64,000 bases of DNA from Zhongshania marina (GTDB lineage Bacteria > Pseudomonadota > Gammaproteobacteria > Pseudomonadales > Spongiibacteraceae): positions 1 to 64,000 of the forward strand of contig NZ_PQGG01000016.1 in the NCBI RefSeq assembly GCF_002915595.1, written 5' to 3'. The translations under genes were made by a program, and so were the position numbers. Below, piece by piece: positions 1 through 64,000 of the stretch (position 1 is its first letter; each line of letters opens with the position of its first letter). The notes under the pieces are model-generated. The model ran no database searches, had not been told where the DNA came from, and saw only the letters and a program-made list of their open reading frames with translations.

Positions 1-354
1 TTCATCGCAAGAGAAGGTGGCCTGGGCCAGCGGCCTCCTACAAAAAAATATGTGTAGGAGCGGGCTCTGACCGTGATGCCTCGGGCTGGGTCGGTGCGTA
101 ATTCGATCGGCCTCGGCGCGGCCTCCTACAAAAAAATCACGTGTAGGAGCGGGCTCCTGACCGCGATAACTCGGGCTGGGTCGGTGCGTAATTCAATCGG
201 CCTCGGCGCGGCCTCCTACAAAAATCAGCGTATTATCATTTGTAGGAGCGGGCTCTTGACCGCGATGTGTTTGGCTGGGTGTTGTGCGTAATTCAATCGG
301 TCTCGGGCAAGGTGAATTGCGGATTCATCGCAAGAGAAGGTGGCCCGCTCCTAA
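1..354. repeat. REP-like repeat cluster, left of mazEF
   Basis: A core beginning GTAGGAGCGGGCTC occurs at about 53, 141 and 242, each time preceded by the complementary CCTCCTAC. The intervening segments, of roughly 90-100 bp, are near-identical direct repeats. GTAGGAG/CTCCTAC pairing gives hairpins typical of REP/BIME elements; Pseudomonas REPs have a closely similar core. The 42-bp block at 1-42 recurs with one mismatch at 1193-1234 on the other side of the toxin-antitoxin pair, and the block around 257-344 recurs at about 1125-1213. Short open frames across this cluster only reflect the repeats. Confidence 0.8.
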
Positions 355-377
355 GGGTTTGTGGGGCATTGCATTAC

Positions 378-411
378 TTGCAAGTCAGACTTACAATGTT
401 ATAACAATGTT
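378..411 (+). promoter_or_regulatory. Promoter and candidate operator of mazEF
   Basis: TTGCAA (378-383) and TATAAC (400-405) are 16 bp apart, upstream of the antitoxin start at 432. The octamer ACAATGTT occurs twice as a direct repeat (393-400 and 404-411), overlapping the -10 box. AbrB-type antitoxins usually repress their own operons, so this repeat is a reasonable operator candidate. The assignment is inference. Confidence 0.45.
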
Positions 412-431
412 GATACTTGACGGGGCAATAA

Positions 432-671
432 ATGCTAACCACGCTGAGAAAAATTGGTAATTCACGAGGACTCATTATTCCGTCCGCTTTTTTGGAGCAG
501 CTTCAAATCGAAAACGAGGTGGAGCTGATTTTAGAGGACGGGGTATTACTTTTAAAACCCGTTACCCCTCTAAGGCAAGGCTGGTTTGAAGGTTATGACC
601 CCGCTAAAGACATTGAACCTCTGTCTGAGCTGCAAGAGCTGGAGTCTGAGCAGGAAGACTGGGAATGGTGA
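432..671 (+). CDS. mazE: MazE/AbrB-type antitoxin
   Basis: This 79-residue protein has an N-terminal SpoVT/AbrB swapped-hairpin DNA-binding domain (about residues 1-48, with the IGNSRGLIIP signature). An acidic C-terminal tail (residues 55-79) is of the kind that wraps the toxin in MazE-family antitoxins. Its role would be to neutralise the toxin encoded next to it and to repress the operon. Its last codons overlap the toxin start by 7 nt, which indicates translational coupling. The pair stands alone between two REP-like repeat clusters, which suggests it arrived as a small accessory cassette. Confidence 0.85.
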   Translation: MLTTLRKIGNSRGLIIPSAFLEQLQIENEVELILEDGVLLLKPVTPLRQGWFEGYDPAKDIEPLSELQELESEQEDWEW

Positions 672-973
672 AGCGTGGTGATGTTTATTGGGTGGCGTTA
701 GATCCGACTGTCGGCAGTGAAATCCAAAAAACACGGCCTTGTTTGATTATTTCCCCCGATGATATGAACGCTGTTTTGCCCCGCGTTATCATCGCGCCCA
801 TTACCACGAAGGGCCAACCTTTAGGGTGTAGACCAGAAGTTCTTTTCAAAGGAAAGCAAAGCCGTATTTTACTAGACCAACTTCGTACAGTAGATGCTAG
901 AAGACTTAAAAGTAAAATGGGCCAAATCAAGCTGGAGCATTGGCACGGCATATTGATTCAGATGCTTTCGTAA
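665..973 (+). CDS. mazF: MazF/PemK-type toxin, putative mRNA interferase
   Basis: This 102-residue protein carries the family hallmarks: the RGDVYWVALDP opening, the KTRP motif at residues 22-25 followed by a beta strand and IISPD, and the ITT segment at 46-48. MazF/PemK enzymes are sequence-specific endoribonucleases that cleave mRNA and arrest growth when the antitoxin is lost. Length is close to the usual 105-115 residues and no key motif is missing, so it is probably active. The start overlaps the 3' end of the antitoxin gene. The cleavage specificity cannot be read from the sequence. Confidence 0.87.
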   Translation: MVKRGDVYWVALDPTVGSEIQKTRPCLIISPDDMNAVLPRVIIAPITTKGQPLGCRPEVLFKGKQSRILLDQLRTVDARRLKSKMGQIKLEHWHGILIQMLS

Positions 974-1032
974 GTATCATCGCGGTCAGTTAAGGTGAAT
1001 TCCGCTTAGATTTAGCCCGAGCAATCGCGGTC

Positions 1033-1234
1033 GGCGCCCGCTCCTACAAAAAAGCAGCGCACCATCACGTGTAGCAGCGGGCCAGCCCAGGCTGCCCTCT
1101 CTTGCTGTGCAATTCACCTTGGCCGACCGCGATGTGTTTGGTTGGGGGTGTTGCGCGTAATTCGATCGGTCTCGGCCAAGGTGAATTGCGGGTTCATCGC
1201 AAGAGAGGGTGGCCTGGGCCAGCGGCCTCCTACA
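1033..1234. repeat. REP-like repeat cluster, right of mazEF
   Basis: This cluster contains a CCGCTCCTAC core near 1039-1047, a degenerate GTAGCAGCGGGC near 1071, and a final CGGCCTCCTACA at about 1223-1234. The segment around 1084-1126 is an imperfect inverted copy of 1173-1221 (shared words CCTCTCTTGC, GCAATTCACCTTGGCCGA and their complements), giving a large BIME-like palindrome. The 42 bp at 1193-1234 match 1-42 with one difference. The cluster ends about 30 bp upstream of galE, so it may also shape the galE leader. Confidence 0.75.
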
Positions 1235-1261
1235 GAAAAAATATCTGGTTGAGTTTTTCTT

Positions 1262-2281
1262 ATGACTAAAATTCTTGTTACAGGCGGCGCTGGTTACATT
1301 GGCAGCCATACGGTTGTTGAGCTTCAAGCTGCTGGTCACGATGTGGTTATTGTCGATAACTTGGTGAACAGTAATCCTGTTGTTTTAAAACGCATCGCAA
1401 AAATTACCGGCGTTGAGCCTGCTTTTATAGAGGCTGATGTTCGCGATGCGGGTGCGTTGGCGGGTGTTTTTTCTTCCCATAAAATTGATGCGGTTATTCA
1501 TTTTGCCGGTTTGAAGGCGGTGGGCGAAAGCGTTGAGCAGCCATTGCGGTATTACGAGAATAATGTGAATGGCACGATGGTATTGTGTCAGGCAATGGCG
1601 AATGCGGGCGTGTTTAAGTTGGTGTTTAGTTCTTCTGCCACGGTGTATGGGCCGGATGCGCCGGTGCCGTATGAGGAGTCTATGCCATTGGGTCAGCCTT
1701 CTAGTCCTTATGGTGCGTCTAAGGCGATGACCGAGCGGATGTTGGCGGATTTATGCGCGTCTGACGCGAGATGGGCGGTGGCGGCGTTGCGTTATTTTAA
1801 TCCGATTGGTGCGCATGAGTCTGGTTTGATAGGGGAAGATCCGCAGGGTATTCCGAATAATTTAATGCCGTTTATTAGTCGTGTTGCGGTGGGTAAGTTA
1901 GAGGAGCTGTCGGTATTTGGCGGCGATTACGACACGCCAGACGGAACTTGCATACGCGATTATTTGCACGTGGTGGATTTAGCGGCGGGGCACAGTCGTT
2001 CATTAATGGCTTTGGATAAACCCGGCTTACACGCGTTTAATTTGGGTGCAGGTAAAGGCGTCTCGGTGCTAGAGATGGTAAAGGCTTTTGAAGCGGTGAC
2101 GGGTAAACCTGTGCCCTACAAAATTGCGCCGCGCCGCCAAGGTGATTTACCCGCATTTTGGGCGAATGCCGAGAAAGCAAAGCGTGACCTCGCTTGGAAG
2201 GCCGGTAGCAGTTTAGAGAAAATGATGGCCGATACCTGGCGCTGGCAAAGCACAAACCCCAATGGTTACGCTGATATTTAG
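1262..2281 (+). CDS. galE: UDP-glucose 4-epimerase
   Basis: This enzyme interconverts UDP-glucose and UDP-galactose, supplying galactose for LPS and exopolysaccharide. The 339-residue length is normal. The Rossmann NAD-binding motif GGAGYIG is at residues 8-14, the catalytic Ser region (FSSSATVYG) at about 122-130, and the Tyr-xxx-Lys pair at Tyr150/Lys154 (SPYGASK). The extended SDR C-terminal sugar-nucleotide domain is complete. The ATG at 1262 is the first residue of the Rossmann strand and suits the family. The gene appears monocistronic, lying between REP repeats and a possible terminator. Confidence 0.95.
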   Translation: MTKILVTGGAGYIGSHTVVELQAAGHDVVIVDNLVNSNPVVLKRIAKITGVEPAFIEADVRDAGALAGVFSSHKIDAVIHFAGLKAVGESVEQPLRYYENNVNGTMVLCQAMANAGVFKLVFSSSATVYGPDAPVPYEESMPLGQPSSPYGASKAMTERMLADLCASDARWAVAALRYFNPIGAHESGLIGEDPQGIPNNLMPFISRVAVGKLEELSVFGGDYDTPDGTCIRDYLHVVDLAAGHSRSLMALDKPGLHAFNLGAGKGVSVLEMVKAFEAVTGKPVPYKIAPRRQGDLPAFWANAEKAKRDLAWKAGSSLEKMMADTWRWQSTNPNGYADI

Positions 2282-2301
2282 GGGGGTTAAAAGGCGCCAT
2301 C

Positions 2302-2327
2302 TGCACCGCTATTGCGGCACTTTTTGT
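2302..2327 (+). terminator. Possible terminator of galE
   Basis: A short hairpin, CCGC (2306-2309), loop TATT, GCGG (2314-2317), with flanking TGC/GCA-like pairing, is followed by CTTTTTG. The stem is short, so the call is tentative. Confidence 0.35.
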
Positions 2328-2399
2328 TTAAAGCAAGGCTTAAGTTTTCACGCTGACCTCTAATGTTTGTTGTTTTGGCCTTAAATGCTAAATTTAGGC

Positions 2400-2428
2400 T
2401 TTTCAAATTTGAATAATGCATCTATAGT
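2400..2428 (+). promoter_or_regulatory. Promoter of candidate small RNA
   Basis: TTTTCA (2400-2405), a 17-bp spacer and TATAGT (2423-2428) form a plausible sigma-70 promoter. The predicted start, about 2434, falls at the foot of the first AGGA-loop hairpin. Confidence 0.5.
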
Positions 2429-2434
2429 TTCTGA

Positions 2435-2540
2435 AGGCTCAGGATGAGCTCATAGCATGGAAGGCATTCTCAGGACGAGAACTTGCAAGGGATGGTAGGG
2501 CACAGCCAAGAAGGCGGCTGCCTTCCTGCTACTTTTAATT
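2435..2540 (+). ncRNA. Candidate Csr/Rsm-type small RNA (CsrA/RsmA sponge)
   Basis: The region contains two perfect hairpins that present AGGA in the loop: GCTC-AGGAT-GAGC (2437-2449) and TTCTC-AGGAC-GAGAA (2467-2481). Further GGA motifs lie at about 2459 and 2490. It ends in a 6-bp GAAGGC/GCCTTC stem (2510-2525) followed by a T-rich stretch. Hairpins with GGA loops are the defining mark of CsrB/RsmX/Y/Z RNAs that sequester CsrA/RsmA. A promoter sits at the right distance. The pilus operon begins 270 nt downstream. The weak point is the poor T-run after the last stem. It could alternatively be a structured leader of the pilus operon. Confidence 0.5.
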
Positions 2541-2806
2541 CATTTAGGCTCGCTTTCATGGCGATGCGCCAAGTAAAAACACTTCATTTTCCAGGTTTTA
2601 CTCCATCAAATGATGCTTTGGCACTACGTCCGATTAGATTTTTGATGATCTGGTGTTTTGCGGTTGTTTACTGTTTGTATGATGGGGTGTTGGGCGTGTA
2701 ATTGCGCTCTACCGACCCGTTGATCCGTACAATTACTATCTTTAGCTAATTTGGTGAAGGCATATACTCAATTCTCATATATTGTTACGTAAAGAGAATA
2801 TTGAGC

Positions 2807-3310
2807 ATGACTATTCACCGGAATTATCTATTTGGTTTTATGGCTGCCACGCTGGTCTGGTCAAACTCTTTGTTTGCTCAAACAACAGATACCTTCGACG
2901 TTACTATTACGATTGAAGACAGTTGTGAGCTGACGACACCGGCGACTGATATGGGTTTTGGTACGGTTCAGTTGTTGAATACTAATTACACGGCAACGTC
3001 GACGGTATCTGTTACTTGTACTACCGATGCAGCTTACGATCTTGCTTTGGATGACGGCGCGAATGCGAGTGCGACGACACGCCGGATGACGGATGACGGT
3101 ACTAATTTCGTTAGCTACCGTTTGTATAGCGATGCAGCTTATACCACTTTGTGGGGTGACGACACGACATTCGGCAGCGTGAATGCCGGTACAGGTGTTG
3201 GCATTGAGCAAGATATAACCGTGTATGGCCGAGTTGAAACTGGTGATAATGCCACGACCCCACCTGCTGGTGCGTACTCTGATACAGTGACGGTATCGGT
3301 AACGTTCTAA
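2807..3310 (+). CDS. Spore coat U (SCPU) domain pilus subunit, CsuA/B-like
   Basis: This is probably the major subunit of an archaic (Csu/sigma) chaperone-usher pilus. A Sec signal peptide covers about residues 1-24 and ends at a likely SLFA-Q cleavage site. It is followed by one SCPU domain with a cysteine pair (EDSCEL and VTCTTD) and the typical C-terminal strand ending SDTVTVSVTF. I chose the ATG at 2807, which has AAAGAG about 10 nt upstream, over an in-frame TTG at 2801. Chaperone, usher and tip genes follow directly, so the four form one operon. Surface adhesion and biofilm formation are the known roles of this pilus class. Confidence 0.85.
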   Translation: MTIHRNYLFGFMAATLVWSNSLFAQTTDTFDVTITIEDSCELTTPATDMGFGTVQLLNTNYTATSTVSVTCTTDAAYDLALDDGANASATTRRMTDDGTNFVSYRLYSDAAYTTLWGDDTTFGSVNAGTGVGIEQDITVYGRVETGDNATTPPAGAYSDTVTVSVTF

Positions 3311-3334
3311 GTATTCTATGTGGCCCCTTAATTT

Positions 3335-4123
3335 ATGCGCCGTTTATTGTTTGTCCTTTGGTCTTCATTACGGCTCCCGCATTTTTTGGGGCCGCTTCTT
3401 GCGCTAACAATCCTTCCTAGCTTTGCAGCTGGTTTAGGCGTTTCTCCCACTTTACTTGAATTTTCTCCCGCCGAGGTGGCCAAGGGTTTGACCTTGCGCA
3501 ATACCGGCACTGCCACTTTGCGTGCGCAGGTGAGGGTGTTTGCCTGGGAGCAGCGGGATGGTAAAGATGTACTTGAGCCATCTACTGCGCTGCTAGCTAG
3601 TCCGCCATTTTTAACGATTGTGCCGGGTGCCAGTCAGATGGTGCGGGTTATTCAGCGCGGTGGTGCTGCGCCAGACGCGGCTAATGGTGAGCGCAGTTTT
3701 CGTATTTTAGTGGATGAATTGCCCGCTTCAGCGCGTGAAGATGTTCGGGCGAATACTCCCTCTGGTGCACAGCCGGGTCTTACTTTTTTATTACGTTTTT
3801 CTATTCCGGCTTTTATTGCCTCAGGCGTGAATGCCAGCGATGCCGAGCTTCATTGGCGTTTGCAAAACACCGAGACGGGTTTGCAATTAGTCACCGACAA
3901 TACCGGAAATAGTCGCGCCCAGATTAGCGATATGCAATTGATGAGCCGCGATGGCGAGGTGCTTTATGAGCATAAAGGCCTTGCCGGTTATGTGTTGTCT
4001 GGGAACGTGCGGCGTTGGTCTTTTGGTTTACCAAGCAGCGCGGCGGCCGCGACGGAAATAAGGATGCAGGTCAATGGTCAGCCCACTCGCTACCCTTTGG
4101 CGCCAGCTGACGTTACTGATTAG
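3335..4123 (+). CDS. Periplasmic pilus chaperone, CsuC-like
   Basis: This 262-residue protein has an N-terminal hydrophobic export signal (to about residue 32, ending SFAAG) and a PapD-like two-domain immunoglobulin fold. The N-terminal domain carries LRNTGTATLRAQVRVFAWEQ, the VPGASQMVRVIQR strand and the RSFRILVDELP segment characteristic of Csu-type chaperones. It would hold pilus subunits folded in the periplasm and deliver them to the usher by donor-strand complementation. The coding region starts 24 bp after the subunit gene and overlaps the usher gene by 50 bp, so expression is coupled. Confidence 0.88.
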   Translation: MRRLLFVLWSSLRLPHFLGPLLALTILPSFAAGLGVSPTLLEFSPAEVAKGLTLRNTGTATLRAQVRVFAWEQRDGKDVLEPSTALLASPPFLTIVPGASQMVRVIQRGGAAPDAANGERSFRILVDELPASAREDVRANTPSGAQPGLTFLLRFSIPAFIASGVNASDAELHWRLQNTETGLQLVTDNTGNSRAQISDMQLMSRDGEVLYEHKGLAGYVLSGNVRRWSFGLPSSAAAATEIRMQVNGQPTRYPLAPADVTD

Positions 4124-6464
4124 TTGCGCGCTGGCTCCGGTTTGGGTGAGCGCTGAGCTTTCTTCTTCTGCGCCCGTCTCAACAACGACGGGCGGCATTA
4201 TGCTTCTCGACGGGCCTGCAATGGCCGGCAGCCAAGAGCTACTTTATCTTGAAGTGGTGCTTAATATGGTGCCGACAAATTATCTATTGCAGGTGATGCC
4301 GCTCGATGGCCGCTTTTATGTTTTGTCTGAGCATCTGGCGGCAATGGGTATTGCCTTAAATAATCTCCCTAAGCAGCCGTATCTCGATTTAGATTCAATT
4401 AGTGATCTTCAATACAGCTACGACGTGGCGCAGCAAAAATTGCATCTAACAGTGGCGCCGGAATTGCTCACTGCGCGTTTGCAGTCTTATCGCCGCGACA
4501 CCCCTCGCAGCCCGCAGGCGCAGGCTAGTTTTGGAGCCTTGCTGAATTACGATTTGTACCTAACCTTAGATGAGTTCGGTGAATACGATGTTGCCGCGAG
4601 CACAGCCATGCGCGCCTTTGTTGATCATCATGTAGTAGAAAACACCGGCTTACTGCGCAACGCCAGCAGTGGTGAGCAAGACAGCTATACCCGCTTGGAT
4701 ACGCATTGGACTTGGTCTTCTCAGGACGATTTACTTACCGTAAGGGCGGGGGATTTTATTAGCGGTGGCTTGTCTTGGACCCGGGCAACGCGGCTGGGTG
4801 GGATTCAGTTTAGGCGTAATTTTGCGCTGCAACCGGCGTTGGTGACACAAGCCTTGCCCGCGTTTTATGGTGAAGCGGCCTTGCCCTCGCAGGTGGAGCT
4901 TTATGTAGAGGGTTTGCGGCAATACAGCGGTGAGGTTTTACCGGGTGCTTATCGTATTGATAGCGCCCCTACGGTTAGCGGTTTGAGCCAGGCACAAATG
5001 GTGTTAACCGATGCGCTTGGGCGCACGACGGTGCAAGATTTTTCTTTTTACAGCTCTCCGCGTTTATTGCAGCGGGGCTTGAGTGATTTTTCCTTTGAGG
5101 CGGGCAGTGTTCGCCAAGGCTACGGTGTGGAGTCGTTTAGCTATCGCGATCATCTTGCCGCTAGCGCGAGCTTACGTCACGGCCTTAGCGATACGGTGAC
5201 CTTAGAGGGTCATGCAGAAGGCGATGAGCAGCTAGCGGCGGCTGGCGTAGGTGCTTTATTTACGCTAGGTCGCGCTGGCTTGTTTAGCGGCGCGGTGGCC
5301 AAGAGCAAGGGGCGCGACGCAGACGGCAGGCAGCAAACGCTGGGATACAATTGGAGCCGTCTTGGTTTTACAGTTGATTACAGTTTGCAGCGCAGTTTTG
5401 GGGATTATCGCGATATTGCCTCTAGGGATGGTCGCCCGCCGTCGCAGCGCACCGAGCGCCTGTTGTTAGGTTTTGGCTCTAGTGCTAGCGGCCGCGTGTC
5501 TATAAATTACAGCCGTCTTAATCGACTGGATGAGGCACCGTACAAAAGTGTTGGTGCAAGTTATAGCAAGCGGCTTTTTGCCGGGATTACGCTGTTTGTT
5601 AACGCCTCTCGAGAGCTCGATAATGACGATGGTTATAGTGTGTATGCGGGGCTGTCGGTGTCCTTGGGTGGCCGGGTGAACGGCGGTGTTTCTGCTAGCC
5701 GCGATCGTGACGGCAGCAGTCAGCAGGCGGCGTATCTTAGCCGTGGGGTATCGGCTGACGGTGGTACGGGTTGGGGTTTGCAAATGCAGCGTTCTGAGAA
5801 TGTCGATTACCTACAGGCAGATGCTCTGTACCGGGGTGATTATGCGCAAATTGGCGCGGGACTGCGCTCTTTGCCCAGTGGTGAGTCGGCTTTTGCTGAT
5901 GTGAGTGGTTCATTTATTTGGATGGCCGACGCGCCGAACGCTATTTTTCCTGCCCGTGAGGTGAGCGATAGTTTCGCCTTGGTTTCTACCAACGGTATTG
6001 CCGACGTGCCGGTGCAATTGGAAAACCGGCCTATCGGTCGCACCAATAAAAAGGGCTATTATTTGCTGACGGGTTTGGGCGCTTACCGAGGCAATCACGT
6101 GTCAATTGATCCCTTGTCTTTGCCGAGTGGTATTCAATTTGATACGCAGGGCGTGCTTGCGGTGCCGACCGAGCGCGCGGGGGTGCGGCTTGATTTTGGC
6201 TTGCGTCGCGTGCGTGCGGTTTTGCTTACTTTGCAGGATACTGCGGGCAAATTTATTCCTTTGGGGAGCCAGCTTTTGCAAGGCGAGAATACCATCGCAT
6301 TTGTGGGCCACGATGGCCAAGTTTATGTGGAGGGCTTGCCTGAGCGCAGTACACTCGTTGTGACGCCACCGGGGGCTGGCCGCTGTGTTGTAGATGTGGT
6401 TTTGGCTGAGAAAACGGATGGTATATCTGCCATTGGGCCACTGATTTGCCGAGAGCAACCATGA
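4074..6464 (+). CDS. Outer-membrane usher, CsuD-like
   Basis: This 796-residue usher has a signal peptide (about residues 1-27, PVWVSA end), an N-terminal periplasmic domain, a long 24-strand-type barrel and C-terminal beta domains. The C-terminal part includes PIGRTNKKGYYLLTGLGAYRGN and a Cys pair (GRCVVDVVLA...PLIC) near the end. It is the secretion and assembly platform for the pilus. Its start lies inside the chaperone gene (50-bp overlap), and its stop overlaps the next ATG in an ATGA. Length is in the range of archaic ushers, slightly shorter than FimD. Confidence 0.9.
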   Translation: MVSPLATLWRQLTLLISCALAPVWVSAELSSSAPVSTTTGGIMLLDGPAMAGSQELLYLEVVLNMVPTNYLLQVMPLDGRFYVLSEHLAAMGIALNNLPKQPYLDLDSISDLQYSYDVAQQKLHLTVAPELLTARLQSYRRDTPRSPQAQASFGALLNYDLYLTLDEFGEYDVAASTAMRAFVDHHVVENTGLLRNASSGEQDSYTRLDTHWTWSSQDDLLTVRAGDFISGGLSWTRATRLGGIQFRRNFALQPALVTQALPAFYGEAALPSQVELYVEGLRQYSGEVLPGAYRIDSAPTVSGLSQAQMVLTDALGRTTVQDFSFYSSPRLLQRGLSDFSFEAGSVRQGYGVESFSYRDHLAASASLRHGLSDTVTLEGHAEGDEQLAAAGVGALFTLGRAGLFSGAVAKSKGRDADGRQQTLGYNWSRLGFTVDYSLQRSFGDYRDIASRDGRPPSQRTERLLLGFGSSASGRVSINYSRLNRLDEAPYKSVGASYSKRLFAGITLFVNASRELDNDDGYSVYAGLSVSLGGRVNGGVSASRDRDGSSQQAAYLSRGVSADGGTGWGLQMQRSENVDYLQADALYRGDYAQIGAGLRSLPSGESAFADVSGSFIWMADAPNAIFPAREVSDSFALVSTNGIADVPVQLENRPIGRTNKKGYYLLTGLGAYRGNHVSIDPLSLPSGIQFDTQGVLAVPTERAGVRLDFGLRRVRAVLLTLQDTAGKFIPLGSQLLQGENTIAFVGHDGQVYVEGLPERSTLVVTPPGAGRCVVDVVLAEKTDGISAIGPLICREQP

Positions 6465-7471
6465 CTGCACATTATATAAAAGCGGTATTGCTCGCAGTAT
6501 TTATTGCCTTACCGACAGCAGCTCAGGCCGCCACGACCTGCAGTGCGAGCATGACGAATGTGAACTTTGGGGGGAGTGATCCTTTTACTGGCTGGACGGG
6601 CGTGACCGCCACAATTAATTACCAATGTACTACCTCTGGCTTATCCCTGCTCGCAGCGGCGAGGGCTAAGCTTTGTTTTGGCATTGGCAGTGGTGATCAG
6701 GGCTCAGGATCTACGATTGTGCCAAGGCGTATGACCAGCGGGGCTAATGAATTACGGTTTAATCTATACCAAGATGCGGGCCATTCTTTGGTATGGCCTC
6801 GTGTTGTCGAAGGGACAGACAAATATGAGGTTGATCTTGAATATTCGGTGCCGCTATTGGGGGGCTCAGGAAGTGGTAGTGTTACTGTTTACGGTGACAT
6901 TATTTCTGGCCAAAACACGGCTATACCGGGCAGTTACAGCAATAGTTTTTCAGGCATAGATGCCTTTATGGTGTTCCGAGCCAATGCGGGGGTAGTTATT
7001 TTTTATCCGTCTTGGCCGACTAGCTGTACCAGTGGTGGAGCCAGTAGCGGCATTGCTAGTTTCCCATTTACCGCAAGCGCGACGGTAGAGGCGAGCTGCA
7101 ATCCTAGCTTTTCTGTACAAAATATCAGTTTTGGTACCCAGGGCATTCTCAGTAGCAATATAGACACCACCGCTATTATTGCGCCGCAGTGCACGAATAC
7201 CACGCCGTATCAGATTGGTTTAGATAATGGCCAGAACGCAACTGGCAACACCCGCCGGATGCATAACGGAGCCGGCAAGTATGTTAGTTATGAACTGTAT
7301 CGCGATGCCGCGAGAAGCCAGCGCTGGGGCGACACCCTTAATAGCGACACACTGGCTGATATCGGCACCGGTAGCGCGCAGGCGCAAAGTGTTTATGCGC
7401 GCACGGCACCACAGATAACACCGCCGCAAGGAACGTATAGCGATACCGTAACGGTCACGATTTATTATTAA
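6461..7471 (+). CDS. Two-domain SCPU tip adhesin, CsuE-like
   Basis: This 336-residue secreted protein has a signal peptide ending TAAQA at about residue 24 and two consecutive SCPU domains. The first begins at the CSASMTNVNFGG segment. The second begins near CNPSFSVQNISFG and ends with the SDTVTVTIYY strand. Two-domain SCPU proteins at the end of Csu operons are tip adhesins that bind abiotic surfaces through hydrophobic finger loops. The ATG at 6461 overlaps the usher stop (ATGA) with GAGAG upstream. I preferred it to the in-frame TTG at 6446. Confidence 0.85.
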   Translation: MTAHYIKAVLLAVFIALPTAAQAATTCSASMTNVNFGGSDPFTGWTGVTATINYQCTTSGLSLLAAARAKLCFGIGSGDQGSGSTIVPRRMTSGANELRFNLYQDAGHSLVWPRVVEGTDKYEVDLEYSVPLLGGSGSGSVTVYGDIISGQNTAIPGSYSNSFSGIDAFMVFRANAGVVIFYPSWPTSCTSGGASSGIASFPFTASATVEASCNPSFSVQNISFGTQGILSSNIDTTAIIAPQCTNTTPYQIGLDNGQNATGNTRRMHNGAGKYVSYELYRDAARSQRWGDTLNSDTLADIGTGSAQAQSVYARTAPQITPPQGTYSDTVTVTIYY

Positions 7472-7582
7472 AAGCGCAGCAATAAAGAACAATGGTTTGC
7501 TCTTGCTAGTGACGTGGGGCTGGATTGGGAGAAAGCGATTATCTATATACGTTTTTGATGATGATCGCGGCGTCATTTTTTG

Positions 7583-7628
7583 CACCCCTCCCAACGCTTC
7601 TGTGGCAGCGACGGGAGGGGTGTTTTTA
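7583..7628 (+). terminator. Terminator of the pilus operon
   Basis: A perfect 10-bp stem, CACCCCTCCC (7583-7592) with GGGAGGGGTG (7613-7622), is followed by TTTTTATA. It ends the plus-strand pilus operon and lies between it and the convergent metY. Confidence 0.88.
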
Positions 7629-7640
7629 TAGCAAGTGCTT

Positions 7641-8918
7641 TTAAGAAGTAGCTACTTTTAGCGCTTGATCGAGATCGGCAATAATGTCGTCGATATGTTC
7701 AATACCCACCGAGATCCGAACTAGGTCTTCGCTCACACCCGCAGCCTTGAGCTCTTCTGCATTTAACTGGCGGTGTGTTGTGCTTGCTGGATGGCAGGCC
7801 AAGGATTTGGCATCGCCGATGTTTACCAGTCGAAGCAGTAGTTGCAGAGAATCAATAAATTTGGCTCCGGCTTCGCGGCCACCTTTGATACCAAAGCTAA
7901 CAATCCCTGAGGCTTTTCCGCCGCAAATTTTATCGCACACTGATTTGTATGGGCTGTCGCTAAGTGCTGCGTAATTTACCCATTCCACTGCGGGATGATT
8001 TTGCAAATAGCTGCTGACCCGCTCGGCATTTTCGCAATGGCGTTCCATGCGCAGGGCGAGGGTTTCTAGTCCCTGCATGATGAGGAAGGCATTGAAGGGG
8101 GACAGGGCGGCACCGGTATTTCGCAGTGGCACAACTCGACATCTGCCAATGAAGGCGGCTGGGCCTAGCGCCTCGGTATAGACTACGCCGTGATAGGACG
8201 GATCTGGCTGGTTAAGCATGGGGAATTTATCTGCGTTGGCCTTCCAGTCAAACTTCCCTGAATCGACTACAACACCGGCGATGGTGGTGCCATGACCGCC
8301 TATGTACTTTGTTAGTGAGTGCACAACAATATCTGCACCGTGTTCAAAGGGTCTACATAAAAATGGCGTTGCAACGGTATTGTCGACAATTAGCGGGATA
8401 CCGTGGGCATGGGCGATTTCTGCCCAGCGTTGAATATCGACAACATTGCCTGCGGGGTTGCCGATTGATTCGCAAAAGAGTGCACGGGTGTTGCTGTCGA
8501 TATTGGCGGCGATGGCATCGAAGTCATCGTGTGCGACCATGCGGCACTCTATGCCTTGATTGGGTAGCGAGTGTGCAAAAAGGTTGTACGTGCCGCCGTA
8601 TAGTTGGCTGGTGCTAATAAAGTTATCGCCAACGCGGCAGATGGTTTGCAGTGCGTAGGTAATCGCTGTCATACCAGAGGCGACGGCCAAGCTGCCGATT
8701 CCGCCTTCTAGCTCTGTCATTCGCGCTTCTAGAATGGCATTGGTCGGGTTCATGATGCGGCTGTAGATATTGCCCTCGACTTTTAAGTCAAACAGGTCGG
8801 CGCCATGTTGTGTGTCGTCAAAGGTGTAAGACGTTGTTTGATAGATAGGGACGGCCGCAGCGCGTGTGGTTGGGTCGCTTTTGTAACCTGCGTGCAATGC
8901 TAAAGTTTCGGGTTTCAC
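7641..8918 (-). CDS. metY: O-acetylhomoserine aminocarboxypropyltransferase (sulfhydrylase)
   Basis: This is a PLP enzyme of the Cys/Met-metabolism fold type I family. It condenses O-acetylhomoserine with sulfide to make homocysteine for methionine. The 425-residue length fits MetY, which is longer than MetB/MetZ (about 390-400). The internal-aldimine lysine is Lys204 in SLTKYIGGHGT. The YSRIMNPT segment at about 52-59 and the SGMTAI loop near 81-86 contact the cofactor. A strong AAGGGAAG ribosome-binding site lies upstream of the ATG. It appears monocistronic. I saw no SAM or SAH riboswitch in its leader. Confidence 0.93.
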   Translation of the reverse strand: MKPETLALHAGYKSDPTTRAAAVPIYQTTSYTFDDTQHGADLFDLKVEGNIYSRIMNPTNAILEARMTELEGGIGSLAVASGMTAITYALQTICRVGDNFISTSQLYGGTYNLFAHSLPNQGIECRMVAHDDFDAIAANIDSNTRALFCESIGNPAGNVVDIQRWAEIAHAHGIPLIVDNTVATPFLCRPFEHGADIVVHSLTKYIGGHGTTIAGVVVDSGKFDWKANADKFPMLNQPDPSYHGVVYTEALGPAAFIGRCRVVPLRNTGAALSPFNAFLIMQGLETLALRMERHCENAERVSSYLQNHPAVEWVNYAALSDSPYKSVCDKICGGKASGIVSFGIKGGREAGAKFIDSLQLLLRLVNIGDAKSLACHPASTTHRQLNAEELKAAGVSEDLVRISVGIEHIDDIIADLDQALKVATS

Positions 8919-9092
8919 GGTATATCTTCCCTTTTTTAGTGTTGGTTAATATTTATTTTCGATGATCAAACTACAGGCTTTGAAAATCAAGCCACAGTAT
9001 TTGACTTACAGATAAGGATATCAAGTGATAAGAATAATGAGGGGGAATTAGCCCGCTGGGTGTAGCCGCTATGATTCTAGTGCTATGTGGCG

Positions 9093-9170
9093 GATAACTG
9101 CCTACCCGTGGCCATTGCGGCCTTAGGGGTAAGCAGTTATACGGTTCGGCTATTCCTGAATAGCCTTTTA
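9093..9170. repeat. Long inverted repeat plus terminator-like hairpin
   Basis: ATAACTGC (9094-9101) pairs with GCAGTTAT (9133-9140). The stem continues inwards through TACC/GGTA and GGCC/GGCC. Immediately downstream GGCTATT-CCTG-AATAGCC (9148-9165) is followed by TTTTA on the plus strand, like an intrinsic terminator. No plus-strand gene precedes it, as metY and the CotH-like gene are both on the minus strand. It could be the 3' part of a small plus-strand RNA or a processed structure at the end of the CotH-like mRNA. Confidence 0.45.
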
Positions 9171-9183
9171 TAAGGCCTTGGGC

Positions 9184-11511
9184 TTAGATCCCCGCAGCGT
9201 CTAATTCTTCACCGAGTACACGCTGACGCCACTCAACATATTCTTTGATGGATATGTCCCCGTTGTCGCAGGGGCTGTGCTCACTTAGCCCTAGCGCGGT
9301 TTCATTGTAATCAGTGTCGCATTTTCCTTTTATGCTAATGCTTGCATCCAAAATGGTATCTTTAATTAAGTTATTGCGGGTATTTAATACGTGCTTTAAG
9401 TTGCCTTCCCAGTTTAGTTGGTTGTTTAGCAGGCTTTTAATTTCTTGGTACAAGATCGTTTTGTTTTCTTCTTTAGAGAAAACGATTGTCCACAAAATGG
9501 GGTCGATCCAGCTGGAGGTTCCTTCATTCCAGGCCGGTGTAATACCGTTTGGAAAAATTCTTGTATCCGCGATATTTTGGAAGTTTGTTGAGTTACCCCA
9601 ATAATCTGGGTGGCGGTCGCGGAAGCTAAAGTCGTAATCGTAAACAAGATAGGTCCACTTATCGTTTAAGGGATTTAAGTAGAGATAGTAGTTGTTGCCG
9701 ACGCGGGTGTAATGATCCACCGCACCAGTCACAATATCCGCCGCTTGGGCTTTGATAAACCCGAGCACGTCGAATTGTTCATTTAGTTCATCAGCCGTTG
9801 GATTGCTTTGCAGAAAGAGCATGAAGTTTTGTAAAGCAATACGCGCCTCGATAATTGAGCCTTTCTTTTCTTTAAGATCATAGTTCGGTCTATAAGGTGC
9901 AAATTGTGAAACTTCGCCGCCATCATTGATGTCGCTGTTAACAAAGTCAGGGTTGAGGTAATTGTCTATGCCTAGCCATTCTTGGCGGCTACTTGGGTCT
10001 GACTTTTCGATGCCGATGCGGCAAAAGTTTTCGTTAATATATCCGGTGCTTGCTTTGTCGTCGTTTTCATACGGCAGGCAATTTGGGTTTACGGTGTCGG
10101 TAAGGTCGGCGCCGCCTACTTTAAAGAGATAGCCGTTTTTACCAAAGTAGCGCTGTAAATAAAGCTTGTCGATGGGTTCTTCTACCATGTAGATACCCAT
10201 CTTGTGGGTTTGTGGCAGCGGCTTGTTAAATAGTTTTTGGCCCGCTTCGCCGGTGATGACTATTTCGATAGCGGCATACGCCATGCGGGAGGTTGGGGCT
10301 CCAATCTGGGTTAGGATGTCGTGGCTAAGCAGTTCGCGCGCGTAAGTTGGGTCATCTTTATTAAATTTAAAGTTGAGCTTTTCGATGCCTTTAAGGGTGC
10401 GATCGTCATTTTCTGGTATTTCTGGGTGGTCTAAAGAAACACGCTTCCAGCAAGGCGCGCCAGAAACTGCAGCCGGGTTGCCGGAGGCATCTATACAGGC
10501 GTAAACACCTTCGTCGTCGTTAAATTTTTCGGAGAATTTTAGCGAAAAGTGAAAACGGTTGGGCTGTCCTTCGTCGGGCTTGGTATCTGAGTTGTAGCGA
10601 ACCCAATACTCAGGCCATTGGCGGCTATTATTGCCGCGCATTTTAAATCCGACATTGTCGAATTGGTCTAGTACTTCGCCGGTAGTGGCGTCTACGCGCT
10701 CGACGTCTACTTTTCGGTAAATCTCGCTATGCGTCCACAGATTGTCTTTTACGTCATTTTCTGAATCTCTATTGTCGTATCGAGCTCGCTCTGTATCTAG
10801 TACGAATGCATTCCACTCGTCGGCCGTCATAGTGATTCTATATTTGTGTAATACATTAATATCAAAAAGCTCGGCGCTTTCATCGTCGGCGCAATTTATT
10901 TTAATAATAGGAACTGGGCCGCTGGCGATGCCGCTTCCACCCGCTACCTCGCAGTCTTGTCGAGCTGGGTGGCGTTTAATGTCTACCGCATAGGGTTGCT
11001 TATAGCTTACTTGCTCTTCAAAGCTGTAATCGCCATTTCCTTGAATGCTTAAAACCTGTTCGTTGGCCTCATCTTCATTTAAAACAACATCGAAGTCGTA
11101 CAGGTCTGATGCGCCAGAGATACGAATAGAGATGGTGCTGTTTTCTATCTCGTGAACCCTCAGGGAAAAAGCTGGCAGGCTGGTGGCAAATTCGCCGTCG
11201 GATACAGAGATGCTTATGTTTTCTGTTATGCCAAGTTGGTCGGCGGTGCCAGATAAGATTCCGGTAGTAACATCAAACTCAGCCCAGCTTGGTTTGTTGA
11301 TGATAGAAAACGTTAAGGTGTCGCTGTTAGGATCTGAGAACGTTGGAGCGAAGCGGTAATTTTCGCCAACGGTTATATGGTTTGCTGGTGCGCCGCTAAT
11401 ACTGGGGGCAATGTTGACGTCGGGGGCTGAGCTGCCGCCGCCACCTCCTCCGCCACAGGCGAATAAAACCAAACAAAGGGTAAATATGGTAACTGTCTTT
11501 GTATAATCCAT
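9184..11511 (-). CDS. CotH-kinase-family surface lipoprotein with cadherin-like N-terminal domain
   Basis: The N terminus is a lipoprotein signal ending LVLFAC (lipobox Cys about residue 19), followed by a poly-Gly linker. Next comes a putative-Ig/cadherin-like repeat with the IAPSISGAPANHITVGENY and FSDPNSDTLTF patterns (about 30-120). The large C-terminal part is a CotH domain. Its hallmark appears near NNYYLYLNPLNDKWTYLVYD followed by YDFSF. CotH proteins are atypical protein kinases (spore coat CotH) or surface proteins; those in marine bacteria are largely uncharacterised. I chose the ATG at 11511; a GTG at 11526 has a closer AGGA and is an alternative. It appears to be a single-gene unit. 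Confidence 0.8.
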   Translation of the reverse strand: MDYTKTVTIFTLCLVLFACGGGGGGGSSAPDVNIAPSISGAPANHITVGENYRFAPTFSDPNSDTLTFSIINKPSWAEFDVTTGILSGTADQLGITENISISVSDGEFATSLPAFSLRVHEIENSTISIRISGASDLYDFDVVLNEDEANEQVLSIQGNGDYSFEEQVSYKQPYAVDIKRHPARQDCEVAGGSGIASGPVPIIKINCADDESAELFDINVLHKYRITMTADEWNAFVLDTERARYDNRDSENDVKDNLWTHSEIYRKVDVERVDATTGEVLDQFDNVGFKMRGNNSRQWPEYWVRYNSDTKPDEGQPNRFHFSLKFSEKFNDDEGVYACIDASGNPAAVSGAPCWKRVSLDHPEIPENDDRTLKGIEKLNFKFNKDDPTYARELLSHDILTQIGAPTSRMAYAAIEIVITGEAGQKLFNKPLPQTHKMGIYMVEEPIDKLYLQRYFGKNGYLFKVGGADLTDTVNPNCLPYENDDKASTGYINENFCRIGIEKSDPSSRQEWLGIDNYLNPDFVNSDINDGGEVSQFAPYRPNYDLKEKKGSIIEARIALQNFMLFLQSNPTADELNEQFDVLGFIKAQAADIVTGAVDHYTRVGNNYYLYLNPLNDKWTYLVYDYDFSFRDRHPDYWGNSTNFQNIADTRIFPNGITPAWNEGTSSWIDPILWTIVFSKEENKTILYQEIKSLLNNQLNWEGNLKHVLNTRNNLIKDTILDASISIKGKCDTDYNETALGLSEHSPCDNGDISIKEYVEWRQRVLGEELDAAGI

Positions 11512-11743
11512 TATTGAATGTCTCACTTCCTAACTGTTTGTGTAAACGTAATGGGACCTTACGTTAGATATTTCACTTCATTGAAAAGCGGCGCCATATT
11601 GCTTGCTAAGCTGGGCGCTGTAAAGGTCGTATGGGAATTTTGACTTAAATATCAACGCGATGTTTGGCTGTGTTTTTCGCTCTGCTATGCCTCTTCTGTG
11701 TTTTTGTCGGCGTTTGGTACTTGCCTGAATCTGGCGTGCCAAT

Positions 11744-11766
11744 TATGATATGTTATATCATAACTA
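11744..11766. promoter_or_regulatory. Zur-like operator upstream of the zinc island
   Basis: GTTAT-ATC-ATAAC (11752-11764) is a perfect inverted repeat resembling the gammaproteobacterial Zur box core (GTTATANNATAAC type). The 16 bases from 11744 to 11759 recur with one change at 18568-18583, at the other control region of the same island. The box lies 55-75 bp upstream of the dksA-like start at 11819. Repression by zinc-loaded Zur, encoded in the operon, is inferred. Confidence 0.7.
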
Positions 11767-11818
11767 TAAATGTGAGATGATAGGTGCGAAATACAGCTAA
11801 CAAGGCGATAGGGCCATC

Positions 11819-12220
11819 ATGAATCTAGCGATAGATGTTGCAGTGACACCGTATATGAATGCGCAGCAACTGGCGTTTTTCTCCGACAGATTGATAACGC
11901 TGAAACGCGAAACATTGGGCCATATTCACGCGGCGCAAAAACGTCTTGGCGAGCGTCTTGAGCTGAATGACGACGCGGACTTGGCGCAGTATGAGGAGCA
12001 GTCTCGTATGGCGATGCGCATTGTCGATAGAGAGACAAGGTTGCTGCACAAAATAGATGCCGCTTTGGCGCGTATTCGCGCTGGAGAATATGGCTATTGC
12101 CTGGAAAGCGGTGAGCCCATTGGTATTGACCGCTTATTGATTCGACCTACCGCTGAGTACTGTGCGGAGGTGAAAACGCAAATGGAAGAGAAGGAAAAGC
12201 ACTATGGCAAACGCCGCTAA
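11819..12220 (+). CDS. Zinc-finger-depleted DksA paralogue (DksA2-like)
   Basis: This 133-residue RNA-polymerase secondary-channel factor of the TraR/DksA family has a coiled-coil region. Its tip keeps the acidic motif DDADLA (residues 51-56), corresponding to the DxxDxA of DksA. The C-terminal finger has lost two of the four zinc ligands: Cys94 and Cys115 remain, while positions 97 and 118 are Ser and Val. Known DksA2 proteins of this form replace DksA when zinc is scarce. The Zur-like box upstream and the downstream overlap of 17 bp with a COG0523 GTPase fit that role. Confidence 0.82.
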   Translation: MNLAIDVAVTPYMNAQQLAFFSDRLITLKRETLGHIHAAQKRLGERLELNDDADLAQYEEQSRMAMRIVDRETRLLHKIDAALARIRAGEYGYCLESGEPIGIDRLLIRPTAEYCAEVKTQMEEKEKHYGKRR

Positions 12221-13415
12221 AAAACTGCCGGTCTCTGTACTTTCGGGATTTCTTGGCGCGGGCAAAACGACGGTGTTAAGTCATGTCCTGAACAACCGAG
12301 AAGGTCGGCGGGTGGCGGTGATCGTTAACGATATGAGCGAGATCAATATTGACGCCAGTGCGGTGAAAAATGGGGTTGAGCTCAATCGCAGCGAGGAAAA
12401 GCTAGTCGAAATGAGCAATGGCTGTATTTGCTGCACCCTGCGGGAGGACTTGCTGCTGGAGGTGCGTCGGCTGGCCGATGAGGGTCGCTTTGATTACCTG
12501 CTAATTGAATCTACGGGTATTTCTGAGCCGCTGCCGGTTGCAGAAACCTTTACCTTTGCGGATGAGGATGGCGTCAGCTTGTCTGATGTGGCGAGCTTGG
12601 ACACCATGATTACGGTCGTCGATGCGGTTAATTTTTTAAAGGACTATGACGAAGCCAAATTTCTGCAGGAAACGGATGAGCACTTGGGTGAAGAGGACCA
12701 ACGCAGTGTGGCGGATTTATTGGTGGAGCAGGTGGAGTTTGCCGACGTACTGCTGATCAGTAAAACAGACTTGGTGGATGAGTCCACGCTAAACCGTTTG
12801 ATTGCGGTACTGAAGACACTGAATACCGTCGCGGATATTGTCCCTATTCGCAACGGGCAGGTGGATATCGATCAGGTGCTCGGCACCGGCAAGTTTAGTT
12901 TTGAGCGCGCGCAGCAGGCGCCGGGCTGGTTGCAAGAGATGCGCGGTACGCATGTGCCCGAGACCGAGGAATATGGCATCGTCAGCTTTACCTATACTGC
13001 TCGCAAGCCGTTTCACCCACAAAAGTTTTACGACTTTCTCCATAGCGGAGATATTCAAGGTAAGTTAATTCGCTCTAAAGGCTATTTTTGGTTGGCCAGC
13101 CGTCCTGAGTTTGCTGGGCAGTGGAGCCAGGCTGGCGGTATGGCCCGCTATGGTTTTGCCGGCATGTTCTGGAAGGCTATTCCCCAGGAGCGCTGGCCTG
13201 AGGATGAGGAGTATCTCGCCTCTATTAAAAGTTCGTGGCAGGAACCCTTTGGTGATATGCGTCAGGAGCTGGTGTTCATTGGCCAGAAACTTGATCGAGA
13301 TCGCTTTGTTGATGAATTAGATAACTGCCTGTTAAGCGATGATGAATTATTGGCGGGGCGTGAGCATTGGAAGACCCTGCCTGATCCTTTTCCGGCTTGG
13401 GAGGCTGAGGCATGA
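12204..13415 (+). CDS. COG0523 (CobW/ZigA-type) GTPase, zinc metallochaperone
   Basis: This 403-residue G3E-family GTPase has Walker A GFLGAGKT at 15-22, the VNDMSEIN segment at 41-48, the metal-binding CICC motif at Cys74/Cys76/Cys77, and IESTGISEP as switch/Walker B. A CobW C-terminal domain follows. This subgroup is induced by zinc limitation and is thought to deliver zinc to client enzymes using GTP. It overlaps the DksA-like gene by 17 bp and the DUF1826 gene by 4 bp (ATGA), so the three genes are translationally coupled. The client here is unknown. Confidence 0.87.
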   Translation: MANAAKKLPVSVLSGFLGAGKTTVLSHVLNNREGRRVAVIVNDMSEINIDASAVKNGVELNRSEEKLVEMSNGCICCTLREDLLLEVRRLADEGRFDYLLIESTGISEPLPVAETFTFADEDGVSLSDVASLDTMITVVDAVNFLKDYDEAKFLQETDEHLGEEDQRSVADLLVEQVEFADVLLISKTDLVDESTLNRLIAVLKTLNTVADIVPIRNGQVDIDQVLGTGKFSFERAQQAPGWLQEMRGTHVPETEEYGIVSFTYTARKPFHPQKFYDFLHSGDIQGKLIRSKGYFWLASRPEFAGQWSQAGGMARYGFAGMFWKAIPQERWPEDEEYLASIKSSWQEPFGDMRQELVFIGQKLDRDRFVDELDNCLLSDDELLAGREHWKTLPDPFPAWEAEA

Positions 13416-14092
13416 ACGCAGTTGCATTAAGTGATGGCAGCGCTATCGAGCGCGAGCACAGTGATTTATTAATACGCCGCACGGTTTTTGGCTCGGCGGC
13501 AGATTGCTTGGTAGATATTTACCAGACTGACGTTAATTTAGCGGTGTGGCAGCGCGAGCTTTCAAACTCAGTAAAAAAGAACTGTCTTAGCTTGCTAGCT
13601 GATCGATACTTTACCGGCTGCCGCTTAGTGCTTACGGCGGATAAGGTCGATAGCTTAGATGACGCGATGCCGGAGTTGCTTCGGTATCCCGATCTTAGGC
13701 GGGATATACAGTTGTTGGCGGATATGTTTCTCACCCTGTTTGGCCTTGAGCGCATCGGCCTGCGCCTGACGCCATTAAAAGGCAGTATGTGTCCTAAATT
13801 TCATGTCGATCGCGTGCCCTGTCGATTAATCACGACGTATGTAGGAAGGGGGACTGAGTGGCTTCCCCATCATGAAGTAGACCGCAGCAAACTGGGTGCC
13901 GGTAGCAATGGAATGAGTGACTCGGTGAGCGGGATTATATCTGGTGAGGACTGTATTCAAACCTTGGCAAGTGGCGAAGTAGCGCTGCTAAAAGGTGAAA
14001 TGTGGGAAGGGAATGAAGGTGCCGGGTTGGTTCACCGCTCGCCCTTAGTTGTGCCAGAAGATCGCTTACTGCTTACCTTTGACGTGGCATGA
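13412..14092 (+). CDS. DUF1826 protein, zinc-limitation associated
   Basis: This 226-residue protein of the DUF1826 family is recognised from the KFHVDRVPCRLITTYVGRGT block (about 129-148) and HH at 153-154. The conserved His131, Asp133, Cys127, Cys137 and His153/154 look like a metal site, and the HxD spacing recalls 2-oxoglutarate/iron oxygenases. No activity is established. DUF1826 genes are often next to Zur-controlled COG0523 GTPases, as here, where the ATG overlaps the preceding stop. It could be a client or partner of that GTPase. Confidence 0.72.
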   Translation: MNAVALSDGSAIEREHSDLLIRRTVFGSAADCLVDIYQTDVNLAVWQRELSNSVKKNCLSLLADRYFTGCRLVLTADKVDSLDDAMPELLRYPDLRRDIQLLADMFLTLFGLERIGLRLTPLKGSMCPKFHVDRVPCRLITTYVGRGTEWLPHHEVDRSKLGAGSNGMSDSVSGIISGEDCIQTLASGEVALLKGEMWEGNEGAGLVHRSPLVVPEDRLLLTFDVA

Positions 14093-14157
14093 GCCGCGAC
14101 CATCTTGGACGGGGTATGAGTATTTGAGTGCAAAAAAATGAGAGGAACCATACGGTG

Positions 14158-14739
14158 ATGCATTGTCTTCGCGGCTTAATCCTGCTGCTAGCTTTGGGTG
14201 TGTCTGCTGGTTTGATTCATGCTGAGGGTGCGCATCATCAAGGTCATTCGCACCAAGCTCATATGCACGGCAAGGCCGAATTGCTTGTGGTGCTCGAAGG
14301 GCAGCAACTTGATATTGAGCTGCGCTCTCCGGCTGTGAACGTATTGGGTTTTGAGCACTATACCGACAGTCTTGAACATCAAGCCCAGATGACTAAGGTA
14401 AAGGTGGCGCTGACTGAGGCGGGCGCTTTGTTTTATCTCGGTGCGGGAGGGTGTCGTCTATTGGATCAGCGTATTGATTTTGGTGCCCTGGCGAAGGTGG
14501 ATGACGATCACGAAGGCCATGCCGATAGCGACTTGGTCGCTGAGGAAAAATCCGCGCACAGCGATGTTCAGGCTTACTACCAGTATCGCTGCGAACAGCC
14601 GGACAAACTCGACTCACTGACAGCGGATATTCCTGTCATCTTTCCCGGCGTTGAATTGCTGCAGGTGGAGTGGATAGTGAATGGCCGGCAGGGGGCTTCA
14701 GTTATTGATGCTCGTCGTCGCGATGTTAGCTTTAGGTAA
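14158..14739 (+). CDS. DUF2796 (ZrgA-like) periplasmic zinc-binding protein
   Basis: This 193-residue secreted protein has a signal peptide (about residues 1-22, ending LIHAEG) followed at once by a His-rich stretch (HHQGHSHQAHMHGKAE). A second acidic/His stretch (DDDHEGHADSD) lies in the middle. DUF2796 proteins are zinc-regulated; I recall the Pseudomonas aeruginosa PA4063-PA4066 locus combining this family with an ABC ATPase, a permease and a DUF3299 protein, all of which occur further along this island. The likely role is periplasmic zinc capture. I chose the ATG at 14158, with GAGGAA 10 nt upstream. Confidence 0.75.
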   Translation: MHCLRGLILLLALGVSAGLIHAEGAHHQGHSHQAHMHGKAELLVVLEGQQLDIELRSPAVNVLGFEHYTDSLEHQAQMTKVKVALTEAGALFYLGAGGCRLLDQRIDFGALAKVDDDHEGHADSDLVAEEKSAHSDVQAYYQYRCEQPDKLDSLTADIPVIFPGVELLQVEWIVNGRQGASVIDARRRDVSFR

Positions 14740-14747
14740 GCCCTGTA

Positions 14748-15197
14748 ATGAATAATATTGAGCGATCCCTCGAGCAAGCTGAAATCAGTTGTCGCGCTAC
14801 TGGTGCCAGACTAACGGAAAAACGTAAGCGCATTCTGATTAGCTTACTCAAGTCAGAAAAAGCTCAGTCTGCCTATGAATTGATTGGCTATATGCAGAAA
14901 GAGTTTGGCGAGTCGCTGTCACCTACCACGGTGTATTGCATGCTTGATTTTCTGGCCAGTGAGAATTTGGTTCACAAACTTCGTCTGGCTAATAAATACC
15001 TTGCCTGTTCCCACATTAATTGCGACCACACCCATGAGGTGCCGCAATTTTTGATCTGCGATAAATGTAGCAGTGTGAAGGAAATGAGAGTTAAAACAGC
15101 GTTGATTAACACGCTTAGCCGCAACGTCGAAGACGCCGGTTACATACTAAAAAGCCCGCAGCTAGAGCTGCACTGTCTTTGTCAGGACTGCGCCTAG
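14748..15197 (+). CDS. zur: Fur-family zinc uptake regulator Zur
   Basis: This 149-residue Fur-family repressor has an N-terminal winged helix (RLTEKRKRIL through SPTTVYCMLDFL, residues 21-68) and a C-terminal metal-binding and dimerisation domain. Candidate zinc ligands are Cys87, His89, Cys92, His94 and His96, the Cys104/Cys107 pair in LICDKC, and Cys143/145/148 at the end. The regulatory site plus structural zinc pattern is that of Zur rather than Fur. It starts 8 bp after the DUF2796 gene, so Zur is part of its own putative regulon, probably repressing from the boxes at 11744 and 18568. Confidence 0.85.
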   Translation: MNNIERSLEQAEISCRATGARLTEKRKRILISLLKSEKAQSAYELIGYMQKEFGESLSPTTVYCMLDFLASENLVHKLRLANKYLACSHINCDHTHEVPQFLICDKCSSVKEMRVKTALINTLSRNVEDAGYILKSPQLELHCLCQDCA

Positions 15198-15230
15198 TTG
15201 GCCATCTGACAGCGACTATAAGGAGAAAAC

Positions 15231-15644
15231 GTGACACCTTTATCTACCCATATCGACAAGGCCGCCATCGGTCTGTCTCTATTGTGCGCAGTGCATTGCC
15301 TACTTCTTCCGGTCGCTTTGGCGGTCTTGCCAACGCTGGCTGCCAGTTCATTTGGAGATGAGCGCTTTCACCTGTGGATGTTAATAGCGGTATTACCCAC
15401 CAGTTTAATTGCCTTGAGTATGGGCTGTCGGCGCCATCGCAATATCAGTGTTTTGGTGGTGGGTTTGCCCGGGCTGGCTATTCTCACCGTGGCGGCGCTA
15501 TTCGGCCATGAGTGGTTTGATGAACGCGGCGAGAAAATCGTATCGCTTATAGGTGCGTCGCTGATTGCCTTTGGTCATATTAAAAACCATACATTGTGCC
15601 GACAACAAAAGTGCGACTGTGAGGGGCAGCAAAATGCAAAATAA
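15231..15644 (+). CDS. MerC-domain membrane protein
   Basis: This 137-residue protein has about four transmembrane helices and the MerC family N-terminal signature with a Cys pair in the first helix (LLCAVHCLLLP, Cys19 and Cys23). The tail ends in a His/Cys-rich segment (HTLCRQQKCDC). MerC proteins carry Hg(II) across the inner membrane, but many chromosomal copies lie away from mer genes. Its position within a zinc island, 33 bp after zur, suggests zinc or another soft metal as substrate. A GTG start is supported by AAGGAG at 15220-15225. The substrate is inference. Confidence 0.75.
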   Translation: MTPLSTHIDKAAIGLSLLCAVHCLLLPVALAVLPTLAASSFGDERFHLWMLIAVLPTSLIALSMGCRRHRNISVLVVGLPGLAILTVAALFGHEWFDERGEKIVSLIGASLIAFGHIKNHTLCRQQKCDCEGQQNAK

Positions 15645-16362
15645 TGAAATAGCAGCACTCTTTAATAAAGCTGCAGCGACATACGATAAGCAGTGGGAAA
15701 GAATGGCACCCATCCGCGATACCATCCATTTGTTAATGGAGGCCATATTCGTCGAGCTGCCTGAAAATGCCAATATTTTATGTGTAGGTGCAGGCACTGG
15801 GGCTGAATTGATTCAGTTGGCGCAAATGTTTCCGTCTTGGACTTTTACTGCTGTAGATCCTTCGGAAGCCATGTTGGCAGTTTGTGCTCAGCGACTTGAA
15901 GAGTTGGGTTTGGCTGAGCGTTGCACTCTTCATTGTGGTTATCTAGAGTCGCTTGAACCGGGCGGTGTTTTTAATGCGGCTACGGCCTTGCTGGTATCTC
16001 AGTTTTTGTTGGATAAAACCGCTCGCATCCAATTTTTTGAGAGCATAGCGAAGCGGCTCTTACCCGGCGGATTCTTGGTGAGCTCAGACCTGTCTGCCGA
16101 TTTGGATTCGCCCGCTGATTTGGCGCTTATGAAGGTGTGGTTCCGTGTGATGAAAGCAGGTGGCTTGAATCAGGAAGATATTGAAAAAATGCACGCAGCA
16201 TATCGCAACGACGTAGCGGTGTTACCTGAGGCAGATGTTCGCCGCATTATTGAATTGGGCGGATTTGAATTTCCCACGGTATTCTTTCAGTCTGGGCTGA
16301 TACGTGCATGGTATAGCAAAAAAGCTCATTGCCTAGCTGCGCCGACAGCGGAAATACTATGA
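15634..16362 (+). CDS. SAM-dependent methyltransferase
   Basis: This 242-residue class I methyltransferase has motif I as CVGAGTGAE at about 50-58, the acidic end of beta-2 at AVDPSEAML, and a LLPGGFLVSSDL post-motif segment. I chose the ATG at 15634, which overlaps the MerC gene by 11 bp and removes a 23-residue upstream extension. Its stop overlaps the HisI start (ATGA). The substrate is unknown. Being locked by overlaps between MerC and a HisI paralogue in a zinc operon is unusual and hints at a role in metal stress, perhaps modifying a small-molecule metal ligand. Confidence 0.75.
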   Translation: MQNNEIAALFNKAAATYDKQWERMAPIRDTIHLLMEAIFVELPENANILCVGAGTGAELIQLAQMFPSWTFTAVDPSEAMLAVCAQRLEELGLAERCTLHCGYLESLEPGGVFNAATALLVSQFLLDKTARIQFFESIAKRLLPGGFLVSSDLSADLDSPADLALMKVWFRVMKAGGLNQEDIEKMHAAYRNDVAVLPEADVRRIIELGGFEFPTVFFQSGLIRAWYSKKAHCLAAPTAEIL

Positions 16363-16790
16363 TCAATACCGGTTTTCTTGCCTTTGAAGATTGCCAGCGC
16401 GGTGATCGGTTAGCATTGTCTGAGGTATTGGATAATGTGTGTTTTACGTCTAATGGGCTGGTTCCGGTCATTGCTCAGGATCACCGCAGTCGCGATGTGC
16501 TTATGCTGGCGTGGATGAATCGCGATGCCTTAGAGCAAACGCTCCACAGCGGCGATATGACGTATTGGTCTCGCTCACGCGCTCAGTTGTGGCGAAAAGG
16601 AGAAACGAGTGGCCATTATCAGCGTCTGAAAACCATGCGGGTTGATTGTGATGGCGATACCTTACTGTGCGATGTTGACCAGCGCGGTTCTGCCTGCCAT
16701 ACCGGCAGACCTAGCTGTTTTTACTTGCAGGTGGATGCAAACACCCGCAGCGTAAAAGTCACTCACTCCGCGCCAAAGAGACAATGTTAG
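16359..16790 (+). CDS. hisI: HisI-type phosphoribosyl-AMP cyclohydrolase paralogue
   Basis: This 143-residue monofunctional PRA-CH catalyses ring opening of phosphoribosyl-AMP in histidine biosynthesis. The metal-site motifs are DCDGD (residues 96-100, Cys97) and ACHTGRPSC (Cys113, His114, Cys120). An N-terminal extension of about 27 residues precedes the domain. PRA-CH is zinc-dependent, and duplicate HisI copies are known members of Zur regulons that spare or outcompete for zinc. The gene is physically separate from the hisBHAF cluster at 22578-25422, which supports the view that it is a zinc-response paralogue. The housekeeping copy is not in this window. Confidence 0.85.
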   Translation: MINTGFLAFEDCQRGDRLALSEVLDNVCFTSNGLVPVIAQDHRSRDVLMLAWMNRDALEQTLHSGDMTYWSRSRAQLWRKGETSGHYQRLKTMRVDCDGDTLLCDVDQRGSACHTGRPSCFYLQVDANTRSVKVTHSAPKRQC

Positions 16791-16869
16791 AGACTTGCTT
16801 TCGTGTTGCGGCGAGCCTTATAAAATTCGAGCCACTATTTTTTGCAATGCACACCAAGGATGTTTGTAA

Positions 16870-17916
16870 ATGTCGACACTGAGCGCTATTCCCACCAATG
16901 TTATCACCGGCTTTCTTGGTGTTGGAAAGTCGACGGCCATCCTGCATCTTTTAAAGCAAAAGCCAGATCATGAACGTTGGGCGGTACTCGTCAATGAGTT
17001 TGGCGAGGTGGGTATTGACGGCAGTTTAATAAGCGGTAAAGAAAGCGAAGCTTCTGGGGTATTTATTAGAGAAGTACCGGGAGGGTGTATGTGCTGCGCC
17101 GCCGGTTTACCCATGCAGATTGCATTGAACCGTTTACTGACTCACGCCAAGCCACATCGATTGTTAATTGAGCCCACTGGTCTTGGTCATCCTCAAGAGG
17201 TGCTGGCGGTGCTATCTGCTGAGCACTATAAAGAGGTGCTAGATTTACAAGCGACTATCACCTTAGTGGATGCCCGAAAAATTACTATACCGCGCTATAC
17301 TGAGCACGCGATATATAATCAGCAAATGGCGATTGCCGATGTGATTGTGGCGAACAAGGCGGATCAATATGAGGTTGAGGATTTCCCTGCGCTGCTAGAT
17401 TTTTTGGAGACGCGTTTTGGCCATAATCAGATGGGCTTGAGTAGTAAATCTGTTTTTCAGGTGAGCCAAGGCGAGCTTGATATTGAGTGGCTGGCGGCAC
17501 CGGCCCGTGAGCACCAGCAGGAATATCACCACCATCATAATTCGCATTCAAGTGAACAACTGGCTGTGGAATACTTCCCGCCCATTGAATTGTCGGAGGA
17601 AGGTTATCTTTGTATCGACAACCAAGGCGAGGGATTCTTCAGTCGCGGTTGGGTCTTCTCGCCTGAGTGGATTTTTGATGCGGCTAAGCTGTATGGTTTG
17701 TTAGTGGGTGTCGATGCCGAGCGCATTAAAGGCGTCTTTGTGACAGCGCAAGGCATTACGGCCTACAACAAGGCCGATGGAGTATTGACGGAGTTCGAGC
17801 TAGACGATTGTTTGGACAGCCGAATCGAATGCATTAGTACAGACCCAGAGGTGCTTACGCACTTAGAAGAGGCCATATTTGATTGCGTACTCAGTAAGCC
17901 TTACTCCTCGGTATAA
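16870..17916 (+). CDS. Second COG0523 (YjiA-like) GTPase with His-rich loop
   Basis: This 348-residue G3E GTPase has Walker A GFLGVGKST (14-22), NEFGEVGID (42-50), the metal motif CMCC at Cys73/75/76, and NKAD (162-165). A loop with His220-223 and His226 (EYHHHHNSHSS) is a probable zinc store. It differs from the first GTPase at 12204 in length and in the switch residues, so the two are not a recent duplication. It is 79 bp after hisI and probably ends the operon. The 3' end overlaps the convergent DUF3299 gene by 16 bp. Confidence 0.87.
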   Translation: MSTLSAIPTNVITGFLGVGKSTAILHLLKQKPDHERWAVLVNEFGEVGIDGSLISGKESEASGVFIREVPGGCMCCAAGLPMQIALNRLLTHAKPHRLLIEPTGLGHPQEVLAVLSAEHYKEVLDLQATITLVDARKITIPRYTEHAIYNQQMAIADVIVANKADQYEVEDFPALLDFLETRFGHNQMGLSSKSVFQVSQGELDIEWLAAPAREHQQEYHHHHNSHSSEQLAVEYFPPIELSEEGYLCIDNQGEGFFSRGWVFSPEWIFDAAKLYGLLVGVDAERIKGVFVTAQGITAYNKADGVLTEFELDDCLDSRIECISTDPEVLTHLEEAIFDCVLSKPYSSV

Positions 17917-18482
17917 GGCTTAATGGAGTCTACTTCGATGGAGTAGGCCGCTGTCGCAGTGTCGTTCTCAACTATTGTGGTTTTGATGGTGCCGTATAAC
18001 CAAAATGGGTCGTACAGTGATGATAGTTTGAAGCCCTTTTTAAACTCGGCATACACAATTTGATTCGGGGGTGGCGGTGGTACATGAATGCAGGCGCCAA
18101 AATACGGAACTAAAAAGAATTTGGTGATATGGTGCCGATCTACACCAAACTCCAGTGGGACGATAAATCCGGGAATGCGAATGGCTTTGCCGTCGAACTC
18201 GGCAATAACTTTGGTGGAAACTAAGGCTTGCTGATAGCGGCTGTCGCCTGGTTCATCCAGTGCGGCTTTGATTTGGCTGGCAATCTTATCTGCGTCTGAG
18301 CCATCTTCAATTTCATTGATAGAATCTGGTGGATTTAAAAAAGCCTCCAGATCATCTTTGGGTATAAGGTCTGTCCATTCTACCGTCTGGTAATTATCCT
18401 GAGCGAAGGCCGTGCTAGCCATTACAAGCAGTAGTGCGACCAGAGCATATGTAGTGATTGAGCGTAAAGAAACGAATGCCAA
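17901..18482 (-). CDS. DUF3299 exported protein
   Basis: This 193-residue exported protein has a Sec signal peptide (about residues 1-27, ending STAFAQ). The DUF3299 domain shows the IPGFIVPLEF and FFLVPYFGACIHVPPPPPNQ blocks. The single Cys and His near the Pro run could bind metal. It is divergent from the ABC pair across a Zur-like box. DUF3299, DUF2796, an ABC ATPase and a permease together match the Pseudomonas aeruginosa PA4063-PA4066 set as I recall it. The start is TTG, supported by AAAGGAG 7 nt upstream with no better ATG. Function is unknown. Confidence 0.78.
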   Translation of the reverse strand: MAFVSLRSITTYALVALLLVMASTAFAQDNYQTVEWTDLIPKDDLEAFLNPPDSINEIEDGSDADKIASQIKAALDEPGDSRYQQALVSTKVIAEFDGKAIRIPGFIVPLEFGVDRHHITKFFLVPYFGACIHVPPPPPNQIVYAEFKKGFKLSSLYDPFWLYGTIKTTIVENDTATAAYSIEVDSIKPYTEE

Positions 18483-18567
18483 AATGGGCTCCTTTTACAA
18501 AATTGGTTTGCCAAGTCAGCTTGACGAAACGCGCAATTGGTTTGAAAACAATCATCGCGACTTTAAA

Positions 18568-18583
18568 TATGATACGTTATATC
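18568..18583. promoter_or_regulatory. Second Zur-like box, divergent control region
   Basis: TATGATACGTTATATC matches 15 of 16 bases of the box at 11744-11759. It lies between the divergent DUF3299 gene (start 18482) and the ABC ATPase gene (start 18615), so it could control both. The right half of the palindrome is degenerate compared with the first box. Confidence 0.6.
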
Positions 18584-18614
18584 GCCAACAACCACATCAA
18601 TAGGAAATCGGCAC

Positions 18615-19283
18615 GTGCTGCTCAGCATTAAAGACCTCCGTTTTCACTACCCCGGCGACAGTAAGGTGGTGCTAGATATTCCGCAATGGTGCTTGAGCGC
18701 GGGCGAACAGGTTTTTCTTCACGGTCCCTCTGGTGCAGGTAAGTCTACGTTTCTTAAATTGTTAGCCGGTCTTCTTGTTCCCAGCGGCGGCAGTATTACG
18801 ATGTTGGGGCAACCGTTGCAGGCTTTGCGCAGTGGCCAACGCGACAAGTGGCGGGCTCGTCATATTGGCTTTGTCTTTCAGCAGTTCAACTTAGTTCCCT
18901 ATTTGAGTGGCCGAGATAATATTCGTCTCGCCGCCCACTTCGGCGGCAAGGGTGATGTCGATGCGGCTGCAACGGCTTTATTGACAAGCTTGGGGCTGGA
19001 CGAAAAATTACATCGCAAGCCGGCGGCTGAACTCAGTATTGGGCAGCAGCAGCGGGTGGCCATTGCCCGCGCACTGATTAATCAACCGGAGCTGCTCATC
19101 GTCGATGAGCCAACCTCCGCTCTCGATGCTAAAAATCGCGATCTCTTCATGGCCTTGCTGGGTGAACAATTAGCGGAAAATAATACCGCACTGATATTTG
19201 TCAGCCACGATCTTAGCTTGGCGAATGGCATAAGTCGCGTGGAGTCTTTGCAGGACATCAATCAGGCTGGGAGGGTTAACTAA
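18615..19283 (+). CDS. ABC transporter ATPase, LolD/MacB type
   Basis: This 222-residue ATPase has Walker A GPSGAGKST (37-45), a Q-loop in GFVFQQFNLVP, the signature LSIGQQQRVAIA and Walker B LLIVDEPTSALD. These place it in the LolD/MacB/FtsE subfamily, whose members work by mechanotransmission with FtsX-like permeases rather than classical import. The GTG start has TAGGAA 8 nt upstream. The stop shares one base with the permease start (TAATG). In this island it probably handles zinc-linked periplasmic proteins such as the DUF2796 protein; the substrate is inferred. Confidence 0.85.
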   Translation: MLLSIKDLRFHYPGDSKVVLDIPQWCLSAGEQVFLHGPSGAGKSTFLKLLAGLLVPSGGSITMLGQPLQALRSGQRDKWRARHIGFVFQQFNLVPYLSGRDNIRLAAHFGGKGDVDAAATALLTSLGLDEKLHRKPAAELSIGQQQRVAIARALINQPELLIVDEPTSALDAKNRDLFMALLGEQLAENNTALIFVSHDLSLANGISRVESLQDINQAGRVN

Positions 19284-20509
19284 TGTTTTTACGTTTAGCC
19301 CTGGCAAGTCTGCGCAGTCGCAAAGGTTCAGTATTGCTGACGTTTCTCGCTATTACAGTCAGTGTGTTCGTATTGCTGGGTGTAGAGCAAATTCGCCAAC
19401 AAGCTAAAAGCAGTTTTAACAATACCGTGTCTGGCATTGACTTGATTGTTGGGGCGCGCACCGGCGATATTAATTTACTGCTGTATTCGGTTTTTCGTTT
19501 GGGGCACGCCAGTAATAATATTTCTTGGCAAAGTTATCAGCACATTGCCGCAGACCCAAACGTTGCGTGGACAATCCCCATTGCTCTTGGCGACTCTCAC
19601 AAAGGTTATCGCGTTATGGGAACGACGGCGGATTATTTTAATCACTTTCGTTTTGGTCAAAACCGCCCCTTGGTGCTGGCGGAGGGCAAGCCTTTTTCCC
19701 AGCTCTATGAGCTGGTTCTTGGCAGCGAAGTTGCTCGATCACTGGGTTACCAGATTGGCGACGAGCTGGTGCTGGCACACGGTTTGGGGAGTACCAGCTT
19801 CAGTCAACACAAGGATAAGCCTTTTCGGGTTGCGGGCATTCTTCAAGCTACCGGTACGCCAGTAGATCAGACCTTGCATGTTAGCCTAGAGGCGATTGAA
19901 GCCATTCACGCCGGCTGGCAAAACGGCGTAAAAATGCCCGGTTCAGCCCGTGGGCATGACGAGGAAGAGCTTACACCCGAGTCCATAACTGCGTTTATGG
20001 TAGGACTTAAATCAAAGCTCGCCACCTTTCGTTTGCAGCGGCAAATTAACACCTACGACAGAGAACCCTTGCAAGCCATTCTTCCCGGTGTGACCCTAAC
20101 CCAGCTTTGGCAGATGATGTCGGCGATGGAAAATACCCTGCGTTTGATAGCGGCCTTAGTGCTGCTTGCCTCTTTGTTGGGTCTTGCCGCCATGTTGCTG
20201 GCATCTATCAAAGAACGTCAGGGCGAGATAGCCGTTATGCGTGCTATTGGCGCGCCGCCTCTGTTTGTCTTTGTGCTGATTCAGGCTGAGGCGCTGCTGA
20301 TTAGTCTTGGCGGCATCATCGTAGCCAATCTACTCCTCGTTTTATGTATTGCGGTGGCGGGCAATACCCTTGCCGAGCGTTACAGCTTGTTTATTGATGG
20401 CAATCTACTTACACCGCAGCTGGTAATTTATATGGCTGTGATTTTGGTCAGCACATTATTGGTTAGCGTAATACCGGGAATAAGTGCGTATCGAAAGGCG
20501 TTGGAATAG
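19283..20509 (+). CDS. FtsX-like ABC permease, LolCE/MacB type
   Basis: This 408-residue permease has one N-terminal transmembrane helix (about 15-35), a large periplasmic MacB-like domain, and three C-terminal helices. The FtsX core shows IAALVLLASLLGLAAMLLAS followed by IKERQGEIAVMRAIGA, which is the coupling-helix segment. It pairs with the ATPase immediately upstream. The domain plan is that of single-gene permeases related to PA4065 of Pseudomonas aeruginosa. A role in zinc acquisition or envelope adaptation to low zinc follows from context only. Confidence 0.83.
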   Translation: MFLRLALASLRSRKGSVLLTFLAITVSVFVLLGVEQIRQQAKSSFNNTVSGIDLIVGARTGDINLLLYSVFRLGHASNNISWQSYQHIAADPNVAWTIPIALGDSHKGYRVMGTTADYFNHFRFGQNRPLVLAEGKPFSQLYELVLGSEVARSLGYQIGDELVLAHGLGSTSFSQHKDKPFRVAGILQATGTPVDQTLHVSLEAIEAIHAGWQNGVKMPGSARGHDEEELTPESITAFMVGLKSKLATFRLQRQINTYDREPLQAILPGVTLTQLWQMMSAMENTLRLIAALVLLASLLGLAAMLLASIKERQGEIAVMRAIGAPPLFVFVLIQAEALLISLGGIIVANLLLVLCIAVAGNTLAERYSLFIDGNLLTPQLVIYMAVILVSTLLVSVIPGISAYRKALE

Positions 20510-20588
20510 GATCAAGCCGATTGGATTGGATGGTGGTTGGTGGTAATGGTGGCTTTTGGTAAGCTGTTGATTTTAAACGAAAAATTAA

Positions 20589-20664
20589 TGGTGCCCAGAG
20601 ACGGAATCGAACCGCCGACACGAGGATTTTCAATCCTCTGCTCTACCGACTGAGCTATCTGGGC
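20589..20664 (-). tRNA. tRNA-Phe (GAA)
   Basis: The minus strand reads as a complete 76-nt cloverleaf. The acceptor stem GCCCAGA/TCTGGGC encloses a D arm GCTCAGTCGGTAGAGC. The anticodon stem is GAGGA/TCCTC with loop TTGAAAA, giving anticodon GAA. The T arm is GGCGG-TTCGATT-CCGTC. The CCA end is encoded (20589-20591 on the plus strand). Confidence 0.96.
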
Positions 20665-20702
20665 TTATATTGAGGGTTTTGGCTGCCTCTCAGAAGGCGC
20701 GT

Positions 20703-20731
20703 ATTAAACCTGTTCCGAAACAGCGAGTCAA
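20703..20731 (-). promoter_or_regulatory. Promoter of tRNA-Phe
   Basis: On the minus strand TTGACT, a 17-bp spacer and TTTAAT are followed by ACGCGCC, a GC-rich discriminator typical of stringently controlled stable-RNA promoters. The start point would be about 30 nt upstream of the mature tRNA. Confidence 0.7.
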
Positions 20732-20749
20732 GCCCCTGAAATAAGAGAG

Positions 20750-21022
20750 TTATTCGCTGGGGGGTACGTAGCCCTCAGCTTTTTCGTAGTCTTCGCCGGA
20801 TAGGAACTTTTCCATTTCTGCTTGTAGGAATTTTCGAGAGGCGGGGTCCATCATGCTCAGGTGCTTTTCGTTGATAAGCATGGTTTGGTGGGCGTGCCAT
20901 TCTTCCCACGCTTTTTTAGAGACGTTTTCGAAGATGTCCTGGCCTTTTGGGCCGGGGTAGGGTGGCTTGTCTAGGCCGTCGAGTTCTTGCTGGTATTTTT
21001 TGCAGAATACGGTGCGGGTCAT
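20750..21022 (-). CDS. yggX: Oxidative-damage protection protein YggX (Fe(II) trafficking)
   Basis: This 90-residue protein has the family opening [10 protein letters not shown] (conserved Cys7) followed by LDKPPYPG and the ISKKAWEEW-like segment ([19 protein letters not shown]). YggX protects iron-sulfur clusters from oxidation and is thought to traffic Fe(II). It overlaps mutY by 4 bp (ATGA). The mutY-yggX pair is conserved in enterobacteria and pseudomonads, and MutY itself carries an iron-sulfur cluster. Confidence 0.95.
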
Positions 21023-22101
21023 AGTGGGGCTTCTCTTAATAGATCTGAGCTGAATACAGCGTCGAGCAGTTTTTTAACTGGTGCGGCAAGGCCGACTTGT
21101 TGTTCTGGGTGTCCCTTATACCAAAGCTGTTGCTTGGCTTCCATGACTGTGTTGATTTCGCTGTGCAGGCGGATGTGTACCGGCGTGATGTCGAGATGGA
21201 AATGGCTGAAGGTGTGGCGCATTAGTGGCCAGTGCTGCTTGGTGGAGTTCGCGCCGAGGTTTTGGTCGATATAGTGATCAAGTTCGTCTGCGTTTGCCGC
21301 TTCTGGAAAGCTCCATAGGCCGCCCCATATACCGCTATTGGGACGCTGTTCCAGCAAAATTTCGCCCTGATTATTTTCGATAATCAGCATATGAACTTGT
21401 CGAGTGGGTATTTGTTTTTTGGGCTTTTTGCTGGGGTAGTCGGTTTGGGTGTTGTTCGCGTAGCTCTGGCAGTTATTTTGTACTGGGCAGCTTGGGCACT
21501 GTGGTTTGCTGCGGGTACAGAGTGTGGCGCCGAGATCCATAATGGCTTGGGTGTAGTCGGCGACTCGCTTATCAGGAGTTAGCTCTTCGGCTAAATCCCA
21601 TAATTGGCTTTCGACGTGCTTTAACGCCGGCCAGCCGTCAATGGCGGCATAGCGGGTGAGCACCCGTTTTACATTCCCGTCGAGTATGGGCGCGCGGCCC
21701 TTGCAGGCGATGGAATATATTGCAGCGGCGGTTGAGCGGCCTACGCCGGGGAGTTGCTGGAGTGCGTTGTGGTCGTGGGGGAATTCGCCGTCAAATTCAT
21801 CGCAAACCATTTTGGCGGCTTTATGAAGGTTTCTGGCGCGGGCGTAATAGCCAAGGCCTGTCCAGAGGGCGAGTACGTCGTCACTCGGCGCATCGGCAAG
21901 GCTCTGCACGGTCGGAAACCGTGCCATAAAGCGTTGGTAATAATCGATGACGGTGGCAACTTGGGTTTGCTGCAGCATAATCTCAGAAACCCACACCCGA
22001 TATGGAGTGATGTTTTGCTGCCAGGGCAAGTCTTTGCGACCAGCGACGTCGAACCATGCCAGCAGTTGTTGGCTGAAGCTTGGTTTATTACTTGATTTCA
22101 T
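21019..22101 (-). CDS. mutY: A/G-specific adenine DNA glycosylase MutY
   Basis: This 360-residue glycosylase removes adenine mispaired with 8-oxoguanine. It has the [18 protein letters not shown] catalytic Glu region (Glu40), the helix-hairpin-helix [12 protein letters not shown], the catalytic Asp in [10 protein letters not shown], and the four-Cys [4Fe-4S] loop [23 protein letters not shown]-like C-terminal domain recognises the oxidised base. The ATG at 22101 shares one base with the stop of the upstream GNAT gene. I preferred it to an in-frame GTG at 22125. Confidence 0.95.
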
Positions 22102-22496
22102 TAAGTATTGCGCTGCCAACACCATAGGCGATTATTGGCCGTAAAACCGAGTTCTGCGAACAGGTTGATGAGCTCGGGAGCGCTTCGTAAATCTGCGGAG
22201 ATCGATTGTAGGTCGTCAGGCAGTTGCTTCATCGCTTGGATGATGAGCTGGCGCGCCACTCCTCTGCGGCGGGTCACTTCACGCACCGATAGCTGCGCTA
22301 TTTGGTAGTCGCCGCCGTAGATGGGGGTGAGTGTAAAGGCTGACAGAATGCGACCATTAAAACGGCCGCCGTAGATAATTAGCTTGCCAGCATTGGCAGA
22401 CGCGAGCAGTTTTACACTGTCGTTTGGGTACAGTATTTCGAGGTCCGCAGCGTCCTGTGGGTCGGGCTGGGTGATAATTTCGGCGTATACAGGCAT
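22101..22496 (-). CDS. GNAT-family acetyltransferase (PanZ/YhhK-like)
   Basis: This 131-residue protein has a single acetyltransferase fold with the acetyl-CoA pyrophosphate loop [14 protein letters not shown] (motif A, about 72-85). Its end, [17 protein letters not shown], and its size resemble the PanZ/PanM-type GNAT that controls PanD maturation, but I cannot settle that from sequence reading. It is the first gene of a GNAT-mutY-yggX transcription unit with 1-4 bp overlaps throughout. It is divergent from hisB. Confidence 0.7.
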
Positions 22497-22537
22497 TTAT
22501 GACGTTTCTGCTTGGTGTAATACGGGTTGGGATTTTT

Positions 22538-22543
22538 TATAAT
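22538..22543 (+). promoter_or_regulatory. -10 box of the his operon
   Basis: A perfect TATAAT lies 35 bp upstream of the hisB start in a T-rich context. No good -35 hexamer stands at 16-18 bp. No histidine attenuator peptide is apparent. Confidence 0.45.
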
Positions 22544-22577
22544 ACGCTATTGTAAGCAATTAACCGATGAGGCGTCG

Positions 22578-23171
22578 ATGAACGAGCGCAAAGCTACGAT
22601 CAGCCGTAACACCCTAGAAACCCAAATTACCGTGACAGTGAATCTAGATGGCACGGGCACGTCTCATTTTGAAACTGGGGTTCCCTTCCTAGATCATATG
22701 ATGGATCAGATCGCCCGTCACGGCCTGATTGATTTGGTGGTGCACGCCAAGGGTGATTTACACATAGATGCGCATCACACCGTAGAAGATATTGGCATCA
22801 CAATGGGCCAGGCATTTGCTGAAGCGGTGGGCGACAAGAAAGGTATTACTCGATACGGCCACGCCTATGTGCCGCTGGATGAGGCCCTGTCGCGGGTGGT
22901 AATCGACTTCTCTGGCCGCGCCGGTCTTGAATATCACGTGCCTTATACCCGTGGCAGCGTGGGTGGTTTTGATGTGGATTTATTCTCTGAGTTTTTCCAC
23001 GGCTTTGTGAATCACGCCAAAGTGACTCTGCACATTGACAATTTACGCGGCAAAAACACCCATCACCAGGCTGAAACTGTGTTTAAAGCCTTTGGCCGCG
23101 CCTTGCGTATGGCCTTGCAGGCCGATGAGCGCATGGCGGGTATTACGCCTTCTACTAAGGGCAGTCTCTAG
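22578..23171 (+). CDS. hisB: Imidazoleglycerol-phosphate dehydratase
   Basis: This 197-residue enzyme carries out the sixth step of histidine synthesis. It is the monofunctional form, without the HisB phosphatase domain found in enterobacteria. Both metal-binding His-rich repeats are present: [13 protein letters not shown] with [10 protein letters not shown]-type [12 protein letters not shown], and [15 protein letters not shown] with [10 protein letters not shown] chose the ATG at 22578, which has GAGG about 7 nt upstream. An in-frame extension from 22527 would add residues that no family member has. It is first in a hisB-hisH-hisA-hisF operon. Confidence 0.96.
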
Positions 23172-23182
23172 GATTTATCTGT

Positions 23183-23851
23183 ATGAGTTCTTCTTCCGTT
23201 GCCGTCGTTGATTACGGCATGGGTAATTTGCATTCGGTGGCCAGTGCCCTCGATAAGGTCGGCGACGGCGTTAAAGTCATCGTTACTGACTGCCCCGACA
23301 CCATTTTAAGCGCAGACCGCGTTATCTTCCCCGGCGTGGGTGCCATTCGTGATTGCATGGCTGAGTTAAAAAGTCGTGGCCTCGATGAAGTCATTCAAGA
23401 GGTGGCGGCGCAAAAGCCCATGCTCGGTATTTGTCTTGGTATGCAGGCGCTGCTTGAAAATAGCGAAGAAAATGGCGGCGTAGAGTGTCTGGATATTTTG
23501 CCCGGTGCGGTAAAGTTTTTTGGCAATGATTTGCACGACAGTGCCGGTACGCGCTTAAAAGTGCCACATATGGGTTGGAATAATGTGGCGCACTCTATTG
23601 AGCATCCCCTGTGGGAAGGCATCGCCAATAACAGCCGGTTTTACTTTGTGCACAGCTACTATGTAGACGCGCCAGACTTTGTGGCCGGCACCGCAGATTA
23701 TGGCGTGCAGGTTCACGCTGCACTCGCCTGCGAAAACGTATTCGCTGTGCAATTTCACCCAGAAAAAAGCGGTGAAGCCGGCTTGCGTTTACTGCGCAAT
23801 TTCTTGAACTGGGATCGTCCGACGGCGAGTTTTTTCCCCGTATCTGACTAA
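23183..23851 (+). CDS. hisH: Imidazole glycerol phosphate synthase, glutaminase subunit
   Basis: This 222-residue class I glutamine amidotransferase provides ammonia to HisF. The nucleophile elbow is GICLGMQAL (Cys about 84), and the His-x-Glu of the triad is in [13 protein letters not shown]. The opening [12 protein letters not shown] is diagnostic. It lies 11 bp after hisB and 36 bp before hisA. Confidence 0.96.
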
Positions 23852-23887
23852 TCTAGTCTTCAGAATTTTATTTTTTAGGTTTTTATT

Positions 23888-24622
23888 ATGTTGATTATCC
23901 CCGCAATAGATTTAAAAGACGGCCAATGCGTGCGCCTGCGTCAGGGCGAAATGGGCGACTCTACGGTATACGGTAATGACCCCGTTGAAATGGCGGCGCG
24001 CTGGGTTGCCGCAGGTGGGCGTCGTCTGCATCTAGTCGATCTTAATGGCGCTTTTGAAGGTAAGCCGGTAAACGGCGAAGCGGTAACGGCCATTGCGAAG
24101 GCCTACCCAGATTTGCCAATTCAAATCGGCGGCGGCATCCGGTCACTGCATACCATAGAGCAGTATTTAGATGCCGGAGTGAATTACGTCATTATCGGCA
24201 CCAAGGCCGTTAAAGAGCCTAAATTTGTGGCAGAGGCCTGCAAGGCTTTCCCCGGTTCGGTTATTGTTGGCTTAGATGCCAAAGACGGTTTGGTCGCCAC
24301 AGATGGCTGGGCGGAAGTCTCAACCCTATTGGCCACCGAACTGGCCAAGCGTTTTGAGCAAGACGGCGTTAGCTCGATTGTATATACCGATATTAGCCGC
24401 GACGGCATGATGCAGGGCGTGAATGTTGACGCCACCGTGGCTATGGCCAAGGCGTCTGGCTTGCCGGTAATTGCCTCTGGCGGCGTGACAAATATGGATG
24501 ATATTCGGGCGCTTAATGCAGTGGCTGATGCTGGTATATTGGGCGCAATTACTGGACGCGCAATTTACGAAGGCGAACTCGATTTAGCCGAAGCTCAGCG
24601 TTACTGCGACGACAATCGCTAA
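23888..24622 (+). CDS. hisA: ProFAR isomerase
   Basis: This 244-residue (beta-alpha)8 barrel isomerises ProFAR to PRFAR. It has the general-base Asp in IPAIDLKDG (Asp8), the catalytic Asp of [11 protein letters not shown] (about 130s-160s loop) and the phosphate-binding IQIGGGIRS and IASGGVTN segments. Length is normal. It sits between hisH and hisF in the standard order. Confidence 0.96.
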
Positions 24623-24645
24623 CAGCGAATAGGACGAAAAATCAT

Positions 24646-25422
24646 ATGGCATTGGCTAAACGCATTATTCCCTGCTTAGACGTGGATAAAGGGCGCGTTG
24701 TAAAAGGTGTTAATTTTGTCGGTATTCGTGACGCGGGTGATCCCGTAGAAGTGGCCAAACGCTATAACGAGCAGGGTGCCGACGAGATCACCTTTTTAGA
24801 TATTACCGCCACCCACGAAGGCCGTGAAACAACGGTTCACACCGTTGAGCAAATTGCGGCGGAAGTATTTATACCCTTGACGGTTGGCGGTGGCATTCGT
24901 GAGATAAAAGATATTCGCACCATGCTTAATGCGGGTGCTGACAAGGTTGGCATTAACTCAGCGGCGATCCATCGTCCTGACTTTGTAAAAGAAGCCGCAG
25001 ATCGTTTTGGATCTCAGTGCATTGTTATCGCGATAGATGCTAAGCGTGTCGCTGATGAGGCTGACGGACGTCCGCGCTGGGAAATATTCACCCACGGCGG
25101 CCGCAAGCCAACAGGGATTAACGCGGTGGAGTGGGCGATAAAAATGGTTGAAAACGGCGCTGGTGAAGTGTTGTTGACCAGCATGGACGGTGACGGCACT
25201 AAGGCTGGTTATGACTTGGCGCTGACCCGCGCCATTTCTGAAGCCGTGCCGGTGCCGGTAATTGCCTCTGGCGGTGTGGGAAATCTCGACCACATGGTGG
25301 CGGGTATAAAAGAAGGCTTGGCGGACGCGGTATTGGCGGCGAGCATTTTTCATTTTGCCGAATACACCGTGCCAGAAGCCAAAGCCTATATGGCTGCCCG
25401 AGGAATAGAAGTGCGTTTGTAA
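24646..25422 (+). CDS. hisF: Imidazole glycerol phosphate synthase, cyclase subunit
   Basis: This 258-residue barrel converts PRFAR and ammonia to IGP and AICAR. Catalytic aspartates lie in [16 protein letters not shown] (Asp11) and [15 protein letters not shown] (Asp about 132-180 loop). The phosphate motifs VGGGIR and ASGGVG are intact. It starts 23 bp after hisA and ends the operon at a strong terminator. Confidence 0.97.
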
Positions 25423-25434
25423 TTTGTTTTAGCA

Positions 25435-25475
25435 GATATAAAAAAGCGGGCCTTGATTGCCCGCTTTTTTATATC
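25435..25475. terminator. Bidirectional terminator between hisF and the S41 peptidase gene
   Basis: A 17-bp perfect stem (25435-25451 with 25459-25475) has a GCGGGC/GCCCGC core, a 7-nt loop and A/T tracts on both sides. It can serve hisF on the plus strand and the convergent peptidase gene on the minus strand. Confidence 0.93.
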
Positions 25476-25494
25476 TGACATATTCGACTGGCGA

Positions 25495-26847
25495 TTACTG
25501 AATACTTGTTTCTGTTTCCACAATCGCGGTTTTGGGTTTAGACATAATGTACATGCCTTTAAGTAGGTTTAAGGCCTCGTACAATTGATTGTCGCCGCCG
25601 GCGAAATCTTCACGGCCACCTTTTTCTGCTTTGCGACTCACGCTGGTACTTTCTTTACCGTCTCCGCGACCTAAATGGCCCGCTAAGTCTGCTTCAGTAA
25701 TTTCGATGCCCGCGGTTAGCGCTTCAATGCGCGCTCTTTCTACAACAATGTCTGGCTCTATACCTTGGGCCTGAATGGAGCGGCCGCTTGGGGTAAAGTA
25801 ACGCGCGGTGGTTAGTTTTATTGCGCTGTCTTCTGATAGCGGCAGCACGGTTTGCACAGAGCCCTTGCCAAAGCTGCGGGTACCCATAATGACAGCGCGG
25901 CGGTGATCCTGCAGCGCGCCGGCAACGATTTCTGAGGCAGACGCGGAGCCGCCGTTAATTAACACGACCATTGGCGTGTCATCGGCAGGTTTTTTAGCGC
26001 TGGCCATAAAGCGGCTATAGGCGTTTGGGAGTCGTCCCTCGGTGTACACAATAAGACCTTCGTCAATAAACTCGTTTACGACCTGCACCGATGCCTGCAG
26101 TAAACCGCCAGGGTTGCTGCGTAAATCTAAAACCAAGCCTCTTAATTCATCCCGTCCCGCTTTGAGTTTGGCGAGTTCTTTTTTCAAATCTTGGCCGGTG
26201 CGACTTTGGAATTGCGAAATACGAATATAGCCGTAGCCGGGTTCGAGCACTTCACTGCGCACGCTGGCAACAGTAATAACGTCTCGTTTTAGCGGTACTT
26301 CAAAGGGTGCGCTGATGCCGCTGCGGAGTATGGTGAGTACAATTTTACTGCCGGCGGGGCCACGCATTAAGGCGACGGCTTCCTGCAGGTTGAGTCCCTT
26401 TATTGGTTTGTTGTCGATCTGAATAATAAGGTCGCCGGTTTGAATGCCAGCGCGCTCGGCAGGCGTGTCGTCAATGGGCGTCACGACTTTAATAAAGCCG
26501 TTTTCCATGCCGACTTCAATGCCCAGACCGCCGAACTCGCCTGTTGTATGATTTTGCAGGTCTTCAAAGGAGTTTGCATCGAGATAATCGGAGTGTGGGT
26601 CGAGGCCGCTGAGCATGCCGCGAATGGCATTTTCAAGCAGGGTTTTGTCGTCCACTTCTTCTACATAGCTAAGACGGATTTGATTAAATACGTCGGCAAA
26701 ATTTCTTAGCGCCTGCAATGGCAGTTGGCCCTGTGGGGCGGGGGTGATTTCCTTCGTCGCGACATCATCTTCAGCCATCAGACTTATGGGCGCAGCCAAT
26801 AGGGCGAGCGTAATGGCGGTTAGAGTGTGGCGAAGCATATTTGGCAT
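25495..26847 (-). CDS. S41-family C-terminal processing peptidase (CtpA-like)
   Basis: This 450-residue periplasmic protease has a signal peptide (to about residue 25), a PDZ domain (about 90-180, with GLGIEVGMENG and the ERAGIQTGDLI groove) and an S41 catalytic core. The core has Ser in NGGSASASEIVAGAL and Lys in GTRSFGKGSVQ. CtpA-type enzymes trim peptidoglycan hydrolases in Pseudomonas. Its place directly downstream of the envC-like gene (69-bp gap) fits that link. The orientation gpmI-envC-ctp is conserved in pseudomonads. Confidence 0.92.
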   Translation of the reverse strand: MPNMLRHTLTAITLALLAAPISLMAEDDVATKEITPAPQGQLPLQALRNFADVFNQIRLSYVEEVDDKTLLENAIRGMLSGLDPHSDYLDANSFEDLQNHTTGEFGGLGIEVGMENGFIKVVTPIDDTPAERAGIQTGDLIIQIDNKPIKGLNLQEAVALMRGPAGSKIVLTILRSGISAPFEVPLKRDVITVASVRSEVLEPGYGYIRISQFQSRTGQDLKKELAKLKAGRDELRGLVLDLRSNPGGLLQASVQVVNEFIDEGLIVYTEGRLPNAYSRFMASAKKPADDTPMVVLINGGSASASEIVAGALQDHRRAVIMGTRSFGKGSVQTVLPLSEDSAIKLTTARYFTPSGRSIQAQGIEPDIVVERARIEALTAGIEITEADLAGHLGRGDGKESTSVSRKAEKGGREDFAGGDNQLYEALNLLKGMYIMSKPKTAIVETETSIQ

Positions 26848-26916
26848 GACGTCAATTCCTGATGCAACTTCAAATTAGAGCTATTGTATCTTGCTTTATT
26901 GGCGAATACTTCGCCC

Positions 26917-28062
26917 CTACTGACACCATCTGCGGGGGTCTGTGGGGCGGCCTTTGTGGCGAATTTCAAAATAAAGTCCAGCTTGGCGCTGGCCGCCGCT
27001 GTTCCCAACGGTGGCGACTGCCTCGCCACCTTTCACCCAGTCGCCCTCTGTTCGCAGCAGGCTTTGGTTGTGAGCGTAAAGGCTGAGATAGCCGCCGCCG
27101 TGATCGACAATAATAAGAAGGCCGGCACCGCGCAGCCAGTCTGAAAACACCACGCGGCCGTTGTGAATGGATAATACCGAGTCGCCTTCGCGGCCTGCAA
27201 TTTGAATACCTTGCCAGGTAACTGCGCTGCCTTGTCTCGGCGCGCCATAGCGATTGAGGAGTTTGCCTTTCACTGGCCACGGCATTTTTCCGCGCATGGC
27301 ACTAAATGGTTTGTAACTGGCTGGGATGGCAATATTGGTAATTTCGCGCTCAACCGCTTGTAAGACGCTTTCTAAATTTTTGCGTTCCTTGTCTAGGGTG
27401 TTTAGTGAGCTGGTTTTAGTGACAATATCGCGGTCTATGCCCGCTAAGGTGTTGGCGCGTTGCTGCTTTTGTTGGAGCAGTGCCTGCTGCTGGCGCAAAA
27501 GTTCTGAATTGGTTTCTGCTAGGGCCTGCGCCTCAGCTTCAATGGCGGGTTTAATGGAATCTAGCTCCGCCAGTGTGTCTCGGTATTTGCTTAATTCTTC
27601 GCTGCGGGCGCGGTTAAAGTAGTCAAAGTAGGTCAGGGTGCGGCTGAGCTTTTCGGGCTGTTCCTGATTCAAGAGCATTTTTAATTGGCTTTCTTTGCCA
27701 AGGGTATAGGCGTTGCGAACCTGTTCGGCAATAAGGGCCTTTTGACTTAGCTGCTGTTTGCGCAATTGCTGTTGGCGGCTTTCGAGTTCGCTAAGTTTGC
27801 GTTGCTGTTCATCGCGTTTGTTGCTGGTGTGATGAAGTTTTGCCGCTAGCTCGCCAATATCTTTTTCGATATTGCGCAGGGCTTTAGCGGTACTGCTGCG
27901 TTCGTTTTGCTGTTTGCTAATTGATTTTTTTAGCGAGCCAATTTTTTCATTCAGGGCGTTGAGTTCGCGCTGGGTTTTGTCGTTGTTAGCACTTGCCACT
28001 GTGCTTGTTAGCAGCAGCAAGACCCAACATAGTTTGCGAAAATTGGCAGCGTACAGCAGCAC
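26917..28062 (-). CDS. envC: Murein hydrolase activator EnvC
   Basis: This 381-residue protein has a signal peptide (about 1-25), long coiled coils (30-240, rich in Gln/Lys/Glu) and a C-terminal LytM/M23 domain. The LytM metal ligands are degenerate: WQGIQIAG replaces the HxGxD motif of active enzymes. It should therefore activate amidases at the septum rather than cut peptidoglycan itself. A GTG start is the only reasonable one, 13 bp after gpmI and next to AAGG. It is co-transcribed with gpmI and the S41 protease. Confidence 0.93.
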   Translation of the reverse strand: MLLYAANFRKLCWVLLLLTSTVASANNDKTQRELNALNEKIGSLKKSISKQQNERSSTAKALRNIEKDIGELAAKLHHTSNKRDEQQRKLSELESRQQQLRKQQLSQKALIAEQVRNAYTLGKESQLKMLLNQEQPEKLSRTLTYFDYFNRARSEELSKYRDTLAELDSIKPAIEAEAQALAETNSELLRQQQALLQQKQQRANTLAGIDRDIVTKTSSLNTLDKERKNLESVLQAVEREITNIAIPASYKPFSAMRGKMPWPVKGKLLNRYGAPRQGSAVTWQGIQIAGREGDSVLSIHNGRVVFSDWLRGAGLLIIVDHGGGYLSLYAHNQSLLRTEGDWVKGGEAVATVGNSGGQRQAGLYFEIRHKGRPTDPRRWCQ

Positions 28063-28075
28063 CTTGGTAACCGTC

Positions 28076-29632
28076 TCAGGCTTCGCGCAATAGATTGACG
28101 CCGGTCATCTCAGCGGGTTGCTTAACAGCCATCAGCGCTAACATGGTCGGGGCGATATCCGCCAGCTTGCCACCGGATTCTTGCAGAATGCCTTGGCGGT
28201 CGCCTACGTAGACCAGTGGCACCAGCTCGGTGGTGTGTTGGGTGTGGGCTTGGCCGGCGTCGTAGTCGACCATTTGCTCACAGTTGCCGTGATCGGCGGT
28301 GATTAGGCAGTGACCGTTCATTTCTGTTACGGCATCAGTAACGCGTTTGATGCAAACATCTAAGGCTTCGACCGCTTTCACCGCAGCGGAGAACACACCG
28401 GTGTGGCCTACCATATCGCCATTTGCGTAGTTACATATAATCGCGTCGTACTTGCCGCTGCGAATGGCGGCGACTAATTTGTCGGTTACTTCGGGGGCGC
28501 TCATTTCTGGTTGCAGGTCGTAGGTGGCTACGTCGGGCGAGGAAATAAGTTCTCGGTCTTCACCGGTATACAGGGCTTCGCGACCGCCGCTGAAGAAGAA
28601 GGTAACGTGGGCATATTTTTCAGTTTCGGCAATGCGCAACTGGGTCTTGCCGTTTTTCTCCAGCACTTCGCCTAGGCTGTTGTGCATTTTTTCCGGCGGG
28701 TAGGCGACAGCGGTTTTAATATTGTCAGCGTACTTAGTGGTCATGACAAACTCCGCGAGTGCGGGCACAGTTGCGCGTTGGAATCCGTCGAAGTCTTTGT
28801 CGACAAAGGCGCGGGTGATTTCTCTGGCGCGGTCGGCGCGGAAGTTCATGAAGATGACGCTGTCGCCGTCTTTGATGCTGCCATTGGTTTGGCCAGCAGC
28901 TTGAATGACAGAGGCGTTTACGAATTCGTCATTTTCATCTCGGGCGTAGGCGGCAGCGAGGGCTTCGCTGGCGGTGTCGTAACGATAGTCTGCGCTAGAC
29001 TGGGTAAGTAAGTTGTAAGCCTTTTCAACACGATCCCAGCGATTGTCTCTGTCCATTGCATAGTAGCGGCCAATAATCGAGGCGGTACGGCCACGGCCGA
29101 GTTCGGCGAATTTTTGGTCTATTCTTTCTAAGGAGCTTAGCGCGCTGCGCGGCGGTGTGTCGCGGCCGTCTAAAAAGGCGTGGACGTAAATCTGTTCTGC
29201 GCCGCGCTTGGCGGCAAGCTCCATCATGGCCAATATATGATTTTCGTGGCTGTGCACGCCGCCGGCGGAGAGTAGGCCAAGAATATGTACGGCTTTACCT
29301 GCTTGGGCGGCCTTATCGACGGCAGTGGTGTAGGTCGGATTGCTGAAAAAATCACCGTCGGCAATGTCTTTGTCGATGCGGGTAATACTTTGATACACAA
29401 TACGGCCGGCGCCGAGGCTCATATGGCCAACTTCAGAATTTCCCATTTGGCCGTCTGGCAGGCCAACGTCGAGTCCTGAACCTGAAATGAGCGTGTGGGG
29501 TGAGGCCTGCCAAAGCGCGTCCCAGTTAGGGGTGTGGGCATGGAAAATAGCATTGTCTTTGGGGTCTTCGCGGTAGCCAAAGCCGTCGAGTATGATTAAT
29601 ACAACGGGTTTTTTGGTTTGCGTGTCGGCCAT
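28076..29632 (-). CDS. gpmI: 2,3-bisphosphoglycerate-independent phosphoglycerate mutase
   Basis: This 518-residue manganese enzyme of the alkaline-phosphatase superfamily carries out the 3PG/2PG step of glycolysis. The opening [14 protein letters not shown] and the serine nucleophile segment [17 protein letters not shown] (Ser about 65) are present, as are the metal-site residues in [11 protein letters not shown] and the [13 protein letters not shown] end. Length is typical (510-520). It is the first gene of the gpmI-envC-ctp unit and is divergent from the rhodanese gene. Confidence 0.96.
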
Positions 29633-29788
29633 AGTAGAACCACTTCAAATCGGCTGGAATTAGCTCGACATTGTAACTTTTTCGGCACAATGAGGCTATG
29701 CAGGGAAGGGTGAGAAATGCACAGTGGCAGTGTATACTCTCGCTTTTTTCGCGAATTGTGTTCACCGCGACGTATAAAGAGAGTTTTC

Positions 29789-30199
29789 ATGGAAAAATTA
29801 ATCCCTTTTGTGGCTGAGCAGTGGATACTCATTTCGGCATTAATTTCTTGCCTGTTGTTATTGAGTTTTCACGAATCTAAGCGCGCGGGTAAATCGATTA
29901 CACCTCAGCAAATGGTTAGTCTGTTGAACCAGCAGGGCGCTGTGGTAGTGGATTTGCGCGACAAAGGCGAGTTTGGGAAAGGCCATATTCTTGATTCAGT
30001 GAATGTGCCGTTTGCCAAATTAGATAAAGAGATTGAGAACTTTGCCGACAAGGACAAGCCTGTGGTGTTGGTGTGTAAGCTTGGTCAGCACGCCAGTGCG
30101 GCGGGTAAAAAGCTCGGTACCAAGGGTTATACCCAGGTTCACCGCTTAAAAGGCGGCATTGCCGAATGGCAAGCGATGCAGATGCCTTTGGTAAAATAA
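29789..30199 (+). CDS. Membrane-anchored rhodanese-like protein
   Basis: This 136-residue protein has an N-terminal transmembrane helix (about 12-27) and a single rhodanese domain. The active-site Cys96 is in VLVCKLGQHA, and VVDLRDKGEFGKGHI is the conserved entry segment. It could transfer sulfane sulfur or act as a redox partner. I chose the ATG at 29789 with AAAGAGAG upstream; the longer frame to 29717 lacks support. It starts the rhodanese-grxC-secB-trmL unit, an arrangement shared with Pseudomonas. Confidence 0.9.
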   Translation: MEKLIPFVAEQWILISALISCLLLLSFHESKRAGKSITPQQMVSLLNQQGAVVVDLRDKGEFGKGHILDSVNVPFAKLDKEIENFADKDKPVVLVCKLGQHASAAGKKLGTKGYTQVHRLKGGIAEWQAMQMPLVK

Positions 30200-30246
30200 T
30201 CGGTCGGTATCGTAGACAGTGATGGTATAAAAGGGGAGGAGTGATA

Positions 30247-30501
30247 ATGGCGAAAGTAACGATCTACACAACACGATTCTGCCCTTATTGTGTCCGCGCC
30301 AAACAGCTACTCAGTAGCAAGGGCGTAGACTTTGAAGAGATTCCGGTAGATGGCCGCAATGATCTTCGCAGCGATTTATTAGCTCGCACTGGCCAGCGCA
30401 CTGTGCCGCAAATCTGGGTAGGTGATACCCATGTCGGCGGCTGTGATGAGTTGATGAACCTTGAGCGTCGAGCTCAGTTAGATGTCATGCTCGCCTCATA
30501 G
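30247..30501 (+). CDS. grxC: Glutaredoxin 3
   Basis: This 84-residue dithiol glutaredoxin has the active site CPYC at residues 12-15, a TVPQIWVG cis-Pro loop and a GGCDEL glutathione-binding end. It reduces disulfides with glutathione. The ATG at 30247 stands 6 nt after a strong GGGGAGGA site; an in-frame GTG at 30241 is too close to that site. Confidence 0.95.
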   Translation: MAKVTIYTTRFCPYCVRAKQLLSSKGVDFEEIPVDGRNDLRSDLLARTGQRTVPQIWVGDTHVGGCDELMNLERRAQLDVMLAS

Positions 30502-30553
30502 TAGATGTAGGTGATTTTGTTTTTTTAATACCCAGAATCAGGAATAGAAAATA

Positions 30554-31030
30554 ATGTCTGAACAAGCACAAGCCCCGGCTCAACCTAAGTTTGCTTTGCA
30601 GCGTATCTACGTTAAAGACGCTTCTTTTGAGTCGCCAAGCGCGCCGCTGATTTTCACCAAAACCTGGAAGCCTAAAATTCAGGTTGATTTGAACACTCGC
30701 AGCACACCAGTGGCCGACAATAATTTTGAAGTTATTTTGACGGTCACCATTACCGCCAAGTTAGAAGATGACGAGACTGCGTTCTTGGTAGAAATTCACC
30801 AAGGTGGTTTGTTCTTGGCTGAGGGCGTAGAAGGCGAGCAGTTGCGTCAGTTGTTAGGCATAGCCTGCCCGAATATGTTGTTCCCCTACCTGCGTGAAGC
30901 GGTTGACTCTTTAGTTGTAAAGGGTGGCTTCCCGGCGTTGGCATTGCAGCCGGTTAATTTTGAAGCCCTGTACCGTCAGGCGCAGCAACAGGCTGAGCAG
31001 CAAGCCGCTGCTGAACCAACAACTCACTGA
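30554..31030 (+). CDS. secB: Protein-export chaperone SecB
   Basis: This 158-residue cytosolic chaperone holds preproteins unfolded and hands them to SecA. The family blocks QRIYVKDASFESPSAP and WKPKIQVDLNTRS are present. So is the LLGIACPNMLFPYLREAV segment ahead of the substrate groove, and FPALALQPVNFEALY ends the fold. The tail is Gln/Ala-rich. Confidence 0.96.
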   Translation: MSEQAQAPAQPKFALQRIYVKDASFESPSAPLIFTKTWKPKIQVDLNTRSTPVADNNFEVILTVTITAKLEDDETAFLVEIHQGGLFLAEGVEGEQLRQLLGIACPNMLFPYLREAVDSLVVKGGFPALALQPVNFEALYRQAQQQAEQQAAAEPTTH

Positions 31031-31085
31031 GTTGATGGCGGCGCTGGGCTTGTCGTACCGACAAGTTCAGCGCCGCTGATTCCCT

Positions 31086-31550
31086 ATGTTTCACATTGCC
31101 CTGCATGAACCGCGTATTGCCCCCAATACCGGTAATATTATTCGCTTGGTCGCGAATAATGGCTGTCATCTGCATTTAATAGAACCACTAGGTTTTGATT
31201 TAGAAGAAAAGAAATTGCGCCGTGCTGGTTTGGATTACGCGGATTTAGCGCGGGTGACTCGCCATGCCGATTATGAAAGCTTTCTAAAAGAAATGGCCGG
31301 CCGGCGTATTTTTGCTCTTACCACCAAGGGCAGTCGCAATTACGCAGATGCTGAATTCAAGGCGGGTGACGTGCTGCTATTTGGCTCTGAAACCGCAGGC
31401 CTACCGCAAAATATTCGCGATGAATTGGGTGTTGAACACTGCTTGAAAGTCCCGATGATTGGCAGCTCCCGCAGTTTGAATTTGTCGAATACCGTGGCGC
31501 TAGTTAGTTATGAAGCGTGGCGGCAGGTGGGGTTTCTGGGTTCTAGCTAG
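31086..31550 (+). CDS. trmL: tRNA (cytidine/uridine-34-2'-O)-methyltransferase
   Basis: This 154-residue SPOUT enzyme methylates the wobble ribose of tRNA-Leu isoacceptors. The knot motifs are present: [13 protein letters not shown] near the N terminus, [11 protein letters not shown], and the C-terminal [23 protein letters not shown]. It closes the rhodanese-grxC-secB unit and is followed by a terminator. Confidence 0.94.
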
Positions 31551-31562
31551 CTAGGCGACTGG

Positions 31563-31578
31563 AGTCTGGCGTCGGACG
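31563..31578. repeat. Short heptamer array, forward orientation
   Basis: Two imperfect heptamers (TCTGGCG, TCGGACG) end in GACGTAAAAAG, directly before a hairpin. The same layout appears at 46511-46545. It pairs with the inverted array at 31619-31647. Confidence 0.5.
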
Positions 31579-31580
31579 TA

Positions 31581-31608
31581 AAAAGCCCTGCGCAAGTGCA
31601 GGGCTTTT
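31581..31608. terminator. Bidirectional terminator between trmL and ntrC
   Basis: An 11-bp perfect stem, AAAAGCCCTGC (31581-31591) with GCAGGGCTTTT (31598-31608), has a 6-nt loop. A and T tracts on both sides let it serve both convergent genes. Confidence 0.9.
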
Positions 31609-31618
31609 ATGTTTTGCA

Positions 31619-31647
31619 TCAGACCTCAGACATCAGACATCAGACCC
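31619..31647. repeat. Heptamer array, inverted orientation
   Basis: Four tandem heptamers (CATCAGA, CCTCAGA, CATCAGA, CATCAGA) lie between the terminator and the end of ntrC. They are the reverse complement type of the units at 31563 and belong to the same C-N-T-C-(A/C)-G-A family as the large array at 46589. Confidence 0.6.
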
Positions 31648-31655
31648 TCTTGCAA

Positions 31656-33077
31656 TTAATCATCGTCATCATCACCACCCATGCCCAGCTCTTTAATCTT
31701 CCGCGTCAGGGTGTTGCGTCCCCAGCCCAGTAAATTAGCAGCATCGCGGCGGCGTCCGTGGGTGTGCTTGAGTGCCGACTCAATCATGATGCGTTCGAAC
31801 TGCGGTACAGCGCGGTCGAGTAATTTATCGCGGCCCAGCATTAATTCTTGATCAGCCCAGCGTTTGAGGTTGTCCTGCCAGTTGGATGCCGGTGCAGCTT
31901 CGCCTTGTGGTCTTTCTAGCAATTCTGGCGGTAGGTCGTCGATATGTATTTCGCGGCCGGCTGCCATGACGGTTAGCCAGCGACAGGTGTTTTCTAGTTG
32001 GCGGACGTTGCCCTGCCATTCCATTTGGCAGAGATACTCTTCGGTTTCTGGCCGCAGGCGTTTGGGCTCTACGTTTAGCTCATTGCCGGCGCGGGTGAAG
32101 AAGTGTTGCATGAGCTTGGGTATATCTTCGCGGCGCTCTGAGAGGCGCGGCAAGTGCATGCGGATAACGTTGAGGCGGTGGAAAAGGTCTTCTCGAAAGG
32201 TGTTGTTCTTTACGAGTTTTTCTAGGTTTTGGTGGGTCGCGGCAATAATGCGAACATCGACCTTCACAGGGGTGTGACCGCCTACCCGATAGAATTCGCC
32301 ATCGGCCAATACCCGCAGCAGTCGGGTTTGGGTGTCGGCGGGCATATCGCCAATTTCATCTAAAAACAGGGTGCCGCCGTTGGCTTGCTCAAAGCGACCG
32401 CGACGCTGTGCACTGGCGCCGGTAAATGCGCCTTTCTCGTGGCCAAACAGCTCAGACTCCATTAAGTCTTTGGGAATGGCGGCCATATTCAAAGCAATAA
32501 ACGGTTTGGTGGCGCGGGGGCTGTGGCGGTGAAGTGCTTGTGCGACCAGCTCTTTACCCGTACCAGATTCACCGTTAATCAGTACCGTGATATTTGACTG
32601 CGACAGGCGACCAATGGCGCGGAAGACTTCCTGCATGGCGGGTGCTTCGCCAATGATTTCAGTTGGCTCCAGCGGTGCTTGTTCTGGCAGTAAGTTGCGA
32701 TTTTTATTGGCGTGTTGCAGCGCGCGCTGGGTGGTGGCGACGGCTTCGTCTACGTCAAAAGGTTTGGGTAAATATTCAAACGCGCCGCCTTGGTATGAGG
32801 CTACCGCGCTGTCTAAGTCTGAGTGGGCGGTTGTAATAATTACCGGTAAGCCGGGGTGGGCGGCGGTAATTCGGGAAAGAAGTTTCAGGCCATCAATACC
32901 GGGCATGCGAATATCGCTGATGATGGCGTCGGGTACGTCACCCTCTAGGTGGCCGAGGAGTTCGTCGCCGTTTTCAAAGCAGCGAGTAATGATGCCGGCT
33001 TGGGTGAGGGCTTTTTCTAGTACCCAGCGTATCGATCGGTCGTCGTCGGCTATCCAGACGGAATTAGCTTGGCTCAT
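31656..33077 (-). CDS. glnG: Nitrogen regulation response regulator NtrC
   Basis: This 473-residue protein has a receiver domain with phospho-acceptor Asp55 (ISDIRMPGIDG), and a sigma-54 AAA+ domain with Walker A GESGTGKE near 168 and the sigma-54 contact loop GAFTGA. A C-terminal Fis-type helix-turn-helix (RRDAANLLGWGRNTLTRKI) follows. The tail ends in an acidic run of Asp residues. It activates glnA and other nitrogen genes from sigma-54 promoters; such a promoter with NtrC-like sites is visible upstream of glnA. It overlaps ntrB by 4 bp. Confidence 0.96.
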   Translation of the reverse strand: MSQANSVWIADDDRSIRWVLEKALTQAGIITRCFENGDELLGHLEGDVPDAIISDIRMPGIDGLKLLSRITAAHPGLPVIITTAHSDLDSAVASYQGGAFEYLPKPFDVDEAVATTQRALQHANKNRNLLPEQAPLEPTEIIGEAPAMQEVFRAIGRLSQSNITVLINGESGTGKELVAQALHRHSPRATKPFIALNMAAIPKDLMESELFGHEKGAFTGASAQRRGRFEQANGGTLFLDEIGDMPADTQTRLLRVLADGEFYRVGGHTPVKVDVRIIAATHQNLEKLVKNNTFREDLFHRLNVIRMHLPRLSERREDIPKLMQHFFTRAGNELNVEPKRLRPETEEYLCQMEWQGNVRQLENTCRWLTVMAAGREIHIDDLPPELLERPQGEAAPASNWQDNLKRWADQELMLGRDKLLDRAVPQFERIMIESALKHTHGRRRDAANLLGWGRNTLTRKIKELGMGGDDDDD

Positions 33078-34150
33078 GAGGCGTGCTCCAGGGGAATGTG
33101 CAGCGAGAACACGGTATTGCCGGGTTCGCTACGACATTCGATAAGTCCGTTATGTTGGTTGAGTATTGATTGCGCGATAGACAGCCCAAGTCCGGTGCCT
33201 TCGGCGCGCCCGCTAACCATTGGTAAAAAGATTGATGCGCGTAGATCAGCGGGAATGCCGGGCCCGTTGTCGACGATGTCGACGCTACAGACCAGGCGGT
33301 GTCGGTGTGTGCCAATGGTAAGTTGGCGCAGGGTGCGAGTGCGGAGAACGATGGTCGGATCGCTGTCGCTCGGTGAGTCTTGGCGCAGCGCTTGTTGGGC
33401 GTTGCGGATGACATTAAGAAACGCTTGAATCAGTTGTTCGCGGTCGCCGAGGATATCCGGAATGCTGGGGTCGTAGTCGCGAATAATACGAATGCTGCCG
33501 TCGCTTTCGGCCTCAACCAGCTGTCTTACCCGCTCCAAGACCTCGTGGATATTGGTCTTTTGTTTTTCCGGTGCGCGGTGAGGGCCGAGCATGGTGTCGA
33601 CCAAATTCCGCAGCCGGTCGGCTTCGTCGATAATAATATTGGTGTAGTCGTGCAGCTTAGGGTCGTTTAGCTCGCGAGCCAAAAGCTGGGCAGCGCCGCG
33701 CAGGCCGCCTAAGGGGTTTTTTACTTCATGGGCGATGCCGCGAATCAGCGCTTGGCTGTTTTGCTGTGAGGACAGCAGGCCTTCTTCGCGACTGATTCGA
33801 ATTAAGCGGTCTAGCGGTTGCAGCTCAATGATCAGCGAGGTGCGGCGGTTTTCGGTTACGGGCGTTACGGCGTAATCGACGGTGATCTCTGTGCCTGAGC
33901 GCAGGGTTAGCACGGTTTCCCGCTTGGTGTAGGCCTCGCAGTTATTGATGGCGTCGAGGAGCTTAACGAGGGTGTCTTCCTGCTCGTGAAAAAGCTTGGT
34001 GATGGCCTCGCCATGAATGCGCTGATCAGATACCGCCAATAGTGACTCTGCCGCCGGATTGATATAGCTGACGGTCAGGTTCGGCTCGACCAACAGGATG
34101 GCTGTTTTCAAGTTGTCGAGAATTTGATGGTAGATATTGTTCAGAGGCAT
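33074..34150 (-). CDS. glnL: Nitrogen regulation sensor kinase NtrB
   Basis: This 358-residue cytosolic histidine kinase/phosphatase has a PAS domain (about 10-110, with LVEPNLTVSYINPAAESLL), the phospho-acceptor His in GIAHEVKNPLGGLRGA, an N box IRNAQQAL, and G boxes DNGPGIP and GTGLGLS. It controls NtrC according to nitrogen status through PII. It overlaps ntrC by 4 bp, the usual coupling. The ntrBC pair is separated from glnA by a small DUF4124 gene. Confidence 0.95.
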   Translation of the reverse strand: MPLNNIYHQILDNLKTAILLVEPNLTVSYINPAAESLLAVSDQRIHGEAITKLFHEQEDTLVKLLDAINNCEAYTKRETVLTLRSGTEITVDYAVTPVTENRRTSLIIELQPLDRLIRISREEGLLSSQQNSQALIRGIAHEVKNPLGGLRGAAQLLARELNDPKLHDYTNIIIDEADRLRNLVDTMLGPHRAPEKQKTNIHEVLERVRQLVEAESDGSIRIIRDYDPSIPDILGDREQLIQAFLNVIRNAQQALRQDSPSDSDPTIVLRTRTLRQLTIGTHRHRLVCSVDIVDNGPGIPADLRASIFLPMVSGRAEGTGLGLSIAQSILNQHNGLIECRSEPGNTVFSLHIPLEHAS

Positions 34151-34383
34151 AGGGCCGCCATATGTTCGTTATGCTTGCCTTGAAGCAATTTTTAGGCCAA
34201 GCGATGGCTGCGGAATTTTATAGATGAATCAACAATTTTCCGCGACTGGCGAGCCTAAATGCCTTGTTATGGGGCCTATTTTGACCCGAGTGCTGAGCAT
34301 TTTTTTGGGGCGCAAATCACGAATATCTCACAGTATGCGCCAATACGGTGCAAGCCAACACTTAAAATTGTTCGGCGGTGGAG

Positions 34384-34881
34384 TTAATTGCTGGGGCGGT
34401 AAACCATAACGCTAATGCTGCTTTCTGCCAGCGTTTTCCCCTTGCTGTCGATGATGGCGGCGCTGATTTGGTGTTGGCCGCGAGGCATGGCCGGAATGGA
34501 TGCGCTTGTTGAGGTGGTTTTGCTTATCAGGCGGCCGTCGAGACTGATGTGTATTTGCTGATCATTGCGAAGCGCTTGGTCGGTGCTCATCGTCACGGTG
34601 GTGGGGAGCAGGCCGTTGGCAATGATGGCGCCGTCGCGAGGGGTGTTTATTTGGATATTGTTGAGATCAAGGTTGATGGCTTTTGGGTGCTTGCGCTTGG
34701 GCTCGCTTGTATCGACGGCTGGCGTGGTGTTTAGCTCGGGTAGTGTGATGGGTGAGCTTCCCTTGGGGGCTTTGTCAGAATATACCGTATTGCCGTTTTT
34801 ATCGGTGTAGCGATAGATCTCCTTGTTTTGGGCGTGTGCGCTCAAAATTAGAAGGCTGCTTAAAAGTAGTAAATATCGCAT
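34384..34881 (-). CDS. DUF4124-domain exported protein
   Basis: This 165-residue protein has a signal peptide (about 1-18, ending LSAHAQ) and an N-terminal DUF4124 domain (EIYRYTDKNGNTVYSDKAP). A beta-sandwich-like C-terminal region follows, with INTPRDGAIIANGLLPTTV and a typical carbohydrate- or Ig-like strand pattern. DUF4124 proteins are widespread periplasmic proteins of unknown function and are commonly found next to ntrBC/glnA in pseudomonads. I chose the ATG at 34881 for its signal peptide; the frame extends to 34941. Confidence 0.82.
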   Translation of the reverse strand: MRYLLLLSSLLILSAHAQNKEIYRYTDKNGNTVYSDKAPKGSSPITLPELNTTPAVDTSEPKRKHPKAINLDLNNIQINTPRDGAIIANGLLPTTVTMSTDQALRNDQQIHISLDGRLISKTTSTSASIPAMPRGQHQISAAIIDSKGKTLAESSISVMVYRPSN

Positions 34882-34942
34882 ATTTATTTCCACTGTGGCG
34901 GTCACCACGCTAATGATGTCGCTATAAGGCCGTTGCGACAAG

Positions 34943-34975
34943 CATAAAAAAACCCGCCAGCGGCGGGTTCTTTTA
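34943..34975 (-). terminator. Terminator of glnA
   Basis: AACCCGCC (34951-34958) pairs with GGCGGGTT (34962-34969) around a 3-nt loop. On the minus strand it is followed by TTTTTTTATGC, immediately after glnA. Confidence 0.9.
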
Positions 34976-34990
34976 AAACACTAACAAGTA

Positions 34991-36397
34991 TTACACGCTG
35001 TAGTACATGTCGAACTCAACTGGGTGAGTTGTCATGGCTAGGCGCTCAACTTCCTGTGCTTTTAGTGCAATGTAAGCGTCGATGGTGTCATCGTCGAATA
35101 CACCGCCAGCGGTCAAGAAGGCGCGGTCAGCGTCAAGCGCTTGCAGAGCTTGATCTAGGCTAGAGGCAACAGTTGGGATTGCCGCTGCTTCTTCTGCTGG
35201 CAGATCGTAAAGATCTTTATCAGCAGCGTCGCCAGGGTGAATCTTGTTCTTGATACCGTCTAGACCAGCCATCAGCATTACCGCAAACGCGAGGTATGGG
35301 TTGGCAGATGGATCTGGGAAGCGAACTTCAACGCGACGTGCTTTCGGGTTTGGTACAAATGGAATGCGGATTGATGCAGAGCGGTTACGCGCTGAGTAAG
35401 CCAGCATTACGGGTGCTTCAAAGCCAGGAACCAAGCGCTTGTACGAGTTGGTAGAGGCGTTGGTGAACGCGTTGATGGCGCGAGCGTGCTTGATGATACC
35501 GCCGATGTAGAACAGGGCAGTTTCAGATAGGCCGCCGTAAACGTCGCCAGCAAATAGGTTTGTGCCGTCTTTGCTAAGTGACATGTGAACGTGCATGCCG
35601 CTGCCGTTGTCGCCAACGATCGGCTTAGGCATGAAGGTTGCGGTTTTGCCGTAGGCGTGAGCAACATTGTGTACGCAGTATTTAAGAACCTGAACTTCGT
35701 CAGCTTTCTTAACGCAGGTGTTTGGACCAACGCCGATTTCGCACTGGCCAGCTGTACCTACTTCGTGGTGATGAACTTCAACAGTAAGGCCCATGTCTGT
35801 CATGGCATTACACATAGCGCCACGCAGGTCGTGTAGGCTATCGACTGGTGGTACGGGGAAGTAGCCGCCTTTAACGCCAGGGCGGTGACCGGTGTTGCCT
35901 TCTTCAAAGTTGTCGCCTGATTTCCACGCCGCTTCGTCAGAAGCAATTGCGTAGCTAGCGCCTTCCATTGCCACTTTCCACTTAACGTCGTCGAAAATGA
36001 AGAACTCTGGCTCTGGTCCAAACAGTGCGTTATCCGCGATGCCGCTTGAGCGCATATAGTCTTCAGCGCGCTGAGCGATAGAGCGTGGGTCGCGGTTGTA
36101 GCCCAACATGGTAGAGGGTTCTACGATGTTGCAGCGGATGATAATGGTAGACTCTTCTGTGAATGGGTCTAAAACAGACGCTGAGTCATCTGGCATAAGA
36201 ATCATGTCTGATTCGTTAATGCCTTTCCAACCTGCAATCGATGAACCGTCAAACATTTTGCCGTCTTCAAAGAAACCGGCGTCAACGTCGCTTGCCGGAA
36301 TGGTGACGTGCTGCTCTTTGCCTTTTGTGTCGGTGAAGCGCATGTCTGCCCATTTCACGTCGTTATCGGCGATTAACTTCAGAGTGTTCTCTGACAT
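34991..36397 (-). CDS. glnA: Glutamine synthetase, type I
   Basis: This 468-residue dodecameric enzyme assimilates ammonia into glutamate. It has the beta-grasp [13 protein letters not shown], the metal/ATP blocks of [11 protein letters not shown] and [10 protein letters not shown], the NRSASIRIP segment and the adenylylation Tyr in DLYDLP (about 398). The ATG at 36397 has GGAGG 10 nt upstream; an upstream in-frame extension to 36475 is leader sequence. A sigma-54 promoter and NtrC-like sites precede it. Confidence 0.97.
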
Positions 36398-36510
36398 TAT
36401 GTACGTCCTCCAGAATAGAGAGTCTGTTAAAAGTTCGGCTAGGCCGAGTTGATGATGATTATATTCGCAATGCATTGTGCCGCATAGCGGCGCAATCTGT
36501 GAACCGGAAA

Positions 36511-36526
36511 AGCAAAATTTATGCCG
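36511..36526 (-). promoter_or_regulatory. Sigma-54 promoter of glnA
   Basis: On the minus strand CGGCATAAATTTTGCT matches the sigma-54 consensus TGGCAC-N5-TTGCW, with the invariant GG and GC exactly 10 nt apart. The start would be about 36500, giving a leader of about 100 nt before glnA. Confidence 0.72.
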
Positions 36527-36612
36527 TTTAATTGTGCTTGCGTGCTTAGCCGAGAGACTTTCTGGCGGGAGGCGTGATAAATGATTGTGCGTAAATCATA
36601 AAACAATGGGTT

Positions 36613-36655
36613 ATTTTGGTGCATATAATCCAATTATGCTCATAAATAGTGCATT
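36613..36655 (-). promoter_or_regulatory. Two candidate NtrC enhancer sites
   Basis: On the minus strand TGCACCAAAAT (within 36613-36624) and AATGCACTATTTATGAGCAT (36636-36655) resemble the NtrC consensus GCACNNNNNTGGTGC, though one half-site in each is weak. They lie about 115-155 bp upstream of the predicted sigma-54 start, the usual enhancer distance. Confidence 0.55.
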
Positions 36656-36725
36656 TTGCTCTGTGGGCTGCGTTGGGGGCAGGGTGCGGCTATAATGGCT
36701 GCCCATTTATTGATGCGGCCCCTTA

Positions 36726-38180
36726 ATGAAATTTATCGTCAAGCTGTTCCCTGAGATCATCATCAAAAGTAAGCCGGTGCGTAAGAAATTTACCCAGCAG
36801 CTTAGGGACAATCTCCGTAAATTGCTTTTACCCCTCGATCCAGAGCTGATGATAGTGCGTGATTGGGATCGTATCACCTTAGAAACCCACAGCACGGACC
36901 CGTCGGTTTTAAAGGGATTTGTCAGGGTGCTATGTCAAACGCCGGGTATTGCCCATGTGATTGAGGTGGTGGAATACCCCTTGATTGATGTGCACGATAT
37001 TTATGAAAAAACCCGCGATACAGTTGGAGATAGCCTGCGGGGCAAAACCTTTGTGGTGCGTTGCAAGCGGGTTGGTCAGCATGATTTTAACTCTAGCGAA
37101 GTAGAGCGCTATGTTGGTGGCGGCCTGAATCAGCATGTTGAGTCGGCGGGGGTAAATTTACACAAGCCGGATATCACCGTGCGTATTGAGGTGCGCAATC
37201 AGCACTTATATATCGTAAAGCGTCGCTTAGAGGGCTTGGGTGGATTTCCGCTGGGTACGGTTGACGCGGTTATGTCACTTATCTCGGGCGGTTTCGATTC
37301 CACCGTGTCGAGTTATATGACCATGAAGCGCGGTATGCGCACACATTTTTGCTTTTTTAACCTCGGCGGTCGGGAGCACGAGGTGGGTGTAAAAGAGGTG
37401 GCGCTGTATTTGTGGCTCAAATACGGTGCGTCCCATCGGGTTAAGTTTGTGAGCGTGCCTTTTGAGGAGGTGGTGGGTGAAATCCTCAAAAATGTCGAGA
37501 ATTCGCAAATGGGGGTTATCCTCAAGCGCATGATGTTGCGGGCAGCGTCGGAGGTTGCCGCGCAGTTAGAAGTGCCTGCGCTAGTGACCGGTGAGGCCGT
37601 CGCACAGGTGTCGAGCCAAACTCTGCAAAACCTATCCGTTATCGATCAAGTGACCGACACTCTGGTGCTTAGGCCGCTGATCACAATGGATAAGCTCGAT
37701 ATTATCAAAGTGGCGGCGCAAATCGGCACCGAAGAGTTTGCCGCTAATATGCCGGAGTACTGCGGAGTGATATCGGTTAAGCCGACCACTCGAGCCAAGC
37801 CGGAAAAGATTGCTGCCCAAGAGGCTAATTTTGATTTTGCCGTATTGGAGCGCGCCATCGCCGCTGCCGATTTTATTAATATCGACGAACTTGCCGACGA
37901 AGATAAAACCGTGGTCGATGTTGAGGTGCTGTCTATTCCAGTTTCTGGCTCGGTCATATTGGATGTGCGTCACCCAGATGAGGTGGATGCTAAACCACTG
38001 AAACTCGATAATGCCGAGGTGCAGGCGGTGCCTTTTTACGAGTTGCATCGTCGCTTTGTCGAGCTTGATCAGTCTCGGAATTACCTGCTCTACTGCGAAA
38101 AAGGTGTGATGAGTCGCTTACATGCTTCGCACCTTGTGGAGCAGGGTTTTACTAATGTGAAGGTGTATCGTCCATCATGA
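36726..38180 (+). CDS. thiI: tRNA 4-thiouridine synthase / thiamine sulfurtransferase
   Basis: This 484-residue protein has an N-terminal ferredoxin-like and THUMP region (1-165), a PP-loop ATPase with SGGFDST near 187-193, and a C-terminal rhodanese domain. The catalytic Cys of the rhodanese domain is in YCEKGVMSR, about residue 456. It makes s4U8 in tRNA and supplies sulfur for the thiamine thiazole. The start is the ATG at 36726. The stop overlaps the next gene by 4 bp. Confidence 0.95.
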   Translation: MKFIVKLFPEIIIKSKPVRKKFTQQLRDNLRKLLLPLDPELMIVRDWDRITLETHSTDPSVLKGFVRVLCQTPGIAHVIEVVEYPLIDVHDIYEKTRDTVGDSLRGKTFVVRCKRVGQHDFNSSEVERYVGGGLNQHVESAGVNLHKPDITVRIEVRNQHLYIVKRRLEGLGGFPLGTVDAVMSLISGGFDSTVSSYMTMKRGMRTHFCFFNLGGREHEVGVKEVALYLWLKYGASHRVKFVSVPFEEVVGEILKNVENSQMGVILKRMMLRAASEVAAQLEVPALVTGEAVAQVSSQTLQNLSVIDQVTDTLVLRPLITMDKLDIIKVAAQIGTEEFAANMPEYCGVISVKPTTRAKPEKIAAQEANFDFAVLERAIAAADFINIDELADEDKTVVDVEVLSIPVSGSVILDVRHPDEVDAKPLKLDNAEVQAVPFYELHRRFVELDQSRNYLLYCEKGVMSRLHASHLVEQGFTNVKVYRPS

Positions 38181-38602
38181 ATACCGAATCAAACCCGCCA
38201 TTATTCGACGTGATGGTTTCGCCGCGCTGGGCTGATCAAGACAGCATGGGTCACATAAATCATGTGCAGTATTTTCGTTATCTTGAAGAAGCCCGCGTGC
38301 AATGGATGGCAAATACCGGCTTTGGTATGGGTGGCGGTGGCGAGTTATCTGGGATGATTGTCGCTGCGGCGGGGCTTAATTTTCGCAAAGAGTGGCATCA
38401 TGACAAACCGCTGCGGGTCAGGGCCTGGGCGGTGCATATCGGCAATAGTAGCTTCCGCTTATTGCAGTCTTTGCACTCGGAAGATGGCAGTGAATTAGTT
38501 GCCGAGGGAGAGATTACCTTGGTGTGCATTGATGCCAAGCACCGCCCAACGCCAATAGCCGACGCCGAGCGAACTCTGTTACAACAAAGCGCTGTGGCTT
38601 AG
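38177..38602 (+). CDS. Acyl-CoA thioesterase, 4HBT hot-dog fold
   Basis: This 141-residue single hot-dog domain protein has the catalytic Asp segment RWADQDSMGHINHVQYFRYLE (Asp about 17). This is the 4-hydroxybenzoyl-CoA thioesterase pattern of YbgC/FadM-like enzymes. Its substrate is likely an acyl-CoA. It is coupled to thiI by an ATGA overlap and converges with the small minus-strand gene, overlapping it by 4 bp. Confidence 0.85.
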   Translation: MNTESNPPLFDVMVSPRWADQDSMGHINHVQYFRYLEEARVQWMANTGFGMGGGGELSGMIVAAAGLNFRKEWHHDKPLRVRAWAVHIGNSSFRLLQSLHSEDGSELVAEGEITLVCIDAKHRPTPIADAERTLLQQSAVA

Positions 38603-39042
38603 TTGTTGGCTGGTGCACCTAGGTTTAGGTTGTAGTATTTAAAGTGCTGATTTTCTAGCGTGAGTGTCGCCGTCATAATGGCGCTGCCGTGTTCAAAGCG
38701 CACATTGCTGCTATAGCTGAGTTTGGGCGGGTGATTAAGAATAGACAGTGCGCCGCTCAGGCGTGAGAACACCGGCTCATCCATGCCGGTAAAGGCGCCT
38801 AGGTGCCGATAACTTGCCGTTAATTCTTGAAGTTGCTGATCGCTGACTTCACTCAGTGTTTCTTTTCCCAGTTCGGATTTTAGGTCGGCAACTTCCCAGC
38901 TCGAGATTTTTTCCAGCGACGCTTTTAAATAACGATTTGCATTGGTTTTGTAGTGCTCCTCCACTTCGCCGCTATAGTAATAAAGTCCGCCAAAACCGAG
39001 CAGGCCAGAGATAACAAATACATTTAGAGTAATATTGCGCAC
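38599..39042 (-). CDS. Unrecognised membrane-anchored protein downstream of the NSS transporter
   Basis: I do not recognise this 147-residue protein. It has one N-terminal hydrophobic helix (about 5-22) and a soluble part with a helical region (28-85) followed by a beta-rich end (110-140: LSYSSNVRFEHGSAIMTATL). It starts 14 bp after the NSS transporter gene and is very probably co-transcribed with it. It could be an accessory periplasmic subunit; that is only positional inference. Confidence 0.7.
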   Translation of the reverse strand: MRNITLNVFVISGLLGFGGLYYYSGEVEEHYKTNANRYLKASLEKISSWEVADLKSELGKETLSEVSDQQLQELTASYRHLGAFTGMDEPVFSRLSGALSILNHPPKLSYSSNVRFEHGSAIMTATLTLENQHFKYYNLNLGAPANN

Positions 39043-39056
39043 AGAGTGAATCCCGT

Positions 39057-40367
39057 TTAGATAAGTTTAAGGCTGTTTAAAAATACAAGAATAATACCGA
39101 TGGGGGCGATGTAGCGCAGTGCAAACCACCAGTATTTAAAGAGTGTACCCTGCCCCATACCTAACTCTTGAACGGAGGTGTCGCGGGGTAAGATTCTACC
39201 CACAAACAGCGCAATCATTAGTCCCCCGAGTGGCAGCATGATATTGGCGGTGAGGTAGTCGAGGGCATCAAAGACCTCGCCATAGTAGATGCATGCTATA
39301 CCGCCGAGCCAGGCTAGGCCGGTAAAGCCAAATGTCGATAAGCTGCGTTTGATGCCGTATTTCTCTAGCCAAGCAACCCCGGGTTCGATCAGTGATATTG
39401 AAGAGCTAAGTGCGGCAATGCTGACCAAGGCGAAGAAAATCGTGCCAAAGAACTGGCCGCCCGCCATATTTGAGAAGGCGATGGGCAGGGTGACAAACAT
39501 AAGGCCTGGGCCTTGGCTTGGTGTAAGGCCGTTGGCAAATACCAATGGGAACATGGCCATGCCGGCGACAAGGGCAATAACCGTGTCGAGGGCGGCAATG
39601 GTTAAAACCGTTTTTCCTATAGAGGCCTTGCCGGGAAAATAGGCCCCGTAAGCCATAATTGCGCCCATACCCAAGCTCAAGGTAAAGAAGGCGTGACCCA
39701 TTGCAACCAGAATAGCGTCGCTGCTGAGTTTGCTAAAGTCGGTATCGAACATAAAGTGCAGGCCGGCGCTAAAGTCACCGTTGACCCAGCTATAGCCTAA
39801 TAATAGAAGCAAAAAACCAAACAGGATGGGCATTAAAATATCGACGGATTTACCGATGCCCTTGGTGACGCCGCCGGCGACTATCGATGCGGTGATTAAA
39901 CAGAAAATACTGTGCCAGAGAAATTGCTCAGATGAATTGCCAAGCAGCTGCGAAAAGTTTTGCTCGATTGTCTCGGTGGGCGAATTTAAGTAATTGCCGC
40001 TGAGGCTTTGGGCAACATAGTCTAGTGCCCAGCCGGCAACCACGCTGTAGAACATCATATTCATCAGGCCGGCCAAAATACTAATGCCGCCCACTGCGCC
40101 CCAGTTGGCGCTTCTGCCGGCGGCTTTTCCCAGATTGCTCATGCTGTGGACGGGGTCGCTACGGCCCGCTCGGCCGACCATGATTTCTGCAATCATGACC
40201 GGAACGCCGATCAATAATATGCAGCCCAAATAGACCAAAACAAAAGCACCGCCGCCATATTCGCCGGTGATATACGGAAATTTCCAGATATTACCTAGGC
40301 CGACAGCGGAGCCGGTGGCGGCAAGAATAAAGGTCCAGCGGCTCTTCCAAGTGACATTGGTGCTCAT
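39057..40367 (-). CDS. Sodium-dependent transporter, NSS (SNF) family
   Basis: This 436-residue protein has about eleven transmembrane helices. The NSS signature is in helix 1 (ATGSAVGLGNIWKFPYITGEYGGGAF), where the unwound segment binds substrate and sodium. The family (LeuT/TnaT/MhsT) imports amino acids or related zwitterions with sodium. Bacterial members lacking helix 12, like this length suggests, are common. The substrate cannot be told from the sequence. Confidence 0.9.
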   Translation of the reverse strand: MSTNVTWKSRWTFILAATGSAVGLGNIWKFPYITGEYGGGAFVLVYLGCILLIGVPVMIAEIMVGRAGRSDPVHSMSNLGKAAGRSANWGAVGGISILAGLMNMMFYSVVAGWALDYVAQSLSGNYLNSPTETIEQNFSQLLGNSSEQFLWHSIFCLITASIVAGGVTKGIGKSVDILMPILFGFLLLLLGYSWVNGDFSAGLHFMFDTDFSKLSSDAILVAMGHAFFTLSLGMGAIMAYGAYFPGKASIGKTVLTIAALDTVIALVAGMAMFPLVFANGLTPSQGPGLMFVTLPIAFSNMAGGQFFGTIFFALVSIAALSSSISLIEPGVAWLEKYGIKRSLSTFGFTGLAWLGGIACIYYGEVFDALDYLTANIMLPLGGLMIALFVGRILPRDTSVQELGMGQGTLFKYWWFALRYIAPIGIILVFLNSLKLI

Positions 40368-40503
40368 CGTGATGGCTTATCCGTTGCGGTTTCTGATTAA
40401 TGTAATTTGATTGTAACGGCTATCGTGATTATGCTCAAGCGGCAAACTTTTGGGCTTTATTGTGGTAATAATTGTTTCGGGTGAAGATAAATTGATCAGT
40501 TAC

Positions 40504-40532
40504 TGCTTTGACGGACAGGGCTGGTGTATAAT
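40504..40532 (+). promoter_or_regulatory. Promoter of typA
   Basis: A perfect TATAAT is at 40527-40532, followed by a GC-rich discriminator (GCGCGGCC). The best -35 at normal spacing is weak (GCTTTG, 40505-40510); a better-looking TTGACG at 40508 is only 13 bp away. Confidence 0.5.
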
Positions 40533-40567
40533 GCGCGGCCATTTTATCCAACGACGAATTCCATTTC

Positions 40568-42373
40568 ATGATTGATACGCTGCGTAATATCGCCATTATC
40601 GCCCACGTTGACCACGGTAAAACCACATTGGTGGATAAACTGCTGAGTCAGTCGGGAACCCTTGACCGCCGCAACCAAGATTCCGAGCGGATCATGGACT
40701 CCAACGATCAGGAGAAAGAGCGCGGTATAACCATTCTTGCAAAAAACACTGCGATCGAGTGGAACGGCTACCGTATCAATATTGTAGATACCCCAGGTCA
40801 CGCCGACTTCGGTGGTGAGGTAGAGCGCGTTCTGTCGATGGTAGACAGTGTTTTACTACTGGTTGACGCGGTTGATGGCCCCATGCCACAAACCCGCTTT
40901 GTTACCCAAAAGGCGTTTGAGCAAGGCTTGAATCCTATTGTTGTGGTAAACAAAGTAGACCGTCCCGGTGCTCGCCCTGATTGGGTTGTTGATCAAGTCT
41001 TTGATCTGTTTGACCGTTTGGGTGCGACCGACGAGCAGTTAGACTTCCCCATTATGTTTGCCTCCGCACTGAACGGCATCGCTGGTTTGGACGCTGACGA
41101 CATGGCGGAAGACATGACGCCGCTGTTCCAAATGATTGTAGACAAGGTGCCGACGCCAGAAGTTGACGCCGAAGGCCCGCTGCAAATGCAAATTTCAGCC
41201 CTCGACTACAACAGCTATGTTGGTGTAATCGGTGTTGGTCGTATTACTCGCGGCACCATGAAAGCCAATGATCAGTTGGTTGTGGTTGGTGCTGACGGGA
41301 AAAGCCGCAAGTGTAAGTTGCTATCTGTGATGGGTTATTACGGCCTCGAGCGGGTTGAAGTGGCTGAAGGTAAGGCGGGTGAAATTGTTTGTGTGACGGG
41401 TATTGAAGGTCTAAATATCTCCGACACCCTTTGTTCACCGAGCCACCCGGAAGCGCTGCCACCACTGAGCGTAGATGAGCCAACGGTAAGCATGACCTTC
41501 CAAGTAAACGATTCGCCGTTTGCTGGTAAAGAAGGTAAGTTTGTTACCTCGCGTAATATTCGCGATCGCTTAGATCAAGAGTTGATTCACAATGTTGCGC
41601 TGCGCGTTGAGCCGGGCGACACCCCAGATAAATTTAAAGTATCTGGCCGTGGTGAATTGCATCTTTCGGTACTGATCGAAACCATGCGTCGCGAAGGTTT
41701 TGAAATGGGTGTATCTCGCCCTGAAGTAGTACAAAAAGTGGTTGATGGCGTGGTTCAAGAACCGTTTGAACACGTTGTTATCGACGTAGAAGAACAGCAC
41801 CAAGGTTCGGTCATGGAAGAGCTTGGCTTGCGCAAAGCCGAAATGACCAATATGGAGCCAGACGGTAAAGGTCGCGTAAAACTTGAGTTTATCGCTCCAG
41901 CTCGCGGCTTGATCGGTTTCCGTGGCCAGTTCCTGACCATGACCTCTGGTAGCGGCATTATGACCACAGTCTTCGATCACTACGGTGAAGTGAAGGGCGG
42001 TGAATTGGCTGGCCGTCAGAATGGTGTTTTGGTTTCTATGGTTGGTGGTAAAACCCTGAGCTATGGCTTATTTAATTTGCAGGATCGTGGCCGCCTTTTC
42101 TTGGGCCATGCTGCAGAGGTTTACGAAGGCCAGATTATCGGTATTCACAATCGTAGCAACGACCTAGTCGTTAACCCAACCAAGGCTAAGCAGCTGACCA
42201 ACGTGCGTGCGTCTGGTACCGATGACGCGCTGACCTTGTCACCGCACATTAAACACACACTGGAGCAGGCTCTTGAATTCATCGAAGACGATGAGCTGGT
42301 AGAGGTAACGCCAAAGAGCATTCGCTTACGCAAAAAACTGCTGAAAGAGAACGAGCGCAAGCGCGCTAAGTAA
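40568..42373 (+). CDS. typA: Ribosome-associated GTPase TypA/BipA
   Basis: This 601-residue translational GTPase has G1 AHVDHGKTT (12-20), the G2/switch I ERGITI, G3 [10 protein letters not shown] and G4 [13 protein letters not shown]-like domains III and V and the BipA-specific C-terminal domain follow ([22 protein letters not shown] is absent from EF-G). It supports 50S assembly and stress and cold adaptation. No clear Shine-Dalgarno precedes the ATG. It is monocistronic with its own promoter and terminator. Confidence 0.97.
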
Positions 42374-42387
42374 TCTTACTCAATCTA

Positions 42388-42413
42388 ACGGCTGTCAATG
42401 ACAGCCGTTTTTT
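42388..42413 (+). terminator. Terminator of typA
   Basis: A 9-bp perfect stem, ACGGCTGTC with GACAGCCGT, has a 3-nt loop and is followed by TTTTTT. A run of ten C residues (42416-42425) lies just beyond it. Confidence 0.92.
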
Positions 42414-42498
42414 ATCCCCCCCCCCTATTTGAGTACATACCGATACGCCAGCGACTGCGCTACACTGAATAGGCGCAATTCTCTTATTGGTTATCGCT

Positions 42499-43470
42499 AT
42501 GCTTACTTTGTATCCAGATATAAAGCCCTATAGTACCCACCGTTTGCCGGTGCAAGCCCCCCATATACTCTATGTAGAAGAATCCGGAAACCCCGATGGC
42601 ATTCCTGTGCTCTTTGTTCACGGTGGCCCCGGTGCTGGCTGCAGCCCAAGGGCGCGCTGCTTTTTTGATCCAGAGCGATATCGAATTATTTTATTTGATC
42701 AGCGCGGCTGTGGTCGCTCCGAGCCTCACGCTTGCTTAGACAATAACTCAACCCCCGCGCTTATCGCGGATATGGAACATATTCGGCAGCACCTGAATGT
42801 AGATAAATGGGTATTGTTTGGCGGCTCCTGGGGTTCTACATTGAGTCTCGCCTATGCGCAGGCCCACGCTGAACGCGTTCAAGCCATGATTTTGCGCGGC
42901 ATATTTTTATGCCGTCCTAGAGAGCTTTCTTGGTTTTATGCCGAGGGTGGTGCGAGCAGAGTCTTCCCCGATTACTGGCAGGACTTTAGTGATTGCGTTG
43001 CGCCGCGAGACGGCGAGAATCGCATTCAGGCTTATCATCGTGTATTACACGGTGAGAACGAAGTGGCGCGTATGTCGGCGGCAAAGGCGTGGTCGCTATG
43101 GGAGGCCCGTTGTTCAACATTGCGGCCAAATCACGACGTAGAAGATCATTTAATGGATGCCCATACGGCTGTGGCGATGTCGCATATAGAAACCCATTAC
43201 TTTGTTAATGACGCGTTTATGGAGGAAAATCAGCTGCTCAATAATATGGCGGCAATAGAGAATATCCCTGGAATTATTGTGCACGGCCGCTATGACATGA
43301 TCTGCCCATTAGAGAGTGCGGTGGAGCTTCATCAGCATTGGCCAAGTTCTGAGCTGCACATTATTCGCGACGCAGGCCACTCAGCCTTTGAGGCAAGTAT
43401 TGCCGATGCGCTAGTGAAAGCGAGCGATGATATTGCCGATTTACTGACTGACGGCGAGCTAAGTTATTAA
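42499..43470 (+). CDS. pip: Proline iminopeptidase
   Basis: This 323-residue alpha/beta hydrolase of peptidase family S33 removes N-terminal proline from peptides. The oxyanion segment HGGPGAGCSP, the nucleophile elbow GGSWGSTL (Ser about 110), an Asp in GRYDMICP and His in DAGHSAFE form the expected triad. I chose the ATG at 42499 over a TTG at 42487. It is followed after 35 bp by dtd, which may be co-transcribed. Confidence 0.93.
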   Translation: MLTLYPDIKPYSTHRLPVQAPHILYVEESGNPDGIPVLFVHGGPGAGCSPRARCFFDPERYRIILFDQRGCGRSEPHACLDNNSTPALIADMEHIRQHLNVDKWVLFGGSWGSTLSLAYAQAHAERVQAMILRGIFLCRPRELSWFYAEGGASRVFPDYWQDFSDCVAPRDGENRIQAYHRVLHGENEVARMSAAKAWSLWEARCSTLRPNHDVEDHLMDAHTAVAMSHIETHYFVNDAFMEENQLLNNMAAIENIPGIIVHGRYDMICPLESAVELHQHWPSSELHIIRDAGHSAFEASIADALVKASDDIADLLTDGELSY

Positions 43471-43505
43471 TTTTTTAAGTATGAAATAGTAAAAGCAGAG
43501 GATGA

Positions 43506-43943
43506 ATGAAGGCATTATTACAACGCGTGCGCAGAGCAAGCGTAGAGGTAGAAGGGCAGTGCGTAGGTGAAATTGAGCAAGGTTTATTGGTGTTTTTGGG
43601 TTTAGAAAAGGAAGACGGCGAGGAGGCGCTAGCAAAACTAATTTCGCGAATATTAGCTTATCGGGTGTTTGCCGATGAGCAGGGGCGTATGAATAAGTCG
43701 GTTGCAGATATTGCCGGCGGCGTTTTACTAGTCTCGCAATTCACCTTGGCGGCCGACACTAAAAAGGGGCTGCGTCCCGGCTTCTCTACAGCAGCGGAAC
43801 CCGCTCGCGCAAGGCAGCTATACGAGTTTGCATTGGCTGACTTGAGTGGCAAACATCCGGTGGTCGCCAGCGGAGAGTTTGGTGCAGATATGCAAATTAG
43901 TTTGTTAAACGATGGCCCCGTTACCTTTTTATTAGAAGCGTGA
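43506..43943 (+). CDS. dtd: D-aminoacyl-tRNA deacylase
   Basis: This 145-residue enzyme hydrolyses D-amino acids from mischarged tRNA. The catalytic SQFTLAADT segment (about 77-85) and the C-terminal NDGPVTFLLE with the Gly-cisPro motif are intact. Length is standard. GAGGATGA stands just before the ATG. Confidence 0.96.
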   Translation: MKALLQRVRRASVEVEGQCVGEIEQGLLVFLGLEKEDGEEALAKLISRILAYRVFADEQGRMNKSVADIAGGVLLVSQFTLAADTKKGLRPGFSTAAEPARARQLYEFALADLSGKHPVVASGEFGADMQISLLNDGPVTFLLEA

Positions 43944-44072
43944 CGATGTGGGATTTTTAAAATAGTTCATTATTTTTTTACCATTGGTATTAATACACCG
44001 TCCTAGAGTTTTCAGGAACTGTTTGCTTAAACGCAGTCTAAATCGCTGTCTACACTATGGAGAGCGAAAATT

Positions 44073-44672
44073 ATGTTAAACAAAAAAATGCTATTACTTG
44101 CCACAGGCTTCGCCAGCGCAATGTCAGCAGGACCATTATTCGCGAAAGATTTTAGTTATACCTATGTTGAAGCTGGCTTTGCAGATGTTGAGGTCGACAA
44201 CAACGACGCCGACGAATTTTATGCTGGCGGTTCCTTAGCTTTAGATAGAAATATTTTTGTTCGCGGATCACTCGGTAATCTTGATTTCAATCGAAACCAA
44301 GAATTTGACACCGTTAGTATTGGTGTTGGCCATCCAATGAAGATGTCTGATCGTACCGACTTGGTTGCATCTTTAGATTACAGTTTTGCTGAGTCTGAAA
44401 GCACCAACTCCGCATTGGATGATATTGATATCGACACCTTAACAGGTGGCGTAATGTCACGTACTTGGCTTACCAATAATATTGAAGGTAATTTGAGTGC
44501 TGGCTTGGCTTACCAAGATGTTGATGGAGATTCTGATGCCGGTGCAGTATTAGGCGCGGGTTTGCGGGTTTATATTGTTCCGCAGTTTTCGGTGGCCGGT
44601 AAAATTAGTCGCAGCTTTGTAGGCGATTACGATACTGATTCAGTGGGTATTAATGCGCGTTTGCAGTTCTAA
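44073..44672 (+). CDS. Small outer-membrane beta-barrel protein
   Basis: This 199-residue protein has a signal peptide (about 1-24, ending PLFAKD) and alternating hydrophobic strands of an 8-stranded barrel, with acidic turns (VDNNDADEF, SALDDIDIDT, DVDGDSDAG). The terminal strand ends GINARLQF with an aromatic C-terminus, the BamA recognition signal. It resembles OmpA-like or attachment/invasion barrels, but I cannot name a family. GGAGAGCG precedes the ATG. The acidic loops might bind cations. Confidence 0.78.
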   Translation: MLNKKMLLLATGFASAMSAGPLFAKDFSYTYVEAGFADVEVDNNDADEFYAGGSLALDRNIFVRGSLGNLDFNRNQEFDTVSIGVGHPMKMSDRTDLVASLDYSFAESESTNSALDDIDIDTLTGGVMSRTWLTNNIEGNLSAGLAYQDVDGDSDAGAVLGAGLRVYIVPQFSVAGKISRSFVGDYDTDSVGINARLQF

Positions 44673-44692
44673 TTTTTAAAGTTTAAAAAATG

Positions 44693-44718
44693 AAAAGGGC
44701 GCTGTGCGCCCTTTTTTT
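44693..44718 (+). terminator. Terminator of the outer-membrane protein gene
   Basis: A 10-bp stem, AAAAGGGCGC (44693-44702) with GCGCCCTTTT (44706-44715), has a TGT loop and is followed by further T residues. It may also slow transcription from the convergent aceK. Confidence 0.9.
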
Positions 44719-44729
44719 GTGCCCGCAAT

Positions 44730-46463
44730 TTAGAATGATGGTCGCTGTTGGAAGCGCTGCTTTTTCCGGTAGGGGAATACATCTGCGACATAGCCGTTGC
44801 GAATGGTTTCCTGTAATCCTTGCCAGTATGCGGGGTCGTATAGATCGCTGTGCAAAGCGTCGAAGACTTTTTTGGCGCGCTGATTTCCCGAGAAAAATAA
44901 TCTAAATTCCTCTGGGAAAACATCCTCGGGTTTTACCTCATACCAGGGCTGGGTTGCCATTGCCTGCTCGTCATTTTTGGGCTCGGGTAGTTTGCGAAAG
45001 TTGCAGTCGGTAAGTGGGCAAATTTCGTCATAGTCGTAGAAAACCACACGGCCGTGACGGGTAACGCCAAAGTTTTTCAGTAGCATATCACCAGGGAATA
45101 TATTACCCGCAGCGAGCTGCTTTATTGCGTTGCCATATTCCCCCATCACGCTTTCTAATTGCTGTTCGTTGCAGTCTTTTAGGTATAGGTTTAGCGGCGT
45201 CATTTTACGTTCGATATAAACGTGTTTGAGTAGCAGGGCATTACCACTAACACTAATTTTTGAGGGCGCTTCTTTTTCTAATTCGGCAATGAGTTCGTCA
45301 GAAAAGCGCCGGCGATCAAATGCTAAGTTATTAAATTCTTGGGTGTCAGCCATGCGGCCACCGCGATCCCAGCGCTTTACTAAGCTATAGCATTGGCGAA
45401 CGTGTTCTTGGCTCATGTCTTTGGGTGGTGTGAAGCGGTCTTTAATAACTTTGTATACATAGCCAAAATCGGGGCGGGTGAACACCAGCATCACCATACC
45501 CTTTATACCCGGGGCGATAATATAAGGCTCTTCACTTTTGCTGGTGTCGCCGACGGCGAAACGGTAAAACTCCGTTTTGCCGTGTTTGGGCATGCCGATG
45601 GCACTATAGAGTTCGAAGATTTCCTTATGGGGCATTAGCCTGTGTAAGAAGGCGATATATTCCGATGGGATGGATGTGTCGACCATGAAATAGCTGCGGC
45701 TAAAACTAAATAATATAGAAATATCGTCGGGATCGTGTAGTACGGTGTCGACAAAAATAGATTTGTTTTCGCTATGTAAAATAGGTAATACAAAGGGCAT
45801 ATTGAAGTCGCCGCTAACAATGCGGCCTACTAAATATGCGGCTTTGTTTCGGAAGAATAATGACTCCAGTGTTTCTACATAAACTTCTTTGTCTTTATCG
45901 CGAATTTTTGGAATTAGAACACGATTAACCACTTCCATGATAAAGCCAACATCGCGTTGTTGGTCTTCCCAGGGAATGTTGAACTCACAGTCGTCTAGCA
46001 TTGAGCGAACGATATCGGCTGCGTTTTCACCGTCAAAGCGGTAGCGTTTTAATATGGATTCGCTGGCGATGGGTGGCCGTTCTTGGTTCGATGTTAATGC
46101 AAAGGTGTGTATGTCGCGGATTTTTTCGTGGTCAAAAACATAGCAGTAAATGGAATTAAAAAACGACTGCGCAATTTCATAGTTGTCGTGATTTTGAATT
46201 AGTTCGGCGTATTCTTGCTTGGCGATTTCCCAGTTGTCGCGATTCTCTACACTACCGCCGGTGATGGTGTAAGCAGCTTCTGCAACGATGGAACGCTTTT
46301 GTTTCCACAGCGCCAAGCGGTCGCGAATAGCCTTCTGCGCGCCGTGCCAATCTGCCGCTTCAAAGCGAGCTTGGGCGCCTAGGGTAATGTTTTTGTATTC
46401 CGCAAAAAACGCATCAAAGCCATTTAAAATGGCCATGGCCAGCCGGCGAGTATTAGTGGTCAC
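44730..46463 (-). CDS. aceK: Isocitrate dehydrogenase kinase/phosphatase
   Basis: This 577-residue bifunctional enzyme phosphorylates and dephosphorylates isocitrate dehydrogenase, diverting isocitrate into the glyoxylate shunt. The ATP-loop region APGIKGMVMLVFTRPDF, the KDRF and the acidic catalytic segment FYDYDEICPLTDCNFRKLP are the family hallmarks. Its targets' shunt enzymes, aceA and glcB, lie 3-7 kb away but in separate units. A long heptamer array lies 126 bp upstream of its start. Confidence 0.96.
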   Translation of the reverse strand: MTTNTRRLAMAILNGFDAFFAEYKNITLGAQARFEAADWHGAQKAIRDRLALWKQKRSIVAEAAYTITGGSVENRDNWEIAKQEYAELIQNHDNYEIAQSFFNSIYCYVFDHEKIRDIHTFALTSNQERPPIASESILKRYRFDGENAADIVRSMLDDCEFNIPWEDQQRDVGFIMEVVNRVLIPKIRDKDKEVYVETLESLFFRNKAAYLVGRIVSGDFNMPFVLPILHSENKSIFVDTVLHDPDDISILFSFSRSYFMVDTSIPSEYIAFLHRLMPHKEIFELYSAIGMPKHGKTEFYRFAVGDTSKSEEPYIIAPGIKGMVMLVFTRPDFGYVYKVIKDRFTPPKDMSQEHVRQCYSLVKRWDRGGRMADTQEFNNLAFDRRRFSDELIAELEKEAPSKISVSGNALLLKHVYIERKMTPLNLYLKDCNEQQLESVMGEYGNAIKQLAAGNIFPGDMLLKNFGVTRHGRVVFYDYDEICPLTDCNFRKLPEPKNDEQAMATQPWYEVKPEDVFPEEFRLFFSGNQRAKKVFDALHSDLYDPAYWQGLQETIRNGYVADVFPYRKKQRFQQRPSF

Positions 46464-46510
46464 GTTGTTGTGTTGTCCTTGAGGCTACTGTTAGTTTATT
46501 GCGCTAGGCA

Positions 46511-46538
46511 GTCTGACGTCTGAAGTCGGATGTCTGAC
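46511..46538. repeat. Degenerate heptamer array, forward orientation
   Basis: Four tandem heptamers, TCTGACG, TCTGAAG, TCGGATG and TCTGACG, lead into GACGAAAAAG and a small hairpin (AAGCG-CGCAT-CGCTT). This array is inverted relative to the large one at 46589-46782 and mirrors the layout at 31563-31647. Confidence 0.65.
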
Positions 46539-46588
46539 GAAAAAGAAGCGCGCATCGCTTGCTCTCATCACCCTTGTGATTAATCATT

Positions 46589-46782
46589 TTCCGACTTCCG
46601 ACTTCCGACTTCCGACTTCCGACTTCCGACTTCCGACTTCCGACTTCCGACTTCCGACTTCCGACTTCCGACTTCCGACTTCCGACTTCCGACTTCCGAC
46701 TTCCGACTTCCGACTTCCGACTTCCGACTTCCGACTTCCGACTTCCGACTTCCGACTTCCGACTTCCGACTTCCGACTTCCG
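46589..46782. repeat. Heptanucleotide tandem array, about 28 perfect copies of CTTCCGA
   Basis: The unit CTTCCGA is repeated without a mismatch for 194 bp (27.7 copies). Because 7 is not a multiple of 3, every frame reads the same 7-residue peptide cycle (PTSDFRL on plus, SEVGSRK on minus), so the open frames here are artefacts of the repeat. It fills most of the gap between the LLM gene stop (46797) and the aceK start (46463), so it sits in the aceK upstream region. Perfect copies imply recent expansion and probable length variation between strains. Confidence 0.95.
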
Positions 46783-46796
46783 TCAAGCTTCTCCCC

Positions 46797-47831
46797 TTAA
46801 AGGAAGCAATCCGCCATGACTTCCATCGCTTCTGCTTGTGCGCAGTTAAGCAGCATAGAGTTTACTTCGCCACGCTTTGATGCGGCTTTCCAGTCGGCGG
46901 CGCGTTCACGTATGCGTGCTTCTGGTCCGACTAAGGCAATTTCATCTACCAATGCATCGGGTACTGCATTGCGAGCCTCGTCTTTTTTACCGGCTAAATA
47001 TAAGTCCTGAACCTGCTCTGCGGCGTCGCCGTAGCCCATACGCGAAGCATAGTCGGTATAAAAGTTTTTACCCTTAGCGCCCATGCCGCCAATATAAAGC
47101 GCAAGAAAGTCTTTGATGAAGTAGCGGCAGCCGTCGATATTGTCGTCCATGATTACGCCGACAAAGGGCGCAACGTCGAAGTCTGCTTTGCTGCGTCCAG
47201 ATTTTTCTAGGCCTTTGCTAATGCTGGGTTCAAGAACGGAGTATTTTTCTGGGCTCATCCATACTGGGAAGACACCGTCAGCAACTTCTGCAGAGGCAGA
47301 CACGCCCGCCGGTGTAATGGAGGCGGTGTAAATGGGGATGCTTGGGTCGCCATGCAAAATTGATTTTAAGGGTTTGCCAAGACCGGTTGCGCCGGGGCCT
47401 TTATAGGGCATTTGGTACATGCCGCCGTCAAACTCTACAGGGCCTTCGCGTTCAAAAATCTTTTTCATGATTTGAATATATTCGCGGGTACGTGTGACGG
47501 GCTTGCCATAGGGAACGCCGTGCCAGCCTTCGACCACCTGAGGGCCGGAGGCGCCGAGGCCAACGATAAAACGTCCGCCAGAGAGTTGATCTAAACTCAT
47601 GGCGGTCATTGCACACATCGCGGGGGTCCGCGCTGGCATTTGCATTATGGCGGTGCCGACTTTGATCGTGCTGGTTTGCGCCAATATCCAAGCTGCGGGA
47701 GTCACGGCGTCGGAGCCGTAAGCTTCGGCTGTCCACACTGAGTCGAAGCCTAGCGATTCAGCTTGTTTTACGGTGTCCATTGGCAGCGACAGTTTTGCGC
47801 CAGAGTAGCCGAGTAATAGTCCGAGTTTCAT
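46797..47831 (-). CDS. LLM-class (F420-dependent type) oxidoreductase
   Basis: This 344-residue luciferase-like TIM barrel has the LGLLLGYSG opening, WTAEAYGSDAVTPAAW, GTAIMQMPARTPAMCAM and GLGASGPQVVEGWHG. These are the pattern of F420-dependent LLM enzymes (MSMEG-type, methylenetetrahydromethanopterin-reductase-like). The gammaproteobacterial cofactor may instead be FMN. I chose the ATG at 47831, with GGGAG 8 nt upstream. A second LLM enzyme lies at 60358 but is not closely similar. The substrate is unknown. Confidence 0.85.
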   Translation of the reverse strand: MKLGLLLGYSGAKLSLPMDTVKQAESLGFDSVWTAEAYGSDAVTPAAWILAQTSTIKVGTAIMQMPARTPAMCAMTAMSLDQLSGGRFIVGLGASGPQVVEGWHGVPYGKPVTRTREYIQIMKKIFEREGPVEFDGGMYQMPYKGPGATGLGKPLKSILHGDPSIPIYTASITPAGVSASAEVADGVFPVWMSPEKYSVLEPSISKGLEKSGRSKADFDVAPFVGVIMDDNIDGCRYFIKDFLALYIGGMGAKGKNFYTDYASRMGYGDAAEQVQDLYLAGKKDEARNAVPDALVDEIALVGPEARIRERAADWKAASKRGEVNSMLLNCAQAEAMEVMADCFL

Positions 47832-47904
47832 ATGCGTCTCCCGCATTAGGTTTTATTTTAGTTAAGCTAGAGTTTCAAGATGACAGAATAGCTCATTTGC
47901 CGAC

Positions 47905-48384
47905 TTATAAGGCATCCGCAGATACGATGATACCGCTTAGATCTGCGTAGAGGTATTCGCCGGGCTTAATGCTGGTGCCACCAAATTCGAGTTGCACATC
48001 GCAGCGGCCATCACCTAGTTTTTCCGTTTTGCGGGGCACGCTGCCAAGGGCCATGATGCCGATGGGCATAGGGGCAATTTCTTCTACGTCGCGAAGGTAG
48101 CCGTAAATCACTATGCCAGCCCAGCCGTTGTCGACGGCGGCTTTTGCAAGATTGTCGCCCAGTAGTGAGCGTCGTGGTGAGCCGCCGCCATCAACGACGA
48201 GTACGCGGCCATTTCCTGCTTCTTTTACGCGCTCGGCAACTTTGGAATTGTCTTCAAAGCATTTAATCGTCGCAATTTGACCGCTAAAATTTTGACTTCC
48301 ACCGTAGTGACGAAAAGCGCCTTCTATTACTCGTACTTTGTCGCCATGCTCGTCACAGAGGTCTGGGGTAGAAATAATACTCAT
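47905..48384 (-). CDS. rraA: RraA-family protein, regulator of RNase E activity or aldolase
   Basis: This 159-residue protein has the RraA fold, opening STPDLCDEHGDKVRVIE, with GDNLAKAAVDNGWAGIVIYGYLRD as the conserved core. RraA binds and inhibits RNase E; related proteins are HMG/CHA aldolases with a conserved Asp/Arg site. The length and the N terminus favour RraA. GGAG precedes the ATG. Confidence 0.9.
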   Translation of the reverse strand: MSIISTPDLCDEHGDKVRVIEGAFRHYGGSQNFSGQIATIKCFEDNSKVAERVKEAGNGRVLVVDGGGSPRRSLLGDNLAKAAVDNGWAGIVIYGYLRDVEEIAPMPIGIMALGSVPRKTEKLGDGRCDVQLEFGGTSIKPGEYLYADLSGIIVSADAL

Positions 48385-48460
48385 ACTGGCTCCTGCTAAT
48401 AGTGGTGATGAATAATGAGGCTAAGCATGCTTTCTTTAGTCTCTCGTTGTGCGCTTAAAT

Positions 48461-49024
48461 CTACGCGTTAATCAGGCTTAGGTAGGCGCTGTCGATGTCT
48501 GCATCGTAATACGCCATTCCGAGTTTGTTTAAATATTCCATGCGCTCAGCTTTCATTAAATCTATGTCTGGCGCGCCTAAACCATTTTGCTCATAAATGT
48601 TGGCCAAGTAGGCCATAAACTCTTCGCCTTCTTTTAACAGCAGCAAGCTTGCGGCGCCGACGTCAGGTTTTACTTTGGCGTTTAGATCTTCTGGCAGCTC
48701 TACGGCAAGCACCACGGGATGCTCGCTACCTTCAATACGAACACTGCGGTTTCGTACGGTTTGCTCTGCCCAGTAAAATGCCAATTCCTTGCTTTGTGTT
48801 AAAAACACCGGTTCCACTGACTCGGTATAGTCGTTACCGATTGTTGCCATCGTTTTTTTAGCGGCTTCTTTTAGTGCTTTGTCGCCAGAGCGCTTTAAGC
48901 CCTGTGCTTTGATTGAGTCCACGAGTGCTGATGAGGTGCCGTGATACCAGACTTTACTTGAGGCAAAGCCTTGTTCACTCAATAAATTCTTTGCGTCTTG
49001 TAGAAAATCAGGTGTGTTGGCCAT
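48461..49024 (-). CDS. Unrecognised protein with ADP-ribosyltransferase-like N-terminal motifs
   Basis: This 187-residue protein has WYHGTSSALVDSIKAQGLKR at about 29-48 and PVFLTQSKELAFYWAE at about 73-88. The Y-H-G-T...I...GL...(F)LT....A.(Y)W spacing is the one used by KptA/PARP-type ADP-ribosyl folds for NAD binding. No obvious catalytic Glu could be assigned. It has no signal peptide or membrane segment. I chose ATG 49024; a GTG at 49036 is possible. It sits alone between rraA and the aceA terminator. Function is not known to me. Confidence 0.6.
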   Translation of the reverse strand: MANTPDFLQDAKNLLSEQGFASSKVWYHGTSSALVDSIKAQGLKRSGDKALKEAAKKTMATIGNDYTESVEPVFLTQSKELAFYWAEQTVRNRSVRIEGSEHPVVLAVELPEDLNAKVKPDVGAASLLLLKEGEEFMAYLANIYEQNGLGAPDIDLMKAERMEYLNKLGMAYYDADIDSAYLSLINA

Positions 49025-49153
49025 ATAGATAATCACTTGTTTGTTTGATCAGATTAAAGCAGACATTGGAATACTAACGTAAAACGCTGTTTGATTCTTT
49101 TGTGATGCTACTAAGGTCTGCGCTAACGGGCGTTAAGCAAATTTTAGCTATAA

Positions 49154-49192
49154 AAAAGGCGGCACCTGCAATTAGGGGCCGCCTTTTATTTT
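49154..49192. terminator. Terminator after aceA
   Basis: AAAAGGCGGC (49154-49163) pairs with GCCGCCTTTT (49178-49187) around a 14-nt loop. Further T residues follow on the plus strand and an A run precedes it, so it can end aceA on the minus strand. Confidence 0.85.
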
Positions 49193-49250
49193 TAGCGAAG
49201 CTTGTACCTTGATGTTGCAGAGCAATCAGCAAGGTACTAACAGGTCGAAC

Positions 49251-50849
49251 TTAGTTGAACTGGTTCGACGTGTTTTTCGCGCCACCTGCTTTCAGTGCAA
49301 GCTCGCCAGCGTAGTATTCTTTGTGGTCGTCACCCATGTCTGAACCAGACATGTTTTGGTGCTTAACACAGGCGATACCCTGACGGATTTCTTTGCGCTG
49401 TACGCCGGCAACATAGCCCAGCATACCTTGCTCACCGAAGTACTCTTTTGCGAGGTTGTCAGTAGACAGCGCCGCAGTGTGGTAAGTCGGCAGAGTGATC
49501 AGGTGGTGGAATACGTTTGCTTCACGAGCGGTATCTGCTTGGAAAGTCTTGATGCGCGCATCAGCAACTGCCGCCAATTCAGACTCGTCGTATTCAGCAG
49601 ACATCAGGTTTGAACGATCGTAGGCAGATACGTCTTTACCTTCTTCTACCCACGTGTCGTAGGTTTGCTGACGGAAGTTCAGTGTCCAGTTGAAAGAGGG
49701 CGAGTTGTTGTAAACCAACTTCGCGTCTGGGTGAACTTTACGAACTTCGTCCATCATGCCTTTGATTTCATGAACTGTTGGAACGGCGGTTTCAATCCAC
49801 AACAGGTCGGCACCTGCGTTAATGGCTTCGATACAGTCGAATACGCAACGCTCATGGCCAGTACCTTCACGGAACTGGTACAAGCCAGAAGGCAGACGCT
49901 TAGGACGAACCAGTTTGCCGTTACGGTTGAAGCACACATCGCCTTCAGCCATATCCGCTACGTCGATTTCTTCAACGTCTAGGAATGAGTTGTATACGTC
50001 ACCTTGATCGCCGGGCTCTTTAACAACGGCGATTTCTTTGGTCAGGCCAGCACCTTCAGAGTCAGTACGTGCAACGATAACGCCGTTATCAACGCCCAGT
50101 TCCAAGAAAGCGTAACGCAATGCGCGCAATTTAGTGTGGAAGTCAGCGTGAGGTACGGTTACTTTGCCGTCCTGGTGGCCACACTGCTTTTCATCAGCAA
50201 CTTGGTTTTCGATCTGCAAGCAGCAAGCGCCAGCTTCGATCATTTGCTTGGCCATCAGGTAGGTTGCTTCTGCATTACCGAAACCAGCGTCGATATCGGC
50301 AACAATAGGTACTACGTGAGTAACATGGTTGTCGATTTGGTCTTGGATTTTAGCTTCTTCAGCAGCGTCGCCAGCTTCACGAGCGGCGTCTAATGCGCGG
50401 AATAAGCCACCCAGTTCGCGGGCATCAGCTTGACGAAGGAAGGTGTAAAGCTCACGTACTAAGTCAGCAACCGCTGTTTTTTCGTGCATTGACTGGTCGG
50501 GCAGAGGACCGAACTCAGAGCGCAGTGCTGCAACCATCCAGCCAGACAGGTACAAGTAGCGGCGATCTGTTTTGCCATTGAAGTGTTTCTTGATAGAAAT
50601 CATCTTCTGTTGGCCGATAAAGCCGTGCCAGCAACCCAAAGACTGGGTGTATTTGGTCTTGTCTTTGTCAAAGGCCGCCATGTCTGCACGCATGATGTCG
50701 GCAGTGTATTTGGCGATGTCTAGACCAGTTTTGAATTTGTTCTGGGCACGCATGCGTGCTGCAGATTCTGGGTTGATGGCGTCCCAGCTGCTGCCAGCTT
50801 GTTCTTTAAGTGAGGCAACTGCCTGAATGTCTGAGTCTAAAGTTGACAT
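49251..50849 (-). CDS. aceA: Isocitrate lyase
   Basis: This 532-residue isocitrate lyase is of the longer class found in Pseudomonas (about 530), not the 430-residue Escherichia type. It splits isocitrate to glyoxylate and succinate. The catalytic Cys is in EKQCGHQDGK, the variant form of the KKCGH motif. The metal-site VPIVADIDAGFGNAEATY and the NNSPSFNW segment are intact. It is divergent from glcB across a 329-bp control region and has GGGACCAC before its ATG. Confidence 0.95.
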   Translation of the reverse strand: MSTLDSDIQAVASLKEQAGSSWDAINPESAARMRAQNKFKTGLDIAKYTADIMRADMAAFDKDKTKYTQSLGCWHGFIGQQKMISIKKHFNGKTDRRYLYLSGWMVAALRSEFGPLPDQSMHEKTAVADLVRELYTFLRQADARELGGLFRALDAAREAGDAAEEAKIQDQIDNHVTHVVPIVADIDAGFGNAEATYLMAKQMIEAGACCLQIENQVADEKQCGHQDGKVTVPHADFHTKLRALRYAFLELGVDNGVIVARTDSEGAGLTKEIAVVKEPGDQGDVYNSFLDVEEIDVADMAEGDVCFNRNGKLVRPKRLPSGLYQFREGTGHERCVFDCIEAINAGADLLWIETAVPTVHEIKGMMDEVRKVHPDAKLVYNNSPSFNWTLNFRQQTYDTWVEEGKDVSAYDRSNLMSAEYDESELAAVADARIKTFQADTAREANVFHHLITLPTYHTAALSTDNLAKEYFGEQGMLGYVAGVQRKEIRQGIACVKHQNMSGSDMGDDHKEYYAGELALKAGGAKNTSNQFN

Positions 50850-51178
50850 ATGTGGTCCCTATTTTGTTGCGGGTTTGGTGGTGTAATGGCGGCCAGTTTA
50901 CGCGGGGTGCTTTAATTTTTCTAATTTATACTTATTATTTCGAGTATTCACTTTGAAAATGTGGTTTGCGTCTTCGCCCCTAAGGATCTATATAGCTACA
51001 AAGACATTAGCTGCAGATGAATAGAAGTACTCGTTCGTCTTAGTATAGTCTTTAATTTCGGCCGCGTTATTCATATTGAAAATAACAGTGATAATATGGA
51101 TAAATTTGCAGAATTATCCTCAGCTGCTAGGATAGTCCCCTAATTATTGCCAAATTTCGATTTCAAAAAGGAGTGTTT
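50850..51178. promoter_or_regulatory. Divergent control region aceA/glcB
   Basis: This AT-rich 329 bp separates the two divergent glyoxylate-shunt genes. A plausible glcB promoter is TTGCAG (51106-51111), 16 bp, TAGGAT (51128-51133). I saw no clear operator for a known regulator. Confidence 0.5.
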
Positions 51179-53362
51179 ATGTCTTCGGCCATTTCCAGAG
51201 TACAGCACAGCGGACTTCAAATTGCCGATGTACTTTATCGTTTGGTCAATGATGAAGTCGCTCCTGGTACAGGCATTAGCCCTGACGATTTTTGGGCTGC
51301 ATTTGCAGACATATTAAAGGACTTAGCACCTAAAAATCGTGAATTGCTGCAAAAACGCGAAACTATTCAGGCGCAGATTGACGACTGGCACCGCGCTAAT
51401 GCGGGCAAGTTCGACGCGGTTGCCTACAAAGCGTTTCTGCAAGAAATAAACTATTTACTGCCAGAACCTGCAGATTTTAATGTCGCTACTGAAAATGTCG
51501 ACGAAGAAATTGCGGCCTTGGCAGGCCCGCAGTTGGTTGTACCGGTAATGAACGCGCGCTACGCACTTAACGCAGCTAATGCGCGTTGGGGCAGTTTGTA
51601 TGATGCGCTTTACGGCACCGATGTTATTTCCGAGGCCGATGGCGCTGACAAAGGCAAAGGCTACAACCCTGTTCGCGGTGCAAAGGTTATTGCTTATGCT
51701 CGTCAGTTCCTTGATCAACACACTAGCTTGAGCGATGGCAGTCATGCCGACGCGACCTTGTACAGCGTTGTTGATGGTGCATTGGCTGTAACTTTAGCGA
51801 ATGGCAGCGAAACGGGATTGGCAGACCCCTCGCAATTTGTGGGCTATTTGGGCGACGCTGCTGCGCCGACCAATATTTTACTGATCAATAATGGTCTGCA
51901 TATCGATATCCAAATTGATGATCAGCACCCTATTGGTAAAGACGATGCTGCCCGTGTTAAAGACGTGGTGTTGGAATCTGCGCTGACGACTATTCAAGAC
52001 TGTGAAGATTCGGTTGCTGCCGTAGACGCCGATGACAAAGTTGAGGTTTACCGCAATTGGTTGGGCCTCATGAAGGGCGATCTTCAAGAAGCCTTTGTAA
52101 AAGGCGGTAAAGAGCTAGTTCGCACACTCGCGGCTGACCGCGTATTCACTGCCGCTGGCGGTGGCGAAACAGTATTACACGGCCGCAGTTTATTGTTGGT
52201 GCGCAATGTTGGTCACTTGATGACAAACGGCGCAATCATCGACGCCGACGGTTTTGAGGTGCCAGAGGGCATCATGGATGCCATGGTGACCGTGCTTGCC
52301 GCCATGCACGATTTAAAGCAGACCGGTGCATTGCGCAATTCACGCGCGGGTAGCGTATATATTGTTAAACCCAAAATGCATGGCCCTGAAGAAGTGGCCT
52401 TTGCTGCGGAGCTGTTCTCGCGGGTTGAAGATGCGTTCGGTTTGGCACGCAATACCTTAAAAATTGGCATTATGGATGAAGAGCGCCGCACCACGGTGAA
52501 CTTGAAGGCCTGTATTGCGGCAGTACCTGAGCGAGTTATTTTTATTAACACCGGCTTCCTTGATCGCACTGGTGATGAGATCCACACCAGCATGGAAGCG
52601 GGTCCGTTTGTTCGCAAAGCCGATATGAAACAGCAGGCTTGGATCAAAGCCTATGAAGATTGGAACGTCGATATTGGTTTGACCTGTGGTTTAAGTGGTC
52701 ATGCGCAAATTGGTAAAGGGATGTGGGCCATGCCAGATGAAATGGCGGCAATGATGGATGCCAAAATTGGCCATCCGCAAGCTGGCGCTAACTGCGCATG
52801 GGTGCCTTCGCCAACGGCGGCAACCTTGCACGTAATGCATTACCACCAAGTCAATGTGTTGTCGGTACAAGAGCAATTGGCTAGCCGTCAGCGCGCTGCA
52901 CTGGATGATATTTTGACTATCCCTGTGGCACAAAATCCAAATTGGAGCGCAGAGGAAATTCAGCAAGAGTTGGATAACAACGCTCAGGGCATGTTGGGTT
53001 ATGTGGTGCGCTGGATTGATAACGGTGTAGGTTGTTCAAAAGTGCCAGACATTAACGATGTTGGTTTGATGGAAGACCGCGCGACACTGCGGATTTCAAG
53101 CCAGCACATCGCTAACTGGTTGCGTCATGGTGTTTGTACTGAGGCACAGGTGCTAGAAACCTTGAAGCGTATGGCGGCGGTGGTTGATCGCCAAAACGCG
53201 AGTGACGCTGACTACACGCCAATGGCCGATAATTTTGACGACAGCGTGGCCTTCCAAGCGGCGTTGGAATTAGTGCTTAAGGGTTGCGAACAGCCAAGCG
53301 GCTATACCGAGCCGGTGTTGCATAGCCGTCGTATTGAATACAAAGCCAAGCACGCGGGCTAA
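51179..53362 (+). CDS. glcB: Malate synthase G
   Basis: This 727-residue enzyme condenses glyoxylate with acetyl-CoA. It is the single-chain G type, with the [19 protein letters not shown] active-site segment, [16 protein letters not shown], the Glu/Asp metal residues in [15 protein letters not shown], and the Asp-based [16 protein letters not shown] chose ATG 51179, whose AAAGGAG lies 5 nt upstream; the GTG at 51173 lies inside that ribosome-binding site. It completes the glyoxylate shunt with aceA. Confidence 0.96.
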
Positions 53363-53410
53363 GTTTTAACAAAACCCGCGTCTTGTAACAGTTTCCTGTC
53401 AGTGAGGCTT

Positions 53411-53436
53411 GGCCCGGATTTTCCGGGCCTTTTTTA
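53411..53436 (+). terminator. Terminator of glcB
   Basis: GGCCCGGA (53411-53418) pairs with TCCGGGCC (53422-53429) around a short loop, followed by TTTTTT. Confidence 0.92.
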
Positions 53437-53508
53437 TATTGGCCATATAAAAACGGCGCGATCTTACCGTTGTTAAATGACGCCAAGCAGGCAAGGAATC
53501 ATTCCGAA

Positions 53509-54687
53509 TCAGCGTTCAATAAATCGTTTAATGTAATCGCCGAAGCGCTCGTTAATCATCGCTTCACTCAGACCAAATTCGTCGAGGGAGTATTCGTGTT
53601 TACCAAAGCGGTGTTGTTCATTATTGCTGTGCCAAGCTGCCATTGATTGATAGGCGGGCTCAGTTATTTTGCGTCCAGCGCGCTTGTAAACTCGTTCAAC
53701 AATACTCATGGGATTTTCTCGCACATCTCCGTAGCGGGCATCGACGATGCAGCGATCCAAGCCCAATTTGTCCCGAGAGGCGAGATAGCGATCCATTGCC
53801 ATACCCCAGTAGCGCATAACTTCGCGGCCAATCTCATGTTTATCGACAGGTGCCGATCGTAGTGTCCACATCGCGCTGACAAATTTAGCCCACGAGGGAA
53901 TGGTTTGCAGTGGGTCGCGATGGGTGTGCAAAATTGTGGCCTTGGGGAAGTTGGCAAGCAGCGATTCCATATGGGCGATATAACCCACACCTTTCATCAC
54001 CCATGGCCGATCTTTTCTGCCGCCGTCCTGCCATTGCAGGTATTGCACCAGTGATTTCATGTAGGCAAATGGTACAGCGCTGGAGCGGGCCATAACCCAG
54101 TCTAAATAGCTGGGAGAGAATACCATTTGATTCCAAATCCAGTCGTCAAAGGTAAACATGCCCAGTAGCCAGTCTTCGTCTACTTCTTGCTCTTCCATAT
54201 GATGGGCAGCGTGAACTGCAGAGTTGTCTGTTGCTACCAAATTGGCACTGCCCGCTTGAGCAATGCGCGGATCTGGCTGACCGGGGATTGCGTCGGGAAA
54301 GGGGGCGGGATTCCATAAGCGCCAGAACGCCATTTTTTGCACATTGTTCGGTGCCGACAGAATTTTTTGCATTTTAGTCGTGCCGGAGCGACCTAGGCCT
54401 AAAACAATGATGGGATCATCAACCTGCTCTTGCAGAATGTCTGGGTGGGCACTCAGGTCTTGTTGAAATCGCAGGCGATTGACTAGGCAGCGCACAAAAT
54501 CTGCTTGAATACTTTCAAGCCCCTCTTGGTGTAGCGTGATATGCAAAGGGATGCATTTCAGCAAAACTTTCATGGGCTCGATAAAGCCCATATCGCCAAA
54601 GCTACGTAGACCGCTGATTTCGATTGCTTGATTTATCAACGCGTCGGGGTCGAGAGCGGCGGAAATATCAGATTGGGAAAGCGTCAT
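53509..54687 (-). CDS. Sulfotransferase-family P-loop protein (paralogue 1)
   Basis: This 392-residue protein has the 5'-phosphosulfate-binding loop GLGRSGTTKMQ at about 99-109 and HTHRDP as the 3'-phosphate region. An N-terminal helical extension (1-95) includes the GLRSFGDMGF block also found in the second copy at 56901. The two share WRL.NPAPFP and the end pattern EYSLDEFGLSEAMINERFGDYI, so they are diverged paralogues of the Sulfotransfer_3 type. The acceptor is unknown. It lies 21 bp after the reductase gene and is co-transcribed with it. Confidence 0.8.
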   Translation of the reverse strand: MTLSQSDISAALDPDALINQAIEISGLRSFGDMGFIEPMKVLLKCIPLHITLHQEGLESIQADFVRCLVNRLRFQQDLSAHPDILQEQVDDPIIVLGLGRSGTTKMQKILSAPNNVQKMAFWRLWNPAPFPDAIPGQPDPRIAQAGSANLVATDNSAVHAAHHMEEQEVDEDWLLGMFTFDDWIWNQMVFSPSYLDWVMARSSAVPFAYMKSLVQYLQWQDGGRKDRPWVMKGVGYIAHMESLLANFPKATILHTHRDPLQTIPSWAKFVSAMWTLRSAPVDKHEIGREVMRYWGMAMDRYLASRDKLGLDRCIVDARYGDVRENPMSIVERVYKRAGRKITEPAYQSMAAWHSNNEQHRFGKHEYSLDEFGLSEAMINERFGDYIKRFIER

Positions 54688-54708
54688 TATTGTATACCTA
54701 TTCTTGAT

Positions 54709-55728
54709 TTAATTTAGCGCGCTGGAGCGTAGTGGATGATAAGTCCAGATTTCGCGGATGCCAGGTTCTGCTGTCAGTACATCAGGAGCGCGATTAAATA
54801 AGCTGCTGGCAGACGCCATATGCGAAGCCTCCCGCACTATCCGCACCTCCATGCTGGGTTTGCCTTTCACTTTCCAGATTAATTGTTCTACTTCATCGGG
54901 TTTAAAGTCCCTGTATTCGAAGCAATTGTGAAGAGTGATTCCCTCTTGGGTAGAAATATCTACATGCATTCTGGTGCCTACCACATGGCCGGCGGGTATG
55001 GTTTCATTAAGCCAGTGGCTTTGGTGGTCTTCATCCCAAATGATGGGTTCAACCTTTTCTTTTACGTCGATGACATCAAGCCCAAGGGCATCTGCTACGC
55101 AAAGCGGTGGGATGATGGCGATGCCACCTAGGCCACCGTTTCCGGCCACGCTTTTTTCTTCAAACTCTTGTACCGTCAAACCGGCGCCGCAAAATCGAAG
55201 TAAATGCACGCCTTGGCGAGCGATGTCGGTAAACGAGGTGTGGGTCATAGATTCGATTTCTGTATTTGGCCCTACCGATAGAATGCCGGCCCAAATACGC
55301 GTCATATCCCATATGCCGCTGCCAGTAAAAGTAACACCGTGCTTGAGGGCTAGCGATTGGATTCGTTCTGCAATAGCAGGATTTAGGCGGCGCGGATTGC
55401 AGGATTCTGCACCGTGACAAAGGATGTTTGCACCCGCTGACATTAGGCGTTCGTAGGAGGGAAAGTTTTCTTCTAGGCGATCAGAGACCGCAACAAAGGC
55501 TAAGTCCGCATTTAGTTGTGAGTAATCAGCTGTCTCGCAATCTTCTACCAAAAGACCAATAGGCTCCCTGCCAATGAGTGTGCCGAGATCCCGGCCGACC
55601 TTGTCGCCGGCGCGATTGTAAGCGCCGACAATTTCCCAGCCTTTGTCTAAGGCGAAGCCAGCAAGTTGCTGACCGACAAAGCCGAGACCATATACTGCAA
55701 TGCGCGGCGAGATGTTTGAAGTTTTCAT
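54709..55728 (-). CDS. NAD(P)-binding reductase, dihydrodipicolinate-reductase/DAPDH-like
   Basis: This 339-residue protein has an N-terminal Rossmann motif (AVYGLGFVGQQLAGFAL, residues 12-28). Its C-terminal half has EVRIVREASHMASASSLFNRAPDV, as in proteins related to 2,4-diaminopentanoate dehydrogenase. Such proteins are oxidoreductases of uncertain substrate. It starts the minus-strand unit with the sulfotransferase-like gene and is divergent from the TetR gene 62 bp away, which suggests that regulator controls it. Confidence 0.75.
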   Translation of the reverse strand: MKTSNISPRIAVYGLGFVGQQLAGFALDKGWEIVGAYNRAGDKVGRDLGTLIGREPIGLLVEDCETADYSQLNADLAFVAVSDRLEENFPSYERLMSAGANILCHGAESCNPRRLNPAIAERIQSLALKHGVTFTGSGIWDMTRIWAGILSVGPNTEIESMTHTSFTDIARQGVHLLRFCGAGLTVQEFEEKSVAGNGGLGGIAIIPPLCVADALGLDVIDVKEKVEPIIWDEDHQSHWLNETIPAGHVVGTRMHVDISTQEGITLHNCFEYRDFKPDEVEQLIWKVKGKPSMEVRIVREASHMASASSLFNRAPDVLTAEPGIREIWTYHPLRSSALN

Positions 55729-55790
55729 GTTAGTATTTCCAGTCCTGTTAATGGGTTTTAAATTTCCTGACTCTGGTGTTGACTAATAAA

Positions 55791-56438
55791 ATGGAAAAAG
55801 ACACGTATCAGCTTATTCGCCCCAATGACGCAATGCGTCGCCAGCCGAAACAAGATCGATCTATCAAGGTCGTTAACGCCATTGTCGAGGCAGCGCATAG
55901 CATTTTGTTAGAACACGGTCGTGGCGCTTTATCTACAACAACGCTGGAAGTGGTTTCGGGTGTGCCAAAATCGTCCATTTATCAATATTTTCCTAATCTA
56001 GATACCATCGTTTTCGAGGTGTATCGCTTAGTCATACGCAAGCAGCATTTAAAGGGCTATCAAGAGTTTCCGCGGGATAAAATCCACACCGTACTATCAT
56101 TTATTTATTGGTTGCTGGACTGGTCTATAGAAATTCACCGTAAAGTACTGGAGGTAGATAAAACCCTACTCGTGGAGCACAAAGGCTTTTGGGATGCCTG
56201 GCAGGAGCTAGATGCAAATATTGCCCCTGAAAGTTCCACAGAGTCCTTTATATATGAACAGTTAAAATCGTGCTCCGACTTTAAGCCTTCCAGTAACGAT
56301 ATGCTGCGTGTTCATGCTCTCGGTCGCGCAGTCCAGCTCATGGTTTATTCTTTAATTAGCGATAATATTGATTTTATTGACGATCCGGAGTTTCGTAACA
56401 CCTTGGCTAAAATGTGTTATGCAATATTTGCAGATTAG
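55791..56438 (+). CDS. TetR-family transcriptional regulator
   Basis: This 215-residue regulator has a basic N terminus (RQPKQDRSIKVVNAIVEAAH), a TetR helix-turn-helix (ALSTTTLEVVSGVPKSSIYQYFPNLDTI, about 45-72) and a helical ligand domain. It probably represses the divergent reductase/sulfotransferase unit and perhaps the plus-strand cluster. I chose ATG 55791, as no good ribosome-binding site supports the longer GTG/TTG starts. Confidence 0.85.
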   Translation: MEKDTYQLIRPNDAMRRQPKQDRSIKVVNAIVEAAHSILLEHGRGALSTTTLEVVSGVPKSSIYQYFPNLDTIVFEVYRLVIRKQHLKGYQEFPRDKIHTVLSFIYWLLDWSIEIHRKVLEVDKTLLVEHKGFWDAWQELDANIAPESSTESFIYEQLKSCSDFKPSSNDMLRVHALGRAVQLMVYSLISDNIDFIDDPEFRNTLAKMCYAIFAD

Positions 56439-56900
56439 CCTTAAGTGCGTCATATAAAATTTATTATCTTAAATAATTTAAAAATAACTTACCTAAATTT
56501 GTAAATGAAAGCCACATATTGTGGGTTGCTCGCACGCTGCGATTGCTTGAAAGCGCCCTAAAATTTGCGCTTAAATCAAAATGACTGCCGGCTATATAAA
56601 TAAAGTCATTATTATTCAATGGCTTGCGGTGGTTATTTGCATTCTTAAAAGCTGACCTGCATTTCCTTGTTCCGCTCTCCTTGACGTTGCTATATTGGTT
56701 CTCGAAATAAAAATAACTCGGGCTTCGTTAGGTCGTCACTTATATTTTTTTAAAAATTATAAATAGTTTTAGAATTTGTACTTCTATTTGTATTCATAAT
56801 TTTTTGCTTAATTGTGTTTCGGTATTGGCTAGCTCGAGGTTTTGTCGCGAAACTCGGATGAGTTTTAACTAAATTATCAATAATAACTTAAGGTGATGTA
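56439..56900. other. AT-rich intergenic region
   Basis: These 462 bp are markedly A/T-rich. A TTGACG (56681-56686) is present, but no good -10 stands at 17 bp. No hairpin terminator after the TetR gene and no other feature can be supported. Confidence 0.5.
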
Positions 56901-58094
56901 ATGACGAATCAAGCAGTAAGTGCCGAAGCTCCGGCTATGCCAGAGCCAATCCCATTTTATGTTGAAGATATGTTGGCTGCAGCTAAGAATGCCACTGGTC
57001 TTTCTGATTTTGGCGATATGGGCTTTACCACGGGATTGGAAATTTTATGTAATTCCCTTCGGAACGAAGCAAACCTCCATGAAGGTGGTGTGATAGGACA
57101 AGGGCAAGAACTACTGCGTTTGCTAGTTAATCGTCTGCGTTATATCGAGGATGTAAAGCGGCACCCCGAAATACGTGAAGAAAAAATTGTCGCGCCGATA
57201 GTGGTAGTGGGGTTGCCTAGAACAGGTACGTCTAAACTCCAGCGTGTAATGTCGGGCGATCCGGATGTTCAGCGCCTAGAGGTGTGGCGGCTTTTAAATC
57301 CCGCGCCATTCCCTGGTGAGGAGCCCGGCAACCCTGCGGAGCGTATTGAATTTGGCAAAATAGTAGAAGATACATTCCGAACGCAATTTCCGGGTTGGAT
57401 GGCGCGTCATCCAATGGAAGCGCAAGAACCAGATGAAGAGCTTTTCATTATGGAAATGTCTTTTGAGTCTGCGGTGTCTGCCATGTTGGCTAGAGCGCCT
57501 ACCTTTAGAGAGTTTTCGGTGAAATGTGATCCGCGCCCGACTTATAAAATATTGTTCGAAATGATGCAGTATTTGCAGTGGCAAGACGGCGGTGAAAAAG
57601 GGCGTCCATGGATCATGAAGTCGCCAGTTCACGTTGGATATTTAGATATTCTTTTTGAATTCTTTCCTGATGCAACAGTGGTTCATTGCCATCGTGATCC
57701 TGTTAAAACAGTACCTTCGTTCGCGACAACTATTCACGAACTTCGTAAAACCACTACCAATGATATTGATCCAGCCGAAGTTGGGCAGGAGTGGTTCGAG
57801 TACTGGGCATCATTGACTGATCGTTATTTAGAAGTGCGTGATAGCTTGCCGCTGGATCGTATTGTGAATGCGCATTTCTCCGAAATTTGTGACGACCCAG
57901 TCGCCGTCATTAAGCGAATTTATGCTAAGGCGGGGCGTGAAATGACGCCGCAGGCAATTGAAGGTTGTAAAAATTACAATGAAAGCCGCCCTGCTCATCA
58001 TTGGGGTGCATACAGTTACACGCTAGAGGAATATGGCCTAAGCGAAGCTGCAATTAAGGCACGATTCGCTGAATACCTGAAAATTTTTGGTTAA
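56901..58094 (+). CDS. Sulfotransferase-family P-loop protein (paralogue 2)
   Basis: This 397-residue protein has the 5'-phosphosulfate loop GLPRTGTSKLQ at about 106-116, HCHRDPVKTVPSF in the middle, and the C-terminal YSYTLEEYGLSEAAIKARFAEYL. It is a paralogue of the protein at 53509, from which it differs throughout. It heads the plus-strand cluster with DUF1214-like, SDR, LLM and kinase genes. A role in sulfating or otherwise modifying a lipid or steroid-like substrate is possible; it is not shown by the sequence. Confidence 0.8.
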   Translation: MTNQAVSAEAPAMPEPIPFYVEDMLAAAKNATGLSDFGDMGFTTGLEILCNSLRNEANLHEGGVIGQGQELLRLLVNRLRYIEDVKRHPEIREEKIVAPIVVVGLPRTGTSKLQRVMSGDPDVQRLEVWRLLNPAPFPGEEPGNPAERIEFGKIVEDTFRTQFPGWMARHPMEAQEPDEELFIMEMSFESAVSAMLARAPTFREFSVKCDPRPTYKILFEMMQYLQWQDGGEKGRPWIMKSPVHVGYLDILFEFFPDATVVHCHRDPVKTVPSFATTIHELRKTTTNDIDPAEVGQEWFEYWASLTDRYLEVRDSLPLDRIVNAHFSEICDDPVAVIKRIYAKAGREMTPQAIEGCKNYNESRPAHHWGAYSYTLEEYGLSEAAIKARFAEYLKIFG

Positions 58095-58105
58095 CAACAA
58101 AGCTC

Positions 58106-58142
58106 GCTCTGATTGATCAAATACCTGTTGCTTGATCAGAGC
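58106..58142. repeat. Imperfect inverted repeat after the sulfotransferase gene
   Basis: GCTCTGA (58106-58112) pairs with TCAGAGC (58136-58142), continuing with TCAA/TTGA and a 4-nt bulge. No T run follows, so it is more likely a processing or stabilising hairpin than a terminator. Confidence 0.4.
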
Positions 58143-58172
58143 AAATCTATATTTAGTTTGGAGTTGTCAAAA

Positions 58173-59369
58173 ATGATCAGTTACCAGCTAGAAAGCTGGG
58201 GCGATAGCTCGCCCCTTAGTACGGAATCGCCGGCCGTGTGGGATGCCTTTAGTGCGGCCATCAACCAGCTGCAGGGTATTGTTTGGAATGATCCGCGCAT
58301 TTCGGACGAGATGACGAGAGCGGAAGGTGTACGTTATCTAACGCGCCTTATCGCCGGCGCGATCCCTATGACAATGGAGTCGTGGAATCCGGAGTTCCCC
58401 AGCTTCTTCACCTTTTTATCATCACGTATTCAATATGGGCTTCCGGCGGCAGATGCGCTTTACCAATGGGCACCAATACATGGTGACTATGTGTACCGTA
58501 TCAAAGGACGTCGTGGTACGGCACATATGATGGATATTGAAACTCGCCAAGGGCATTTTGCGCATATTGGTGGTTGGGCCTTATTTGATCGCTGTAGTGA
58601 ATTTGAGTGCGACGCCGATGGCAATATTGAAATAGTGCTTAGCAAAAATGAGCAGCCTGGCAATTGGGTAAAAATTCCCGATGGGCTTGGTGATCTTATT
58701 TTCCGTCAGTATTTTTATGATTGGGTGAATGAAGAGCCTGCGCAGCTGCAGATTAGCCGAGATGGAGCCCGTTACCCAGCGCCGATAGTTAGTCCACATT
58801 TAATTGCTCAGCGCACTCGTTTGCTTATTGACTGGTTGCATAATTTACCCGCATTTTTTGCTGAGCAAGTGCAGAGCTACTATCAAGATGCAATAAATAC
58901 AGTTCGAATTGACGAGGTATCTATTGGCTGGGCGGAGCTGCGCTATGGTAAAGCTAATTACGAATGTGAGCTTGATGAGGCTCTAATTATTGAGGTCGTA
59001 CCGCCAGAAGCTAAGTACTGGAGCATTCAATTGTATAGTCAGTTCTGGGATGCTCGGGATTGGAATCTCCGCCAAACCTCTATCAACGGATTTCAGGCGG
59101 TGCTCGGAGAAGATGGCGTGTTCCGCGCTGTAATTTCCCACGAGGACCCTGGAGTAATTAACTGGCTAGATGCTGCAAATCATCGAACCGGCCTGTTATC
59201 ACTGCGCTATTTCCGTGCGAAAACGGCGCCGCTACCGACAATTAGACGGGTTAAATTGTCCGAACTGCCTTCAATAATTAATGACCGGAAACTGCTCATC
59301 ACTTCAGATCAACGAAGTGAGTTGTTGCGGCGACGAGCTGAGTCTGTCGTAAGGCGAAATTGCCTGTAA
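58173..59369 (+). CDS. DUF1214-like protein
   Basis: This 398-residue cytosolic protein has a C-terminal block matching the DUF1214 pattern: YWSIQLYSQFWDARDW, GVFRAVISHEDPGVINWLDA and GLLSLRYFRA. An N-terminal region (1-110) gives no family I recognise. DUF1214 proteins have no assigned activity and often accompany catabolic operons in Actinobacteria and marine Proteobacteria. I chose ATG 58173, with GGAG 10 nt upstream; the frame runs back to 58113. Confidence 0.7.
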   Translation: MISYQLESWGDSSPLSTESPAVWDAFSAAINQLQGIVWNDPRISDEMTRAEGVRYLTRLIAGAIPMTMESWNPEFPSFFTFLSSRIQYGLPAADALYQWAPIHGDYVYRIKGRRGTAHMMDIETRQGHFAHIGGWALFDRCSEFECDADGNIEIVLSKNEQPGNWVKIPDGLGDLIFRQYFYDWVNEEPAQLQISRDGARYPAPIVSPHLIAQRTRLLIDWLHNLPAFFAEQVQSYYQDAINTVRIDEVSIGWAELRYGKANYECELDEALIIEVVPPEAKYWSIQLYSQFWDARDWNLRQTSINGFQAVLGEDGVFRAVISHEDPGVINWLDAANHRTGLLSLRYFRAKTAPLPTIRRVKLSELPSIINDRKLLITSDQRSELLRRRAESVVRRNCL

Positions 59370-59427
59370 TTCAAAATGTTTAATAGAAAAATATTAAATT
59401 TCAAATAACAACCAAAGGAATAGTGCT

Positions 59428-60204
59428 ATGTCTTATTTAGAAAATATGTTCTCAAACAAAGGTCGCGTCGCGCTGGTTACTGGTTCTGGTACCGGTATGG
59501 GAGTCAGCTTTGCAAAGGCGTTGGCCAAATCTGGGGCAACGGTTATCTGTGCAGCGCGACGTTTAGATAAAGTTGAGCAGGTCGCAAGTGAAATTAATGC
59601 GGCGGGTGGTAAAGCGGTCGCCTATGCCTTAGATATTGGCAACACAGAAAGCGTTAAGAATGTTTTTGATCAAGCATATGAAGCTTTTGGCGTGGTCGAT
59701 ATTTTAGTCAACAACGCCGGTCAAATTCAGTTTAAGCCCTTTCCAGATGTTGAGGATGAAGAGTGGGAAAATTTGCTCAATGTGAATTTAACAGGAACTA
59801 TGCGCATGGCGCGTGAGTTTTCTAAGCGCCTGATTCCCTTAGACGTGCCCGGCAGTATTGTTAATGTTACGTCTATCACCGGCGTTCAAACTCTGAAGAA
59901 TGTACCGTGTTACGGCAGCGTAAAGGCAGCATTGAACCAACTTACCAAGCAGATTGCGGCGGACATGTTCGAAACCAAAATTCGTTGCAATGCTATCGCG
60001 CCAGGCTATTTCATGACAGAAATGGTGGATTGGTATTTTGAAACGGAACAAGGGCAGGCCGAGGTTGCACGGCTGCCATCTAAGCGCATCGGCAATGTAG
60101 AGGAGTTGGAAGGCACCTTATTGCTATTGAGTAGTCAGGCTTCTAGCTTTGTTAATGGTGCGGTGATTCCCGTCGATTACGGTCACAATATTTTACTTGC
60201 CTAG
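59428..60204 (+). CDS. Short-chain dehydrogenase/reductase
   Basis: This 258-residue classical SDR has TGSGTGMG (about 18-25) as the NAD(P) loop, NNAGQIQF, the catalytic Ser in NVTSITG (about 149), and Tyr162/Lys166 in CYGSVKAAL. It oxidises or reduces a hydroxyl or ketone on an unknown substrate. AAAGGAAT precedes the ATG. It lies in the plus-strand cluster and is followed by a perfect inverted repeat. Confidence 0.92.
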   Translation: MSYLENMFSNKGRVALVTGSGTGMGVSFAKALAKSGATVICAARRLDKVEQVASEINAAGGKAVAYALDIGNTESVKNVFDQAYEAFGVVDILVNNAGQIQFKPFPDVEDEEWENLLNVNLTGTMRMAREFSKRLIPLDVPGSIVNVTSITGVQTLKNVPCYGSVKAALNQLTKQIAADMFETKIRCNAIAPGYFMTEMVDWYFETEQGQAEVARLPSKRIGNVEELEGTLLLLSSQASSFVNGAVIPVDYGHNILLA

Positions 60205-60227
60205 TGGGCTTGCTTCTTAATTTCAAT

Positions 60228-60265
60228 CTCGTCTATTATTGATAAATAAATCAATAATAGACGAG
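60228..60265. repeat. Perfect 16-bp inverted repeat
   Basis: CTCGTCTATTATTGAT (60228-60243) and ATCAATAATAGACGAG (60250-60265) are fully complementary around AAATAA. No T run follows on either strand, so it is not a typical terminator. It lies between the SDR and the LLM genes. Confidence 0.85.
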
Positions 60266-60357
60266 AAGAAGGCGGCTCATCATCCTTCTCAATTTTTCTG
60301 AAAATTCAGTGCAGCAACCAATCGCAATTTATAAAAATTATATTCGCAGGAGGTGTT

Positions 60358-61419
60358 ATGGAAAAATTAAGTCCCCTAGACGAGTTGGGTGTTTATTTGT
60401 TGGGTGGTCGAATCAAAGACCCTGCCCGAGCGATGGACGAGGCGGTTGAGGCAGAGCGTATAGGCTTAACCAGTGCGTGGATTGCTGAGCGTTTCGACAT
60501 GAAGGAGTTGGGAGTCCACGCCGGCGCAATCGCTGCCCGCACCGAGACAATTAAATTTGGAATGGGGTCTGTTGCTATAGGTACCCGCACGCCGGCGGTG
60601 ACCGCCGCAATGGGTGCAACCTTTCAACAAATTTTTGGCGATCGATTGTTGCTTGGTTTGGCCCGAGGGTTATGGGGTATTAATGAAAAGGGCGGCATGC
60701 TTCGGCCAACCATGCGCGGCTTTGGTGATTACGCTCAAATTCTCCTCGATTTGTGGGCAGGTAAGACTGTTAATTATGAGGGTGATTTAGGCAAATTTAG
60801 TAATTTGCGAATGCCTGATCCGCCGACTGCGCCACGTCCGCCAATCATTTTCTCGAGCTGGGTGCTGGGCCCAATGGGTATAGATTTGAGCGCTCGCTTA
60901 TTTGATGGCGTGTTTATTGGTTGCGAATTAACGGTAGAGGCAACAGCCGAAATTTGTAAAAAATTGCGTGAAGCTTGCGAGCGCCACGACAGGGATCCGG
61001 CGTCCCTTAAAATTTATAATACGATGTTGTGTGCGCCGGAAATGACGCCAGAAGAAGAACATCTGGTAATGAATGCTCGTATGATTACTCACTTCTCATT
61101 CCCCGGGGTTTCTGAGCAGTTATTAAAGGCAAATGGCTGGGATCGATCTGCGATGGAGGCGATTATGTCGCATCCTAAAATGCAGGGAGATGCGATTGCC
61201 GATCAAGCCTTTACGCGGCAGGAACTCGTAGACATTGGTCATATGATTCCTCGTGAGTGGGTTGAAACTGGTTGTGTTGTTGGCTCGGCAGAACACTGCG
61301 CCAAACGCTTGCAAGACTATGTTGACGCCGGTTTGGATCACTTAGTCTTGCACGGCGCTTCACCGGCGCAATTGGCGTCGACCACTGCTGCATTTCGTGC
61401 GCAAAAGGCGGCGCGGTAA
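60358..61419 (+). CDS. LLM-class flavin or F420-dependent oxidoreductase
   Basis: This 353-residue luciferase-like barrel opens LDELGVYLLGGRIKDPARAM, with AWIAERFDMKELGVHAGAIAARTE, FGMGSVAIGTRTPAVTAAM and LLGLARGLWGINEKGG. It belongs to the TIGR03857-like F420 LLM group as far as I can judge. A strong GCAGGAGG lies upstream of the ATG. The stop shares one base with the phosphotransferase start, so they are coupled. The cofactor could be FMN in this organism. Confidence 0.83.
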   Translation: MEKLSPLDELGVYLLGGRIKDPARAMDEAVEAERIGLTSAWIAERFDMKELGVHAGAIAARTETIKFGMGSVAIGTRTPAVTAAMGATFQQIFGDRLLLGLARGLWGINEKGGMLRPTMRGFGDYAQILLDLWAGKTVNYEGDLGKFSNLRMPDPPTAPRPPIIFSSWVLGPMGIDLSARLFDGVFIGCELTVEATAEICKKLREACERHDRDPASLKIYNTMLCAPEMTPEEEHLVMNARMITHFSFPGVSEQLLKANGWDRSAMEAIMSHPKMQGDAIADQAFTRQELVDIGHMIPREWVETGCVVGSAEHCAKRLQDYVDAGLDHLVLHGASPAQLASTTAAFRAQKAAR

Positions 61420-62567
61420 TGGCCGCCCTGATAGAGCCGAGTTTGGCAGCGGCGCTTGATAGAAAAATGGCACTGCGCGGTAAAGTGGAATATACACCTT
61501 CTGACGTGTCACTTATTGCTGAGCAGTTAAATCGATTTTTAACTGCTCAGATAGGCCAGGGCTTTGAAGTTCGCGATTTAAACGCCCTGAGCGGCGGAGC
61601 CTCTATGGAGCAATACGTTTTCGACTTGTATCGCCCCAATGCCGATCGTCAATTGGTGAAAATGATTTTGCGCATGAGTCCGCTGTGTTCTGTGATCGAA
61701 ACCTGCCGCTTGCGCGAGTTCCAGATTATTCGGGCGGTTGCTGGCGTGCTTCCAGTGCCTGAGGCGTTTTGGGTAAGCGACAGTGATGAATATTTTGGTC
61801 GACCAGCGCTGATCTGTTCCTTCAATCCTGGCGTTGCCTCGCCTAAAGACGGCGGTGGCAAAGCGACGGGCTTGGGTACGGTGTATGGTAAGCATCGCGA
61901 AAAATTGGCGCCGCAATATATTCGACACCTTGCCGCCTTACATACCATGGATTGGCGCGATAAGGATCTGTCTGCTTTAGTTATTCCCCGCGAGGGCACG
62001 AGCGATGCAGTAGATTGGAGTCTGGCGCATTGGGACAGGGTCTGGGACGAGGACGCTGTTGAAGCGCACCCTACGATTGCTCTTGCGCGGGCATGGCTGT
62101 GGCGCAATCGCCCCGTGGTTGATCATATCTCTTTAGTGCATGGGGATTATCGGAACGGCAATTTTCTATTCGATGAAAATACGGATGAAATAACCGCGAT
62201 CTTAGATTGGGAGGCGGGCTATCTGGGTGACCGGCATATGGATTTGGCTTACGCCATGCTTCCTGGCTATGGCACGCTTGAGGGTGGCACTTATTACTGT
62301 GCAGGCTTAGTCGAGAAAAATGCCTTTATTGAGGAGTACACGCGGCTCTCCGGCTTATCCGTAGATCCCGAGCGTTTGCGTTATTACACCGTGCTGAATA
62401 TGTATTGGGCGATTATCGCCTGTTGCGCTACAGGCCCTAAATTAGCGGCTGATCGAATGACTCACCTAGATACCATGATGAACATTGTGCCGGGTCTTGG
62501 CTTTTATTTTGTCAATGAATTGAATGCAATTCTTTTAGAGGAGCAGCAGCATGACGCCGACGGTTAA
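61419..62567 (+). CDS. Aminoglycoside-phosphotransferase-like (APH) kinase
   Basis: This 382-residue protein-kinase-fold enzyme has the Brenner-like catalytic loop LVHGDYRNGNFLFDE (His about 241, Asp 243) and the metal motif ILDWEAGYLGD about 25 residues later. It belongs to the APH/ACAD10-like group linked to acyl-CoA dehydrogenases, which phosphorylates hydroxyacyl-CoA or other hydroxyl compounds, rather than to drug-resistance enzymes. It overlaps the next gene by 17 bp. Confidence 0.82.
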   Translation: MAALIEPSLAAALDRKMALRGKVEYTPSDVSLIAEQLNRFLTAQIGQGFEVRDLNALSGGASMEQYVFDLYRPNADRQLVKMILRMSPLCSVIETCRLREFQIIRAVAGVLPVPEAFWVSDSDEYFGRPALICSFNPGVASPKDGGGKATGLGTVYGKHREKLAPQYIRHLAALHTMDWRDKDLSALVIPREGTSDAVDWSLAHWDRVWDEDAVEAHPTIALARAWLWRNRPVVDHISLVHGDYRNGNFLFDENTDEITAILDWEAGYLGDRHMDLAYAMLPGYGTLEGGTYYCAGLVEKNAFIEEYTRLSGLSVDPERLRYYTVLNMYWAIIACCATGPKLAADRMTHLDTMMNIVPGLGFYFVNELNAILLEEQQHDADG

Positions 62568-63033
62568 TCAGCAACTCGCATCGATGAAAGCCTCGTTGGA
62601 GCGTTCTGTTATTCCAGCACTACCGGCAGAGGCGCGCTTTGCCCAAGAACAGGCGGGCATGATTGCTGCCACGCTGGCATGGCTTATTGATGTGCAGGAG
62701 TTTGAGTTACGTTATGAGCGGCAAGAGGCAGCGGACTACTATCAATTACTAGCTGATTTGGCTGAGATTGACGGTGTTGAAATTGCGGGCGAATTACTGA
62801 GTACCCCACTCTTGAGTGCAGACAATAGCTTGGCCGAAATACGTAAGCAAAGTCGCGAGCTCAAGCAAGCGGCAATCGCCGCAGCGATCAAGCTGGATGG
62901 ACGAGCTGATGCAAAGCTGCTGGCAGTTGCCCAGCGTCAAAGTGAAAGAGAGCAGGCGTGGTTTAGAATGACCGGTTTTACAAGTTCGCCGGCGCCTGGC
63001 GGTATCGCAGATGTTATTGGTGCGCGGGCCTAG
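62551..63033 (+). CDS. Unrecognised small helical partner of the APH-like kinase
   Basis: This 160-residue, largely helical protein has no signal peptide. It resembles small partner proteins that follow APH/ACAD10-like kinases in other gene clusters, but I cannot name the family. Its start lies inside the kinase gene (17-bp overlap), so they are translationally coupled. It might be a regulatory or second subunit. Confidence 0.65.
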   Translation: MTPTVNQQLASMKASLERSVIPALPAEARFAQEQAGMIAATLAWLIDVQEFELRYERQEAADYYQLLADLAEIDGVEIAGELLSTPLLSADNSLAEIRKQSRELKQAAIAAAIKLDGRADAKLLAVAQRQSEREQAWFRMTGFTSSPAPGGIADVIGARA

Positions 63034-63273
63034 TGCGAATCGCTGAAATTCAAATGCGGTGGAGATCTTTCGAGAAGTGGGCTCAATATTGCGCGCCGCT
63101 TCTTACGGTCATCAAATAAATGCGTAAATATCTGATTTTCTGAGAATTCCCTCACACTTCACCACCTTCCTAGCTTTATGGATGGGGTGTTTCTTTGGCG
63201 CATATCTAGTATCCATAAGCCAAAGCGCCCATAATCACACCGTATTATATAAAAATGCGGAGCCATTACTTCC

Positions 63274-64000
63274 ATGAATCTGTCGCGTATAGACCTTAAC
63301 CTTCTTGTTTACCTAGACGTTCTGCTGCGGGAGAAAAATGTAACCCGTGCCGCGGAGCAATTGGGTATTACCCAGCCGGCCTTGAGTAATGGCTTGCGGC
63401 GGCTGCGAGATTTGTTTAATGACCCGCTGTTGGTCAGAACCAGTGAAGGTATGACGCCGACCGAGCGCGCGCTTGAATTGCAACCGCAGGTGCGTACGAT
63501 ATTGTCCTCGGTGGAGCAGGCGGTGCTGCCGGTGTCTGATTTTGAGGTGACAAATAGCACCCGCGTGTTTCGAATTATGGCGAGTGACTATGCAGAGTCG
63601 ACGTTGTTGGCGCCGCTATTATTCAAGCTTAGGGACGAGGCGCCCAATATCACCCTTGATGTTCTTACGCCCAGTGACGTTACCTTCCAAGATTTGGAGC
63701 AAGGTAAAATTGATATGGCGATCAACCGCTTTGATCGCCTGCCGCAGTCTTTTCATCAAGCCACAGTGTGGCGGGACAGCTTTTCTTGTTTGATGAGCAG
63801 CGAAAACAAGGCCCTAGAAAATTTTGATATGGATGCATTCCTCGCGGCTCCCCATATTTGGGTAAGTAAAACGGGTATGGGGGTTGGTCGAGGCATGAGT
63901 CAGCGCGATAGCCAGCGCTTGGGTTGGGTCGATGAGGCTCTGGCGGAGTGCGGACACGAGCGCCAAATCCGCGTGTTTACCCGTCATTATCAAGTGGCGG
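63274..64000 (+). CDS. LysR-family regulator, 3' end outside the window
   Basis: The N-terminal 242 codons are in the window. The wHTH (DLNLLVYLDVLLREKNVTRA then AEQLGITQPALSNGLRRLRDLF, about 7-50) is followed by a ligand-binding domain (FRIMASDYAESTLLAPLL). The pattern is that of LysR regulators of aromatic or steroid-like catabolism (NodD/NahR/PcpR type opening LSRIDLNLL). It may control the cluster upstream on the same strand. Truncated by the window edge. Confidence 0.88.
   Translation, partial: MNLSRIDLNLLVYLDVLLREKNVTRAAEQLGITQPALSNGLRRLRDLFNDPLLVRTSEGMTPTERALELQPQVRTILSSVEQAVLPVSDFEVTNSTRVFRIMASDYAESTLLAPLLFKLRDEAPNITLDVLTPSDVTFQDLEQGKIDMAINRFDRLPQSFHQATVWRDSFSCLMSSENKALENFDMDAFLAAPHIWVSKTGMGVGRGMSQRDSQRLGWVDEALAECGHERQIRVFTRHYQVA

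What the first reader, a model, noticed from the sequence alone, without database searches (positions are those of the whole stretch)
53509..63033. Uncharacterised catabolic or tailoring cluster with two sulfotransferase-fold paralogues
Two diverged paralogues lie on opposite sides of a TetR gene. The other genes are an NAD(P) reductase, DUF1214-like, SDR, LLM oxidoreductase, APH-like kinase and a small coupled partner, with a LysR gene at the end. The kinds of enzymes (LLM, SDR, ACAD10-like kinase, sulfotransferase fold) recall lipid or steroid degradation clusters of Actinobacteria. I know of no described pathway with this set.
Basis: inference. Interest (0 to 1): 0.6.

Follow-up and report, generated by a model that had tools for sequence, protein, structure and literature searches.

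The report
Sulfotransferase–DUF1214 module in Zhongshania
A marine bacterium carries a small, repeatedly duplicated set of genes that probably puts sulfate groups onto a lipid-like alcohol, and a protein family of unknown function (DUF1214) turns out to be a near-constant gene neighbour of the sulfate-adding enzyme in related bacteria, which points to a job for that family.

Summary
(1) A core, TetR–ST_B–DUF1214–SDR with divergent RED (often ST_A), is one block in 8 of 21 family genomes, at different sites; six paralogous ST–DUF1214–SDR trios were also seen. (2) LLM–APH–small is optional: it lies beyond a strong hairpin, is in 2 of 8 core loci and is missing in a sister genome. (3) LysR belongs to the flank. 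Both sulfotransferases keep the PAPS-contact residues; ST_A-type proteins have Tyr where the others have His244. Main result: DUF1214 genes like this one have a sulfotransferase gene within 1.5 kb in 29/30 family loci, 19/22 further order loci and 4/8 further class loci, against 2/32 control loci (both also DUF1214 clusters). Sulfate-activation genes lie close by in several lineages. Best reading: a PAPS-dependent sulfation module for a hydrophobic alcohol, with DUF1214 as the partner that handles the sulfate ester. Substrate and direction are unknown; a tie to steroid ring degradation is not supported.

The parts
53509..54687 (-). ST_A: Sulfotransfer_3 protein, accessory arm; PAPS-contact residues kept, Tyr in place of His244 of ST_B
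   Evidence: Pfam 102 bits; next to RED in 5 of 8 core loci; residues
54709..55728 (-). RED: NAD(P) reductase with DAP_DH_C domain, related to native amine dehydrogenases
   Evidence: Pfam 38.5 bits; PDB 6iaq 100 bits, 6iau 86 bits; divergent from TetR in 8 of 8 core loci, broken by an insertion in one
55791..56438 (+). TetR-type regulator, divergent from RED (62 bp gap); the longest ORF starts at GTG 55776
   Evidence: TetR_N 21.2 bits, below cut-off 24; conserved in 8 of 8 core loci, 63-96% in the seven others
56652..56671 (+). Conserved 20-base element about 230 bp upstream of ST_B; candidate regulatory site
   Evidence: 0-2 mismatches in seven core loci; 5 in L044, no better by itself than the background hits, though it aligns in place
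56901..58094 (+). ST_B: PAPS-type sulfotransferase of the core trio
   Evidence: Pfam 122 bits; best PDB matches 2zq5 and 2z6v; PAPS-contact residues invariant in 27 of 27 aligned
58173..59369 (+). DUF1214 protein, partner of ST_B, likely enzyme acting on or handling the sulfated product (inferred)
   Evidence: Pfam 42 bits; PDB 6ans 152 bits; linked to sulfotransferase genes; polar invariants in 25 of 25
59428..60204 (+). Classical SDR oxidoreductase of the core trio
   Evidence: Pfam 188 bits; S149, Y162, K166 invariant in 11 of 11; third gene in 14 of 14 Zhongshania trios read
60227..60266 (+). 17-bp perfect inverted repeat after SDR; probable end of the core transcription unit, or an operator
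   Evidence: Fold -35.8 kcal/mol, z -8.6; hairpins after SDR in 7 of 7 core loci folded (of 8), z -3.1 or lower in 6 and -1.9 in one. No T-run, so the terminator scan did not list it
60358..61419 (+). LLM oxidoreductase, TIGR03857, probably F420-dependent; optional second unit
   Evidence: NCBIfam 333.5 bits, cut-off 218.4; F420 genes in the genome; present in 2 of 8 core loci
61419..62567 (+). APH-like small-molecule kinase of the optional unit
   Evidence: Pfam 77 bits; overlaps LLM by 1 base; LLM+APH pairs also at L105, L106, L107, L111 and on two plasmids, L060 and L072
62551..63033 (+). 160-aa protein of no known family, 17-base overlap with APH; optional unit
   Evidence: No Pfam or NCBIfam family at E 0.001; among the 8 core loci only here and in G016
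63274..64000 (+). LysR regulator (continues to 64224); part of the flanking chromosome, not of the module
   Evidence: Stays with FKBP and later flank genes in 5 of 8 loci; absent in the three where the core lies elsewhere

Best explanation
The core is a PAPS-dependent sulfation module under its own TetR regulator. The SDR interconverts a ketone and an alcohol on a hydrophobic substrate. ST_B moves sulfate from PAPS to that alcohol. DUF1214 binds or converts the resulting sulfate ester. RED and the variant sulfotransferase ST_A form an accessory arm. Shown here: conserved co-inheritance of the block, intact PAPS-contact residues, strong DUF1214–sulfotransferase linkage, sulfate-activation genes near the same pair in several lineages, and APS kinase in the genome. 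Inferred: the alcohol acceptor, the order of steps, that DUF1214 acts on the sulfate ester, and repression by TetR. LLM–APH–small is a separate F420-type oxidoreductase/kinase unit that some strains place beside the core. Substrate, and whether the purpose is catabolic or biosynthetic, are not known.
For: Block conserved in 8 of 21 family genomes and at different chromosomal sites. Six paralogous ST–DUF1214–SDR trios, one (L049) with RED- and ST_A-like genes as well. Pairwise distances of ST, DUF1214 and SDR over 14 trios correlate at r 0.93-0.97. ST within 1.5 kb of DUF1214 in 29 of 30 family loci and 4 of 8 class loci and 19 of 22 order loci, against 2 of 32 control loci, both of which lie in LLM–ST–DUF1214 clusters. 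PAPS-contact residues invariant in 27 of 27. APS kinase and ATP sulfurylase just past the DUF1214–ST pair, one opposite LysR gene between, in 8 of 21 genomes. CysD/CysNC beside another pair. Paraburkholderia DUF1214–ST–VOC–CysQ–CysD–CysN. Tsukamurella DUF1214–SDR–ST with CysD and CysC one regulator gene away. An alkylsulfatase gene near the L049 cluster.
Against: No substrate or activity is known for any of these proteins. In 13 of 21 genomes a DUF1214–ST pair was not shown beside APS kinase; in the window's own genome APS kinase is on another contig (G002 has the genes beside broken and masked copies). Linkage weakens with distance from the query: 4 of 8 class loci, and 3 of 10 inspected plasmid loci (of 28 hits) have an annotated sulfotransferase within 8 kb, in incompletely annotated records. 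The SDR is less fixed: an SDR match lies in 8 of the 22 order loci. The loci counted are best matches, many from close relatives, and the profile was built from 27 sulfotransferases that include several of the family loci. The distance correlation has no control gene. ST_A lacks the histidine kept by all others, so it may not be a sulfotransferase in function. Gene neighbourhood is not proof of a shared pathway.
Confidence: 0.66

Rival explanations
1. Sulfation as activation: ST_B sulfates a hydroxyl, DUF1214 eliminates the sulfate to give an alkene, and SDR/RED carry on, so that the module removes hydroxyl groups. This would be a stand-alone relative of the sulfate chemistry of olefin synthase.
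For: ST_B matches a sulfotransferase region inside Planktothrix proteins annotated as type I polyketide synthase at 31% over 94% (217 bits), better than the Tsukamurella sulfotransferase (142 bits). Sulfation before hydrolysis, decarboxylation and desulfation in olefin synthase is described in PMC3903477 (passages read). DUF1214 has many polar invariant residues. Reductases are in the cluster.
Against: No DUF1214 activity is known; the predicted model was too poor to use. I did not check that the Planktothrix protein is an olefin synthase. No thioesterase is in the core.
Confidence: 0.2
2. Steroid or sterol catabolic cluster: the trio acts in breakdown of a sterol ring or side chain.
For: [quoted passage not shown] The window genome has a KshA_C protein (243 bits) and HsaA/HsaC-like genes (365 and 279 bits, both below the 450 cut-offs) on another contig. 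Novosphingobium pNL2 has SDR–DUF1214–dioxygenase near FadD3 and CysQ.
Against: No Ksh, Hsa, FadD3 or acyl-CoA genes in the core. Two core genomes lack a strong HsaC/BphC-like match and all 13 coreless genomes have it. That Rv3531c is a DUF1214 protein is recalled, not tested.
Confidence: 0.2
3. Biosynthesis: the module makes a sulfated lipid for the envelope or for export.
For: Sulfotransferases put sulfate on bacterial metabolites, and M. tuberculosis has four (PMC3141025 passages). APS kinase and ATP sulfurylase genes near the pair suggest demand for PAPS.
Against: No exporter, acyltransferase or glycosyltransferase in the core. The common DUF1214–ST pair is near an acyl-CoA dehydrogenase and, at L054, a thioesterase, and an alkylsulfatase lies by one paralogue cluster.
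Confidence: 0.2
4. All nine genes from ST_A to the small protein form one regulated pathway unit.
For: In the window and in G016 they lie together. LLM genes also adjoin DUF1214–ST at L150, L151 and L152 and lie near DUF1214 on two plasmids, L060 and L072. The hairpin after the SDR has no T-run here.
Against: Strong hairpin after the SDR in the window and in most other core loci. LLM–APH–small in only 2 of 8 core loci, missing in G006 although G006 and G016 are sisters.
Confidence: 0.15

Closest known systems
Mycobacterial Stf1 (Rv3529c) gene set Rv3529c–Rv3530c–Rv3531c
   Same: Sulfotransferase beside an oxidoreductase and a third protein. The Tsukamurella set is DUF1214–SDR–ST, its ST close to PDB 2zq5 (573.6 bits), and ST_B matches 2zq5 at 123 bits. 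Stf1 = Rv3529c is stated in a passage of PMC8882603.
   Different: ST_B and the Tsukamurella ST are only 28.6% identical. Gene order differs (ST first here). TetR, RED and ST_A are added. 2zq5 as Stf1 and Rv3531c as DUF1214 are recalled, not tested.
Olefin synthase / curacin sulfotransferase domains
   Same: ST_B matches a region of cyanobacterial PKS proteins at 31%; sulfate is put on a lipid hydroxyl in the olefin synthase pathway (PMC3903477 passages).
   Different: Free-standing protein here; no PKS, carrier protein or thioesterase in the core. The matched PKS was not identified as an olefin synthase.
Native amine dehydrogenases / 2,4-diaminopentanoate dehydrogenase (RED)
   Same: Near full-length match to 6iaq, 6iau and 7xdu; DAP_DH_C domain.
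   Different: 104 bits against the equivalog cut-off of 400. The Glu-Glu pair of the three solved relatives shown is Ala-Glu (5) or Ser-Glu (2) in 7 RED proteins aligned.
ACAD10/11 and LvaA kinases (APH gene)
   Same: APH-fold small-molecule kinase; distant PDB matches include ACAD11. Phosphorylation of 4-hydroxyacyl-CoA by that group is described in PMC12440821 and PMC11342911 (start of abstracts; passages of the first).
   Different: No acyl-CoA dehydrogenase in the unit; the small partner has no known family.

Membership tests
PAPS-dependent sulfotransferase superfamily (ST_B) | 5'-phosphosulfate loop residues (GLxRxGT; motif recalled) | tested here: met
   R107 and G109 invariant in 27 of 27 aligned
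PAPS-dependent sulfotransferase superfamily (ST_B) | 3'-phosphate-binding Arg and Ser (motif recalled) | tested here: met
   R265 and S273 invariant in 27 of 27
PAPS-dependent sulfotransferase superfamily (ST_A) | His in the K-x3-H motif of the family as aligned here (catalytic role recalled) | tested here: not met
   Tyr in 5 of 5 ST_A-type proteins, His in 22 of 22 others
PAPS-dependent sulfotransferase superfamily | PAPS supply in the genome (APS kinase) | tested here: met
   apsK above cut-off in 21 of 21 family genomes
PAPS-dependent sulfotransferase superfamily | Sulfate transfer activity | not testable with these tools
   needs enzyme assay
Mycobacterial Stf1-type gene trio | ST, SDR and DUF1214 side by side | tested here: met
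   Tsukamurella L062 and 14 of 14 Zhongshania trios read; M. tuberculosis itself not read
Mycobacterial Stf1-type gene trio | Orthology of ST_B to Stf1 rather than to other Sulfotransfer_3 groups | tested here: inconclusive
   123 bits to 2zq5 and 122 bits to 2z6v, hardly different
Steroid catabolic cluster | Ring-cleavage or side-chain genes in the cluster | tested here: not met
   none among the nine proteins scanned from 53509-63033
Steroid catabolic cluster | Core occurs only with steroid ring-cleavage genes | tested here: not met
   G017 and G018 have the core, but their best HsaC/BphC-type matches are 94 and 81 bits against 267-337 in the other 19 genomes; the model used is that of BphC and no genome passed its cut-off
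TIGR03857 F420-dependent LLM family (LLM gene) | Score above curated cut-off | tested here: met
   333.5 against 218.4 bits
TIGR03857 F420-dependent LLM family (LLM gene) | F420 biosynthesis in the genome | tested here: met
   CofC, CofD, CofE, NpdG and CofH models above cut-offs on contig C14; CofG not tested by its own model
2,4-diaminopentanoate dehydrogenase (RED) | Score above equivalog cut-off | tested here: not met
   104.2 against 400 bits

The most novel reading that the evidence does not exclude
DUF1214 proteins are sulfate-ester lyases that work with a partner sulfotransferase: the pair is a general bacterial means of removing hydroxyl groups from lipids by sulfation and elimination, found in marine Gammaproteobacteria, Burkholderiales and Actinobacteria, including the unexplained Stf1 gene set of mycobacteria.
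Probability: 0.18. Interest if true: 0.87.

Novelty: new variant of a known kind. Interest (0 to 1): 0.57.

Why it matters
DUF1214 is a family of unknown function. The held paper library has one paper that uses the word, seen on a search listing and on an unrelated topic, and none that holds it together with sulfotransferase. The linkage found here gives the family a testable role in PAPS-dependent sulfation. It would do the same for the Stf1 region of mycobacteria, if the recalled make-up of that region is right, and for a module that Zhongshania has duplicated and moved several times.

Tried and rejected
Structure prediction of DUF1214 from the window and two 92% orthologues (the loci allowed for it) gave mean pLDDT 42.3 and was not used; no fold search was run on it. 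A single operon of all genes was judged unlikely on the hairpins and the patchy LLM–APH–small unit. A tie to steroid ring cleavage was tested by co-occurrence and not supported. A promoter in the TetR–ST_B gap was sought; promoter-like and terminator-like patterns in 53300-64000 were fewer than in shuffles (8 against a mean of 15.4, 10 against 13.1), so none is claimed. The small protein had only a chance-level Pfam match (E 0.037). A paper search for Zhongshania with "steroid degradation" found none. Two cholesterol papers searched for the trio's names gave no occurrence (PMC7593942 and PMC3068626, find only). The Embleya plasmid hit has no annotation, and my simple ORF caller did not pick out its DUF1214 gene, so it was not used. 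In other plasmid loci my ORF caller also missed genes; there I relied on the record's own annotation. At L123 the ORF caller hid the DUF1214 gene behind an opposite frame; its place comes.


Full report
What is there. The window comes from a Zhongshania genome: the two named loci found for the DUF1214 gene are Zhongshania aliphaticivorans BC9_2A and a Zhongshania MAG, both 92% identical; the family name Spongiibacteraceae is recalled. Between malate synthase G (51173-53362, named from recall) and a LysR gene (63274-64224) lie ST_A, RED, TetR, ST_B, DUF1214, SDR, LLM, APH and a 160-aa protein. Gaps are 21, 62, 462, 78, 58, 153, -1, -17 and 240 bases in that order up to LysR, counted with starts at 55791 and 58173.

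What travels together. Of 21 family genomes searched, 8 hold a DUF1214 orthologue of at least 62% identity. In all 8, TetR–ST_B–DUF1214–SDR are contiguous with RED divergent from TetR; in G004 RED is split by two ORFs that look like transposase genes. ST_A is next to RED in 5 of 8. LLM–APH–small is in 2 of 8 (the window and G016). LysR is in 5 of 8, always with the FKBP-type gene and its followers, and is missing in the three loci where the core lies elsewhere, so LysR belongs to the chromosome flank. G006 and G016 are sisters in the gene trees, yet G006 has SDR followed directly by LysR, so the LLM–APH–small unit was lost there or gained twice; a blastn comparison of that gap found no piece of the LLM–APH–small genes longer than 15 bases. 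G016 is 84% complete with 7% contamination.

Transcription units. After the SDR stop there is a hairpin in all 7 core loci folded (of 8): window -35.8 kcal/mol, z -8.6; five others z -3.2 to -5.1; L043 only -1.9. I read this as the end of the core transcript, so LLM–APH–small is a separate unit. The window hairpin has no T-run and was not listed by the terminator scan, so an operator role is not excluded. The TetR–ST_B gap holds a 20-base element with 0 to 2 mismatches in seven core loci; L044 has 5 mismatches, the level of the background hits, but aligns in place.

Paralogous trios. Six more loci in four genomes (two in G015, two in G018, one each in G016 and G017) have ST–DUF1214–SDR in the same order, at 43-57% identity for ST and 45-56% for DUF1214. 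At L049 (G018) RED-like and ST_A-like genes follow directly, giving all five enzymes in one row. The two regulators examined there, at L045 and L049, are AraC-type. Pairwise distances of ST, DUF1214 and SDR over the 14 trios correlate at r = 0.95, 0.97 and 0.93; no control gene was measured. I read this as a module duplicated and moved as a whole.

DUF1214 and sulfotransferase. A more distant DUF1214 match of about 30% identity is in 15 of the 18 genus genomes, next to an ST wherever I read the neighbourhood intact. Scanning the returned loci with a profile of 27 sulfotransferases (some from the family loci themselves), an ST lies within the 1.5 kb flanks of DUF1214 in 29 of 30 family loci (miss: L035) and 4 of 8 further class loci, and in 19 of 22 order loci outside the family (misses L129, L141, L142). 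Of 32 control loci from other searches (15 LLM, 12 HsaC-like, 5 CofD) 2 hold an ST, and both lie in clusters of LLM–ST–280-aa gene–DUF1214. An SDR match lies in 8 of the 22 order loci, so the SDR is a looser companion. The DUF1214 protein has a match at E 1e-20 in 79 of 390 order genomes but in 6 of 369 over the class. The loci are the best matches, many from close relatives, and the linkage falls with distance.

Sulfate activation. APS kinase is in all 21 family genomes. In 8 of them (G004, G007, G011, G012, G013, G014, G019, G020) it lies just past the DUF1214–ST pair, behind one LysR gene on the other strand, with an ATP sulfurylase next to it (Pfam on the G013 copies). G002 has the two genes beside broken and partly masked copies. 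In a genome of another family of the order (G503), CysD and CysNC genes lie beside the pair. On a Paraburkholderia plasmid the order is DUF1214–ST–VOC–CysQ–CysD–CysN, and on a Tsukamurella plasmid CysD and CysC lie one regulator gene away from DUF1214–SDR–ST. Two Novosphingobium plasmids have CysQ two genes before SDR–DUF1214. Of 10 plasmid loci inspected (of 28 hits), 3 have an annotated sulfotransferase within 8 kb and 4 have CysQ, CysC, CysD or CysN; one was unannotated. In one not inspected, Novosphingobium sp. KACC 22771, the coordinates put an ST match next to the DUF1214 match. CysQ removes PAP, the by-product of sulfotransferases (PMC3141025 passages). One paralogue cluster has an alkylsulfatase gene nearby (L049).

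The proteins. In 27 aligned sulfotransferases the PAPS-contact residues R107, G109, R265 and S273 are invariant, as are H170, E179, K240 and H264; their roles are recalled. Five of five ST_A-type proteins have Tyr where 22 of 22 others have His244. So both window proteins should bind PAPS, but ST_A may differ in chemistry. ST_B is closest in the PDB to 2zq5 and 2z6v (123 and 122 bits; recalled to be mycobacterial Stf1 and a second mycobacterial sulfotransferase). DUF1214 matches 6ans (152 bits), deposited as an uncharacterized protein. Twenty-five aligned DUF1214 proteins share P80, D98, Y101, Y112, R182, N309, P330, N334, W335 and R349 (numbered from codon 58161), enough polar invariants for an enzyme. 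The SDR keeps S149, Y162 and K166 in 11 of 11. RED resembles native amine dehydrogenases but fails the equivalog cut-off, and has Ala or Ser in place of the first Glu of the Glu-Glu pair in the three solved relatives shown.

LLM and F420. LLM is a TIGR03857 member. On contig C14 the genome has CofH (508.7 bits, in an 871-aa frame that suggests FbiC), CofC, CofD, CofE and NpdG genes above cut-offs, so F420 dependence is plausible. TIGR03857 is above cut-off in 9 of 21 family genomes. LLM is followed by an APH-type kinase at 4 of the 7 other such loci (L105, L106, L107, L111), and on Croceicoccus and N. resinovorum plasmids near DUF1214. Other LLM genes adjoin DUF1214–ST at L150, L151 and L152. 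So LLM is a recurrent but not fixed companion.

Steroids. The same contig C14 holds a KshA_C protein (243 bits) and HsaA/HsaC-like genes below their cut-offs, so this strain may degrade steroids. With the BphC model TIGR03213, which no genome passed, 19 of 21 genomes score 267-337 bits, and only G017 and G018, both with the core, fall to 94 and 81 bits; all 13 coreless genomes are among the 19. The core is therefore not tied to steroid ring cleavage in this genus. In M. [quoted passage not shown] PMC8882603 names Rv3529c as Stf1 (passage). Whether Rv3531c is a DUF1214 protein is recalled and was not tested.

Mechanism. The best-supported explanation is a PAPS-dependent sulfation module acting on a hydrophobic alcohol with DUF1214 as the partner of the sulfotransferase. 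The boldest reading not excluded is that DUF1214 eliminates sulfate, so that the pair removes hydroxyl groups; ST_B resembles a region of cyanobacterial PKS proteins (31%), and olefin synthase uses such chemistry (PMC3903477 passages). No activity has been shown.

Novelty. Searches of the held open-access library for DUF1214 alone (1 paper, unrelated) and for DUF1214 with sulfotransferase (none) found nothing on this pairing; subscription papers were not searched. The enzymes are known kinds; the near-fixed pairing of an unknown family with sulfotransferases and sulfate activation is, as far as I could see, not described.

Noticed in passing
G000 contig C14, 59063-72077 (L103:1402-12077): An F420 gene cluster (FbiC-like frame, CofC, CofD, CofE, NpdG) lies in a gammaproteobacterium a few kb from KshA_C and HsaA/HsaC-like steroid genes.
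   Followed up: partly
L041:13440-17116 (G004): RED is split by two transposase-like ORFs (IS21-type by look, no family search) in one genome while the rest of the core is intact.
   Followed up: no
L150, L151, L152: Other clusters join an LLM gene, a sulfotransferase and DUF1214. L150 also has a xylose-isomerase-like TIM barrel by Pfam, and L151 a 280-aa gene in the same place that was not scanned; a possible sister pathway.
   Followed up: partly
L049:13077-16133 (G018): A further sulfotransferase and an alkylsulfatase gene stand side by side near the five-gene paralogue cluster.
   Followed up: no
L037, L053-L055, L120-L126: The genus-wide DUF1214–ST pair sits near an acyl-CoA dehydrogenase and a protein that looks like an RNA methyltransferase (not scanned), with a thioesterase at L054 by Pfam: a second conserved neighbourhood worth a study.
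   Followed up: partly
window 46797-47846: A second LLM oxidoreductase gene lies near isocitrate lyase, outside the cluster.
   Followed up: no
window 3335-7471: A chaperone, usher and secreted coat-type protein set by look of the ORFs (family names recalled; ORFs listed, no family search).
   Followed up: no
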